A stretch of DNA of 64,000 bases from Dichetophora obliterata (lineage: Eukaryota > Arthropoda > Insecta > Diptera > Sciomyzidae). The DNA lies in contig OY986436.1 of assembly GCA_963920525.1 (NCBI GenBank), positions 175,824,361 through 175,888,360 of the forward strand. Direction: 5' to 3'. How positions within the stretch are numbered: the first letter of the stretch is position 1; each line of letters opens with the position of its first letter. The notes under the pieces were generated by a model. That model searched no databases. It was not told the origin of the DNA and saw nothing but the letters and a program-made list of their open reading frames with translations. The translations under genes were made by a program, and so were the position numbers. Positions 1 through 64,000 of the stretch are shown here, piece by piece.

Positions 1-1263
1 TTTACGCTGAAAGCATGTTTATGAGTAATACAAATTTGGCTTTCAAATACCTCTTCCTCATGCTAGTTACTTTCGCTAAAATTTGTAATCAAACATAACG
101 ATTTGCAACGTTGGTTGACTGGACTTGTCCGACACGTGACAGTAGATGTCTTCTTTTTTTATCTTGCATTTAATAAAATTTAAAGAAAATTTGATTTAAT
201 TAGACAAAGGGAATTCACTTCCAATGTGTAAGTTTAGAATTGACTGTACAATAAACTCAAAAAATAGTTTTATTTGTCTGTACGTGACCGTGGAATGCTT
301 CCCATACATTTTTCCTTCAGCGCATACACATATCGCTCGTTTTCTTCAATAACGTCAGAAGTTAAGAAATTTAAAAATCGAGTAAATTTTGTTTAAATAT
401 GATCTACATTATATGTAGGTAGGAAGGTATCTTTATATTGCATACGCATGAGAGTAGATCTTGTGATTACTTCACCTTAAGAAATCTTAAATGTATTCGC
501 ATTAAAAATATATATTTCTAGCATTAGTTTTGCAGTGCCGTTGTATTCTGATCCAACAAATTCAAAACAAATTATACTTGTCGATAATTTGAAAGATAAA
601 GAGCAATTTCTTATGTCTTTTTCAAACTTAAAATGAATGCTTCCCCTTAAAAAAACAAATTTTTCAATTTGTTTCAATCTGATTGTGGCGTTATTGAAGA
701 ATGTGTGCAATATGTCTTAAGAAATATAATAAAAAAATTTTGATTTTGTGAAAAACACAATCAGAACAACGCCTTTATTTGAAAAGACTCCAGAATGACT
801 CCAAAACTGGCGAGATCATTAGAGACTCGTAAAAGCAATGTTCCGAAGAAGTCTTGAATATAAATAGCCCCCCCAAAAAAGTATTCAGTGCTGGTGCTGC
901 AGCGCTACAAAAGTTAAAAGACACCAGCGAAAGGCAGCAGCTGTTAAAACTTTGATAAGTATACAATAAATAAAATGCGTTGCTAGAATTAAGATTTTTT
1001 TTTTGTCTTGAAAATCATTTAAAAATAGATTCAAGTAAATTAAATCTTAAAAATTTAATCATAATTAATGTATAAAATCCCGTTCATAGTGTATATGTTT
1101 GTTTCTATTTGTATTTTAAAAGTTATAAAAAACAATAAAGTACACAACAACATTGAAAAATTTTCACTTGTATATCAATACCAATTCTCTTTCTAAACCA
1201 AATCCATTCAGTATTCAATTAATATTTGTCTTTATTCTCCGAAAATTACGTTGCAATGTCAAA
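1..1263. other. AT-rich flank, no gene recognised
   Basis: This is the sequence into which the large LTR element inserted. It is AT-rich with short stop-bounded frames only. I see no domain, TIR pair or RNA gene in it. Confidence 0.5.
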
Positions 1264-1267
1264 CATT
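1264..1267. repeat. Target site duplication CATT, left
   Basis: CATT immediately precedes the TGTCATG end of the left LTR and is repeated just after the right LTR at 18769-18772. A 4-bp duplication fits a Ty3/gypsy integrase. Confidence 0.85.
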
Positions 1268-1860
1268 TGTCATGTTTCCTCACCATTCAATTCTTTGTGG
1301 TTGGTGCTGCCCGTGGCTAGGTAGCCCTTGCATTGCACCACTGTCGTCCCTCTGGCAGCGCTGGTACGCTGGCATATTGCGCGGCTAAGGCTCGCCGGAT
1401 GGGGGTGGTGTTCTTGCCAGTCCGGTCCGACAGCAGGAAACTTCACATGAATAACAATCGTACCAGCTGAAAAGAAAAATTACCGCCTGGTAAAAAAACC
1501 CGGAAAAACCCATAACCAACGAAAAATCTTGAAAAACGATAAATAAAAAAAACCCGCTTATTTTATGAACACGACGAAGGAATAAGACTCGGTTGCTTGC
1601 GGTTGCCGCTTTGGCACGTCTCGTGGGTCGATCTTCGGTGTAGGTCGATCGCCCTAGGCTAACCCGCCCCTTCTGGCCACAAAAGACCAGCCATGGTGAC
1701 CCTTCGCCTGTGTCTAGGTCACCCCAAAACTTCTTTACTCACGCCCTTCCGTTACGATTCACGCCACCTGCCCTTGTTAAATTAAGGAAACATGGTTGCT
1801 ATATCCAATTTCAATTTAACATTTATTTAATAACAACCAACTTTAACATTGTCTCATTCC

Positions 1861-2262
1861 TTTTTTTTTTTTATTACTTAAACTAATACAATTGAAGGTA
1901 AGATTATTATTAGAGCTATTTTAAAATATTTACCAAATACTAAGTCAAAGAATATTCTTGCAATACCGCATAGAAAAATTAACAATTTCTTTCTAAGCGC
2001 TGGACCAATATACCATTAGGATTACAGTAGTTAAACTTAAACGCAATGCATTTTTTTTTCCAAAGGCATTTTTCAACTTACAACTTTTCAACTTACAATT
2101 TAAAAAAAAAAAAAATCAAGAAACTATTTCCGTTCTAATTGGATGTTCTCTAGATTATAAAAAATAGTCGCATACAAAAAAAATTAAGGAATAACCGTAA
2201 CGATAATAGGCAAAACTTTTCCGAAAAATAGTAATTGATGAAAGTATAGAATTCTTGTTTTT
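1861..2262. repeat. LTR-internal duplicated block, copy 1
   Basis: Starts with a T-run then TTATTACTTAAACTAATACA and continues to TTCTTGTTT. It is a diverged direct copy of 3166-3555, sharing AGCGCTGGACCAAT, TTAAACTTAAACG and GGAATAAC landmarks in the same order. Confidence 0.8.
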
Positions 2263-2269
2263 TTTTTTT

Positions 2270-3060
2270 CTTCGCGTTTATTTTCGTTTAGTTTTTAATT
2301 AAGTTGTATTGCTTTTAGTTTAGTTTCTAATTAAGCTGTTTTTATTTTAGTTTAGTTTTCTAATTATGTTGTTTTTATTTTAGTTCAATTTTAATTAAGT
2401 TGTTTCTATTTTAGTTTAGTTTTTAATTAAATAGTTCTTAATGATATGGTTTGGGTTTTTAGTTTAGTTCTTAATTATGTTGCTTATAATTATATCGCGC
2501 TTAATTTAGTTTAGTTTTTAATTAAGTTGTTTTTATTTTCGTTTAGTTTTTAGTTATATAGCTTTTAATTATATCGCCTCTATTTTAGTTTAGTTTTTAA
2601 TTAAGTCGTTTTTATTCTAGCCTAGTTTTTATTAAGTAGTTTTCTTTTAGTTTAATTTTTTTTTTCTTAGTAGTTTTAGTTTAGCTTAGTTCGTAATTAA
2701 GTTGTTTTAATTCTATCGCGCTTATTTTAGTTTAGTTTTTAATTAAGTTGTTTTTATTTTAGATTAGTTTTTATTAAGTAGTTTTTATTCTAGTTTAATT
2801 TTTAATTAGGTTGCTTTTCTTTTAGTTTAGTTTTAATTAAGTGGTTTTATTTTAGCTTAGTTTTTCATTAAGTTGTTTTATTTTAGCTTAGTTTTTATTA
2901 AGTAGTTTTTATTTTAGTTCAGTTTTTAATTATCTCGCGTTTAATCATATAGCTTTTATTTTAGTTTAAGTTTTAATTAAGTTGTTTTTATTTTAGTTTA
3001 AGTTTTAATTAAGTTGTTTTTATTTTAGTTTAGTTTCTAATTAAGTGGTTCTTATTTTTA
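2270..3060. repeat. AT-rich minisatellite inside the 3' LTR
   Basis: Roughly 25 imperfect units of about 30 bp built on TTTTAGTTTAGTTTTTAATT followed by AAGTTGTTTTTA. The same array lies in the other LTR at about 15015-15800. It separates two diverged copies of a ~400 bp block, suggesting the LTR grew by internal duplication and repeat expansion. Confidence 0.85.
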
Positions 3061-3165
3061 TTTTTTTTTTTTTTACTATGCTAAAATGTAAGTCTACTAA
3101 ACTTGAAATTATGAAGAAAAAAAACCTTAAAACTTGTCGAAAAGAGTTCGTGTTGCTCTTTTTTT

Positions 3166-3555
3166 TTTTCTTATTACTTAAACTAATACAAATGAAGGTA
3201 AGATCATTATGCGGGCTATTTTAAAATATTTACTAAATACTAAGTCCAAGCATACTCTTGCGATACAGCATAGGAAAATTTACAATTTTTTTTTTTTTAA
3301 GCGCTGGACCAATGTACCATTATGCTTACAGTCGTTAAACTTAAACGTAATGCATTTTTCAGCTACAAAGGCATTCTTCAACTTACAACTTTTCTAACTT
3401 ACAATTTTTAAGAAAAAATCAAGAAACCATTTCCATTCTAGATTTTAAAAGATATTCGTATACCAAGATTTAAGGAATAACAGTAACAATAAAAGGCAAA
3501 ACTTTTTCGGAAAAAGAATAATAGTTGATGTAAGTATAAGATTCTTGTGTTTTCT
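3166..3555. repeat. LTR-internal duplicated block, copy 2
   Basis: Diverged direct copy of 1861-2262 on the other side of the minisatellite. The two copies differ by scattered substitutions, so the duplication predates the present insertion, in which both LTRs carry it unchanged. Confidence 0.8.
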
Positions 3556-4873
3556 TTTTTCATATAAAAAACTCTTTCGATTCGAAAATCCAATACAGCT
3601 GGGATAGGAATTGACTGATTATTTCTATTACAAAATATTTTACCAGTACCGTATAATGTCGGCATAAATTGTTTAGTACATTTAAGTTGAATGCTTCAAC
3701 AACAATTAGATTAAGAAATATAAATTTATGTGCACATAATTTTTGTTCAAATATTTAAGCTTTAACTGTTTGTGCATGTATTAGATCATGGGAAAAACAA
3801 GTCTTGAAAAAAAAAGTACAATACCATATGTATATGCAATTGTATCGCCATTGTCGAATAACATCGAATCGAAAAAATTTCATATTTGAAGCTCCTTTTT
3901 TTTTCAACTTTATATTATGTTACCCCAGTATTAAAAATGGCCGTTTAACATTCTTAATAAATTTGCTCTAAACTGCATGCATTACATGTAAAAAATTAAC
4001 ATCGTTTTACAACGAATTCTCACTTTAAATTAATATCAAAAATTATCAAAAGTCCAGTTGTAAAAATATAGATGTAAAAAAACGAACGGAAAGCCAATGT
4101 TTTGTAATTGTAAAAAGCAAAAAAACTTCTTTACAGGTGGCAAGCAAGAGAGCAAGGGCCGCGATTTCGGGATTTTAGCCAAAAACAAACAAAAGTCAAG
4201 ACTTAATTCTAAAGTAAGAATTCTACCAAAATAAATATATAAAGGTCACTGCATTCTTGCCAAAATTTAGCATCCGCCAACCCAACATGTTGCGTATGCA
4301 ATTATTTAAATTACTCGAATACACGCTTACCAATCCCAGGCCGCAATTCGCAAACCTGGGGTGAGTGCCGCAATGGTGGAGGTAGTTGGTGTCGTCGCTA
4401 CTGGTGGTGCTGTTGATGTCGTTGGCCACCCGCTAGCTGATGCTGGCAAACGCTGGAGGTTGGTGGGTTGACGATGGTGGAGCTGGTTGTGATGACCTGG
4501 CTGTTGTTGATTTTGGTGGTAGAAAGGGCAACGTGGTGTTGTGTGGAGGTGGCCCAGTAGTGGTGGTGGTGACGAGGGTGTTGGTGATGTCGTTGTTGTT
4601 GTTGTTGGTGGACTCTCCTGGTGTTGTTGGAACTGGCTGGCTGGCTGCTGGTGATTGAGTGCTGGGATGGTTGGGATTTCCGTCTCGATACAGGAGGCGG
4701 CGAAAGTAGCTGCTGCTGCTGCCGGTGGTGACTAGTCCGATGAGGTTGGCGTTGGTCCTTTGTGGTGCGCTAGCTGACGAGGCGATAGTAGGTGGTGGCG
4801 ATTTGAGCGCTAGCTTTTATGGCCTAGCTGAGCTGTGCTGCTGCTATGGTTGCTGTTGGCTGGGGGTGGCGAC

Positions 4874-4981
4874 TATCGCTGCTGTTTTAGTTAGCGCTGC
4901 TGTTTTAGTTAGCGCTGCTGTTTTAGTTAGCGCTGCTGTTTAAGATAGCGCTGCGGTTTAAGATAGCGCTGCTGTTGTAGT
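4874..4981. repeat. 18-bp tandem repeat, six units (3' LTR)
   Basis: Units of the form TAGCGCTGCTGTTTTAGT, the later ones with TTTAAGA or TTGTAGT endings. The other LTR has seven units. The unit contains the palindrome AGCGCT. Confidence 0.9.
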
Positions 4982-5928
4982 GGATCTTTGAGACGTCGCT
5001 TCGAAAACCGGCTCCTTACGATAGCGCTGCAGACAGACGGCCTGCAGTGGTTATTATGGCCGCCGCTACCTTTTTGGCACAGTGGTGCGCTGATGTATGC
5101 GGTGTGGGTGACGCGCGCTTCATTAGCTGAACTTGGCGTTGCTTGAAATTAAGGGTGCATATGTTGCTGACGGTCGTTTGTTTGCTGCTCCTTCTCTACC
5201 CACTGTCGTTGCACACTTGAAAAAGTTGCTCTGTCTGCTTTATTCATTCTAGACCACTTTGCTTGCCTTTTATTAAGTGTGCACCAGCACCGTCGAGCGA
5301 AGCTATCTTGAATGGATATTATATTCATGCAAACAAAAACGATAAGCAATGTCTAACAAAATGACTCACAAATAGAAAAAATTTACCTATCCCAAAATCG
5401 TCGTTGTTTTTTTTTTCTTCAGCAACTTCTGACCAGCCACGAGTAATGCAAAATTTTAATGTGTTAAACTTTGCATATCTTCGTCTACCCAGGGTTGTAT
5501 TTTCTTGCCATTTCGATGATTTTTGGTACTTTGGCAGTGTTGCCACATGTTATCGGTTAAGGTTAGTATGCATTCCCTTTTTAGGCATTCAGACGGGCCA
5601 ACTACCGATGTTGTTCCAACTTCGCTCCCTTTTCGGTGGAATCGACCATAACCGATGGGAGTAGGTAAAGGTTGGGTTGGACTTGCGGATGACACGTCGG
5701 CCAGATTCCGTTAACCGACGCTTGTTTCGGAATTCCGATTGGCTACCGATTCAAGCGCGTGTCGGATCACGCCATTTTCCCGAACGGTTTATGCCCGCTG
5801 AAACTAATGGTACCATTTTTGTTGGTATTTTTCCCTTTCAAGCCCGTGTATGGCCATTTTGTTTGCCCGAACGTTCTCGAACCTCACCGAGGTGCCACAT
5901 CTAAATGAAAAAAGTTGTGTGCACTGAC

Positions 5929-5942
5929 ACACTAGAGGGCGC
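5929..5942 (+). promoter_or_regulatory. CTCF-like motif in the 3' LTR
   Basis: ACACTAGAGGGCGC fits 13 of 14 positions of the animal CTCF core CCASYAGRKGGCRS. It sits in an inverted repeat (CACTAG, six bases, CTAGTG), 62 bases from the LTR edge. The match is by eye; binding is not shown. Confidence 0.35.
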
Positions 5943-6068
5943 TAGTGGAAATACCATGGGTATTCACGAAGGGTATTATTCCCTCTACGCAGGTGCCCAT
6001 GACAAACCCAGGGACTCTCGACCAGCTTCTCAGCTTAAGAGATACATGGGAAAAGATGGCATCATTGG

Positions 6069-6084
6069 CTCTCTCCCTACCTCC
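6069..6084 (-). promoter_or_regulatory. Candidate polypurine tract
   Basis: On the coding strand GGAGGTAGGGAGAGAG lies just after the pol stop but 64 bases from the LTR edge. Polypurine tracts normally touch the LTR; the sequence that does so here (AGTCCCTGGGTT) is not purine-rich. So this is a weak candidate. Confidence 0.3.
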
Positions 6085-6092
6085 GAACTTGA

Positions 6093-9000
6093 TTATTGTT
6101 TTAAGTCTTTCGCGTGAAAAATTCCTATCGTTTTGCCACTTAAATCTTCCAACTCATACAGACTGTTCCCTACTGCCCTCACTATTCGACACTTTAGAAA
6201 ACGCTTTGACAGTTTCGCGCTGATTTGCTTGGAGAAATCACTAAGCTGAAAGTTCCTTCGGTAGACTTCCTGTCCGGGTTGAAATTTAATTTTTCGACTT
6301 TTCAAGTCGTACCTCTTAACATTCTGTTCGTGACTCTTATGTAGCTGTTCGCGGATTTTGTTGCGAATCAGGTCTTGCCGAACCGGCTTCGGTATCACCA
6401 ACGTTTCAGGATCGCTTAGCAGACCCAGTCTCTTTGCTACCTTGTAGGCGCTAGCATGTGTTATCATGTTATGACCGAAGAGAGCAAAATAAGGTGTCAT
6501 TCCTATGGAGGAGTGCACCGAAGAACGCAAGGCACCTTCAATGTCTGACAAATGCTGGTCCCAGTTGGTTTGATCTTGGTCGAGGTATGACCGAATCGCC
6601 GCGAGAATGGACTGGTTGACCCTCTCCGAAGCGTTGGCTTGAGGGGCGTAATTAGCAGTGCGTACATGTCTTATTCCAAAATTATTGATCATTTCGGCAA
6701 ATTCTTTACTTAAAAATTGCATGCCATTGTCGGACATGAGTATTTCTGGGGTACCGAATTTATGAAAAACTTCTGAAATTAGAAACTGGATTACATTGCG
6801 CGCGGTCGCTTTCGTCATCGCCTTTAACAGGGTAAATTTTGTGAAATAGTCTAAGACTATGAAGATGTAGGTATTTTTCTTTTTAGAACGCACGTATGGA
6901 CCGAGAAAATCCACGTAAATTTTTTGAAACGGCCGTATTATTTGCGACTCTTGCCCCATAGGTGGTCTTAGAACCATTTGAGCTGGTTTGCATTCCTTAC
7001 AGACTTGACAATCATTAATGAAATTGAGGACCTGTTGGTTCATATTTGGCCAGTAAAAATATTCCTTGATACGCTTTAAAGTTTTTGTGAAACCACCATG
7101 AGCGACTTGAGGAGGTTGGTGTGCGTTAGCAATAATTGAATGCGTCAAAGGCGCTGGAACCCAGAGTTTCCATGCGAAATCTTCACCATCGGGTGTGCCA
7201 TCATATGGAACCGTACGCTTATAAGCGAAACCATCTATTACCTTGAGGTCAGGCAACTGGGAGTGATTTTTAGTTATGGTACTTAACAAATCCGTATACT
7301 CTTCGCTTAGAAACTCAGGTGACTCGAGGTCAATTAATGCCTTTACCTCACAACTTATTTCGTCCATGTCGTAGCGTGATAACGTGTCGGGAACGACGTT
7401 CTGAGCCCCTTTACGGTGAGCTATCTCGAAGCTAAAGCTTTGCAGATACAAACTCCACCTCGCCAATCGACTGGTTAAGTCTTTATGCGACATTAGCCAT
7501 TTTAGGCTGGAGTGATCCGTTATCACCGTAAAAGGCATTAGCTCGATATAGGCTCTAAACTTCGTTATCCCCATTACCACCGCTAGACATTCGCGCTCAG
7601 TTACTGAATAATTCTTCTGCGCAGGCGTGAGCTTCTTTGAATAGTAGGCGATAGGATGTTCGCCACCCTCATCATCTTTTTGAAACAAAACGCCTCCAAT
7701 TCCAATGTTAGATGCATCTGTTTGTACATAAAAATGTTTCGAAAAATCTGGATGTACCAGGACTGGACTAGAAATAAGAGCTGTTTTTAATTTATCGAAG
7801 GCGCTCTTAGCCTCATCACCGAACTCAAAAGTTTTCGCTTTTTTCAGCGTATCAAAAATGGGTGCTGCTATAGTAGCGTAATCGCGAATAAAGCGACGGT
7901 ACCATCCCGTGGCTCCCATGAAACTTCGAACTTGTTTTGGAGTTTTTGGGTATGTATATCGGTCAATGGCATGGACCTTGTCTGGGTCTGGTCTTAATTT
8001 ACCTTCGCCTACGATATAACCTAGGTACCTTAGCTCACTACAACAAAACTTCGATTTGGCCACGTTAATGGTTAGGTTGGCCGAACTTAACAACTGCGCT
8101 ACCTGCTCTAACTTTTTGAGGTGACTATCGAAATCTGAAGACACAACAAGGAGATCGTCCAAATAAATGAAAACGCTTTCACGAAGATTGGCTGGCACGA
8201 CTTTGTCCATCAACCGGCACAACCGTTGGGCTGCATTACATAGCCCAAAAGGCATGACGGTAAATTGACAAAGCGGACGACCTGGCACTGTAAACGCGGT
8301 TTTCTCCCTACTACTGACGGCAAGCGGAATTTGCCAAAAGGCGTCTTTAAGATCCACACTTGAGATAAAGTGTGTGTCACCGAGACGACTGAGCAACCCC
8401 TCTATGTGTGGAAGTGGGTAGGCGTCCTTCACTGTGAGTGCATTGAGCTTGCGAGCGTCCAGGCACAATCGACATTTCTCGCCTTTTCGCACGAAGGCCA
8501 CTCGATTGTTCCATGGACTTTCGCTCGGCTCAATAACTCCCAGTGAAAGCATCCTATCCAGCTCCGCAAACATGAGACCCTGGACAGCCGGTGAGACTGG
8601 GTAGTGCTTATCTTTCACAGGCACTGCGTCGCCGGTATCTATAAGGTGCTCTTCTAAAGACGTCTTGCCTAGACCTTTCTTCGTAAAGCAGGGAAATTTT
8701 TCTATAACTGCGTTAAGCCTGTGTTGTTGCTGGGCTGTCAAAACTTTCATTTTCGGCGTTGCATGGCTTTGGACTTCTTCCTCCAAAGCAATGTTGTTGG
8801 TCGTTATGCTATCAACTTTGAGCTGCATGAGATTGAATTTTTTTATAAAGTCTACACCTAGAAACAATTCTCGTTTTAGAGAAGGTGTTAAATAAAAAAC
8901 AATCTCCTGCTCTTGGTTGTCGAATTTAATTTTAGCTTTAACGCGACCTATGATTGAATGCATTCGCCCATCGGCAGTTTTGACGAAAGATTTAAACTTA

Positions 9001-9407
9001 AAAATAGGCAACTTGCACTTTTCCACAAAACTTAAGCAGTTATTCCCTAAACACGACACTGTTGCTCCACTGTCTAATAATCCCTCAATTCGCTGTCCAT
9101 TTATTTCAATATTTGTGTAAAACCTACTGTCTTCGCCCTCATAAAGTTCTGATGCTGAAATTTCTTTATAATTATTTTTCCTCAAACGATATCTAACTCT
9201 TGTCTTTTCGATTTTTGTTGGCTGCTCTGCAAATATTCTTTTTCGAACTTCCTCATAGTTTTTGAGTCTCACATGAAATGGTTTAATTTCTTTCAACTTT
9301 ACTTCAACGGTATTTACGGCTTGATCGCAACTACTTTGATTACTCTTATTCTTAGATGTTAAAACAACAATTTTATTTTCTACTTCGGTCTGTGTGGCTG
9401 AGGTTAG
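6093..9407 (-). CDS. Pol polyprotein: protease, RT, RNase H, integrase
   Basis: The frame continues from gag past the UGA and has no ATG at its beginning; the first TTG is at 9296, so it is most likely a readthrough extension. Counting from that TTG (1067 residues to the stop): aspartic protease with DSGA at 75-78; reverse transcriptase with the YLDD catalytic box at 378-381; RNase H with Asp527, Glu569 and Asp594; integrase zinc domain His726, His733, Cys763, Cys766; and integrase core Asp796, Asp856, Glu891, a proper DD35E spacing. All key residues are present and no stop or frameshift interrupts it. The stop lies 88 bp before the LTR, leaving no room for env. Together the enzymes copy and insert the element. 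The domain order RT-RNase H-integrase identifies Ty3/gypsy rather than copia. Confidence 0.95.
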   Translation of the reverse strand, partial: LTSATQTEVENKIVVLTSKNKSNQSSCDQAVNTVEVKLKEIKPFHVRLKNYEEVRKRIFAEQPTKIEKTRVRYRLRKNNYKEISASELYEGEDSRFYTNIEINGQRIEGLLDSGATVSCLGNNCLSFVEKCKLPIFKFKSFVKTADGRMHSIIGRVKAKIKFDNQEQEIVFYLTPSLKRELFLGVDFIKKFNLMQLKVDSITTNNIALEEEVQSHATPKMKVLTAQQQHRLNAVIEKFPCFTKKGLGKTSLEEHLIDTGDAVPVKDKHYPVSPAVQGLMFAELDRMLSLGVIEPSESPWNNRVAFVRKGEKCRLCLDARKLNALTVKDAYPLPHIEGLLSRLGDTHFISSVDLKDAFWQIPLAVSSREKTAFTVPGRPLCQFTVMPFGLCNAAQRLCRLMDKVVPANLRESVFIYLDDLLVVSSDFDSHLKKLEQVAQLLSSANLTINVAKSKFCCSELRYLGYIVGEGKLRPDPDKVHAIDRYTYPKTPKQVRSFMGATGWYRRFIRDYATIAAPIFDTLKKAKTFEFGDEAKSAFDKLKTALISSPVLVHPDFSKHFYVQTDASNIGIGGVLFQKDDEGGEHPIAYYSKKLTPAQKNYSVTERECLAVVMGITKFRAYIELMPFTVITDHSSLKWLMSHKDLTSRLARWSLYLQSFSFEIAHRKGAQNVVPDTLSRYDMDEISCEVKALIDLESPEFLSEEYTDLLSTITKNHSQLPDLKVIDGFAYKRTVPYDGTPDGEDFAWKLWVPAPLTHSIIANAHQPPQVAHGGFTKTLKRIKEYFYWPNMNQQVLNFINDCQVCKECKPAQMVLRPPMGQESQIIRPFQKIYVDFLGPYVRSKKKNTYIFIVLDYFTKFTLLKAMTKATARNVIQFLISEVFHKFGTPEILMSDNGMQFLSKEFAEMINNFGIRHVRTANYAPQANASERVNQSILAAIRSYLDQDQTNWDQHLSDIEGALRSSVHSSIGMTPYFALFGHNMITHASAYKVAKRLGLLSDPETLVIPKPVRQDLIRNKIREQLHKSHEQNVKRYDLKSRKIKFQPGQEVYRRNFQLSDFSKQISAKLSKRFLKCRIVRAVGNSLYELEDLSGKTIGIFHAKDLKQ

Positions 9408-9410
9408 TCA
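9405..9410 (-). promoter_or_regulatory. Leaky stop UGA-CUA between gag and pol
   Basis: The gag stop is TGA (9410-9408) followed by CTA. The frame then stays open for 37 codons into pol. UGA-CUA is a known high-efficiency readthrough context in animal and viral messages. Gag and pol in one frame separated by one stop points to readthrough rather than the -1 frameshift common in gypsy elements. Function is inferred, not shown. Confidence 0.75.
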
Positions 9411-11138
9411 TTCCGTCGTTTCTTGAGTTTGAGTCTGAGTCTGCGTTTGAGCTGATCTAGACTCCACCTGAACATTTCTATTTGGCCTAACGGTTCCCTG
9501 GCATTTCGGACACTTCGGGGTAACTACGCCCTCCGTTCCGCATCTATAACAAAATATTCGCCTTACGGCTGCTGTACACTCAACGAAATTGTGCCCTGGC
9601 TGTTTGCAGTTCCAGCATGGAAATGTTCGAGAGGAATTAATAGCATCTATTTCAAACGCTGGAGTCGAAAAGTCCTGCTCTACATTTAACTCGTGCACTT
9701 GCGCATTGCGAGGTACATATTGACGCGGAGGCGGTTGATAAGCCTGGCGTTGGTAGTTTATATGTGTTTCAGCCTTTTTGCAGGCTTTGCAAAACTCAGT
9801 CAAACCCTCTATGCGCATGGCAAATAGTAGCTGTGACATCTCTTTCCTCAGGTTGCTCCTCATTATCTCCACTAAATCCTGTTCAGCCAGTGGATTACGC
9901 TGTTGGTTCCTCAGGGTCAAAACAGATTGATAAAAGTCGTCGAAAGCTTCATCCCGTTGTTGTCTTCGATCCATTATTTGTCTTTGGATTTCGAAGTCGC
10001 TTTCGTGCCGCTTGAACTGAGTTACCAGCGCTTCTCGAAGTGCGTACCAACTAGGTATTCGGTTTAACCGTCGAAATCCCCAGAACCATTGAGCTGCGTT
10101 TCCAGTTAGCAAACTATGAAAATTTCTAATTACTTCAGGCCATGGATACCGGTAGTCATTGCATAAGGTTTCTACTCGAAAGACGAATTCGTCCACGCTG
10201 ATTGATTTATTTGTTCCGTCGAACTTAAAACCCCATTTGTCCATTTCCACACGTCGCGGTTGTTCAGGCTGATGGTAATGTGTAACCGGCGCTTGTACAG
10301 GCCCTGTATATGCAAAGGCACTCGGCTGACGTATCGAGGGTCCAGCTCGTTGCTCTTGGTGTCGATTTCTGGTCTCCACTTGATACGTCTGCGACTGAGA
10401 AAAAACTTGCGGCTGCGGTACAATCGTCGGTTGCGGCCCATGCGGTGGTGGTTGCGAAAAATCTGGGAAAGTTTGCGAGATGCTCCTGATGTCCTGTGAT
10501 CCGATTTGTTGGTGCTGTTCCATATTTCGATCTGGCCATGCCTGTGAACTGATAGACGGGGGTGGTGGAGGTGGTGGTTGTAAAGTCACTAACTTCGTAA
10601 CCGCTGGTCGGCTCTCTGAATACTGAGGCGTCATCGACCCTAAGCTTTCGGCTATTAATTGTGGGACTAATACCCGCAAACGCTCCTCCATTCCCGACAT
10701 CATATCCACTTGGGCTAAGCCCACTGCTGACTTGACATAATCCCTTATATTGATGCTCGAGTTGACCACACCTTGGGACGTTGGTGCTCTTCCTGACGAC
10801 CTGTCTCTGACGCTTCCCATCTGCGAATGTTGCTGAAATTGCTTGCGCACGTTTAGAGCAGTTAGGCTGCTAAACTCTGGAGACGTGATGCTGCTATTAG
10901 AGAAGTTAAGCTCTTCCGAGGTACGTCTAGGTGCTGTTGGTAGTGCACTCTGCATCGCCATAGGTGTTGTAATCGTCGTTGTCGCAGTGGTAAAAATCGG
11001 AATGGTAGTACTCATCGGGCCTGTTTTTGGAATTGCCCCAGTACTAGTTGAGGTGGGCGGCACTAGGCTTCCACTGCCGGTTGCATTCGGGTTGGTTTCA
11101 CTATTATCCATTCTGCTTTGCTGCCTAGTGTGAACCAT
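9408..11138 (-). CDS. Gag polyprotein of the Ty3/gypsy element
   Basis: This 576-residue protein forms the retrotransposon particle and binds its RNA. The N-terminal ~280 residues are low complexity, rich in Ser, Thr, Pro and Gln. Residues ~300-460 carry the Ty3/gypsy capsid fold: a WGFKFDGTNKSISVDEFVFR segment, then LLTGNAAQWFWGFRR and an RRQQRDEAFDDFYQSV segment, all typical of Retrotrans_gag. Near residues 510-545 lie two zinc-binding motifs: a CCHC knuckle (CWNCKQPGHNFVEC) and a second Cys4 motif (CYRC, then CPKC). The C-terminus ends in a TQTQTQ run before a UGA stop. The first ATG at 11138 opens the frame. Pol continues in the same frame after the stop. The frame has no internal stop, consistent with a recent, possibly active copy. 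Confidence 0.95.
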   Translation of the reverse strand: MVHTRQQSRMDNSETNPNATGSGSLVPPTSTSTGAIPKTGPMSTTIPIFTTATTTITTPMAMQSALPTAPRRTSEELNFSNSSITSPEFSSLTALNVRKQFQQHSQMGSVRDRSSGRAPTSQGVVNSSINIRDYVKSAVGLAQVDMMSGMEERLRVLVPQLIAESLGSMTPQYSESRPAVTKLVTLQPPPPPPPSISSQAWPDRNMEQHQQIGSQDIRSISQTFPDFSQPPPHGPQPTIVPQPQVFSQSQTYQVETRNRHQEQRAGPSIRQPSAFAYTGPVQAPVTHYHQPEQPRRVEMDKWGFKFDGTNKSISVDEFVFRVETLCNDYRYPWPEVIRNFHSLLTGNAAQWFWGFRRLNRIPSWYALREALVTQFKRHESDFEIQRQIMDRRQQRDEAFDDFYQSVLTLRNQQRNPLAEQDLVEIMRSNLRKEMSQLLFAMRIEGLTEFCKACKKAETHINYQRQAYQPPPRQYVPRNAQVHELNVEQDFSTPAFEIDAINSSRTFPCWNCKQPGHNFVECTAAVRRIFCYRCGTEGVVTPKCPKCQGTVRPNRNVQVESRSAQTQTQTQTQETTE

Positions 11139-12840
11139 GCCCCAAGGAATCGTTATTCAAAAGAATCAAAAATATCAAGAAAATTTACAAAACTTCAAAC
11201 ACCTAAGTGGTGCAAATCGACAAACGAGAATTCGCTGAATCAGAAGAAGCGTCCGTTAGGACCTGAGAATCAATTTATTCAAAAACGAGAAACTTCAATT
11301 ATTTTGTTCGAACCGATGGTTTCAATGCGACACAGTTTACTTAACTGTTGTTCGCCAAATGCCAAAACGAAAGGAAAAAATTATAAAAAAATTAAGATCA
11401 AAATGACTGTCCTTTAAGGATGGTGGTTGCAAAACTTAGCAAAAAAAATTTTAAATAATAATATTAATGGTAGTATTAGAAATGATAATAATATATATAG
11501 TAAAGATATGCAAAGGAAAATAATATAATATTCAAAAAGTTGATAAAATATAATGATATTAATTAAAGGTAAGCATAATAATAACTGAACTCCATAGAGG
11601 TCAAAGAAATTTTGTCGTAGCATGTAGTAATATAGAAAAGTGGGGAAGTGATATAAAAGAAAAAATTTTGTAACTATTCTAGAGCTACAATCTTAACTGT
11701 CTAAAATTTCGCAACTTATCAAAAAAAAAATTTTAAAAGTGTAAGATTATTTTTACTTGAATATGTATATATATCGATATATAAAGACTGAGTATATATA
11801 TATACCGCTATATATATATACAGGAAAATTGGCTTATTAAAGCGCGTAGCTGAAAGGAAACTTAAATATATTTTTTCAACCCGAAGATAAAAATATATAT
11901 ATAGATATATTTTTCTCTAAGGTATTTTGTTTATAATGATATATTAAATAAAGAGGAAATAATTTGGATAATCAGAAGAACTTGACTATCGCTTCAAAAA
12001 AGGTATACGTAAAATAAAAAGGAGACTAACTTCGGTGAAGTTAATAGTCTAAACGAAAAAAGAAAATTATAATTCCGAAATCAAATAATCAAAACTAAAA
12101 TGGCTAATAATAATAACTCAAAAAAATAAAAATATATATAGGCATTAAGTGTGGATGGTGGCGTAAAACAAACAAGAGTGGCGTAAAAAAAAACTAACTT
12201 CGACGAGACCAGCGAAAGCAACCTTCTTCTTTGTGTAATAATTGCACCCTCCAAATCGAGGTTCTTAACCGAAACTTCCCACAATATTTTCCTATGCTGA
12301 GGTCGCTCAGGCATATTCGCTTCACCTAATGGTGTTGTGGTAGTTCATCCCGAGTTGGAGTATTTATTCAAAACGAAAAAATTTTTATTTATATTTGTCC
12401 CTACTCCAGAGTGCTTTGCAACTCTATACCCCCCTTAATTCAGCAGCGCCAAACTCCAAATCGAGGTATTTTTTTTCTTAACTTAGCTAGCCTGTCAAAT
12501 TGATGACCCCACTGACCTGAGGTCCTACTCGGCAATGCGACTCGAAAAGCACATGCGATTCGAAAACAAAATCACACCATGTAAATACATGGCTTAAGAT
12601 TTCGAAACGACAGTAAATTCTACCTCTGCTCTAAAATTCCGTTTTTGTCGGCATTGAATTTGAACACCTCAAAAATTTGTCAAAAAACATGTAAATCCCT
12701 GGCACGATCCTGCTCTCGAACCGCACCCGCATCCCGAATCGTACTACCGAGCAAGGCCCCTGACTGCTCTTCCCGATAAGGAGCGATTTTCAAAAAAAAC
12801 AAAAACAATTTATATTTTAATTTAACCTTCCTCTAAGCCC

Positions 12841-12991
12841 GCACGCAGTGAAGCATATGAGCCGCACTGTGCGCAAAAACCAAACTGCAAAATAAACGCT
12901 TGCGAAGAAACGAGATGCGCTCGATGTTCGCGGTTGCACTCATAAGCAAAACGCTTTGCTCACAGTCCAGCCCATATGCTTCACTGTGTGC
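12841..12991. repeat. 19-bp inverted repeat in the leader
   Basis: GCACGCAGTGAAGCATATG (12841-12859) is complementary to 12973-12991 with one mismatch, enclosing about 113 bases. It could form a long-range stem in the genomic RNA. Confidence 0.75.
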
Positions 12992-13425
12992 GCTGCCTAA
13001 GAGTGCCGCTACCCCCCTTTTTGTACACTAGGTGCACCCTCCGAGTCGAGGTATTTTTGCTCTCAGCTAGCCTGTCCCGTTTATGACCCCTCTGGTCAGG
13101 CTGCTCTTCTCGGTCTGGAGTATTTGACAAAACGAGATTTTTAATTTTCAATTGGTTTACATGCCGACAAACCCCGGCATGTTCGGGTTTTTCACCTTAC
13201 GGTGTAAAAAAACAGCCGCCCAATCTGGGAACAGACGCTGGCCAACACGCCGCCCAATCTGGGAACAGACGCGTGTTGGGCTCGCTGGGGTACGCGGGTG
13301 CGCTACTCCCGTCATCCTACATATTTCACGCAGGATGCCCCTGCGGGTTTGAATTTCAAAAAAAAATAAAAAAAATTATAAAACTAACAAAAAATTTTAC
13401 TTAATACGCATCGGCCTCCAGTATC

Positions 13426-13929
13426 CGTCGCAACTGCAGTCGAGGCTCTGTGGCCTAAACGCTGCAGGACTTACGGAAAACCGAAAACTTAGTGCGAGAA
13501 AAAAACCCTCAACTTATTTCTAAACTATTAGCCCTAGCAGTAAAAAATCCTACTGTTAAGAACCACGTCGCAACTGCAGTCGAGGCGCTGTGGCCTAAAC
13601 GCTGCAGGACTTACGCGGTCTTACGTATTCGGACCTGCTTGGGATCTAACCAAAATATTTTTATTTTTCACCCTAGCAGTAAAAAAATCCCACTGAAAAG
13701 GAAACCGAACCACGTCGCAACTGCAGTCGAGGCGCTGTGGCCTAAACGCTGCAGGACTTACGGGTTCTCAACCTTATAGGACCTGCTTCGGGTTTAACCA
13801 AAACTATACCAAAAACTTACTCTACGGCCCGAAACGAGATTTTGTTGATTTGCAGTTCGGCTCCTTTCGCCTTAACCCCCGTCGCAACTGCAGTCGAGGT
13901 TCAAAGACCCAAACGCTGCAGGACTTACG
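13426..13929 (-). repeat. Four-copy 50-bp palindromic hairpin array in the leader
   Basis: Units at 13426-13475, 13566-13615, 13713-13762 and 13880-13929 begin CGTCGCAACTGCAGTCGAGG and end GCTGCAGGACTTACG. Within a unit, CGT pairs with ACG at the ends, CTGCAG (positions 9-14) with CTGCAG (37-42), and AGGC (18-21) with GCCT (28-31) around a 6-nt loop. Copy 4 has a different loop and AGGT/ACCC, so pair 21-28 changes from C-G to T-A while staying paired, although pair 18-31 is lost. Flanking sequence (CCCTAGCAGTAAAAAA before, GGACCTGCTT after) also repeats around copies 2 and 3. Confidence 0.85.
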
Positions 13930-13985
13930 TGGCCAGACTCCAGGAGACCAACCAAAAAAACCATAAAAATCCTAACCTTTGTCGG

Positions 13986-14003
13986 GCCCCACGTTGGGCG
14001 CCA
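13986..14003 (-). promoter_or_regulatory. tRNA-Lys primer binding site
   Basis: On the coding strand the 18 bases starting 4 nt after the LTR begin TGGCGCCCAACGTGGGGC. This is the exact complement of the 3' end (with CCA) of insect tRNA-Lys(CTT), as I know that sequence. It primes minus-strand DNA synthesis and fixes the element's orientation. Confidence 0.9.
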
Positions 14004-15014
14004 ATTCTGTCATGTTTCCTCACCATTCAATTCTTTGTGGTTGGTGCTGCCCGTGGCTAGGTAGCCCTTGCATTGCACCACTGTCGTCCCTCTGGCAGCG
14101 CTGGTACGCTGGCATATTGCGCGGCTAAGGCTCGCCGGATGGGGGTGGTGTTCTTGCCAGTCCGGTCCGACAGCAGGAAACTTCACATGAATAACAATCG
14201 TACCAGCTGAAAAGAAAAATTACCGCCTGGTAAAAAAACCCGGAAAAACCCATAACCAACGAAAAATCTTGAAAAACGATAAATAAAAAAAACCCGCTTA
14301 TTTTATGAACACGACGAAGGAATAAGACTCGGTTGCTTGCGGTTGCCGCTTTGGCACGTCTCGTGGGTCGATCTTCGGTGTAGGTCGATCGCCCTAGGCT
14401 AACCCGCCCCTTCTGGCCACAAAAGACCAGCCATGGTGACCCTTCGCCTGTGTCTAGGTCACCCCAAAACTTCTTTACTCACGCCCTTCCGTTACGATTC
14501 ACGCCACCTGCCCTTGTTAAATTAAGGAAACATGGTTGCTATATCCAATTTCAATTTAACATTTATTTAATAACAACCAACTTTAACATTGTCTATTGTC
14601 TCATTCCTTTTTTTTTTTTATTACTTAAACTAATACAATTGAAGGTAAGATTATTATTAGAGCTATTTTAAAATATTTACCAAATACTAAGTCAAAGAAT
14701 ATTCTTGCAATACCGCATAGAAAAATTAACAATTTCTTTCTAAGCGCTGGACCAATATACCATTAGGATTACAGTAGTTAAACTTAAACGCAATGCATTT
14801 TTTTTTCCAAAGGCATTTTTCAACTTACAACTTTTCAACTTACAATTTAAAAAAAAAAAAAATCAAGAAACTATTTCCGTTCTAATTGGATGTTCTCTAG
14901 ATTATAAAAAATAGTCGCATACAAAAAAAATTAAGGAATAACCGTAACGATAATAGGCAAAACTTTTCCGAAAAATAGTAATTGATGAAAGTATAGAATT
15001 CTTGTTTTTTTTTT

Positions 15015-15800
15015 TTCTTCGCGTTTATTTTCGTTTAGTTTTTAATTAAGTTGTATTGCTTTTAGTTTAGTTTCTAATTAAGCTGTTTTTATTTTAGTTT
15101 AGTTTTCTAATTATGTTGTTTTTATTTTAGTTCAATTTTAATTAAGTTGTTTCTATTTTAGTTTAGTTTTTAATTAAATAGTTCTTAATGATATGGTTTG
15201 GGTTTTTAGTTTAGTTCTTAATTATGTTGCTTATAATTATATCGCGCTTAATTTAGTTTAGTTTTTAATTAAGTTGTTTTTATTTTCGTTTAGTTTTTAG
15301 TTATATAGCTTTTAATTATATCGCCTCTATTTTAGTTTAGTTTTTAATTAAGTCGTTTTTATTCTAGCCTAGTTTTTATTAAGTAGTTTTCTTTTAGTTT
15401 AATTTTTTTTTTCTTAGTAGTTTTAGTTTAGCTTAGTTCGTAATTAAGTTGTTTTAATTCTATCGCGCTTATTTTAGTTTAGTTTTTAATTAAGTTGTTT
15501 TTATTTTAGATTAGTTTTTATTAAGTAGTTTTTATTCTAGTTTAATTTTTAATTAGGTTGCTTTTCTTTTAGTTTAGTTTTAATTAAGTGGTTTTATTTT
15601 AGCTTAGTTTTTCATTAAGTTGTTTTATTTTAGCTTAGTTTTTATTAAGTAGTTTTTATTTTAGTTCAGTTTTTAATTATCTCGCGTTTAATCATATAGC
15701 TTTTATTTTAGTTTAAGTTTTAATTAAGTTGTTTTTATTTTAGTTTAAGTTTTAATTAAGTTGTTTTTATTTTAGTTTAGTTTCTAATTAAGTGGTTCTT
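15015..15800. repeat. AT-rich minisatellite inside the 5' LTR
   Basis: Counterpart of the array at 2270-3060, in the same order of units, confirming that the array was copied by reverse transcription with the rest of the LTR. Confidence 0.85.
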
Positions 15801-17619
15801 ATTTTTATTTTTTTTTTTTTACTATGCTAAAATGTAAGTCTACTAAACTTGAAATTATGAAGAAAAAAAACCTTAAAACTTGTCGAAAAGAGTTCGTGTT
15901 GCTCTTTTTTTTTTTCTTATTACTTAAACTAATACAAATGAAGGTAAGATCATTATGCGGGCTATTTTAAAATATTTACTAAATACTAAGTCCAAGCATA
16001 CTCTTGCGATACAGCATAGGAAAATTTACAATTTTTTTTTTTTTAAGCGCTGGACCAATGTACCATTATGCTTACAGTCGTTAAACTTAAACGTAATGCA
16101 TTTTTCAGCTACAAAGGCATTCTTCAACTTACAACTTTTCTAACTTACAATTTTTAAGAAAAAATCAAGAAACCATTTCCATTCTAGATTTTAAAAGATA
16201 TTCGTATACCAAGATTTAAGGAATAACAGTAACAATAAAAGGCAAAACTTTTTCGGAAAAAGAATAATAGTTGATGTAAGTATAAGATTCTTGTGTTTTC
16301 TTTTTTCATATAAAAAACTCTTTCGATTCGAAAATCCAATACAGCTGGGATAGGAATTGACTGATTATTTCTATTACAAAATATTTTACCAGTACCGTAT
16401 AATGTCGGCATAAATTGTTTAGTACATTTAAGTTGAATGCTTCAACAACAATTAGATTAAGAAATATAAATTTATGTGCACATAATTTTTGTTCAAATAT
16501 TTAAGCTTTAACTGTTTGTGCATGTATTAGATCATGGGAAAAACAAGTCTTGAAAAAAAAAGTACAATACCATATGTATATGCAATTGTATCGCCATTGT
16601 CGAATAACATCGAATCGAAAAAATTTCATATTTGAAGCTCCTTTTTTTTTCAACTTTATATTATGTTACCCCAGTATTAAAAATGGCCGTTTAACATTCT
16701 TAATAAATTTGCTCTAAACTGCATGCATTACATGTAAAAAATTAACATCGTTTTACAACGAATTCTCACTTTAAATTAATATCAAAAATTATCAAAAGTC
16801 CAGTTGTAAAAATATAGATGTAAAAAAACGAACGGAAAGCCAATGTTTTGTAATTGTAAAAAGCAAAAAAACTTCTTTACAGGTGGCAAGCAAGAGAGCA
16901 AGGGCCGCGATTTCGGGATTTTAGCCAAAAACAAACAAAAGTCAAGACTTAATTCTAAAGTAAGAATTCTACCAAAATAAATATATAAAGGTCACTGCAT
17001 TCTTGCCAAAATTTAGCATCCGCCAACCCAACATGTTGCGTATGCAATTATTTAAATTACTCGAATACACGCTTACCAATCCCAGGCCGCAATTCGCAAA
17101 CCTGGGGTGAGTGCCGCAATGGTGGAGGTAGTTGGTGTCGTCGCTACTGGTGGTGCTGTTGATGTCGTTGGCCACCCGCTAGCTGATGCTGGCAAACGCT
17201 GGAGGTTGGTGGGTTGACGATGGTGGAGCTGGTTGTGATGACCTGGCTGTTGTTGATTTTGGTGGTAGAAAGGGCAACGTGGTGTTGTGTGGAGGTGGCC
17301 CAGTAGTGGTGGTGGTGACGAGGGTGTTGGTGATGTCGTTGTTGTTGTTGTTGGTGGACTCTCCTGGTGTTGTTGGAACTGGCTGGCTGGCTGCTGGTGA
17401 TTGAGTGCTGGGATGGTTGGGATTTCCGTCTCGATACAGGAGGCGGCGAAAGTAGCTGCTGCTGCTGCCGGTGGTGACTAGTCCGATGAGGTTGGCGTTG
17501 GTCCTTTGTGGTGCGCTAGCTGACGAGGCGATAGTAGGTGGTGGCGATTTGAGCGCTAGCTTTTATGGCCTAGCTGAGCTGTGCTGCTGCTATGGTTGCT
17601 GTTGGCTGGGGGTGGCGAC

Positions 17620-17745
17620 TATCGCTGCTGTTTTAGTTAGCGCTGCTGTTTTAGTTAGCGCTGCTGTTTTAGTTAGCGCTGCTGTTTTAGTTAGCGCTGC
17701 TGTTTAAGATAGCGCTGCGGTTTAAGATAGCGCTGCTGTTGTAGT
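17620..17745. repeat. 18-bp tandem repeat, seven units (5' LTR)
   Basis: Same array as 4874-4981 with one extra unit, a typical replication-slippage difference arisen since the LTRs were copied. Confidence 0.9.
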
Positions 17746-18692
17746 GGATCTTTGAGACGTCGCTTCGAAAACCGGCTCCTTACGATAGCGCTGCAGACAG
17801 ACGGCCTGCAGTGGTTATTATGGCCGCCGCTACCTTTTTGGCACAGTGGTGCGCTGATGTATGCGGTGTGGGTGACGCGCGCTTCATTAGCTGAACTTGG
17901 CGTTGCTTGAAATTAAGGGTGCATATGTTGCTGACGGTCGTTTGTTTGCTGCTCCTTCTCTACCCACTGTCGTTGCACACTTGAAAAAGTTGCTCTGTCT
18001 GCTTTATTCATTCTAGACCACTTTGCTTGCCTTTTATTAAGTGTGCACCAGCACCGTCGAGCGAAGCTATCTTGAATGGATATTATATTCATGCAAACAA
18101 AAACGATAAGCAATGTCTAACAAAATGACTCACAAATAGAAAAAATTTACCTATCCCAAAATCGTCGTTGTTTTTTTTTTCTTCAGCAACTTCTGACCAG
18201 CCACGAGTAATGCAAAATTTTAATGTGTTAAACTTTGCATATCTTCGTCTACCCAGGGTTGTATTTTCTTGCCATTTCGATGATTTTTGGTACTTTGGCA
18301 GTGTTGCCACATGTTATCGGTTAAGGTTAGTATGCATTCCCTTTTTAGGCATTCAGACGGGCCAACTACCGATGTTGTTCCAACTTCGCTCCCTTTTCGG
18401 TGGAATCGACCATAACCGATGGGAGTAGGTAAAGGTTGGGTTGGACTTGCGGATGACACGTCGGCCAGATTCCGTTAACCGACGCTTGTTTCGGAATTCC
18501 GATTGGCTACCGATTCAAGCGCGTGTCGGATCACGCCATTTTCCCGAACGGTTTATGCCCGCTGAAACTAATGGTACCATTTTTGTTGGTATTTTTCCCT
18601 TTCAAGCCCGTGTATGGCCATTTTGTTTGCCCGAACGTTCTCGAACCTCACCGAGGTGCCACATCTAAATGAAAAAAGTTGTGTGCACTGAC

Positions 18693-18706
18693 ACACTAGA
18701 GGGCGC
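18693..18706 (+). promoter_or_regulatory. CTCF-like motif in the 5' LTR
   Basis: Identical copy of the motif at 5929-5942, near the start of the LTR in the sense direction, where promoter or insulator elements would be expected. Confidence 0.35.
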
Positions 18707-18768
18707 TAGTGGAAATACCATGGGTATTCACGAAGGGTATTATTCCCTCTACGCAGGTGCCCATGACA

Positions 18769-18772
18769 CATT
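18769..18772. repeat. Target site duplication CATT, right
   Basis: CATT immediately follows the CATGACA end of the right LTR and matches the four bases before the left LTR. Confidence 0.85.
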
Positions 18773-19022
18773 TTAATGTTTAACATTTTTGGTGTTTTTT
18801 AAGTTTTTTTTTAGACTACAGAAATAATATACCGAAAAAAGAACACCAACGTGAGCTACTGCTTTTGCTACTCATTATTTTGTCTAAATCAAAACAAACG
18901 CAGCACGTGCTGCTGTTGTATTTAGTAGATATTTCAAATAGTTTCGCCCTTGGTAACCAGATTTAATAGATGGAGCATCACTTTAAACATTTTCGAAAAT
19001 AGCGAACTTTTTGTGTGTTCAT

Positions 19023-20838
19023 TAGGGAGTCCAATCCGGGAAGCTTTTCTCGATCCCGGGATTAGTTCGGGATTGAAAGTTTTAAGAATTAAATAATTTA
19101 AAAAGTTTTTAAAACAATTTTTTATTATGTATTACTTGAAAATAAAAAATGTAAATTAATTCATTTGTAAGGTAACAAAAACAAAACAAAACAAAACACA
19201 ATAAGGGTATTCACAATTGCGTTATTGTATTGCGTGGTATTGATACCACGCTTTACAGAGCGGTTTTTATATTTTTTGTTGTTCTACATGAAGTCTCTAC
19301 AAACCAAAAGTGTGGGCATTTTAAGTAGCCCAATGATATGTTTAACGAACGTGGTTTTTAAAGTTCCATAAACAACTGATCGGTTGCCAGTTATTTGCTA
19401 ATTGCAAAAATGGAAGAAGCTCAAAATACAAGTTAAACTATTTTATGCCATATATTAATAATATATATAAAATTGGGTAGTTAATTTATTTGCATAGTAA
19501 CAAAGAGCTTTTGTGGGAGGTTCCCAACCACAAATTCTGTTTTAAAGGGTGCTCATAATTGTCAACTATACCACACACTTAAGAATACCCTGATTGTTAA
19601 TAAACACACAAAACTTAAATTATATTAATTATACTAGCAAATAGTATTAATATAACCCTTTCAGTGGATTTGCCCAATGTATTGGACATATCAGAAAGTC
19701 ATTTCTATATGTATTTATTTTGCAAACTTTTTGTGTCAATCAAATTCTTTGGTTCAATGAAAAAAAAAAGAACCAATATGATAACAATAAATTTAGAGAA
19801 ATATTTGACATAAAAGTCAGTTGGATTTTCGGTTTTGTGCCGAAGAAAAGCAAAAAAAATGTTGTGACCTATTTTACAATAAAACATGAACCGGACAAAA
19901 ATCAAATTTATGTTTTTTATCTTTTTTGGCTTTAATGATAAGAATATTATGAGGGTTTATGAAACAAAGTTCTAAAGGGTTAAAAAACCTTTTTTAATGG
20001 ATTAAAAAAAAAAGACTTTGTGCCGTCCAGAAGCTAAATAATTTTTTCTTTGTGCAAGCTTGCAACACGTAAGTAGCGCAGGTTAATATCAAAGGTATGT
20101 TTGTTCATCTTTTAAGGACCTTAATGATAAGAATATTACCTCAAAAAAATTATTTTGTTCTTAGTTTAGCCTAGCCATTGAAATGGTTAAAGAACAAAAT
20201 ATATAAAAAATAAAATGCATAACAGTTTAAGGTATTACTATATAAATGTTACATTTTTTTTTTGTACACCGTCTTCATGATTTTTTGAGTTTAAGGCATA
20301 TCAATTTTGAAAAGGCTTTTCAAAATTACATTTTTTGTTTTAATTATTTTTAAGTAATTATTAAGGTGATCAAGGTATTTTATTTTTTATTGGAAAGTTT
20401 TGTTCGGATATTATTACAAATATAACCCGCTGATGAGAAGCACCGTTCTGATTCTATGCTAGTTGTAGAAATAGTTGTACGATAATCGGAAGCAATTTGT
20501 AAGTTTCAATCACGATTGCCTTCACCACAAAAAACAATTATTTCCTAAGTCAGAATATCTGACAATTTTTTAATACATAGCTTACTTCCCGATGTTGCAT
20601 TTTTCTAAAACTTTGCAAAGTCTTTGCACACTCATCGCCCTAACAATCTTTTTCAGCCTCAATAAAAGGTTTTTCTTATTCTATATTCATATCAACTTAA
20701 AATTAAATGTTTGCATTAACATGAATATTTGTAATAGAAATTTTTTATTTAAAAATCCCGGGATCCTGAAAGACAATCCCGGGATTTAAAGAGGCTTAAA
20801 TCATTCGGGATCCCGGGATCCCGGGATTGACTTCCCTA
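19023..20838 (-). mobile_element. Non-autonomous hAT-derived element, copy A
   Basis: Ends TAGGGAGTCCAATC and GATTGACTTCCCTA form imperfect terminal inverted repeats. The flanks GTGTTCAT and GTGTTTAT are an 8-bp duplication with one mismatch, as expected of hAT. Subterminal regions are full of CCCGGGAT palindromes. The interior is noncoding apart from a relic of the hAT dimerisation domain. Copies B (27049-28712) and C (50754-52406) share the same interior. Confidence 0.85.
20395..20470 (-). pseudogene. hAT transposase C-terminal relic
   Basis: The minus strand reads IESERCFSSAGYICNNIRTK, matching the SERxFSxAG signature of the hAT C-terminal dimerisation domain. Upstream codons are broken by stops. 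It shows that the family descends from an autonomous hAT element by deletion and decay. Confidence 0.75.
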
Positions 20839-20846
20839 GTGTTTAT

Positions 20847-22561
20847 TTATGTCGATAAATTTTATTAAGATTGTCTAAAAAATGACAAACGTCTAGAAAA
20901 ATGTCTATACATCAGAGATCTGCAACGAATACTTAAAAATAAGTAGTACTCGAGTACTATTCGCTCACAATTCAGTGATTCAAATTAGAGATTTGCTATG
21001 AATCACATTTTTGAATCATGAGCCACTTAATCAAAAATGAGTATGAATAAGTATAAGTAGTTTCCAAAGTAGTACTCATATGTGATTGATTCAAAACAAA
21101 GTGAATCAAATAAGTATAGAATGAATTAAATATTAATATGTACTTTCAAGAATTTTAAACATAATTTAACAGTGTTATACCTGTGACACATTGGCAAACT
21201 TAAACTTGTTTAAATCACTTTTCTAGTTAAATTTTCTGATAAACTATGTTTAGAATTCGTTCAGTCAAAACTAGTTTCCGAAAGTCGTTTATCGCAGCTA
21301 AACGAGTTTTAACAGCTGATTTTGATATTTTTCTTTCTACACTTTCGTTGATAGCTACTGTGCTCTCTCTCAAGCACACACGCTGAAATTTTACGATTAT
21401 AGTGTTGTTCGCTCGCCCATTGCTTTTATATTTCTCGTTATTTTTTAAACTAGTTAAGAAAAATATTGAGTGTGTCATCCCCAATGGCTATATTTTAAAC
21501 TACAAAAGATAACCAAGATTACCTATGCCAATGTGTCAAAGCTATTAGGGGGTCGCTGATTTTGAATCTGAAGTCAGGATTTTAAAATTCAATATGGGTA
21601 ATAGGGCTGCCACCTTATTTTTTTATTTTTACGAGTTCGGTGCTGTCGCGAACACTAGGCAAAAATGGGGCGCTGAGTCCGAATCCGTTGTCAGAATTTA
21701 AAAATTATGCCACTTTATTTTAATAGGGCTGCCACCTAATAATATGTATTTTTAAGAATTTTAAGCATCATTTAACAGTGTTAGGAGGTCGCTGTTTTTG
21801 AATCTAAGGTCAGAATTATAAAATTCAATATCGATTTTTTGATATGCACTTGAATAGAAATTTGTTTATATATTGTGTTTTTTGTATGGGGACCCCCACG
21901 AGAGATCCCCCTATAATAGATGCAAATTTTTCACGTCGAAAAAAGCAAATTTATCTCATATTTTAGTTATCACAACTCATTGAAATCAGTATTACCAATT
22001 GAAGTACCAATCAATGACAGTGTAAATATTAAATATACAAAATATTTCTTATGCAAATTGCAATTTGTATTGTATTGCTTTTGAGATGCTCTCTCTCTCT
22101 CTTTCTCTCTGTCTCTTTCACAAAAATCTCTTATTCTTAATTTAAAGAAGTTTCACTTCTGTGCTGTATAAGCGCTGTATTAGAATTAAGTATTAAGTAT
22201 ATATTAAGTGTATAGAATTAAGTATTGTTTTATTTTATTTTTTTTCATTTAAACACAACTTTATAATTATTTTTATCAATTTGATACACTGCATCGAATC
22301 ACGTCGTAAAAGACACGCGCCTAACAGGAAGGTTAAAAGTGCAAGTCAACGAAAACACATACTTTGCTTATCCATAGTTTCATTTGAGCACCTGTCAACA
22401 GAAAATTACCCTATCATTCAGTATAACGATCAGCAATACTTTCTTCCATACAAAAAGATATTGCTTCTTGAGTCTCTCACTCATCGTTGGTATGGGTTTC
22501 TTGTGATGCATAATAAAGGGGTAAGTGTTCTATATTGAACATATGTGTATAAATGTTATTC
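20847..22561. other. AT-rich spacer with diverged direct repeats
   Basis: No gene recognised. GTCGCTGATTTTGAATCTGA with following bases recurs three times in diverged form (about 21553, 21670, 21790), and TTTAACAGTGTTA occurs near 21167 and 21772. The palindrome TAGTACTCGAGTACTA lies near 20944. A CT-rich run spans 22089-22119. These look like remnants of short mobile repeats. Confidence 0.5.
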
Positions 22562-22563
22562 TA

Positions 22564-23850
22564 TTGGGGGTTGGAATTAATTTTAAAGGTTTTTTTTCGG
22601 TTTTTGAGCATTTATTTAGAAACAACGGTACAATGTATATTATTCAAAGTATTGTCCATCGTTAGCTACAACATTTTCCCATCTTTCTGGCAGCATATGG
22701 ATTCCGCGCCGGAAGAACGATTCGTCTTTTGAGGCAATCCACGAATCGACCCATTTTTTGGTATCCTCGTAAGAAGTGAAGCGCTGCTCAGCCAAGCCAT
22801 GCGTCATCGATCTGAATAGGTGGTAGTCGGAAGGGGCTATGTCTGGGCTATAAGGCGGGTGGGGTAGCACATCCCAATTCAGCGCCTCCAACGTTTCCTT
22901 GACGGTTCTTGCAACATGTGGCCGTGCGTTGTCATGTTGAAAAACCACTTTGTCGTGTCTTTTGGCATATTCCGGCCGTTTAACCTTTAATGCTCGGCTC
23001 AATTGCATCAATTGTTGTTGGTAGCGTTCCCCAGTGATGGTTTCGTTAGGTTTTAGCAGCTCATATTACACGACACCCTCCTGATCCCACCAAATACACA
23101 GCATAAGCTTGGCGCCATGAATATTCGGCTTGGCCCTCGATGTTGATGCATGGCCGGGTGGTCCCCACGATTTTTTTCGCTTAGGATTATCGTAATGGAT
23201 CCACTTTTCATCGCCAGTGACAATACGATGCAAAAAACTCTTCCTTTTATGCCGTTGAAGCAGTTGTTCGCACATGCAAAATCGCCGTTCAACGTCTCTC
23301 GGCTTCAACTGGTACGGCACCCAATTTCCTTGCTTTTGAATCATTCCCATGGCCTTCAAGCATTTGCCGACCGTTGATAAGTCGACTCCCAATGATTCTG
23401 ACAATTCTTGAAGGGTTTGACACGGGTCTTCATCGAGCAAAGCCTCCAATTCCTCATCTTCAAACTTTTTCGGCTGGCCCGAACGCTCTTTGTCTTCCGT
23501 ATCAAAATCACCACTTTTAAACCGACGGAACCAGTACTCACAAGTAGAAATCGATGGAGCATAGTTCCCGTAAGCCTCAGTAAGCGTGCGTTGTGCTTCA
23601 ACCGCTTTTTTCTTCAAATGGAAGCACAAAAGTAAACCTTCCCGCAAATTGCGTTTTGTTGGAACGAAAATCGACATGTTCACAGAGAAAAAACTATATG
23701 TTGTTTACACTTCAGTGGAATGACACATACTGAAAAATGAAGCTTAGACAATGTGCTTTGAAATGAATATAGTCACAGGTGTGCCCGATGCGATCTATTG
23801 ATAGTTACGCCATCTCTTAGAAAACCTTTAAAACTAATTCCAACCCCCAA
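22564..23850 (-). mobile_element. mariner element (mauritiana-like)
   Basis: This 1287-bp element is flanked by TA on both sides (22562-22563 and 23851-23852). Its ~30-bp terminal inverted repeats begin TTGGGGGTTGGAATTA and differ at one position. One transposase reading frame fills it. The length, TIR, TA target and DD34D catalytic triad are all standard for mariner. Confidence 0.96.
22640..23683 (-). pseudogene. mariner transposase with one premature stop
   Basis: The frame runs from ATG at 23683 to a stop at 22640, about 347 codons, the normal mariner length (~345). The N-terminal helix-turn-helix DNA-binding part (FCFHLKKKAVEAQRTL region) precedes a catalytic domain with VTGDEKW, HDNARPH and YSPDIAPSDYHLF. 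The second and third aspartates are separated by 34 residues, the DD34D hallmark. The WVP linker motif is also present. A single TAA at 23066-23068 interrupts the frame after WWDQEGVV, where related transposases have tyrosine; the reading frame resumes unchanged and no other lesion is visible. The copy is therefore inactive by one substitution. Sequence character fits the mauritiana/rosa group, including the ending DGQYFE. Confidence 0.95.
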
Positions 23851-23852
23851 TA

Positions 23853-26680
23853 GATGATGTTAAGCAATGTTTGTGACACCGTTCCTTAGTCGTTCATAAA
23901 GTCGTTCGTGAAGCTAGAAGCTTTGTTGAGGATTCTTCAAATTTTTCATTAGATTCTATGTCGACCCATTCAGGTCTTTCCTGATTTATAATGCAAAGAA
24001 ATTCACGTTGTGTTTGACAGAGTTAATAAGCCAATTTGAACGTTGTTTGTTTTTTATGCTTATAATCAGTGGACCAGCGCTGTTAGATGCACAAATCTAT
24101 ACGTATAATAAAACTGTAAAAAAATCTGTACATTTAATGTTATTTGTAAATTTTTTATTCGCTGAACATTTTGAAGGATGTGAATTCCAAAAATGTAATT
24201 TTTAACATTTGTATTAGTATGTCTGTCTGTACGCGTATCACGTGAAAATTTCTGGATATATTTACCTTCAACTTGATATTTGGGTTCCTTTCGTCTCTGG
24301 TTGGAACATAGGTTACTTTTTATCACAGAATTCTTTTAAAAATTACAGCTCTTTCAGCTTAAAAAAAAAATGGGAAATGAAAACAATAAATGCATGGTGA
24401 TTAAATTTTAGTCTTTTTGTTTCTCATTCACACTCTTTACATTTTCATTGTGTTGTAGTTATTATGCTCCTATTTTTCTTTTAATTTACTTTAAATTTAA
24501 TGTATTGATGTAGGTTAAGTCATTTAGATTGTCTTTGTATTTTTAAAAAATTGAAGAATTAAATCATCAATTTTATGTGGAGAAGTTTAAAAATGTCTAA
24601 CCCTTGATACTCTAGAAACCCTATACTCTATTTGATACTGCAAGTTTTTAAGAACATAAGAAGTATAAACTATAAAACTAGACATTAAATCAACATACTC
24701 ACGCATTCGGTACTAGAAACAGAAATAACTTAGTTGTGGAGAGATGCAGTCGATAGGTCACTAAACATTGGTACTTATGTGCAGGTACTAGGGCCTATAA
24801 TAATTTACCAGAACTAATTAAAAATGATAATAAAGTTAAAAAATTTTCCGTTTGTTTGAAGCCATAAACATTCTCATATCTTGAAAACTATAGTTAGTCC
24901 TTGCAAAATAAAGTTTTGAAAACATTTTTAATCTTATTTCAAAAAAAACCCAACAAATTTCTGTTTCTTCCAAAAACTCTTTATTATGACGTATCATTTT
25001 TAAGAAAAAACTGTTTCTGTTTGACCCATTTATGAAAAGAAAATGTTAAAAATGTAATGGTACGTACCCCTTTTGATTTGTGTAACGATTTGAGTTTTTT
25101 GTTGTTTTTATAGGTATTAAAAAATGCTAAGCCTTCAAGAATAATTTCTGTTTTTTTTTTCATATGCAGAACCTCATCTGCGGGGAACAAATTACAACTA
25201 TTATAAATTTTAACTACTCAAATCATAAAAATATATTTATCTTACAATACATATTTTTCTCCTTTTATAGCACACTCTTCCAAATCCTCCCTTATTTTAA
25301 AGAAAATTCAAATAAAAATAGCAAAAATAAAAAATTTTAATAATAGTAACATTTCAGAGTAACAACGTGTTAATACCAGCAAGTCTTAAATAATATTAAA
25401 TTGATTTTTTTTGAGTTTTTTTTTAATTTTTGGTCACGCTACAAAATTTTAAACCCCTCCCCCCTACAGTTACTTGACGAATTGCATTTCAAAGCCCCTC
25501 TCTTCCCCCAAATTGGTAACGTAGTTTATGAACGGACCCCTTATCAGTTTCACTTGAAATTCACCTCTATATTATTTTATCCAGGTTTCATTGGTCATGT
25601 TTTTATTCGAGTTCCTGCATCTTAATGCTATGTGGTTTCGAATGTTTTTTCAGTTGGGTTTGTGGGTTTTTGTTTGTTTTCTATGTGGTATATCGATGAT
25701 GGCAACCATAAAAAGGGAAGCTCTAGAAGCAAAGAAAACCTGTCAAACGTGTTTCCTGGCTTCCCACTGCAATCAGTTTAGTTTGGAGCTAATTTTTGTT
25801 TTTATCTTGTTTTTGTTGTTCTTCATTTATGTAGCCACACGCATGTGTGTCATTTTTATTGCATTTATATTTTCCCTTTAAATTTTAACAAAAAAAGACA
25901 ACTGTACCACTTTCCCAGGTTGTGGAATTTTATTTTTGTCTCTTGGATATTGCGTTGACACTTCAACAAGAATCTGTCGAATCTTGTTCTAATAAGGTAG
26001 CTATTTGAAGGTTTTGTTTGGCATTTGAAGCAAGGAACTGGAATGTGTGTTGATCATGATTATGGTACGTTCTTCCTTTAGCTGTATAGAAGTTCAACGC
26101 ACTTTTCTTCGTAGTTTCATGGCAACCTGGGGCACATTCGTGGCGATAAACAAAACATTAAATAAACATGTTTGTTGCATCTTCCTGATGGTGTGCAGCA
26201 GTTTTGGTTCACTGCAATTAAAAAAAAAAAAAGTAACCAAATAAAACAATATTTGTATATGTAGCTATGTATTTATAAAAATGCGTTCAGGGTTGAGTGC
26301 GTGATCGCTGAAACGTAAAAATGTTTGGCGTTGTTAGTGTTTCTGTTCATGTTGTTGTTCATGTTGAGTGGGTCAGTTGGCGAGTGATGTTGCCAGATGG
26401 AGCATCAGTTGTTTATGTTGTTGCATGCATTTCAATCTTTAGCTGATTGAAAATGTGTAATTAAGTTGTTTACTTGTAACATTGGGAAAAAACAACAACA
26501 ATTAAATATTTGCAAAAAACTGCTCAGTTCTACAGCATAGTAGCCCAGCCCTCAAAAACATGCAACAGAGAAACTGATGTGAAAATGTGCACTGGCTTAG
26601 AGCCATAAGCTTCCAAAAGTCGGCTGGGACAGCTCACCTTCCTCCCTTAAAAGAAAAATTTGTTTTTGCTTTTATTTTTA
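23853..26680. other. AT-rich spacer, no gene recognised
   Basis: About 2.8 kb without a supportable coding region. Open frames here are short and low in complexity, for example hydrophobic Phe-rich translations near 25591-25881. No TIR pair, tRNA or known domain was seen. Confidence 0.45.
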
Positions 26681-27048
26681 AACAATATAAAAATACTAGA
26701 TGCACCTTTCTGTCTTCCACAAATATGGGTGAAGTCTTATCTGTCAAGTTATGTAAATATTAAATAACTGGACAATAGTGTCACATATCGAACAGCCTTG
26801 AACCATCACCTTGTCAAAACAAATATATCGTAAAAATATGACCTTAATCGGAAAAGTCGTTCAGAAGTTGTCAGATCACAAACAGGCGCACCAACGGATT
26901 ATGTATAATATTATATAAAGACTACATTAGCTCAACCACAGCGCCACCTATCGGATCAAAATTTTGACAAAGACTGTATTTCCATTTAAATATTATATGG
27001 TGTGAATTTTATAAATAAGAATAAAATTTGATCCCAGCGCCACCGGGT

Positions 27049-28712
27049 TATATTTGGGATCCCGGAAAGACAATCCCGGGATTTTTAAATCAAAAATGTC
27101 TATTACAAATATTCATGTAAATGCAAATATTTCATTTTAAGTTGATATCAATATAGAATTACCAAAATCTTTTATTGAGGATGAAAAAGATTGTTAGGAC
27201 GATGAAGAATTGCAACATCGGGAAGTAAGCTGTGTATTTAAAAATTATCAGATATTCTGACTTAGAAAATAATTTTGTTTTGTGGTAAAGGCAATCGTGA
27301 TCGAAACTTACAAATTGCTTTCAACTATTTCTACAACTAGCATAGAATCCGAACGGTTCTTCTCATCAGCGGGTTATATTTGTAATAATATCCGAACAAA
27401 ACTCTTCAATAAAAAATAAAACGCGTTGATCAGCTTAATGATTACTTTGAAAATAATTAAAACAAAAAATTTAATTTTGAAAAGTTTTTTCCAAACTTAA
27501 TTTGCCTTAAATACAAAAAAACATAAAGACGGTGTACAAAAAAAAGTGGAACATTTATTTAGTAATACCTTAAACTTTGCTTAAACTGTTCTGTATTCTA
27601 TTTTTTATCTTTTTTGTTCTTTAACCCTTTCGATGGCTAGGCTAAACTAAGAAAAAATTAATTTTTTGAGGTAATGTTCCTATCATTTAAGTCCTTAAAA
27701 GAAGAAAAAAAAACACACCTTATATTTTAACCTGCGCTACTTATGTTTTGCAAGCTTGTACAAAGAAAAAAATTGTTTTGCTCCTGTTCGGCACAAAGTC
27801 TTTTTTTAATCCCTTAAAGGTTTTTCAACCCTTTAGATCTTTGTTTCTTAAACCCTCTTAATATTCTTATTATTAAAGCCGAAAAAGATAAAAAAACATA
27901 AATTTGATTTCTGTCCGCTTCATTTTTTTCTTAAAAATTAGGCCGGAAAAAACTTTTTTGCTTTTCTTCGGCACAAAATCGAAAACCCAACTGACTTTTA
28001 TGTCAAATATCTCTCTATATCTATTTTAATCATGTTGGTTCATCTTTTTTTTCATAGAACCAAACAATTTGATTTAAGCAAAAGCTTTGCAAAATAAATA
28101 CATATAAAAATGATTTTTTGATGTGTCCAATATATTGGGCAAATCTACTGAAAGGGTTTCATTAATACTTCCCTCCCTCCCTTATAGTGGGAACCTCCCA
28201 CTATAGCTTTTTGTTACTATGCTAATAAATAAACTATCCAATTTGATATATTTTATTAATATATTGCATAAAAAGTTTAACTTGCATTTTGAGCTTCTTC
28301 CATTTTTGCAATTAAAAAATAACTGGAAACCGGTCAGTTGCTTATAGAACTTTAAAAACTACGTTAGTTAAACACATCATTGCGCTACTTAAAACTACCA
28401 CACTTTTAGTTTTTAGAGATTTCATGTAAAACAACAAAAAATTTAAAAACCTCTCGGTAAAAAGTGGTATCAATACCGCGGGGTTTTTAACTATTATAAA
28501 AACAACGCAATTGTGAATACCCTTAATGTGTTTTGTTTTGTTTTTGTTACGTTTTTACTAAATGAATTTACATTTGTTTTAGTTTTAAATAATACATAAC
28601 AAAAAATTGTATTAAAAACGTTTTGAATTATTTACTTCTTAAAATTTTCAATCCCGAACTAGTCCCGGGATAATCCCGGGATCGAGAAAAGCTTCCGTGA
28701 TTGGACTCCCTA
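27049..28712 (+). mobile_element. Non-autonomous hAT-derived element, copy B (one end truncated)
   Basis: Inverted relative to copy A. The right end GGACTCCCTA is intact; the left end stops within the CCCGGGAT palindrome region, lacks the TAGGGA terminus and shows no matching 8-bp duplication. The interior matches copies A and C. Confidence 0.8.
27325..27412 (+). pseudogene. hAT transposase C-terminal relic, copy B
   Basis: Reads IESERFFSSAGYICNNIRTK followed by LFNKK and a stop, the best preserved of the three hAT dimerisation-domain relics in the window. The upstream frame is broken. Confidence 0.8.
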
Positions 28713-29012
28713 ATACACACCAACGATTTTATATATATACTACGTTTTCGTAAATATCTCTTCCCCAGCGCCACCTAGGAGGGCATAATACAAACAAAAA
28801 GAATCCCCAGCACAACTAGAACATATGTTGTGAATATACGGTGGGTAGCTTCAGTGGTTCAGCCGTGGTTGTCAGACGTACATACGTGTGTATTATAATA
28901 ATAAAATAAGATAAGAATTTTTTAAAAAAGCGAACCCAGGGCCGTCTAGGCAAGTCTACACCACACGGAGATATGGTGTGAATATAAGGTGGATAGCTTT
29001 TGTGGTTCTGCC

Positions 29013-30100
29013 TAGGGCTTTGGCAAATCCCGGAATTTTTCGGGATACCGAAATGCCAAAACTTTAAAATATTGGTATTTAGCTGTATTAAAAGCAGGGA
29101 CCGTTAACAAATCTTTCTCTTTATATATGCAAAATTCTATTGTCAAAAATTAATTAATATTATTTTTTCCTTTTTTGATTTTTAAAAAAGAAATCCAAAC
29201 GTTATCGTTATTTACACTTAAAATATTTTAATATAAAACACTCAAAAGTTTTTAAGACAACACTAAGAAGAAATCATAATTACTAATGCAGACAAGGGTT
29301 ACAAAACAGTTGCAATGTACAAAGAGGAATTAAAGGAAAAAAAAATCAACAATAGTTGTAAGATAAAGTCGAAATCTGAAATTCCATTTTGTATTATTAG
29401 GGGAAACATTTGTTAGTTTTATGATTGAGAAAATATACATCACCTGAATAAACCTGATAGAAAACAAAATTAAATTTGAAAATAATGATTAAGGTATGAT
29501 GATTTTTTTAATAAAAATCATAACATTTACGGTTCTCAATTAGAGATATTTGCCAAATTTTTAAATATTTTAATTATATAATGCTTTAACAAAAAACGTT
29601 ACATAAAAAATGAAGTTAAACGCTCAAAAACGTTTTATAAAAATATTAAAGTAAATAAGTTAAGCAAAACAAACAACATACATTTATGTTTTAAAAACTT
29701 TTTGAAAGAAAACTAAACTTCTTATTTAAATAAATTAGTTAGAGGTTAGTAAAAAATATGATGTGAATAAAATATTCTTTTCATATTAAATAAACTATAG
29801 CATAGAAATAAAGCTATTGCTACTTTGAAAATTCCATGAAAGTTAAATAGCCTAGTAAACAGAGTCTTTTAAAATCACAACCAAAACAAACTAACAAATA
29901 GTCTTTCAAAGTGTGTACAGAAATAAAAACAGTACAAGTTGATTTCGATAATAAAAAAAAACATCATTTACATTTATTGTTGCAGTTGTATTTATTGTTT
30001 CTGAAAATTTTTATATCTTCTTGTGAATAAAATCCCGGTATTTAGGGCTTGGAATCCCAGGATTCCGGGACTATAAATTGGTTCGGGATTGAAAGCCCTA
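29013..30100. mobile_element. Second hAT-type non-autonomous element with perfect 8-bp TSD
   Basis: Starts TAGGGCTTTGGCAAATCCCG and ends CGGGATTGAAAGCCCTA. It is flanked on both sides by GTTCTGCC (29005-29012 and 30101-30108). It is 1088 bp, AT-rich and noncoding. The TIR differs from the copy A-C family although both carry CCCGG-type subterminal motifs. Confidence 0.88.
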
Positions 30101-30440
30101 GTTCTGCCGTGAAGGTCAGACATATGCGTACCAACGTTTTTATGTATTAGGAAGATATATCTACTTCTAGCGCCACTTTTCGGGTCCAAATTTAGTCAAA
30201 GAATTTTTTTTTTATGTAAACATATAATGTTTGAGTCAAATCGATCCATAAATAAGAATTTTCAAAACAAAAGACCACAGCGCCACCTAGGGGGGGAGGG
30301 GAGTATAGTATATATAAAAACAATTCGGAGCACCACACGAACATATGGTGTGAATATTTAGTGAATAGCTTCAGTGGTTCAGCCGTGAGGGTCGGACAAA
30401 CATGCGCACCAACGACTTCATATCTTAAGATTATATTTAT

Positions 30441-31059
30441 TTGAAAACAAAAAATTAAACTCATTTGATTTAAAGAAGTTAAGGTACAAAAAAAGAGAAC
30501 TTAAAGCATAAGTTTACATTTTTCAAAAGTTTGAGATCATGTATTTAACATTTTCTATCCTGAATACGGATAAAATATTTACGCGATGAATTTCTTTAGT
30601 AATATATATAAAAATAACTATCAAATAACTAGAATTTGTATTTAAAATCAAATATGATTTAAACTATCAAACACTTAGAATTTGTATTTAAATCATATAA
30701 AATCAACATAATAAATAACAAGGTCATTCACAAAAACTTTAATCAAATGGTAGAGCTCGACCAAACAGAAACAGCCTGAAAATATATCAGCAAAATCTAA
30801 AAAACAACTTCAGTAACAATGCTTCTTTGTTAGTGGAAGACTTCCAACAGACTGTTGGACTCCATAATAATAACATAAGCATAAAAACTAAAGTTAAGCA
30901 AAAATACAACAACAAAACTGAGAAATTGACACTTAAAATCTTATCGCCTCTGTGGTGAGAAGTTATAAGTTATGTTATACGCCATTAACAAAATAATAAA
31001 TACATTAAAATAGTTCTTTTGCTGGCCAAATATAATGAGATTCATTGCTTTCGACACAC

Positions 31060-31061
<2 letters not shown>
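30441..31061. other. AT-rich spacer
   Basis: No gene recognised. A segment with TAGAATTTGTATTTAAA occurs twice (about 30630 and 30680). Confidence 0.45.

Positions 31062-31099
<38 letters not shown>
31062..31099 (-). repeat. 38-base poly-T, probable LINE poly-A tail
   Basis: On the minus strand this is a poly-A run, located about 550 bp downstream of the stop of the minus-strand non-LTR element. It fits as that element's 3' tail, with a MITE inserted in the 3' UTR. It could instead be an unrelated homopolymer. Confidence 0.5.
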
Positions 31100-31102
<3 letters not shown>

Positions 31103-31202
31103 TGCAATAACAATAGAGTTCAGCTACTACAGCTTTTTCGCACTTTCTCCGCATTGGATCATCTTAAGAACCAGCCCAAATAACATCAAAACATCTCAAT
31201 AA

Positions 31203-31521
31203 GGCCATTCACAGTTCGAATACGCTGGTCTGCCATTTTTTCGATCCGCTATTTGTACGCCAATTTACGAAAGCGCATTTTGCTTTGCTGTTGTTTTGCA
31301 TACAAATGCAAATACGCAGGCACTCGTAAATAAAAGCAGCCCTTGGAGGTGTTTTTTGTACCTCGTATTTTTATGCTCTGTCTACAGCCGCATAATCACA
31401 TACATCATAGAGTTGCACAGTCTTTTTATACGACAGTCACATGGCGAGGTGCTCACAATTCGAACAATAACAAATGCTATAAATACGATTTGTTAAAAGT
31501 ACGCTCAAACCGTGAATAGCC
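31203..31521. mobile_element. Short TIR element (MITE), 319 bp
   Basis: GGCCATTCACAGTTCGA at the left pairs imperfectly with the right end, read in reverse as GGCTATTCACGGTTTGA. No clear target duplication was found and there is no coding capacity. It lies in the presumed 3' UTR of the LINE. Confidence 0.55.
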
Positions 31522-31646
31522 CCAATGATATCGATAAGAGCGGTCCAAAACAATCCAAAGTGAGAAAAATTTACCCACCATAATATGGGTTGGGCTCAGG
31601 GACAACACAAGACATAACAACTAACCATGCGTTTACATAGATCTAA

Positions 31647-34517
31647 TCATACATTAGTTTTCAATCTACTTTTGAGTTGACCTTTCGATAAGTTAACATC
31701 AAAAAAGCTACAGTTGTTAACAAAGGTACTCATGCGATGTAAAGGAGCAGTAGCCATATAATTTGTTCTACTAAAAGGTAAGTAAATTAAATTGTTAGCA
31801 TTTCTACTGCTTCTACGGTTAGTGTTAAAATTTATAAGAGTTAGAAGTTCTGGCGAATCGAATACACCAGTTATGAGTTGGTGTAAATAGACGATATCTG
31901 CAGACTTCCTTCTCTCATTCAAAGATTGCATTTTTAAAAGTTTTAAACGATCCTCATAAGGAGGAAGGTTTAAAGTATCAGTTGCACTTGAGCCCCTTAG
32001 AGCAAACCGAAGAAAACGTTTTTGGATTCTCTCTATACGTTCAACATGTACATTGTAACTTGGGGACCAAACTTGACTTGCATACTCTAAGTGAGGTCGC
32101 ACAATTGCATAATACAGCGTTGTAGTTGTGATCATACTATTAAATTCTTTGGCCCAGCGTTTCATAAACCCGAGCATAGAAGATGCTTTTTTACAAATGT
32201 AATCAATATGAACGTTAAACGATAGCTTAGAATCCATGCATATACCAAGATCTTTGACAGAATCTACACGATTTAAAGCCGTATCTTTTATCGTATAATC
32301 AAAAATTAAATTATTCCTTTTTCGCGAAAAGGTCATAGTTTGGCATTTATCTGGATTTAGAAACATATTGTTTTTAGAACACCAAATTTCAAAGGATTTC
32401 AAATCAGACTGGAGCAGATCTGAATTGTCTTTAGCATCTATTGTTCTGTATATTTTCATGTCATCTGCATAGATAAGTAGATGAGAGTGTTTGATGGTGT
32501 GGGTTACATCATTAATGGCTAAAATAAACAGAAGTGGACCAAGGTGGCTACCTTGAGAAACACCTGATTCAGCAATAAATTCAGCTGACAATACGCCTCG
32601 AAATCGTATTTGATAAGATCGCTCTGTCAGATACGATTGAATCCAGCTTACAAAAAATTGTGGAAAACCCATTATCTTTAGTTTAAATAGAATTAAGTTG
32701 TGTGGCAGTTTATCAAATGCTTTACTAAAATCAGTGTAAATACAGTCGACCTGGTTACCTGAATAAAATGAATTTAAGCAAAACGTTGTAAAATCGAGGA
32801 GATTAGACACAGTGGATCTGCCAGTAACAAATCCATGCTGACGAGTTGTCATGACCTTCCCACAGTGAATCTTCACACGATCATACACGAGGCGCTCAAA
32901 AAGTTTTGGAATTGACGAGAGTTTCGCGATAGGCCTGTAGTTGTTTATATCGTTCTTACAACCTTTTTTATAGATAGGACCTATAAAAGATTTTTTCCAA
33001 AAAAGTGGAAAAATACTTTCGCTAATTGATTTATTGAATAACATGGACAGTGGTTGACTTAGAACGGAACCACATCGTGTTAACACTGCGGCAGGAATTC
33101 CGTCAGGTCCAGCATTAAAATCCTCATCGATCAACCCAATATACTTTAAAATATCCTCTGAAGTAAAGGATATAGAATCCAACGAAACCCTGGGTGTAGA
33201 GTTCATATATTCAAAGTACTCTTCATCAGGATTAAAAGAGTCTGAACAAAATGACTCTTTAAAGAGATTGGCAAATAGACCACAAATTACGACAGGATCG
33301 TCAGTAAATCCGTCAGAGGTCTTAAATGATGAAGGGAATCCATCAGATTTTTTTTTGGTGTTTATGAAACCCCAGAATTTCTTCGGATCAGACAATATTC
33401 TCAGCTTAGTACTGTCTTAATAATTTTGATATAAGGTAGCTGAGCAATTTTCAAAATCCAGAAACAAACGCTTGTAGATTTCTAGGTCATTCAAGTCTAA
33501 GCTACAGACATATTTTTTCCATGCCCTATTCCTGCTGTTGCGAAGAATCTTTAACTCCTTTGTGTACCAGGGGTAAGCACAATTTTTCGTAAATTTGAGG
33601 CTATATGGCACGGACAGAGAAAACATAGCAAAGATTTCCATATAAAAAAAATTAATTGAATTATCAAGAGTGTTATTATTAACATATTCTAAAATAACAT
33701 GAAGTTTACTTTGAAGTAAATGATTCAACTTCAAAAAGTCACCTTTTTTGAAATTGAATTCATAAACTTTATCTATTGAGTTAGACTTTACTATATTATC
33801 CCTGTCTGATTTGTACCATATGCTCAATGGTGGATGGTATTCATCAACAGCAGTCAAAACATGAGGGGCCCTCTCAACAATCACATTGTTACTATCTGTA
33901 GTTAAGACCAGGTCAAGAAGTCTTTCACGACTATTATAAATACAACTCACTTGTTGTAAGTCAGAACATATATTATCAACAAATATATGCTCTTGGCGAG
34001 TCTTCGAATTAGATGCACAAAAATATGTATCATCGTCAGAAGATTCCCATTTCAAGTCAGGCAGATTAAAATCACCTAACAATAAAATGTCGTCATTAAC
34101 GTCAATTATGCTTATAACGTATTCTATGCAATCCGCAAGGCTTGCATAAACTTCTACACTGCTCTTAGGAGGAACGTATGCATTAATAAGATATACATTA
34201 GAATTGGAATGTACAACCTTGACGCATATAAGTTCGATGTTAGCAGAGCAGGGAATAACAATAATGGAACTAACGAAGGAGTTCCTTACAGCTAATAAGA
34301 CACCTCCACCAACAGCAGAAGTATTGTCAGCATGTCTATCTCTTCTATAAACTTCAAAACTGTTATCAAACAATTCTAAGTCAGTAATGCTTCCGTTTAA
34401 CCAAGTTTCAGTCAGTGCGATAATATCCTCAGAGAAATTCTGAGACATTAAAAATATGTCTCGCGTCTTAGAGCGTAATCCCCTTACATTTTGATAGTAA
34501 AGGGATAACCTATTCAG
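31647..34517 (-). pseudogene. Non-LTR ORF2: endonuclease and reverse transcriptase, one stop
   Basis: From the ORF1 junction the frame opens with YYQNVRGLRSKTRD, the usual start of an APE-type endonuclease. ALTETWLNG, GGGVLLAVR, LLGDFNLPDLKW and LLDLVL follow. The reverse transcriptase has NYRPIAKLSSIPKLFERLV, QHGFVTGRSTVSNLL, IYTDFSKAFD, GVSQGSHLGPLLF and the catalytic YADDMKIY box, then a C-terminal region with RPHLEYASQVWSP. The frame is about 950 codons long and is interrupted once, by TAA at 33417-33419 between the endonuclease and RT parts; reading resumes in the same frame. The enzyme nicks target DNA and reverse-transcribes the element's RNA. Motifs place it in the CR1/Jockey superfamily. 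Confidence 0.92.
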
Positions 34518-34903
34518 TTTTTTTGGGATTGACGAGCGGCTTGAGTCGTCCCTCTAGGCTTATTCTTAGGCTGAAACTCTGTAACGAGTATATTATCAGT
34601 CCACAAATTAGAGTTTAGAACAGTTGCAAACTCTTCAGCTGGAACTGTGAGAATAAAGGAAGCATGGGAAGGTTTATTACCTATTTTTTTGCATGAACAA
34701 AATGCATTTTGACTCAACAATTTATTATGTTTGATAAAAGTCAATACATTTTCAACAGTTGTGTCGGGCTGAAGACGTGAAATAAATACATTTTTTTTCC
34801 TCGATACTGCCCTTAAGCTTGATAGATTTCTAGGCTCAATAGGAGTCAAAACTGAACTATTAGTCAAAGAAGGAATGTTAGAAGGTGACGAGGAAGTAAC
34901 TTA
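34514..34903 (-). pseudogene. Non-LTR ORF1 protein, C-terminal fragment
   Basis: About 129 codons are open, with no ATG at the start and a stop just upstream, so the N-terminus is missing. Residues such as KNVFISRLQPDTTVENVLTF and the later VPAEEFATVLNSNLW resemble the RNA-binding region of insect CR1/Jockey-type ORF1 proteins. The frame ends QSQKN then TGA. Its last codons form a -1 slippery heptamer that leads into ORF2. Confidence 0.75.
34517..34523 (-). promoter_or_regulatory. Canonical -1 frameshift heptamer A_AAA_AAC
   Basis: The ORF1 codons CAA AAA AAC TGA place A_AAA_AAC in the right phase directly before the stop. A one-base backward slip moves ribosomes into the frame starting CTG AAT AGG, which is open into the ORF2 endonuclease. 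There is no ORF2 ATG at the expected position before the NVRGLRSK motif. Function is inferred. Confidence 0.6.
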
Positions 34904-34905
34904 AG

Positions 34906-36964
34906 AGAGCTTTATGTTGTTAAGTGTTTTATATTCTAATTTATTTCTAAGCTTAGTTTTAATCAGGCTAAAATAATGGTACAGCAGCTGCTGAGCTATC
35001 TGAAAGGCATATCAGACTTTACAAAATTGATAAAATCATTAAAACAAATTTCACCCCATCCATTCTTCACGAGCCTGACTTATTCCCAAAATAGCCATAT
35101 TTTTTCCCAACGTCATTACAATTTTAAAAACTAATATTTGAAACCCGAACAAGATTTCTCTGAGTCACAATAACGTCAGGGTAGCATTCTATGAGATGAT
35201 ATTTTAATATGAATTATGGCAATAAAGAAATTTTGTTTTCTGACATAACTTGTGAAGATGTTATTATATTCAAAACATTTAGATCTTCTTTACATAAATC
35301 GAACTTGTCTTTAATTCGTTTAAGAATATCTTTGGTAATAAGAAAAATTTACTGATTGGAGATATTTTTCTGCTTTAGTGGAAATTCTCACAAAAAATCC
35401 TCAAGTCTAAAAAAATGTGATTTTTAATATATATGACAAGAAAAGCATGTAAACTTTCAACTTTCAGAACTTAATGCAATGCAAGTTCCACTAAACATAA
35501 GTCTGAACATTTCTCCAGTGCTACCAAATTTCGCTTTTTGTAACAAGTTGTTAAAATGTAAATCTTTTACAAAATGTACCAACTCGGAAAATAATGTACC
35601 AAGGTACCAAGTTAAAATAAATGTACCAATTTTGGTACAGTTGTACCAAAGTGGCAACCGTGAACATAGCATCACTATGGTCAATTAAAATAAAATTTTG
35701 TGCAGATAAAGCTGTATTATTTTCCTTTCCATAGCAAAAATCATAGAGGTATCTCAATTCGTTCAGAAGTTATGATATTTGCAACGAGAAATTCCAGATG
35801 TCGCCACTGTGAGTCGAATTCTACCGTAAAATATGGGATTACAGAGTTAAAAAGAGATCGAATCAGCACTAAAGATGAACACGCCGGGGGAGCACCAAAA
35901 ACAGCGTGATATAGCTACAGCTACATATCAAGTGGGTCGATGGTTTCAATTATACACCTAAAAAAAAAAAGCGGAGTAAATAAAGTCATATTCGGAGTCA
36001 ATTTAACTCTTTTCGTGCATTTTATTTCGCCAAAGCTGTAAAAACTATATTTAACTCCGTTTGTGTGTTCAATTTACTTCAAAAATTGGATTTGTTTGAA
36101 AAGTTGTACTGACTCCGTTTTGAGTTGTTTTAAGGTTGAGAAATTGAAAATTTTTAAATTTTGAGTTCACTAAAAAAAAAAAGAATCAACTCATTTAGAT
36201 GTAGAATGAAGCTTTAAAAATAAACAAACTCACCCACAGAAGAGTCAAATAAAGAACCCGTTATTTCTTTTGTGTTTAATTATTTTTATTTATTTCTTAT
36301 TTCAATTGAATACAAAGGAAATTAAAGACGTGGTCTTCTCCATACTCACAGAGCAGTTTATCCTCGATTTGGCAATTTTGAATCCCTATAATTTCTTATA
36401 AAACAAAACTTTTTTACTTTTGAGCTTAAATAGCGCTCAACTCTCAAAATTTGTTTCAAAAGTGTTTCGTTTCTTTGATTTAAAAGGGAATTTTCAAAAA
36501 AGGGATTTTTGTATTTAGCATATTTGAAAAAAGAAATAAACATTTGCATTGATTTTATAATTGATTGCTATAGTTTTGCTCGTTGAATGAGGGAAAATAT
36601 ATTTTTTAAGCATTTATCAAAATGTAGTAAGGATTAAACAGCAGGGTGAACGCTAGGTTCATGAAAGTTTTTTAAAAGATGAGTTAGTTGTGTTCCTATA
36701 CTAATGCAAAAATGGACGTGGCATCTATACTAATGCAAAAGAAAGGTGGCAACACTTTTGTTTGCTTGAGAAGTACGACGCGTTGTGTGTGACTATTAAA
36801 AACTTGATTTGATTTGTTAATTTATAAAAAATGTAAAATGCATTTATACGTGGTCGGAACTAAAAGATGCTATTTCTAAATCTAAATAATTGAACTATTA
36901 AATATTAAATTAAATACAAACGCAGTTCTTTTTAATTGGTCGTAGTGCGGATGTGCTTTCTGTA
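34906..36964. other. Spacer with TGTACCA-rich segment
   Basis: No gene recognised. TGTACCA or GGTACCA occurs five times between 35574 and 35650. A-runs flanked by GAGT/ACTC words near 35950-36200 may be a worn MITE. Confidence 0.45.
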
Positions 36965-39727
36965 ACCTTTTAGTTCCTTATCCTTTACCAAAACGTTCGT
37001 GGCATTAACACAAAACTAAATAATATACTAATTTTGAGTCACAACCTTTACTTTAATATAATTGCTTTTAGTGAGACTTGGCTGAAACCTAACACTCTAA
37101 ATACTGAAATTCTGTGCAACAAATTTAACATGTATCGCAAAGATAGAAACTTCATTCCTGGTATTTGCTCTAAAGGCGGGGGTGTGTTGAATGCAGTCAA
37201 AGCGACACATTTCTCTGAGAGTTATTAATTCCAGAATCCTTGGACATTGAATTCTGTTGTGTTCATGTTAAGTTTGGTTCCTTGAGCCTTTTTATTACAT
37301 GCTCATATATTTCTCCCCTTTCTACCTTAGAAGTTTATAGCAAACATTTAGCTTCTATTAGTAAAGTTTGCTCAAAACTGCAATCTAATGATCATATTTT
37401 AATAACTGGAGATTTTAACCTGCCAAACATTTCTTGGAACTGCTGTTCTGAAATTTCTGGAATATTTTTACCTTTGCCTGAAAGTTCATCCGATAATTAT
37501 TTTTTAAACGATCTCTCAATCCAAGGCCTGTTCCAACTTAATTGCATCTTTAACAAAAATAATCGTTTGCTTGATCTGGTGTTTTTTGATGACAGCAATA
37601 TCGCTTCTGTGTCTAAATTAGATCCTCTGGTTGCACCCGAAGATTCCAACATTAGATATTATTTTAAATTTTTTAAAACCATCTGTGCAGTAGTATGATT
37701 CTCAACCGCCTATTGAGTTTAACTTTAAAAAAACAAACTACGTGATTTTGAAGAATAACTTGTCCAATATAAACTGGAATTCTATTTTAAACATTAATAC
37801 AAAAAGTTTATCTTCTCAGAGTCTCGATGATGCGGTATATGCGTTTAATAGAACGCTCAATGATTGTTTTCTAAAAGCTGTTCCGCAAAGGAAAGCCTCT
37901 TTGATATCGGGTCCGATATGGTATAGAAATGAATTAAAAAAAATAAGGAACTTGAAATCTAAATACTATAAAAAATATCAAAAAATACATAACATATGTG
38001 ATTTTGGATGCTATACCTCGATTAAATATAGTTCCTATCCTTCTTTTATGAAGTATAATTCTATTGAGTCTGATAATGATAATAGTATTTGCAATCTTTT
38101 TGCTGACTTTTTCAAGACGACTTATTCATCATCGTCTTATGACTATTTAAGTTATCCTTCCAATATTCAATCTGGGGATATTTATTTCCCAATAATTGAC
38201 ACAAACATAGTCTTATCATTTTTAAAAAATATTAAAACATCATATAAAAGTGGGGCTGATAACATACCTTCATGTATATTAAAATACTGCTGTGAAGAAT
38301 TAATAACTCCAATCTCTTTACTATTTACTTCATCATTAAAATCCTGCTATTTTCCTGCAGCCTGGAAGCATCCATTTATCATTCCGCTGCATAAATCCGG
38401 AAATAGGTCTTTAATTGATAACTACCGCGGCATCGCAAAATTAAGCGCTTTGCCTAAACTTTTAGAGGCGATTGTTACATGATGACTATCGCATAGCGTT
38501 AAATCTTTAATGTCTCCTTTCCAACATGGATTCCTTTCTGGAAAATCCACTGTTACTAACCTTCTCGAATTTACATCAAAACTATAGAAAACTTTGGAAA
38601 AGGCATGCAGACTGATGTTATTTACACGGATTTTAGCAAAGCTTTTGACGTTGTAAATCACAAACTATTGATCTTAAAATTACATCTTGTTGGATTTCCT
38701 ATACCGTTGGTAAAGTGGATTGAATCTTACTTAAGCAATAGAACACAATCTGTTCTTTTTAAGCTCAAGAAATCACACGAGTTTCCTGTTACTTCAGGAG
38801 TACCTCAAGGAAGTCATCTTGGGCCCCTTCTGTTTCTACTTTTTATAAACGATTTGCCATCTGTCAGAATGCATTCTAGCATCTTAATGTTTGCTGACGA
38901 CGTCAAACTCTTCCTTTCTTTTAAAAATGATAATGACGCTGTATTTTTGCAAGCCGACATTGATCATCTTCATAACTGGTGCAAAACGAACCGTATGAAC
39001 CTCAACATGAAGAAATGCAAGCATATGTCTTTCTCGCGCAAACCACAAATTAAATGTACCTTCAAAATTTGTGTTTATCCATTGGAGTCCTTAGATTTTT
39101 TGCAATGATCTTGGAGTTACAATGGATCCTAAGCTACGCTTTAGTATTCATGTAAATAAAATAATAAATAGAGCAAATAGTACTTTAGGTTTTATTAAAC
39201 GTTGGGCAAAAGAGTTTAATGATCCATTCATAACGAAAATCTTATTCACTTCCCTAGTGCGGTCTATCTTAGAATACGCTTAAGTTGTTTGGTGCCCACG
39301 ATACGGTTGTTACATAGACGACATTGAATCAGTGCAGAAACAATTTCTTTTGTTTTGCTTAAGCTATCTTTATTGTAATACTGATTTTCACTTACCACCT
39401 TATGAATATCGGTTACAACTCTTAAATTTTCCTTCTTTAAAAAATCGGAGAATTATGATAAATGCTTGTTGGATTACAAAACTTTTACATGGATATGTCA
39501 ACAGTTCATATTTATTGAGTAAAATATATTATTTTAATATTCCACTTCGTCCTAGAAGATCTTTTGAGTTACTCCACATGAACTTTTGTAGAACTAATTA
39601 TTTACAAAATTAGCCTCTTAGAAGCGCTTACGGTGATTTTAATTTTGTATCTGATGTTATATCCTTAAGTGAATCCATGGACTCAATCAAACATAAAATT
39701 ATAGATTACCTGCAGTACCGTCGTTGA
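36965..39727 (+). pseudogene. Decayed non-LTR retrotransposon ORF2
   Basis: The same endonuclease-RT architecture as the minus-strand element but from a different family and much older. QNVRGINTK starts the endonuclease near 36989, followed by AFSETWLK, KGGGVLNAVK, LITGDFNLPNISW and LLDLVF. RT motifs include NYRGIAKLSALPKLLEAI, HGFLSGKSTVTNLLEF, IYTDFSKAFDVVNH, GVPQGSHLGPLLF and FADDVKLF. The end reads KHKIIDYLQYRR then a stop at 39727. At least four frame shifts or stops (near 37226, 37698, 38482, 39108) break it, and the linker after the endonuclease is shortened. No ORF1 was found upstream. Confidence 0.9.
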
Positions 39728-40011
39728 TTATGATTAAGTTCTCTCAAATATATATCTGATGCATCTGGTGATATTTGTAAACGCATTAATATAACAATCT
39801 AAATGGATAAAAGGACCTAAGCCTAAAATGGATAATTTTGGTGTATGAACATCTAAATAATCTGAATGGACCTAAACCTGGGATCTTCAATTGCCTTATA
39901 TCTTCATGATGAATGTGACTGTATTTGTCGACGGTATCGTGGTGTCTTGGTTTTTACCTCTTGAAACACTACGTTAGATCGATTTGTAATATATTAATAT
40001 GAGTGGCCGAT

Positions 40012-40275
40012 AAGACCTAGTTTGTCTTGATGCCTGCGTTCGCAACTGATTTTCTTTGTTTTATGAAAATTGGTTTGGTAAAGTTGACCTAGTTTGTCGA
40101 GTAACCACCCTGTTAAGCCAGGATCCCACAGACTTCAGGAAGACAGAACGATATATATTATATATATACTTATTGGAGTGGTGTTTTATCGGGTATGAGA
40201 GACCTTGTTTGTCACACGACTCCGCCGATGTCCGGATACAAAAATTGTTGCTAACTTGACCTTGTTTGTCTTGAA
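40012..40275 (+). repeat. Four GACCTWGTTTGTC repeats after the decayed LINE
   Basis: GACCTAGTTTGTC or GACCTTGTTTGTC occurs near 40016, 40087, 40201 and 40259. This may be the structured 3' UTR of the adjacent LINE, since no other element accounts for it. Confidence 0.55.
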
Positions 40276-40319
40276 AACGCAACCATGCTATGCTGTCTGA
40301 TATTATTGATTTCACTTAA

Positions 40320-42000
40320 CTTTTTTTTTTATTTTTATACAAAATACATGATTTCAATCAAAATCATACTTTATATTTTTTTGAATTATATTAAATATCT
40401 TGTTTTATATTTTTAAATTTGCTAAAAAACCTGTTCAGATTTAGCAATCGAATAAATAAATTAATATTGAACCTATTACATTCATTTTTTAAAAAAATAT
40501 CAAAAAATTTATTTCGAGATATTTATTATCAAAGTTGAATAAAAAATTTTGTTTAGAATTCAGTTGCTCATAACTTTCTTAATTGTGACTTTCAAGACCT
40601 TTGTAACGATATAGAACACTGAATGATTGGATACAAATATGCAAGTTATTTAAAAAACGATTACGCTGCCATATTACAAAACAAATTTTTGCTTTCCCGA
40701 AATTTTTCGACATTACTCTTTAAATAAGCCGGTAACATTTAAAACTTTTTTCGATACGGCTTTATGTACAGTAGAGTCTTTTATGACACCAAAACTGAAC
40801 TATATGCTTCAATCGTAAGACATTTTCAAAACAATTTCTTTTGCTTTAAATATTCCCTACGGTTTTTTTTTCTTGTTTTCGTTATATCTTCGTTGTTTCT
40901 TATCCAGTACTGAAAAATTATATATATACGTGCTTGTTGATTTTTGCAAAATTTTATCTAATATTTTTTCCTTGAATCTTTTTTCGAATAATCACCCATC
41001 TTATCTCAGTTTCTACTAATTAATGAAATTCTAAATTTGCCAAATAATGAAAGATCACAAAAAATCAATGAAACGATGGGAACAAATAAAATCGATAAAA
41101 TTAATTTTTGACGCACTTCTGACCGATGTCTACTTTTGAATCTTAGTATTTCTAGAATCTGGCAGCACTATTTGCTTGAAATCGTATTTTGTTGTTTACA
41201 TTATTGCTATCATGCCGCTAACTTTTAACCCTTTTTTGTAAACATTTTTTTATTGAATTGTCAACTACATCCTGTTTGGTGCATCCGTTCACTCATTGGA
41301 CAGTTCTAACAATAATTTAGTTTTCTATTATTGTTTTAATTATTATTTTAGCAAGCATCTGCGCCACCGTTGTAATTTACTTCAATTAATTGAAATACAC
41401 AAAACATTAAATGATTTATTTTATGGCATTTTTTGGCTGTCATGATATTTGTTTTGTATGCTAGCTGGCTTTGTTTTATTACTTTCAATTAATTTCACTC
41501 AAATGGAGATGCTTTTCTAATTTTGAATTGAGCTGAACTTTGACCAATATATTTGTGACAGCTTTTCGATTTTAAATTTTAAGAATATGTCGCCTAGTGA
41601 CAGTAAATTTTACTATTTTATAGCAGATTTTTAAAACATTTTAATCGAAAAATGATTGAGTTCAATTTTTGGAAAATTATGCAAACATCTATTGCAAAAT
41701 ACTCCGTCTTTATATGAACAAGGTGTTATCCCCCAGATATTTTTAAAATTAAAACTAAATAAAACCTATTGAAGCGAGTATGTATGCTGAAATGGACTAT
41801 TTATTATTACTTAAAAATATTTTTAAAATCCGGCTACAAACATTTAAAACGCAATAATTTATTTCGTATTGAAGTTTTATTAAAACAACTTACTCAAGTA
41901 TCTGAAATATATGGGTACCTTAAAAAAGTGCCACGCCAACTATCTGCTTAAGTTTCCAAAATGTCAATCTAACTTTATTAGAATGAATGCAAACATTTAA
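40320..42000. other. AT-rich spacer, no gene recognised
   Basis: No supportable coding region, TIR pair or RNA gene was seen across this 1.7 kb. Confidence 0.45.
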
Positions 42001-42445
42001 TCGCTTAAAAACGTATTATTCAGCCCTATCATAGTTGGGCTATGACACCAAATAGCGTCGACAGAATAAAATTGGTATCGGCGTTGTCGTTTTCGATAAC
42101 TATTGACAGTCGTCGACACATGTTTGGTATCGCTTAAGTAAAATCGACGTCAACGTCTTTCTAAAACGTTGCAATTTCTGTCTTCGCCATTTTTCTCGAC
42201 GACTAGAAGAAGTATGAAACTAAAAAATTAAACATGGAGAAAAAATATGAAAATAACGAATGCGTTGCAGTTCGATAATCTGATAAAACACCAATTTTCA
42301 AATCGATTTTTCAAAACACCAGTGGTTCTTTCTATAATATTCCTGGCCTTAGCATGTTTGCTGTTATACAAAGCCTTTGCACTTCCCTCTCCTGCAGCGC
42401 AATATGGTGTCATTAAATACGGCTCAAGCGGATAACCTTCGTCAC

Positions 42446-42501
42446 CTAAAAAAATAAATATTTTAACCTAATTTTTTTTAAATTCAATTATATCTTTTTA
42501 C
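42446..42501 (-). other. 56-bp intron in the Harbinger relic
   Basis: GTAAAAAG...TTTTTTTAG. Splicing joins ...SGLLG to GDEGYPLEP in frame, restoring a motif conserved in Harbinger nucleases. Confidence 0.75.
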
Positions 42502-42646
42502 CTAAAAGACCACTATTGCGTTCATCAGCATCGTAAAGTTCGCGCAAAACTCGCCTTGCTGTACTTATTTTCCAAATAAGGGAGTCGTGCGCTGAACCTG
42601 CATGTCGACCATCTAAATATCAGATACGCATTTTATGATCGCAAAT

Positions 42647-42698
42647 CTGAAAGCATATTTTTTCGAATATATATTGGAAGAAAAGAAGTATTGAATAC
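42647..42698 (-). other. 52-bp intron in the Harbinger relic
   Basis: GTATTCAA...GCTTTCAG. Splicing joins NSM-I-M to ICDHKMR, matching the conserved NVQIICD-type block of Harbinger nucleases. Confidence 0.7.
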
Positions 42699-43402
42699 TC
42701 ATAATCATAGAATTTAAACTAAAATATTCCTTGCGGTTGTAATACAAGCTTTGATCATTTTTTTCGGGAGCTAAAATCTTGGTGTGTGTCCCATCTACAC
42801 ATCCAACTACACCGGGAAATCCGGTTTTTTCAAAAAACGCTAATCTTGCTTCCGTTTTTTCCGAGCCGGTCATTTGAAACTTTATCCTCTTTGGACAAAG
42901 CACGGCCTCCAAAATGTCAAGCATCTCCGTCAAAATTGTGGACACAGTAGATTCTATAACGACCTTGTCCTTATAATTTTCCATTCTATTTCAAGACGTT
43001 TTTGTCTTCCTCATCACTTGAACTTGTGTAGAGAAAAAACATTTTGCGAAATAATCTTAAAACTCTTTAAAACAACTGACAACGGAGCAGGCCTGTAGCC
43101 AGGGTGGGGCAATGCCTCCTACTGCAACCGTTTTCCCCCCTGGCCAAATCAGAAAATGAAAACTTTAAATGAATAATTAGTATAAATTTTGTTGATATAT
43201 TTGTTTATTGCTTTAAAATTAGTTTAGTTTAAAATAACAAAAAATATACACATTCACCTTATTCATGACTTGAATATGTATATGAAATTTGTTAAACAAA
43301 ATATTTCAGACAAATTGTTACAATTTTTCAAATTTCTACTGCCAACCTTTGCTACCAAAAAATAAGATTTGAATTTAAATAATTTTTTAACCCGCATCCA
43401 TA

Positions 43403-44500
43403 CACGCAGAGAAAAAACATAATTGCAACAACCATGTTTTAAGAGGAACATAGTACGATTCGGATTATGATTGTTGCTAACATGTCCTTAAATATATAAT
43501 ATTTTTTTGATCATGATAAAATGATTACACCAACTGTATTAAGAAAGGAACTTTTTTGTATGAACCAAAATATTATTGAAACAATCATTATTCTCTCATT
43601 GGGTCGAAAATAGAATGATTGCAACAACTATATTTTGAATTTATTTTTAGGATCCAGAATATTATTGAAACAATAATTTTATTTTTTTATTTTCATGCTC
43701 TCCAATTTCTATTGTCTGGGCTGAACAGAAATATTAATTCAATTGAAAAATCATTTGATAAAATTTTCTGTCCGAGCTGGGGTTTAAACCGCGGCTTTTT
43801 CGCTTACGAGCCACGCACACTACCGTAGGCCACAGCCGCTACTATCGCTCGCCTGACTAATGCCATTCATAAGCATGGTACATTAAGTGCATTGTCACAA
43901 AAATAGCAATATGTGTGATAAACAAAATATGGTCAGAATTGCGAAATAAATGTTCTGTAATAGAAATATGTTTGCTACAATTAAAGTCGAAAAAGGCATT
44001 TTTCTGCGTGCTATTTTTAGGATAAGGCGATTAAAAACAAACCACAATAATTGAACAGTTGACAAACGAAACGGCACATAGCCAGGAATCGATAAAACTT
44101 ATTGTGTCTAAATGAAGTGAAAGTTTTTCCTGCAAACTGTTCAGACACAATTTGATTCAGACATCTTTCGATTTTTGGTTATGTTCTGCTTCGTTTGCCA
44201 ACAATCAAAAAATAGTTCAGAAAAACATTAAAAAGTCTAATATGTTTGTCTCTATTATAATATTAACATTTATCATGATTGACAGAACTACAAGCATGCA
44301 ACTAATAGTCGATGCAATCATAGTATGTAACGATTTCAATGATGTTATGATTTTAACTATTATGTTATTTTTGGTACCATTATTAGTAAGTAATGACTTT
44401 ATTAAGGCAAAAATTTGTGTTTGCAGAAATAATACAATAATTTTGGTAAAAAAATTATTATTGCAGTAATCATGTCTCAACCATGTCTTTTCTCTGCGTG
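43403..44500. mobile_element. TA-target MITE nested in the hAT element
   Basis: TIR CACGCAGAGAAAA at both ends, flanked by TA (43401-43402, 44501-44502). Inside, ATTGCAACAA and ATTATTGAAACAAT words recur. It is related by TIR style to the element at 48238-49684. Confidence 0.8.
43767..43864 (-). repeat. tRNA-derived SINE head, degraded
   Basis: The minus strand has a TGGCCTACGGTAGTGTGC box A-like part, AGCCGCGG, and GGTTTAAACCCC as a worn box B, then CAGCTCGGACAGAAAA. The same order of landmarks occurs in the SINE at 45652-45976. Confidence 0.6.
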
Positions 44501-44895
44501 TAGGAACTTTCTAGAAACAAAAAGCACGTTGTGCACCAATTTTTATTTGTATTACTTAAAAATGTCTTATACGTATGTTAGCCCATTTCGCTACTCTTTC
44601 TTATATTTCTAGCCACTTTAAATAAATCTTGTATTTTTACCTTCATTTTATTACAAAGTCCTGAATTAATTTTTTTATTATTTTTTATGTATTAATCTTA
44701 TGTATAAAAAGATCTACATATACATGTATAAACTATAAAATGAACTGTTTTTTAATAAATATGTGTAATGTATTCATTTCACACGTTAAAAAATTGTTTT
44801 TTTTTTATTTAAATGAAAAAACAAAAAAATTTCCCCCCCAAGATTCATGCCTTCCGCCTCTGTCTTCTTGGTCTGGCTACAGGCCTGCAACGGAG

Positions 44896-45512
44896 CAATT
44901 TTCTGATTTGGGGGCCGTTGGGTCATTGGCATGTTGGGTTAGTCGATAACTATAGTCACTGAAAAAATTATTTCTTTTTATATTTCTTTCGATTGTGCGG
45001 AAACTAATAAACAGATTAGCAAAATTGATGAATTAAATTTAAAGTAAATTTATTTTTATTTATTATAACCAAATTGGTCAATTAAAACGGAAGATATGGT
45101 AAAATGTATGTAGCTATATCCAAAAAAATTGGATCTAAAACTAAAAAATATATTTCTCGAAAACCTATCCATAGAATAATGCGATTTATTGCGATTTTCG
45201 TGTTCAGCGGGCCGAAATAAGAAACAAATAGTGGCATACGGATCACAAAAATGGTGGCGCATAGTGTTATTAGCGCAATTTCTGCATTTGTAAGAACTCA
45301 TAATTTCTTTAAAGTAATTATGAAGTTTTCCAATATCTTGTCCATTGTTTAAGTACTTCTCGCACAAACCTCGATTTAAAATTCTAAACTCTTGCATTAT
45401 TAAATAAAACAACTTATTTGATTAATTTTCGAATAAATTTCGTTTATGAAATGCAGAATGAAAACATGAGGCGATAATGTGGGGAAACAAGGAGGAATTA
45501 TGACCCTCTTTA
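44896..45512. other. Spacer, no gene recognised
   Basis: A 118-codon minus-strand frame (45056-45412) is present but shows no recognisable domain, so I do not call it a gene. Confidence 0.4.
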
Positions 45513-45651
45513 GGCATATCTACGGTGACCATATTTTTTAGAGCAAACTACAGGACACACAAAATTTTAAATATTTCATACATAGGATGTTTATTGGATA
45601 TAACAGTATATATTCAGAACAGTATACATACATAACATACATACAGATCAG

Positions 45652-45976
45652 TGGCGACCGTAGCCTAGTGGGTAGAATGCGTGGCCACTAAGCTAAAGAG
45701 CCGCGGTAGCCCGGGTTCAATTCCAGCTCAGACAAAAAGTTTTTGCAATTGAACTATTTTTTTTGTTCGGTTGTCACCTCTCTGCAGACAATGGCAAACC
45801 TCAGAGAGTAAAAATTGCCATGTAAAGCTTCTTGAGAACATACGCCGTTCGGAGTTGGCATAAAACACGTAGGTTCAGTTCTCGGTCATTCGTGATCAAA
45901 CATTTAATAACACGCACAACACAATAGAAGCTAGGTCAAAGTCCTTCCAAGGGCTGAAATGGCCAGTTTATTTTAT
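45652..45976 (+). mobile_element. tRNA-derived SINE with target duplication
   Basis: A 325-bp element whose head has box A TAGCCTAGTGGGTAGAATGC and box B GGGTTCAATTCC at proper spacing for RNA polymerase III, followed by a tRNA-unrelated body containing GCCGTTCGGAGTTGGCATAA. ATACATACAGATCAG before and ATACATACAGAACAG after form a 15-bp duplication with one mismatch, although the locus is TACA-rich. It would be mobilised by a LINE. Confidence 0.8.
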
Positions 45977-46189
45977 ATACATACAGAACAGTATACATAC
46001 ATGGTTAAAAATCTTGAACTACATTTAAAAATTTTTTGGATTACATATAGGACATTACCAAAAAAAGATTACTTTTTAATCCAAGGAAAAGTTTAAAATT
46101 TTTCAATCCAAAAAAGATTAGTTTTCAATCCGCAAAAAGTTTAAAAAATGTAATATAAATATCAACTTAAAATAAAAAACTTTTCTGAC

Positions 46190-46262
46190 CAGTTCATGAT
46201 TTGAACACACTTCCTCTGTTGAGCTGGTTCAACACCTTATCCACTCGTCCAACTCAGTTGTT
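46190..46262 (-). repeat. tRNA-Ser-like segment 1
   Basis: The minus strand reads GGACGAGTGGATAAGGTGTT (box A of the tRNA-Ser/Leu type) and GTGTTCAAATC (box B). Surrounding stems are imperfect, so this is a tRNA-derived repeat and not a working tRNA gene. Confidence 0.6.
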
Positions 46263-46377
46263 AACATAGTTTCGCTTATTGTGCATCATTACGAATGCAA
46301 GTAAGCTTGCAGTAAGTAAGCAAGCGAGCAGAAACGTGGGTTCGATACCCAGCTAAATTAAAGTAAAATAAAAAATA

Positions 46378-46446
46378 TACTGACCAGTACGTGATTTGAA
46401 CACACGTCCTCTGATGTGCTAGTCCAATACCTTATCCACTCGTCCA
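46378..46446 (-). repeat. tRNA-Ser-like segment 2
   Basis: A second copy with GGACGAGTGGATAAGG and GTGTTCAAATC. Between the two, on the plus strand, GTGGGTTCGATACCCAGC (near 46335) forms a perfect T-arm. Confidence 0.6.
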
Positions 46447-46621
46447 TTTTCAGGAACGTAAGTTTGAGACCCAGCTAAATTAAACCAATCTTTGGATTAA
46501 AAAATAGTGCTTTTTGGATTAAAAATTCCTTCAAACCAAAGTTTGGATTAAAAAGAAGTTCAAAATTTTTAACCGTGTACGAGTTCGTTAAAATGTATTA
46601 AAAACAGATAGGCTTATTCTA

Positions 46622-46754
46622 CGGCTACCCGTAGAGTAAACGCCGAAGCAGGCAGGCAGGCGCAGGCAGTGCCCTGCGAAGAAACCAGATAGAAATAAAG
46701 CCAAGCTAACTTTTATCTGCCTGCTTGCCTCGGCGTTTATTCTGGGGGCAGCCT
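46622..46754. repeat. Foldback element with 38-bp arms
   Basis: 46622-46659 and 46717-46754 are inverted copies, both with TAAACGCCGA and GCAGGCAG landmarks, around a 57-bp centre. The RNA would form a long hairpin. Confidence 0.75.
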
Positions 46755-47717
46755 GAGCTTTGTATATTGATTTGCAATTTGATATTGCTTTACATAAGGT
46801 AAGTACATTTTATATTAATATTTCAGATATTACCTGTTCATTAACCTTTAAACGCATTTGATTTTTTGTAACGTAAAAGACTTTTAGTGTCAAATCGACA
46901 CTATGCATTACAACCAAGGATTTGAGTTTATTACCAGGAAAAACTAAATTTTTATGCTCACATTCATGTTAAATTAAATTATTTATTTTAAAAAAACTCA
47001 AAAGCAATGCTCCATATTAGATATAATATAATAGATATAATAACATTAGAAATCATTAAATAATTCATAAAATGTTAAAAATAACAATTTGTTTGTTATT
47101 CACCAACTACACTAAGTTTGAGCACATTTTTGTCAAGAAGATGAATTGGAGAAACTGAAGATGACCAGTAACAGAGATAGATAATATTTTTATAAAAATG
47201 AACAAAAATTTGCTGTTTTAGTTATTATTTTTTATTTGCGTTCTTTTCTTAACTTTGTGTTAATTCGACACTGAACGTTGTTTTGAGGGAAATTTTGTGT
47301 ACAGATTAACAACGACAGCAATTGGGAATTTTTTCTTTGGTAAAATCTAAATTTTGGCATGATAATAAAAATAAAAATAGTTCAACGCATTAATTTTAGT
47401 GAATAGTTTTAATCTATATCATAGGTTTCTGGCTATAGATTAATCTATATCACAGGATTATTAGAAAAACTAATTAAAAAACTTAAAATCACAATAAAAA
47501 ATAAAAAAAAAATTTTTAATAAATTTTATAGAATACAGTACAAAAACAGAGCACTTTATAAAATACAGAACATTTGTATGTTTTGCATAACAAAATAATT
47601 TATACAGGACATTGCCTTTAAAAAGAGTACTGTACTGTATTATACAGTACGGATGGTCACCGTAGGCATAGTTTACTTTGCAAATGTAATACAATTTAAT
47701 AATTATTTTTCAATAAA

Positions 47718-47857
47718 TAAATGGCAGTAGTTTATTAGTCCAAGTCAATTTCTTTCCATTTCATCACATTTGTTTTACTACGATATATAAATGGCAGTAG
47801 CTTTTTAGTCTATGCCAATTTCTTTCAATTTCATCACATTTGTTATACTGCGATTAC
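47718..47857. repeat. 70-bp tandem duplication
   Basis: Two copies starting ATAAATGGCAGTAG and containing CAATTTCTTTC and TTTCATCACATTTGTT, with about 10% difference. Confidence 0.85.
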
Positions 47858-47869
47858 ATTGGGCCAAAT

Positions 47870-48235
47870 GACTCATTTCTGCTCAACAAATGAATGAGAT
47901 GGGATACCGTTCATTAAACTTATTATAAACTATTTCGAACGCATTCAATGGAGAATGGATAAAAAAAAACCAAATATACTAAAAACAAAGGAAAACGTCA
48001 ATAAAAAAATACAAAAATACAACAACAAACAACTAGTTGTCAAACGAAATGAGATACTTTCGCAAAAAAACCAATGAAAACACTTTTGAATGACTCATTT
48101 TAAATGAGTCATTTGAAGGAGGCGGAGCAGGTATAGAAAAGTAAACTATTCTTGATCAACAACACATTTTTAGTCGCCCTCGCCATATTCGTCAGTCGAC
48201 ACGCAGCCATAATTTTGAAGTAATTTTGAAGCACA
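47870..48235. other. Short spacer, no gene recognised
   Basis: AT-rich sequence with an ATGACTCATTT word repeated near 47868 and 48091. No domain or TIR pair seen. Confidence 0.4.
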
Positions 48236-48237
48236 TA

Positions 48238-49684
48238 CACAGAGAAAACAACATTTTCAAAAGTGGCAGAAACGTGCTACTTTTACAAACGTTTGACCCA
48301 GATTTTGCACTTCTAGCGTTTATTTTAATTTTCAAAACGAACATTTTAAAATGAAATAGTAAAACGTTTGTTTTCATTTTAAAAACGAAAATTTTAAAAT
48401 GAGATTCTAAACTTTTAAAATGCAATAGTTAAACGTTAATTTTCATTTTAAAAACGAAAATTCTTAAATAAGTTTCTAAACTGTTTGTTTGATTTTTTAC
48501 AATGGACATTTCAAAACGAAATAGTAAATGTTTAATTTCATTTTAAAAACAAAAATTTTAAAATTAGCTTCTTAAATGTTTATTCGATTTTTAACAATAA
48601 ACATTTTAAAATGCAATAGTAAAACGATTCATTTCATTTTAAAACAGAAAATTTTCATTATTTCCTATTAATTCAAAAAATTTCCCAAAATACCAATTTT
48701 CATTATTTGTACTAATTAAAAAAGGTTTTATTGATTTTCAAAATTATAGTGTCAATTCAGTTATTTTATCATCAGCTTTGTTCATCTCGTCCAAATTTTT
48801 TAGATGATGATACTGTATAAAAAAATAGCATTTTCCAGATATTAATTTTATTTTTAATACTTACCTTTTAGTTGTGGCAGCAAATGATCCAACTCAAACT
48901 CTTTCATTATTTTCTCTATTGAACGGAGACACCTGGCTTTGTTGACTGACTTTGCCAACTGACTAAAGCAATGTAAGTTGTATTAATTAAAAATTGACAG
49001 GCAGTGATGAAATCGAGAATGAAAAATATTTTATTTTTTGAACAAATATAAAATACATAGATCAATAAAACATATATGACAAGCAATTCGTTATAAACAA
49101 GTGTTTTTAAACAAAGTATGTGAAACCAACACTTCCACTTGAATTGTATTTATATATGTATTTAAATAATCATTTCACTATGTCATGGACCCGGAAAAAC
49201 GCTATGTATTTTTTTTTTAAACACTTCGTTTCACTTTTCTCTTTTAAAATGTGCGTTTACATTTTTGTATGGCGTAAAGTGTTTTTAAAAATATTAATTT
49301 TACCACAATTTATGGATAAAAAACACCAAACATACTAAAAACAGTTCGTGTTGTTCGTAAAACCAGTCGTTTTAGTTTTGTATTTAAAATTGTACGTTTT
49401 TATATTTATATAGCGTAAAATGTTTTCCAAAAAATTAATTGTACTCTGTTTCAATTTTAAAATGTGCGATTTCAATTTGTATGGAGTGAAATGTTTTTAA
49501 AAATATAAATTTTAACCTACTATATTATAGTAAAATATTCTTTGTTGTTTTAAAAACGTTTCGTTTTACTTTTCTATTTGAAAATATGCGTTTTCATTTT
49601 TGTATGGGGTAACATATTTTCGAAAATATTAATTTTACTAAACGTTTTTAAAATGTGCGTTTTTGATTTTTTGTTTTCTCAGTG
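48238..49684. mobile_element. TA-target element built of TTTTAAAA repeats
   Basis: TIR CACAGAGAAAACA and TGTTTTCTCAGTG, flanked by TA on both sides. The left half holds ~90-bp units around ATTTTAAAATGAAATAGTAA plus AACG; the right half holds units around AAATGTGCGTTTTCATTTTT with GTATGG. No transposase. Probably a Tc1/mariner-mobilised MITE. Confidence 0.75.
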
Positions 49685-49686
49685 TA

Positions 49687-50685
49687 AGATTTTACTTTGG
49701 ATTTTGCAAAAATCATATGCAAATCACTTCTACCTTTTATACAAAGCGACTGACTATAAGCAAATAATATCTGGGACACAAATGACCCAACGGGGGTTAA
49801 AAATGGCATATTTAGTAACTTTTAGCCTAACAGATTCTTTTTTATTACTACTAAAGAACAATAGAAGTGGGTCCTATCTGCCGTTTGTGTTGAAATAAAC
49901 TTTAAATTTTTTTCAGCAAATTTATTTTCCTTTCTTAAGGTCTTAAGTGACCCTATGGTCTGACAGACTTAATATATTAAAAATCAATTTTTAGACTTGA
50001 ATAGAAACTATCTAACGAATAAAATAGGTTTGGCCGCCAAAATCGACCAACTAAACCATAGTGCGTGGTAGTGCCAATGTTTATTTTAGTTTTACTTTTG
50101 TATCAACAAATAAGCTTTACAACGCATTTTACTTCATGAATGAAAATCTGAGTCACTGAACACAAGACCGAACTTTCGAGTGAAATAAAGCACGTGACAT
50201 TCATCATGTGCAATGTTTGTGGCGTCTGATGTAATTTGTAATTAGCTTTTAACGATGTCGTGAGAAATATTATTATGATGAAATTTTGATTTTATATTCT
50301 ATACAGATTTTAGATGTCGAATGTAAACTTCATGTTAGGTCTGTTCCCATACTTGAAATTTTGTGTAAGCTTTCGAAAACTTGTGCAAGTATTTAATAAA
50401 ATTCTTTTTTCGCACATTAAAAACTTGCAGAAGAGATCAACATTGAAGAGCAAAATATTTCTTCTTCCAGTTAAAAGTTTCTCTTATACAAATTGCATGT
50501 AGAAAAACTTGGAAGTTGTAATATAGTATAAACAAATGTCAAACTTTGTATAAACACTTCCATTTCAATTTAGAAAATCCAAAAGTTGGAAGGTTTTATT
50601 AAAAATGCGTTCACGTATTTTTGTGCATTTTTTTTGTTCAGAGACAATTTCCTTGATTTCTACCTTTTCATATCTTATCTTATTA
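49687..50685. other. AT-rich spacer, no gene recognised
   Basis: About 1 kb with only short frames and no recognised domain or repeat. Confidence 0.45.
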
Positions 50686-50753
50686 CCCGACTACGGCGAA
50701 GCAAAAGTAGAGGTATATGTGTTTGACCGGTATGTATGTATGTATGTATGTAT

Positions 50754-52406
50754 TAGGGAGTCCAATCACGGAAGCTATTCTTGATCCCGGGATTATCGGG
50801 CTTGAAAATTTCAATCCCAAGATCCCGGGATTAGTTCGGGATTGAAAATTTTAAGAAGTAAATAATTAAAAACGTTTTTAATACAATTTTTTGTTATTTA
50901 TTACTTGAAACTAAGGAATGTAAATTAATTCATTTATAAAGTAACAAAAACAAAACAAAAAATATTAAAGATATTCACAATTGCGTAGTTTTCAGTGTAG
51001 TTAAAAAATTCCGTGGTGTTGTACTACACTTTACCGAGCGGTTTTAATATTTTTTCTTGTTTTACATGAAATCTCTAAAAACCAAAAGTGTGGTAATTTT
51101 AAGTAGCCTAATGATATGTTTAACGAACGTGGATTTTAAAGTTCCATAAACAACTGATCGGTTGCCAGTTATTTTCTAAATGCAAAAATTAAAGAAGCTC
51201 AAAATGCAAGTTAAACTTTTTATGACATATATTAAAAAATATATCAAATTGGACAGTTAATTTATTTGCATAGTAACAAAAAGCTATATTGGGAGGTTCC
51301 CAACCACAAATTCTATTTTAAAGGGTGCTCATATTGTGATTTTCAACTATGGCAAAAAAAAACAACGATACTACTATATCACACAATAGTGAATACCCTT
51401 ATTGTTAATAAACACAAAAAACATAAACAATATTAATGACTAGCGCATTGTATTAATTTAACCCTTTCAGTGGATTTGCCAAATATATTGGATACGTTTA
51501 GCTTTTTTTTTAAATTAAATTGTTTGGTTCTATGAAAAAAAGATGAACCAACATGATAAAAATAAATTTAGAGAAATATTTGACATTAAAGTCAGTTATA
51601 TTTTCGTTTTTGCGGCGAAGAAAAGCAAAACAAAATTTTTTTGGGCTATTTTAAAAGGAAAAAGAAACCGGAAAAAGATAAATTTTATGTTTTTTTTTAT
51701 TTTTTTTATGGCTTTAATGATAAGAATATTAAGAGGGTTTAAAAACAAAGATCTAAAGGGTTGAGATACCTTTAAAAGATAAAAAAAGACTATGTGCCGA
51801 ACAGGAGCAAAACAATTTTTTCTTTGAACAAGCTTGTAAAACGAAAGTAGCGCAGGTTAAAATAAGAGATATGTTTTTCATTTTTTAAGGGCCTAAATGT
51901 TAGGAATATTACCTAAAAAATATTATTTTGTTCTTAGCTTAGCCTGGCCATGGAAAGAGTTTTGTTCAAATATTATTACAAATATAACCCGCTGATGAGA
52001 AGCACCGTTCTGATTCTATGCTAGTTGGATAAATAGTTGTACAATAGTCGTAAGCAACTTGTAAGTTTCGATCACGATTGCCTTCACCATAAAACAAAAT
52101 TATTTCATAAGTCAGAACATCTGACGATTTTTAAATACATACCTTACTTCCCGATGTTGCAAATTCTTCTAAAACTTTGCAAAGTCTTTGCTCCAGTGAT
52201 TCAAACTCATCATCCTAACAATCTTTTTCAGCTTCAATAAAAGTTTTTTCTAATTCTATATTCATATCAACTTAAAATGAAATGTATTCATTTAAATGAA
52301 TACTTGTAATAGAAATTTTTTATTTAAAAATCCCGGGATCCAAGATAGACAATCCTGGGACTTAAAAGGGCTTAAATCGTCCGGGATCCCGGGATTGACT
52401 TCCCTA
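50754..52406 (-). mobile_element. Non-autonomous hAT-derived element, copy C
   Basis: Starts TAGGGAGTCCAATCACGG and ends GATTGACTTCCCTA; flanks GTATGTAT and GTGTGTAT are an 8-bp duplication with one mismatch. The minus strand near 51955-52030 retains the SERxFSxAG-type hAT relic. CCCGGGAT palindromes crowd both ends. Confidence 0.85.
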
Positions 52407-52439
52407 GTGTGTATGTATGTATTTATGTTCTTCTGTTTC

Positions 52440-53530
52440 ACTCTCACTTCTAAAGTACTTATCATACTTTGACAAATAAGGTAGCGTTGGAAGCGTTTCG
52501 ATAGCTTTCTAGTTAATGGCTATGTGACGTCACATTTACTTTTATATAGCGCCCTCTAGCGGACCCAAAGTAATGAGAAAAAAATTTTATTTAGTGACAT
52601 AAGCCAATGAGGTATGATTAAAGACGTTTTGATTGCCCGATGAAGAAAAGTTATGTGACGTCACATATAGTTTAATATAGCGCTCTCTAGAGGACAAAAA
52701 GTCAACTAAACCCCTAACTTCTAAACTACTAATCATAATTTGACAAATGAGGTATCGTTAGAAGCGTCTTCACCGAGCGCTAGTTATAGGTTATATGATG
52801 TTACATAAAAATTAATATAGCGCCTTCTAGAGGACAGAAAGTAAAATAAACCCTTACTTCTAAACTACTCATCGTCATTGGACAAATGAGATATCGTTCG
52901 AAGCGTTTAGATCGTCCGCTGACTAAAGGCCATGTGATGTCACATAAAATTTAATATGGCGTCATCTGGAGGACAGAAAGTCAACTAAACCCTAACTTCT
53001 AAACTACTTCTCAGAATTTAACAAATGAGGTATCGTTGGAAACGTTTTGATCGTCCACTGGTTATAAGTTATGTAACGTAACATACAATTTAATATAGCG
53101 TCCTCTAGAGAACATTAAGTAAACTAAACCACTAACTTCTGAATTACTTATCATATTTTGACAAATGAGGTATCGTTGGAAGCGTTTTTCTCGTCCGGTG
53201 GTTAAAAGCTATGTGACGTAAAATTGAATTTAATATGGCGCCCTCTAGAGTACAGAAAGTGAACTAAACCACTATCTTCTAAAATACTTATCATATTTTG
53301 ACGAATGAGGCGTTTTCCACGTCCACTGATTAAAGGCTCTGTGATGTCATCACATTATATATAATAAAGCGTCCTCTAGAGGACAGAACATTAACTACGA
53401 CCCTATCTTCTAAATTACTCATCATAATTTGATAAATCAGGTATAGTTTTCTTTTAGTCCGCTTATTATAGACTTTGTGACATCACATTTAATTGAATGT
53501 GGTGCCTTCTATAGGACATAAAGTCATGCA
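52440..53530 (+). repeat. ~135-bp satellite array, eight units
   Basis: Each unit reads approximately TTCTAAACTACTTATCATA, TTTGACAAATGAGGTATCGT, TGGAAGCG, a TGTGACGTCACAT-type palindrome, then TATAGCGCCCTCTAGAGGAC. Palindromes (some mutated) fall near 52523, 52653, 52793, 52930, 53069, 53208, 53338 and 53469. Confidence 0.88.
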
Positions 53531-53751
53531 CTAAAAAAAATGTTAAAAGCCATAATAAACATCTTTGCTTATAAATTGATCAACAAATAATTAATAAGTA
53601 GTTAATACTTTGAATTCTGTAAAAATTGTATCCCCAAAATAACTTAAATAAAGAAATAAGTTCAAAAAACTAAAACCCGACTACTAAAAATTACGCGTTA
53701 AATAGTATGAAACAAGTAAATGTTCTCATCTGAAATTTTTATGTATAAACT

Positions 53752-54086
53752 AATGTTTTTTGTTTATTAAATGAACAACTCATACATAATATATTTTGTT
53801 ATATTTTATACATATTCATAGGGATATTCAGAAGATATCTCTAGTCGTATGCTACCTATCCTAACAAAACAATACATTGTAACAGTGGTAAGCGATAATA
53901 AGCCTTAGGGCAAAGTGCATCAAGAGAACGACATATCACCATACATCTAGAGGGCGTTATATAACCATATATGATATATGAGGTGGCATGCGACTACGGA
54001 TATCTTCTGAATATCACTATGAATATGTATAATATACAATAAAATATATTATGTGTAAGTTGTTTATTTAATAAACAAAAAACATT
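53752..54086. repeat. Long foldback with 106-bp arms
   Basis: 53752-53857 and 53981-54086 are inverted copies of about 88% identity around a 123-bp centre. Landmarks are GTTTATTAAAT, CATATTCATAG and ATATTCAGAAGATATC. It may be a foldback MITE, or a source of double-stranded RNA if transcribed. Confidence 0.85.
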
Positions 54087-54830
54087 GATAAACAAAATAT
54101 TATGTTTATATTTATATTTATGTTTATGTTAAATTTTGTGTGACAAATTATTAAAACACAAGTAAGATATTATCTTCGACTGGATCTAGTAAAAATACCT
54201 CCATGTCCGTATTTTAGTATACTCGAAGTTTTCAATGTTGTATTATTTTGAGGACGCGACTTTTATACGGCGTAGTTTTTATCCAAATATTTATAATTTT
54301 AAATTCAGGGTACATCCTAATTATCAAAGCTTATGTCTCAAGCAAATATTAAGTTTAAACAATCATATTTTTGGAATTTATGAATAACGTCTTTTTGTAT
54401 AGAAGGTGGTTTGGTTTTGCTTAATTCCAAACATCGAGTGCATTACATAGATTAAAACTTATTGCAAAACTTTAAGCAACTGTAAAGGGGAAGTTGCGTT
54501 TTGTCAATCTTAGTAGGCAGGATCGCCATGTAACGTTATAGCTAATTTTTAAGAAGCTGGCTGGAGTGTAATGAATTTAAAATTTGTAATTAATCTCTTT
54601 TGATAATAAATTCTGGAACCTAAAGGTCCCTGTGCCTTTAAGTTTGGTTTTGCCTTTGAGTTTAGCTTCCAGCACGGCATTCCAGACTTTCGGTGCATTA
54701 AAATGCACCATTACAGAAGTGAAATAAAAAAATCGGCTTGCGCACTATTCAATGTCTTCTAAATCAAGAAATCGTACTGGTATTTATACAGTAATTTTCT
54801 TTTCTTGTTCTTATTCTAATAAACATAATC
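54087..54830. other. AT-rich spacer, no gene recognised
   Basis: No domain or repeat pair was identified in this stretch. Confidence 0.4.
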
Positions 54831-54871
54831 AGCCCTATCATGAATAATTTTTCACACGGAATCTTAAAAGG

Positions 54872-55008
54872 GAGTTTTCATTTTTAAGATAAAGCTCAAG
54901 AACATTTTAGAAATTTTTAATGCAAATTTGTTGATTAACCGTTGATGAACAAATTTGCATTAAAAATATTCAAAATGTTCTTGAGCTTTATCTTAAAAAT
55001 GAAAACTC
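54872..55008. repeat. Near-perfect hairpin with 61-bp arms
   Basis: 54872-54932 and 54948-55008 are inverted repeats matching at all but a few positions around a 15-base loop. Landmarks are GAGTTTTCATTTTTAAGATA and AAGCTCAAGAACATTTT. Confidence 0.9.
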
Positions 55009-55690
55009 ATTACCACTAAATTTTTAATGGTAATGGAAATTTTAATGTTAATGCAAAAAAATTTGCATTACTATTAAATTTTTAATGGTATTACCGTTAC
55101 AATGGAAGAAATTTAAATTACCACTAAAATTTAAAAAAATTTCTACCAGTACAAAATTTTTCAAGTATAAAAATCTGTTAGTGACGTGGTTTCTTTTCAA
55201 TAAAAAATTTGCTGATCAAAAAACTCATTGACGGAAAGGGTAACTAAAATAAATGATATATAACAATAATGAAAAAATTATTGTCTGAGGAAGCAACTGT
55301 GAAATCAAAAACAAATTTTGATAGTATGTAACATTTATTAGCATTATTAAATACTAGCATATTTAAATTCATGTCGCTAAGTTTTTGTCTTCGCGACCGA
55401 TTGGTGATGTTTTTTGCTATTTCAGTGGTAATGCAAATTTTTTGCATTAACATTAAAATTTTTTCATTACCATTAAAAATTTAGTTGTAATGCAAATTTT
55501 TTTCCACTACCATTACATGCTAATGGTAATGTAATTTTTTCCATGTAATTAATGTTTTCATTAAACATTAATTAGTTTCCATGTAAACTAATGGTAATGC
55601 GAATTTATTGTGCATATTTAGTGGTAATGGAAATTTATTTTGCATTACCGCTAGGTAGTTAATGGTAATGGAAAATTAATGGAAATGGAA
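55009..55690. repeat. TAATGG/TAATGCAAATTT simple-repeat array
   Basis: Degenerate words TAATGGTAATG, TTAATGCAAATTT and CATTACCATTA recur in both orientations over about 680 bp, adjoining the hairpin. An ordinary-looking interval (55200-55430) interrupts the array. Confidence 0.7.
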
Positions 55691-55805
55691 AATGCTCATC
55701 TATGATATGTACAAATCTTACCTAGTTAAAAAAAAAATACTGCTTAAGTGTGCTTTACAGAAAACATGTGAAAATCGTTATTCATAGACCGAAATTTACG
55801 AATAT

Positions 55806-56281
55806 AGGTCTCTGCCCACTTGCGGCACGTAACGAAACGACACGAAACTACAAAATTTAACTACCATGTGTTCTTATGTATACATGCTCACTAAGCGACA
55901 ATGAAACGGCAACGACTGTTGACGCCGACGAAAAAGCCGGTGGAGATCGTTTCAAAGAATTCTGACCGGCTTGTCGTTCTCTTTGTTTACAAAAATTACA
56001 ATGGATTCCAACAATTTATTGTGCAAAGTAAAAATTCGACATCGATATGTCGTTTTTAAAGCATAAAATCAATCTTAAATCTATGATTTTATCAGTTTTC
56101 TACATCGTCATCTAATAGAAAAGCTATTTAAGCTAATTGTGTACTAGAGAATTCTGCGCTTATTGTTTTGTTTAATTAAAATTTTTGTTGCCGTTTCGTT
56201 AAGTGTGCATTGAACATTACGTTGCCTTTTCGAAGCCGGTTTACAGTCGTTTCGTTACGCGCCGTAAGTGGGCAGAGACCT
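55806..56281. mobile_element. 476-bp MITE with 3-bp target duplication
   Basis: TIR AGGTCTCTGCCCACTT plus GCGGC and GTAACGAAACGAC pairs over about 35 bp with the right end. TAT flanks both sides. A 3-bp duplication suggests PIF/Harbinger mobilisation. No transposase present. Confidence 0.8.
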
Positions 56282-56301
56282 TATGTGCTATGTTATGTTA
56301 T

Positions 56302-57135
56302 CCCAGCAAACCAAAGTTTCCGAATTTGTCTGAATTCCGATTAGTTCGTAACTATTTCGAGAATTCTTAACGAATTCGTAGCTATTTCGCAACAGTAATT
56401 TAGGAACATTTCCGAATAATTCGAAAGAGTTCTGAAATCAAATTTTCAAATTTAAATTGTGAGGTGTTTTAAATATTTCGAGTAAAAAAAAATTGGTCGG
56501 CCATGAGCCTTTACGGTATTTTAAATAATTTTCCATTTGTAAAATAATTTAGCTTTAAATAACTTTTTCCTTAAAACAGATGATACTAGAGATGGTTCTT
56601 ATTTTAATTTTTACAGATGCAAATACAAACGACATGTCAAATTCACATTTATATATGCTCCATAATAGTAGTTGCAAAGGATCTGTAATTTTGCCATGTC
56701 ATTTGTACGAAACATATAGTCTGAGGCATCTCAAGCGGATTGTTAAACTAAGCCTTGGTTCGAAATTGTTATTTAATTTTGTATTACATACTGTACAAAA
56801 ATCATTAAGAGATCGTTTCGAGTTTGATGCTTCATTTCGTTACAAATTCGGTACTACAATTCGTTAAGAAATTGTTACGAATTCGTTATGAAAACGATAA
56901 TTCAATTGTTAACGAATTCGTTACGAACTCGATACGTCAATTCTTTACGAATTTGTTACGAATTCGTTACTAAAATTCCTTCCGAATTCGTTACGACAAT
57001 TTGTTATGAATTCGTGTCAACCCCTCCATACGATTTTCGTTACGAAATCGGAACGAATTCGGATGCCGAACTCGGAATAATTTCGAAAAATTCGTAACGA
57101 ACTCGTTACGAAGTCGGAAACTTTGGTTTGCTGGG
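56302..57135. mobile_element. 834-bp TIR element full of TTACGAATTCG repeats
   Basis: The ends share 22 bp of perfect inverted repeat beginning CCCAGCAAACCAAAGTTTCC. The interior, especially 56820-57110, is made of degenerate GTTACGAATTCGTTACGAA words. Flanks ATGTTAT and ATGTAAT differ at one position. No coding domain. Confidence 0.8.
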
Positions 57136-57210
57136 ATGTAATTTATGAATATGTGCTTCCATTACACCCAAAAAGTCAATTACTTGGCCACACACAAATT
57201 CTGCTGCACT

Positions 57211-58055
57211 CAGGCTGTGTGTCAAAAGGAAACTTTTTAGATCACAACGATCTCTCGGTGCATCAGCAAGTGCAGCAAAGTTAAATTGGCTTTCTTTGCT
57301 GGTGAACGTCCTCCAAGTGCCACCAGCGGCAACACAAGCAACTGCAGTGCGAAATTTCTTGCTAGCCAACATCCTCCAAGTGCCATCACCAGCAGCACAA
57401 GCAAGTGGAGCGCAAATTTCCTGATTCTTTTGCTTGCCAACGTTCTCTGAGAGTTGCCACGAGCAGCACCAGCAGGTGCAGTACAATTCAATTGACTGAT
57501 CAACTTTCCAATATTTCAGAAGCACCATTTCAGCATGTCTCAAGCGCAGAGGCAAATTTCTGCCATTATACTCCGAAGTGAATTAAATAAATTGAAAGCG
57601 GAGAATTTGCGCTTTATTTGCTTGTGCTGCTGGTGGTGGCACTTGGAGGACGTTCGCCAGCAAAGAAAACCAATTTAACTTTGATGGACTTGCTGATGTA
57701 CCCTGAGATCATTGGCCTACACACACGCAAACACAAACTCAAGCACTTTACTCTTTTTTATTTTTATTATTTTGTTATTTTTTAAGTTTACAATTTTACA
57801 AGTTTACGAAATAAGTTGCAAGTACAAGCACTCGAATTAAATACGTCGCGGAAATTAATGTGTTGTTTTTTTCTTTTTTTTTGAGAGTGTCAAAAATTCG
57901 CTTTCGATTGTCAAAATTTGTAGTAGCCCCTAGTAGCCCCTGGGGCTAGCACAAATTTTGACAATTATATTCACCTCACAAATGCCAAAAATTGCTCTAC
58001 CAACTGTCAAAATTTGATCATCCGACTGAAAAGTTTCCGATTGACACACAGCCTC
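57211..58055. mobile_element. 845-bp TIR element with a partly palindromic interior
   Basis: CAGGCTGTGTGTCAA and GGAAACTTTT at the left pair with the right end, where the inverted copy begins GAGGCTGTGTGTCAA. The interior holds direct copies of a GCCAACATCCTCCAAGTGCC-type unit and an inverted copy at 57600-57720. No clear target duplication. The Leu-rich frames in it are products of these repeats. Confidence 0.65.
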
Positions 58056-61000
58056 AGCATGAATTCGTCACACTTTCATCTCAACGACACCAGTGTATTA
58101 TAACAACAAGCTGTGGGTTTGTTGCACATTTGTTCAGCTGCTTTTGAGTGACGTATGTGCTTATCAACGCCGTAGATAAGGGAGAGTTCAGGGGTTCAAA
58201 ACCCCCTTAGCAATCCAGTATATTTTTATATATTAAATAAAAACATAAATATTTCAAATTAATATATTGTTTTTTTATAATTCTTGAGCTTAGTGCCAAA
58301 TAATTTCATGAAGCAACACGCTTGAACCAGGTAAACAAAGTTATTTGCTAACAAACTACCAAGACTGTTTCGTTAATCGCTACATCATATCTTCAGTAGA
58401 CTTCTGTGGTTTCTACAGCACTATTCACTTATACAAAGCTTGTACAAAGACTTTCGGTTTAATTAAAACAGAATTATGTGTTGTAAGCCGCCTTTTAAAG
58501 CAAGGCTTTCCTACTGTTTTGCATTTAATATGGTTTAATATGAGTTCCATAGGAGTTTGCCGAGTGACCGCGAGTTGATCGTTTTGTTGTAAATGGAAAA
58601 ACATTAAAAAATGTATGGTCTTTTTACATAGTTCTTAATTTTTACTCGTAAAACATAATTTTGTGCTGTTATGTATTTCGTTTTTCATTTTATTGTTACC
58701 TAAAGAATTCATATATAAAAAAATTGCAAAGAAATGTTGTAAAAATGCTTTTTAGTACAGCACTTAATACAAATACAAAAAATTTTGTTACTATGTTGAA
58801 GATCGTAATGAAATTTTTTACAAGAAGTGTTTTATATATTTCGAATTTGTTTATTTAAAAAAAAAAAAATTCCTAAAAATCCAAAAATGCAAAATTTTTA
58901 AAAACGACATTATGCGTGGCTATAACATAGTCTTGAGCTATTTTGTGAAAAAATTTACAAAAACCCAGATTCGCATAAAAAAGTTATAGCTGTTGAAACC
59001 TGACTTCTTTTCAAAAATGCTCAAAGTGCCTGTTTTTGGCATTTCAAACAAAAACATAATCATAAAAAAATCGATAAAACGATGTTTCTTTCTTTAGTTA
59101 TTATATTTATTATATAGTTATATTATATTTATTTCTTAGTTAAAAAAATGTTGGGTTTTCAGGGCTGCCAACATTTACCATGTTAAAAAATATTTAAAAT
59201 ATCCCAAAAACCAAGAAATTTAATTTTCACCACTGCAACTTGTGAATTATCTTTTTTTCACCATTCCAAAAAGTACAATATATCCAAAATCCGATCAGAA
59301 ACCAATTCATGAAGTAGTGAACCAAGTAATGAAAATTGAGTTTGTTGGTTTTTGGTGTATATTAAATCTGAGGAATCGGAGGGAATTCTTAGTATTTTAA
59401 AGCTTTAAATTAATGAGAGATCTTTTGTATTGAGAAAAATCTTTATTTAGTAGGATAAGGTCGTGTGAAAGTCAGCCCTAAGCCCATCTATATTTTTTAG
59501 TTATTACATTATCGCTTATGTGAAAAAGTATAATTATAATCTAATTGATTTCATTAGATTAAATTTGATTAAAAGGCGTTGGTAATTTTGAAGCAAAAAC
59601 AGTCTGACAGATACAATTATAAGTTTCCTGTCTCGGAAACGAAAAATAGGAAGTTATCTTTTCAGAAGAACTGGAGAACGGATGGCTCGCGTATTCAGAA
59701 GAAAAAGTTGGATCGTTTTGCTCAGTATATGTTTTCTCTGGTAGGCAGGATGGAGTTAGAGTTGACTGGAAATTGGGTAACTAGTTACAAAGCCGTTTAT
59801 AAATTAGAAAGATGCCAAAGAAGTATCTTCACGAATTAAACAAGAACCACAAAAATGAAATTATTTTCGTAGATCAGTTTTTAAAATTATATGCATATCA
59901 TGATGCTGTAAACAAAAATTTACTCCCAACATAAACAAATAGTTTAGGATTAGAGCGAAACTTGTGCCTTTTATTCATAAAATAAACTTTTATGAACTCT
60001 TTTAACTTCGATTGTTTAAATCGGTTAAGAAATTTGGAAAGTACTTAGACTTAAGAAATCCCTAGAGAAAATTTAAGAATAAATATTTTTTGCTCGAGAA
60101 AACTTACCGCCCCCCCCCCCCTTATGAAATACCTATCTGCGGCGTTGGCGCTTATGCGTTATAAACGAAATGTTAACCATATTCACACACCATTCTGAAA
60201 TTTGAGGAGATTTTGCTATTTTCGTTAAGTTAATTTGTGTGGGAGGATGTAATGTGGTTTCATTCGATTTTTATAAATTTCGTACTCACAAAGCATATTT
60301 GCGGTTTAAAATGATGTGCAAAATTAGATTAATTTTTGCGGAAATTAAAGAGATTTGACCGTTTCGGTAAAGTGTGGGAGGTAAAGTGTGGGAGGTAGGC
60401 GTAGTAGGCTTCAGAAGGACATAACGAAGTGTATTCAGAAGGTGATGCTGATCAAGAATATACCTATATACACAATTGTAGTAAATATGTTTTTGGGTCG
60501 CCATGTAATAATATTTTGGCGACAGGATCGCCACATAATTTTATTCGCGACATAGCATCGCCATGTAAGGGTTTGCGATTATTTAAAAAAGGACTCGCGG
60601 ATTTACTATTAATATTTTAAGGTCCTGCCTAATTGGTTGCCGGCGAAGTTCGTCACTGGCGCTATTTTTGTTTTTATTACATTTACAGCCGTTCACTATA
60701 AAAAGTGCAGAGGCTAAAAAGTTGAAGTCGGCAGTTATTAAAGCTCAAGACTTATTTAAAAATGAATTAGTAGGCAGCTTGTTAGAAGCTCAAAACTAAT
60801 TGATTTATTTTCAAATGTGTTCATCCTTTTATAGTAAGCATAACCGTATTTTGTCTTAAAACTAGTTAACAATTGTTTGTGTAGTTTAGAATGTAAATAG
60901 AATCATATGTTCTTTAATTAGTGTAAAAGTAATAGTAGAATATTGTAATACATATTTGTAATTTAGTATTAATAGTTTAATATGTGTGAGTGAGTAGACT

Positions 61001-62737
61001 TATATTAATAGAAAACGTAAACATAATCATATGTTAACATATTTGTGTAGGAGTAAAAAGTATAATATAATATCATATGTTTTGTATTCAGCCATATGGG
61101 TACATGTGTGCGAATGAGATAGATAGTAGTGCTTAGTATGAACATATGTTCTTACCGTAGAGGTGTATTACTTTAACTTAGTTTGAATATTATTGTACAT
61201 GTTCTCGAAAATTCTTACAGTAGAGGTTTTTATATTATTACTTATTTTAAGAAAAGCTTGTGTTATAATGAAATACATTAATGTAAATTAAATATTTAAA
61301 TAATATGTATAGGTTTACTACACATTTAAGATGTATTTGGTTAAATAGCTCTTCATGAGTATAATAATTTACAATAATTATTACATCCTGCATCTTACCG
61401 AAGCTTACCTATAATTGATTATTTCTTTCGTGCAAAAAAGTAAGTTCTTGTGAGACTAACATTCGAACTCACCGCAAAAGTTAAAAGGAACAAAAAACTG
61501 GAAGTTAAAAAAAGGCCAACATCATCTCCAATATCATATTTTTAAAGTCACAGTTAACAATTTTATTAGTTCGGACGTTGCGTGTCGGACGTCACACTTT
61601 TTTCCATTGTAGTGCAATTAGGTATTTAAGTAATTATAAAGTTAAGTAATTATGTAATTAAGTAAATAAAAACAAATTTAATATACATTTCTTTCCTTGC
61701 CTCAACCATTTTCATTATCTTTAGCCAATACCTTCCACTTTTATTAAAACAAAAAAGTTTACGAAACATTTACGAAAAAGCAAAACTACATTTGTGAAAC
61801 AGTGCAGGCGCTGGCAAATGAATATACATACACTCGCGCTCAAAAAACAAAAGGCAAGTTAATAATTTGATAACTAATATTATTTTCCTTGAATTATTAC
61901 ACAGTGTGCCAAAACTATAAATAAACAAGCACATCCAAACTTTATTATTTTCCTTTTAACTAATATTATTTTCCTTGAATTATTACACAGTGTGCCAAAA
62001 CTATAAATAAACAAACACATCCAAACTTTATAGAAATTCTTAAAGAAGTACATGTTGAGAGTCCGTCGAACTCGATTTGAACTCTCAAGGTCAGCGCAAT
62101 TTTTTTCAACATATTTTTAAAGTTGAAGTGTTCGAATTTTGTTGTGCCAACATTAATTGCATTTTTACAGCCATTTGGCCTATTGGAAATGAAAAATAAT
62201 ATGCTATTTAAAAAGATTTGATGAAATAGGAGCGTTTGTATGGTAGCAAACATTAATTACATAGGAATCAGTTTTTGACAAAAAAAAAAAAATTAAAATT
62301 GCCGCCATTAAGCAAATTCTTAACCGATTTCGATGTTCTTATGTAAAATGAAAAGGCATATTCACGTGAAATTAATTTTTGTGAAAATGCAAATGGCATT
62401 AATGGAATATTATTTAATTAAAATTTATAGAAACACCATTATTTTTAAAGTTAAAAAAAATAAATCCAAACAAAATTTTAACTTTTTACAATTAAAACCG
62501 TCTGATATATCTGTGGTCACAAGGAATAATGACTAAACTCAAAATATCGTAAAAAAGCGATATGAAATTTACTTTATTGCCAATTTTTGGAAGTATGCAA
62601 ATATCCATTTTTTGCCCAGAATTGATCATCACTTATGTATGCACATATTTTGTTTGTAACGGTTCATATATTTCAAAGAAATGGGTCGTAGTTCGTGCAG
62701 TTAAAATATCGTTTTTAACTATGCAAGCACTGCGACA
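58056..62737. other. Long AT-rich interval, no gene recognised
   Basis: Holds a GGGGTTCAAAACCCCC palindrome (58192-58207), a poly-C run (60109-60121), three ATCGCCATGTAAT-like words (60500-60570, also at 54524) and a tandem duplication (61871-62031). Short frames near 58345, 59579 and 60700 show no domain I recognise. Confidence 0.45.
61871..62031. repeat. 75-bp near-perfect tandem duplication
   Basis: 61871-61945 and 61957-62031 begin TAACTAATATTATTTTCCTT and differ at one base (CAAGCAC versus CAAACAC), at a period of 86. The second copy is therefore recent. Confidence 0.92.
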
Positions 62738-62866
62738 TTGTTAATTATGATAACAATAACAATTAAAACAGTTCGATTTAACGGATTTTTATTTATTTGC
62801 AAGTTCTCAATATTGAGTGCTCACATGCCTGAATCGATACAGTCTTTCACCGATCGTAGAATAATA

Positions 62867-63217
62867 ATGTTCTCCAGCTCAGAGTACGCAGACATTGTTT
62901 TTTGTTACGGGTTTGCAAATGGCAACGCAATCCAGGCCAGAAGGGAATACGAGGCTCGGTTTCCCAGCAGACAACTTCCCTCAGTAAGAGTTTTTAATAA
63001 TGCATTCAACCGGTTAAGAACTACCGGTTCTGTTCAGCGAATAAGAGGAGAGCTTGGCCCTGGTAATCGGCTTGTGCAGGTTGATGACGAAATAGAAAGA
63101 ATTGTGAACAATGATCCAACTATTAGTACGCGTAGGATTGCAAGCGATACGATACTTTTAGCTCAGTTGTTATTCCTTGTGAACACAGATATAGCATTTT
63201 TTATGGTTTTTGGGTGA
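62867..63217 (+). pseudogene. DUF4817 helix-turn-helix transposase N-terminal fragment
   Basis: From ATG at 62867 the protein begins MFSSSEYADIVFCYGFANGN, then ARREYEARFPSRQLPSVRVF and RLRTTGSVQ, and later NNDPTISTRRIASDT. This matches the DUF4817 helix-turn-helix found at the N-terminus of Tc1/mariner-like transposases common in insects. After about residue 95 the translation turns hydrophobic and unrelated and stops at 63217; the catalytic domain is absent. It was probably a DNA-binding head separated from its element by deletion. A longer in-frame start at 62738 exists but adds nothing family-like. Confidence 0.8.
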
Positions 63218-63234
63218 AAGCGTAAATTTGGGTC

Positions 63235-63425
63235 GCAAGGGAGATACCACGCTTCCTTGTCCAATCCACACCAAACTTCCCAAGAGCACTCTCAAGATGT
63301 TGTTTCAATTTCCATGAAAATTTTATAAAGATCGGTTCAGCGGATTTTGAGTCTATACGTGATATATGCATGCGTACATACCCACATACATACATACATC
63401 CACTTTTATATATACAGATTTTTTA
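63235..63425 (+). repeat. Generic transposon tail with ACATACATAC tract
   Basis: AAGATCGGTTCAGCGGATTTTGAGTCTATACG followed, in pieces, by CATACATACATACATCC and TATATATACAGATT, a layout seen at the ends of many dipteran mobile repeats. Class not determined. Confidence 0.5.
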
Positions 63426-63887
63426 CTTGATTAATCGATTCGAAAAGTTTTTTAAATTGATTAAGATTATAAATAAGTAGTTACTTTCAACGGGAATATT
63501 GCATGCATTTCATTCATCGATAGAAATCTTTCTCCTGAAAAAAGTGTGTAAAATTTACACACAAGGAACCTATTTGTTTCTAGAAATAAGGGACCGATAA
63601 AGGTTAAAGACCTATGAATGTGCATTGATTCCACGCCGTCGTTTAACATTCTTATTGATAATATTTATTTGATAATAAGCATCTTCTATGCTTGTATTTA
63701 TTAAACGTCGGACCAAATAATGTCATAGCATGATTACAAACCAGAACTTTGTATTATGCAAAAGTGCGTCGCCACTTAAACTACGCCTGTCAAGAGTAAT
63801 CTCTAAGTTACAACGTGCATGTTGATTGAATAGTGAGAATCCAAAAAGCTTTTTGAAATCACATTTTTCGAAATATCTGGAGAACCA

Positions 63888-63994
63888 GTAAGCGATTATC
63901 CTTTTTTTATATTGGCACGTGTCCTTCAAATAGCGTACTTGATTATTGTTGAAAGATTTGTTTTTGTGCCAATATAAAAAGGACAATCGCTTAC
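63888..63994. repeat. Hairpin with ~30-bp arms
   Basis: 63888-63918 and 63966-63994 are inverted copies (GTAAGCGATT and TATATTGGCAC landmarks) with one mismatch and two extra T, around a 47-bp loop. The window ends six bases later. Confidence 0.85.
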
Positions 63995-64000
63995 TTTTGC

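What the first reader, a model, noticed from the sequence alone, without database searches (positions are those of the whole stretch)
9405..9410. Gag and pol in one frame separated only by UGA-CUA: likely stop-codon readthrough
The gag stop TGA is followed by CTA and 37 open codons leading into protease, with no ATG for pol. UGA-CUA is the established strong readthrough hexanucleotide. Gypsy-type elements mostly use a -1 frameshift, so this expression mode is unusual for the group.
Basis: partly seen in the sequence, partly recalled or inferred. Interest (0 to 1): 0.75.

Follow-up and report, generated by a model that had tools for sequence, protein, structure and literature searches.

The report
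Leaky UGA stop in fly retrotransposon
A jumping element in an insect genome probably makes its enzymes by letting some ribosomes read through a weak stop codon, whereas related elements in the same genome carry the usual frameshift signal instead.

Summary
On the minus strand, gag ends in GAA-TGA (9410-9408). CTA follows (9407-9405), and the same frame stays open for 1104 codons of protease-RT-RNaseH-integrase. The element has 4.7-kb LTRs without substitutions between them and a CATT target duplication. A genome search with the hexanucleotide masked found 149 places; 99 of the 100 listed read TGACTA, and the exception (TGT) is decayed. All 53 distinct copies without an in-frame stop over about 1.2 kb on each side carry GAA-TGA-CTA. 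Coding selection in the gag frame continues after the stop (pN/pS 0.33, 0.48, then 0.05-0.09). No ATG precedes the protease motif; no RNA structure was detected. Related families differ: 18 of 20 junctions (about 8 types) have pol in the -1 frame and 19 of 20 carry an in-frame GGGAAAC slippery site; the window family has GGGAAC(C/T) near there. Best reading: programmed UGA readthrough, probably replacing a -1 frameshift. The mechanism is known (fission-yeast Tj1/Tosmo share GAA-TGA-CTR); my paper searches listed none in a fly Ty3/gypsy element. Readthrough was not measured.

The parts
1268..18768 (-). whole LTR retrotransposon copy, 17.5 kb, flanked by 4-bp target duplication CATT
   Evidence: LTR comparison and flank comparison
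14008..18768 (-). 5' LTR, 4761 bp (TGTCATG...CATGACA)
   Evidence: no substitutions against the 3' LTR, 4 gaps
1268..6004 (-). 3' LTR, 4737 bp
13986..14003 (-). primer-binding site TGGCGCCCAACGTGGGGC, 4 nt inside the 5' LTR; tRNA-Lys(CUU) as primer is recalled, not tested
   Evidence: sequence
9408..11138 (-). gag, 576 codons plus TGA; capsid-like domain, CCHC and a further CxxC pair
   Evidence: Pfam PF03732 E 1.8e-6
9408..9410 (-). gag stop codon TGA, preceded by GAA
   Evidence: 65 of 66 distinct copies
9405..9407 (-). CTA, first codon of the pol frame; with TGA forms the UGA-CUA readthrough hexanucleotide
6093..9407 (-). pol open frame in the gag frame: linker, protease, RT, RNase H, integrase; no ATG before the protease motif DSGA
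9492..9500 (-). CAG-GGA-ACC right after the last gag CxxC, starting 90 nt before the stop: probable counterpart of the GGGAAAC slippery site of related families (there one codon further on); here GGGAACC, not slippery
   Evidence: correspondence judged by eye

Best explanation
This is a young copy of a Ty3/Gypsy-type LTR retrotransposon family of an insect, fly-like by its closest named relatives. Most ribosomes stop at the UGA and make Gag. A minority decode UGA as an amino acid because of the weak context GAA-UGA-CUA and continue in the same frame to make Gag-Pol. The stop thus sets the Gag to Gag-Pol ratio, the job that a -1 frameshift appears to do in related families. Shown: one frame, a conserved stop, coding selection on both sides of it, no ATG for pol ahead of the protease motif, a different junction in relatives. 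Inferred: that ribosomes do read through, at what rate, and that a frameshift site was lost on the way here.
For: (a) Stop-masked search: 149 places, 99 of 100 listed TGACTA. A search by 416 bp of the junction, hardly dependent on the stop, brought 30 loci, which after removing duplicates all read TGACTA. All 53 of 66 distinct copies without an in-frame stop in the 2.5 kb compared have GAA-TGA-CTA; mean pairwise identity of the 66 is 0.927. (b) pN/pS in frame 0 over those 53: codons +1..+10 0.33, +11..+37 0.48, +38..+90 0.09, +91..+420 0.05; shifted frames 0.82 to 4.04. Codons +2 and +3 vary almost only synonymously in 41 copies. (c) No in-frame Met before DSGA in the 42 of 44 copies that show DSGA. 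(d) In related families 18 of 20 junctions have pol at -1 and 19 of 20 an in-frame GGGAAAC, while the window copy has no in-frame heptamer there and five -1-frame stops between zinc knuckle and TGA. (e) Precedent: Ty3/gypsy Tj1 and four other fission-yeast elements conserve GAA-TGA-CTR, and Tj1 integration is lost without the gag stop (passages of PMC10085805 and PMC4600332). UGA-CUA(G) drives readthrough in reporters (passages of PMC4132726 and PMC4207609).
Against: No measurement of readthrough. The base after CUA is A, not the G of the strongest context. No RNA structure 3' of the stop beyond shuffles, so efficiency may be modest. Linker codons +1..+37 are less constrained than the rest (0.33 and 0.48), the +1..+10 value rests on ten codons, and I ran no significance test on the ratios. 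The invariance of the hexanucleotide alone has limited power because the copies are similar. One natural copy (L059) has a sense codon.
Confidence: 0.9

Rival explanations
1. A spliced mRNA removes the TGA and joins gag to pol.
For: Not excluded without RNA data. The Stomoxys gene model P0010 skips the same junction, perhaps because a gene caller wrote an intron there (inference). Linker codons +11..+37 are the least constrained (0.48).
Against: Codons just before (-25..-1, 0.11) and just after (+1..+10, 0.33) the stop look coding in one frame; an intron would leave them unconstrained. A spliced-out stop would have no reason to be kept in all 53 open copies.
Confidence: 0.03
2. Pol is started independently by an internal start or reinitiation.
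For: Pol is a complete open frame; TTG at 9296 is the first near-start codon.
Against: No in-frame Met before the protease motif in the 42 of 44 copies that show it; the codons between stop and TTG vary in a coding pattern, though weakly constrained.
Confidence: 0.03
3. RNA editing turns UGA into UGG (ADAR) in some transcripts, as in hepatitis delta virus (precedent recalled).
For: The product would be the same in-frame fusion.
Against: ADAR needs double-stranded RNA; no stable or conserved fold around the stop was found. It would not explain the CUA context.
Confidence: 0.02
4. The stop is a mutation that inactivated one source copy, and the copies are its dead descendants.
For: A single mutated master could seed many copies with the same stop.
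Against: Junction variants that differ at several neighbouring bases share it; 53 of 66 distinct copies have no in-frame stop in the 2.5 kb compared; pN/pS is 0.05 in codons +91..+420; the window copy's LTRs show no substitutions.
Confidence: 0.02

Closest known systems
Fission-yeast Ty3/gypsy elements Tj1, Tosmo1-3, Tcry1 (Tf1/sushi group)
   Same: Gag and Pol in one frame, separated by TGA in the context GAA-TGA-CT(A/G); no AUG for Pol in Tj1; Tj1 needs the stop for integration (passages of PMC10085805 and PMC4600332).
   Different: Another host kingdom. That paper says Tf1/sushi elements of other species mostly use -1 frameshift, so the likeness is probably convergent (inference).
Related gag-pol families in the same genome (L079-L098)
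   Same: Same gag zinc-knuckle layout and homologous pol.
   Different: Pol in the -1 frame in 18 of 20, in-frame GGGAAAC starting 5 nt after the last CxxC in 19 of 20, gag stop TGACTA in 0 of 20; about 8 distinct junction types.
Pol homologues P0003-P0010 (64-71% identity; P0010 is Stomoxys calcitrans) and P0023 (Lucilia cuprina)
   Same: P0003-P0010 are nearest in the tree; P0023 is a more distant homologue at 54%.
   Different: P0023 is listed as one fused 1625-aa polyprotein.
Gammaretroviruses such as MuLV
   Same: In-frame stop between gag and pol; readthrough makes Gag-Pol (passages of PMC5009743).
   Different: UAG with a 3' pseudoknot; here UGA-CUA and no detected structure (pseudoknots not modelled).
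UGA-CUA(G) readthrough in alphaviruses and mammalian genes such as OPRL1, AQP4, MDH1
   Same: Same hexanucleotide (passages of PMC4132726 and PMC4207609).
   Different: Not a retroelement gag-pol junction; the tested mammalian genes have G after CUA, here A.

Membership tests
Ty3/Gypsy LTR retrotransposon | paired LTRs with short target duplication and PBS beside the 5' LTR | tested here: met
   LTRs 4.7 kb, TSD CATT, 18-nt PBS-like stretch
Ty3/Gypsy LTR retrotransposon | gag with CCHC; pol order PR-RT-RNase H-IN | tested here: met
   Pfam order along P0002; CCHC in P0001
Ty3/Gypsy LTR retrotransposon | env gene (only in errantivirus-like members) | tested here: not met
   Only 88 nt lie between the end of pol (6093) and the 3' LTR (6004); env does not define the wider group (recalled)
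Osvaldo/Ulysses-type fly Gypsy clade | phylogenetic placement with named clade members | not tested
   No named reference sequences of the clade were retrieved; the idea rests on a recalled tRNA-Lys PBS
UGA-CUA stop-codon readthrough | UGA followed by CUA, conserved | tested here: met
   99 of 100 listed of 149; 65 of 66 distinct copies
UGA-CUA stop-codon readthrough | G after CUA (strong form) | tested here: not met
   A follows CUA in all 41 copies tabulated
UGA-CUA stop-codon readthrough | in-frame extension under protein-coding selection | tested here: met
   pN/pS 0.33, 0.48, 0.09, 0.05 along pol in frame 0, other frames 0.82-4.04; no significance test
UGA-CUA stop-codon readthrough | 3' stimulatory RNA structure (optional) | tested here: not met
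   z -0.60, 0.28; alignment folds z -0.33, 0.52, 0.94. Pseudoknots were not modelled
UGA-CUA stop-codon readthrough | measured readthrough product | not testable with these tools
   needs reporter, ribosome profiling or mass spectrometry
Selenocysteine UGA | SECIS element | tested here: not met
   no Rfam match at gathering threshold in the whole window
-1 frameshift gag-pol | pol in -1 frame with in-frame slippery heptamer | tested here: not met
   pol in frame 0; no in-frame heptamer from the zinc knuckle to +150 in the window copy

The most novel reading that the evidence does not exclude
A fly Ty3/Gypsy lineage has replaced its -1 frameshift signal (G-GGA-AAC) by UGA-CUA readthrough, leaving a vestige one base away from slippery (GGGAACC) near the old site, while related families that still carry the frameshift site live in the same genome. 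It independently reached the same GAA-UGA-CUA string as fission-yeast Ty3/gypsy elements, without a detected RNA structure. Recoding modes would then be interchangeable over short evolutionary distances.
Probability: 0.65. Interest if true: 0.65.

Novelty: new variant of a known kind. Interest (0 to 1): 0.55.

Why it matters
Retroelements need far more Gag than Gag-Pol (established knowledge), and a recoding signal sets the ratio. Here two kinds of signal occur in related families of one genome, with what looks like a remnant of the other signal. That makes the question of how an element changes its recoding method testable by short junction reporters and by comparing host flies. It also adds a probable animal case to the UGA-CUA gag-pol junctions known from fission yeasts.

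Tried and rejected
RNA structure after the stop: single-sequence and alignment folds were no better than shuffles. Viral contig collection: 36 pattern matches, none a relative by tblastn. Rfam on the whole window: nothing. Papers: the listings showed no fly or other animal Ty3/gypsy element with gag-pol readthrough; I saw titles and abstract starts only, and passages of six papers. The 2003 survey of recoding in LTR elements (Gao et al., recalled) is not held, so an earlier mention there cannot be excluded. Gag homologues: six, proteins only, no DNA. A search for families closer to the window family, with P0004, did not complete, so the junctions of the nearest relatives stay unknown and the direction of change rests on more distant families and inference. 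A junction alignment of five copies was partly misoriented and not used. A masked pattern with a frame slip of mine found one chance match, as did its reversed control.

Full report
WHAT IS THERE. The window is G000:C2:175824361-175888360, in a genome of 1.31 Gb in 76 contigs. On the minus strand a gag frame of 576 codons (11138-9408) ends in TGA at 9410-9408. The next codon is CTA (9407-9405), and the same frame runs open for 1104 codons to 6093. Pfam finds Retrotrans_gag in the first, and aspartyl protease, RVT_1, RNase H, integrase zinc-binding and rve in that order in the second. The copy has LTRs 1268-6004 and 14008-18768 with no substitutions and four gaps between them, ends TGTCATG...CATGACA, target duplication CATT, and a primer-binding-site-like stretch 4 nt inside the 5' LTR. 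Only 88 nt separate pol from the 3' LTR, so there is no room for env. The best pol homologues that bear a species name are from Stomoxys calcitrans and Lucilia cuprina, so the host is probably a fly; the organism itself is not named.

IS THE STOP A PRIVATE MUTATION? No. A first pattern search found 153 places with up to 3 mismatches and none for the reversed control, but it included the stop and so favoured it. I therefore masked the hexanucleotide: 149 places (reversed control 1), of which 100 are listed, all without mismatch to the rest of the pattern; 99 read TGACTA and one TGTCTA; 49 are not shown. A DNA search with 416 bp of the junction gave 40 scored matches of 184 candidates and 30 loci; those loci too read TGACTA. 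From the 78 junction loci fetched I kept 66 distinct copies including the window; the refetched window copy L029 and loci identical to another were dropped. 65 have GAATGACTA. The TGT copy, L059, has in-frame stops on both sides. Thirteen of the 66 have an in-frame stop somewhere in the 2.5 kb compared; the 53 others all carry GAA-TGA-CTA. 'Open' means only this stretch, not the whole element. Mean pairwise identity among the 66 is 0.927, lowest 0.647.

IS THE SEQUENCE AFTER THE STOP TRANSLATED IN THIS FRAME? Its pattern of change says so. In the 53 open copies pN/pS is 0.09-0.12 in gag, 0.33 in codons +1..+10 after the stop, 0.48 in +11..+37, 0.09 in +38..+90 and 0.05 in +91..+420; the two other frames give 0.82 to 4.04. 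An earlier run on 44 copies, broken ones included, gave 0.02-0.13 in gag, 0.44 in the linker and 0.06-0.09 beyond. The linker is thus the weakest part, and I ran no significance test. Codon by codon, GAA, TGA and CTA do not vary in the 41 copies tabulated, each has A after CTA, and the next codons vary mostly without changing the amino acid: ACC/ACG, TCA/TCC. In 42 of 44 copies the protease motif DSGA is found in frame, and none of these 42 has an in-frame Met before it. This argues against an internal start and against an intron around the stop.

NO STRUCTURE. RNA folds of the 115 nt after CTA and of 291 nt around the stop are like shuffles (z -0.60 and 0.28). Consensus folds of 80, 160 and 300 nt are too (z 0.94, -0.33, 0.52). 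Pseudoknots were not modelled. No SECIS or other Rfam family reached threshold in the window.

THE RELATIVES DO IT DIFFERENTLY. A search of the same genome with the Lucilia polyprotein P0023 gave 32 matches, 41-68% identical to it (29 of 23298 candidates were scored). I read the gag-pol junction at 20 of them, which by their gag ends fall into about 8 types. In 18 of 20 pol is in the -1 frame. The other two, L087 (+1) and L098 (0), have gag ends like those of -1 copies and so presumably an indel in between. In 19 of 20 an in-frame GGGAAAC heptamer starts 5 nt after the last Cys codon of the CxxC pair; L097 lacks it. GGGAAAC as a classical -1 slippery site is recalled. None of the 20 gag stops is TGACTA. 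Two further junctions were printed: L111 reads as -1 by eye, L110 is decayed. The window family has CAG-GGA-AC directly after the last Cys, one codon nearer than the relatives' heptamer: 64 of 66 copies read GGGAAC(C/T) there, one GGGAACA, one GAGAACC, none GGGAAAC. That it is the same site is judged by eye; gag homologues P0123 and P0126 read Cys-Gln-Gly-Asn there, the window Cys-Gln-Gly-Thr. The window copy has no in-frame heptamer from the zinc knuckle to +150, and five stops in the -1 frame between the zinc knuckle and the TGA.

DIRECTION OF CHANGE. In a quick tree of 63 RT rows the window pol groups with P0003-P0010 (9 rows, SH-aLRT 96), while the -1 families of the genome lie in the other half; the root is only the midpoint and the split between the halves is weak (69). 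On the window's side of the tree, P0013 begins with residues that read as a -1 translation of the zinc-knuckle end; this was read by eye from the protein alone. [quoted passage not shown] So a change from frameshift to readthrough is likely but not shown. The nearest relatives' DNA is missing, and the search meant to find closer families in the genome did not complete.

COMPARISON. Of the papers I saw only passages. PMC10085805 describes GAA-TGA-CT(A/G) conserved between gag and pol of Tosmo1-3, Tcry1 and Tj1. PMC4600332 shows that Tj1 needs the gag stop to integrate. PMC4132726 and PMC4207609 show readthrough at UGA-CUA(G) in reporters, and the former names alphaviruses that use it. PMC2754532 cites a rice gypsy-type element among readthrough candidates. 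So the mechanism, and its use by Ty3/gypsy elements, are known. I found no report for a fly or other animal Ty3/gypsy element in the listings, which cover only an open-licence library.

VERDICT. Programmed UGA-CUA readthrough is the best explanation (0.9). It is a new variant of a known kind: a fly lineage that probably exchanged its frameshift for readthrough. Moderate interest (0.55).

Noticed in passing
13420-13935: Four copies of a roughly 62-nt repeat in the leader between PBS and gag; the two that I folded, on the element's strand, form hairpins better than shuffles (z -3.09 each). Possibly packaging or dimer signals; untested.
   Followed up: partly
2289-3139 and 15036-15854: AT-rich repeated stretch with many 31-32 nt steps inside both LTRs, part of long 4.7-kb LTRs.
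   Followed up: no
9411-9470: The gag end just before the stop codes for a Gln-Thr repeat whose length varies by whole codons between genomic copies.
   Followed up: partly
L079-L098: Several related families in this genome share an in-frame GGGAAAC at a fixed distance from the last CxxC of gag, a ready set for studying -1 frameshifting.
   Followed up: partly
31647-34448 (-) and 37240-39108 (+): Two non-LTR retrotransposon-like stretches with endonuclease and reverse transcriptase domains.
   Followed up: no
23066-23683 (-): Mariner-like transposase fragment (HTH_48, Transposase_1).
   Followed up: no
62738-63217 (+): Frame with a DUF4817 helix-turn-helix match.
   Followed up: no
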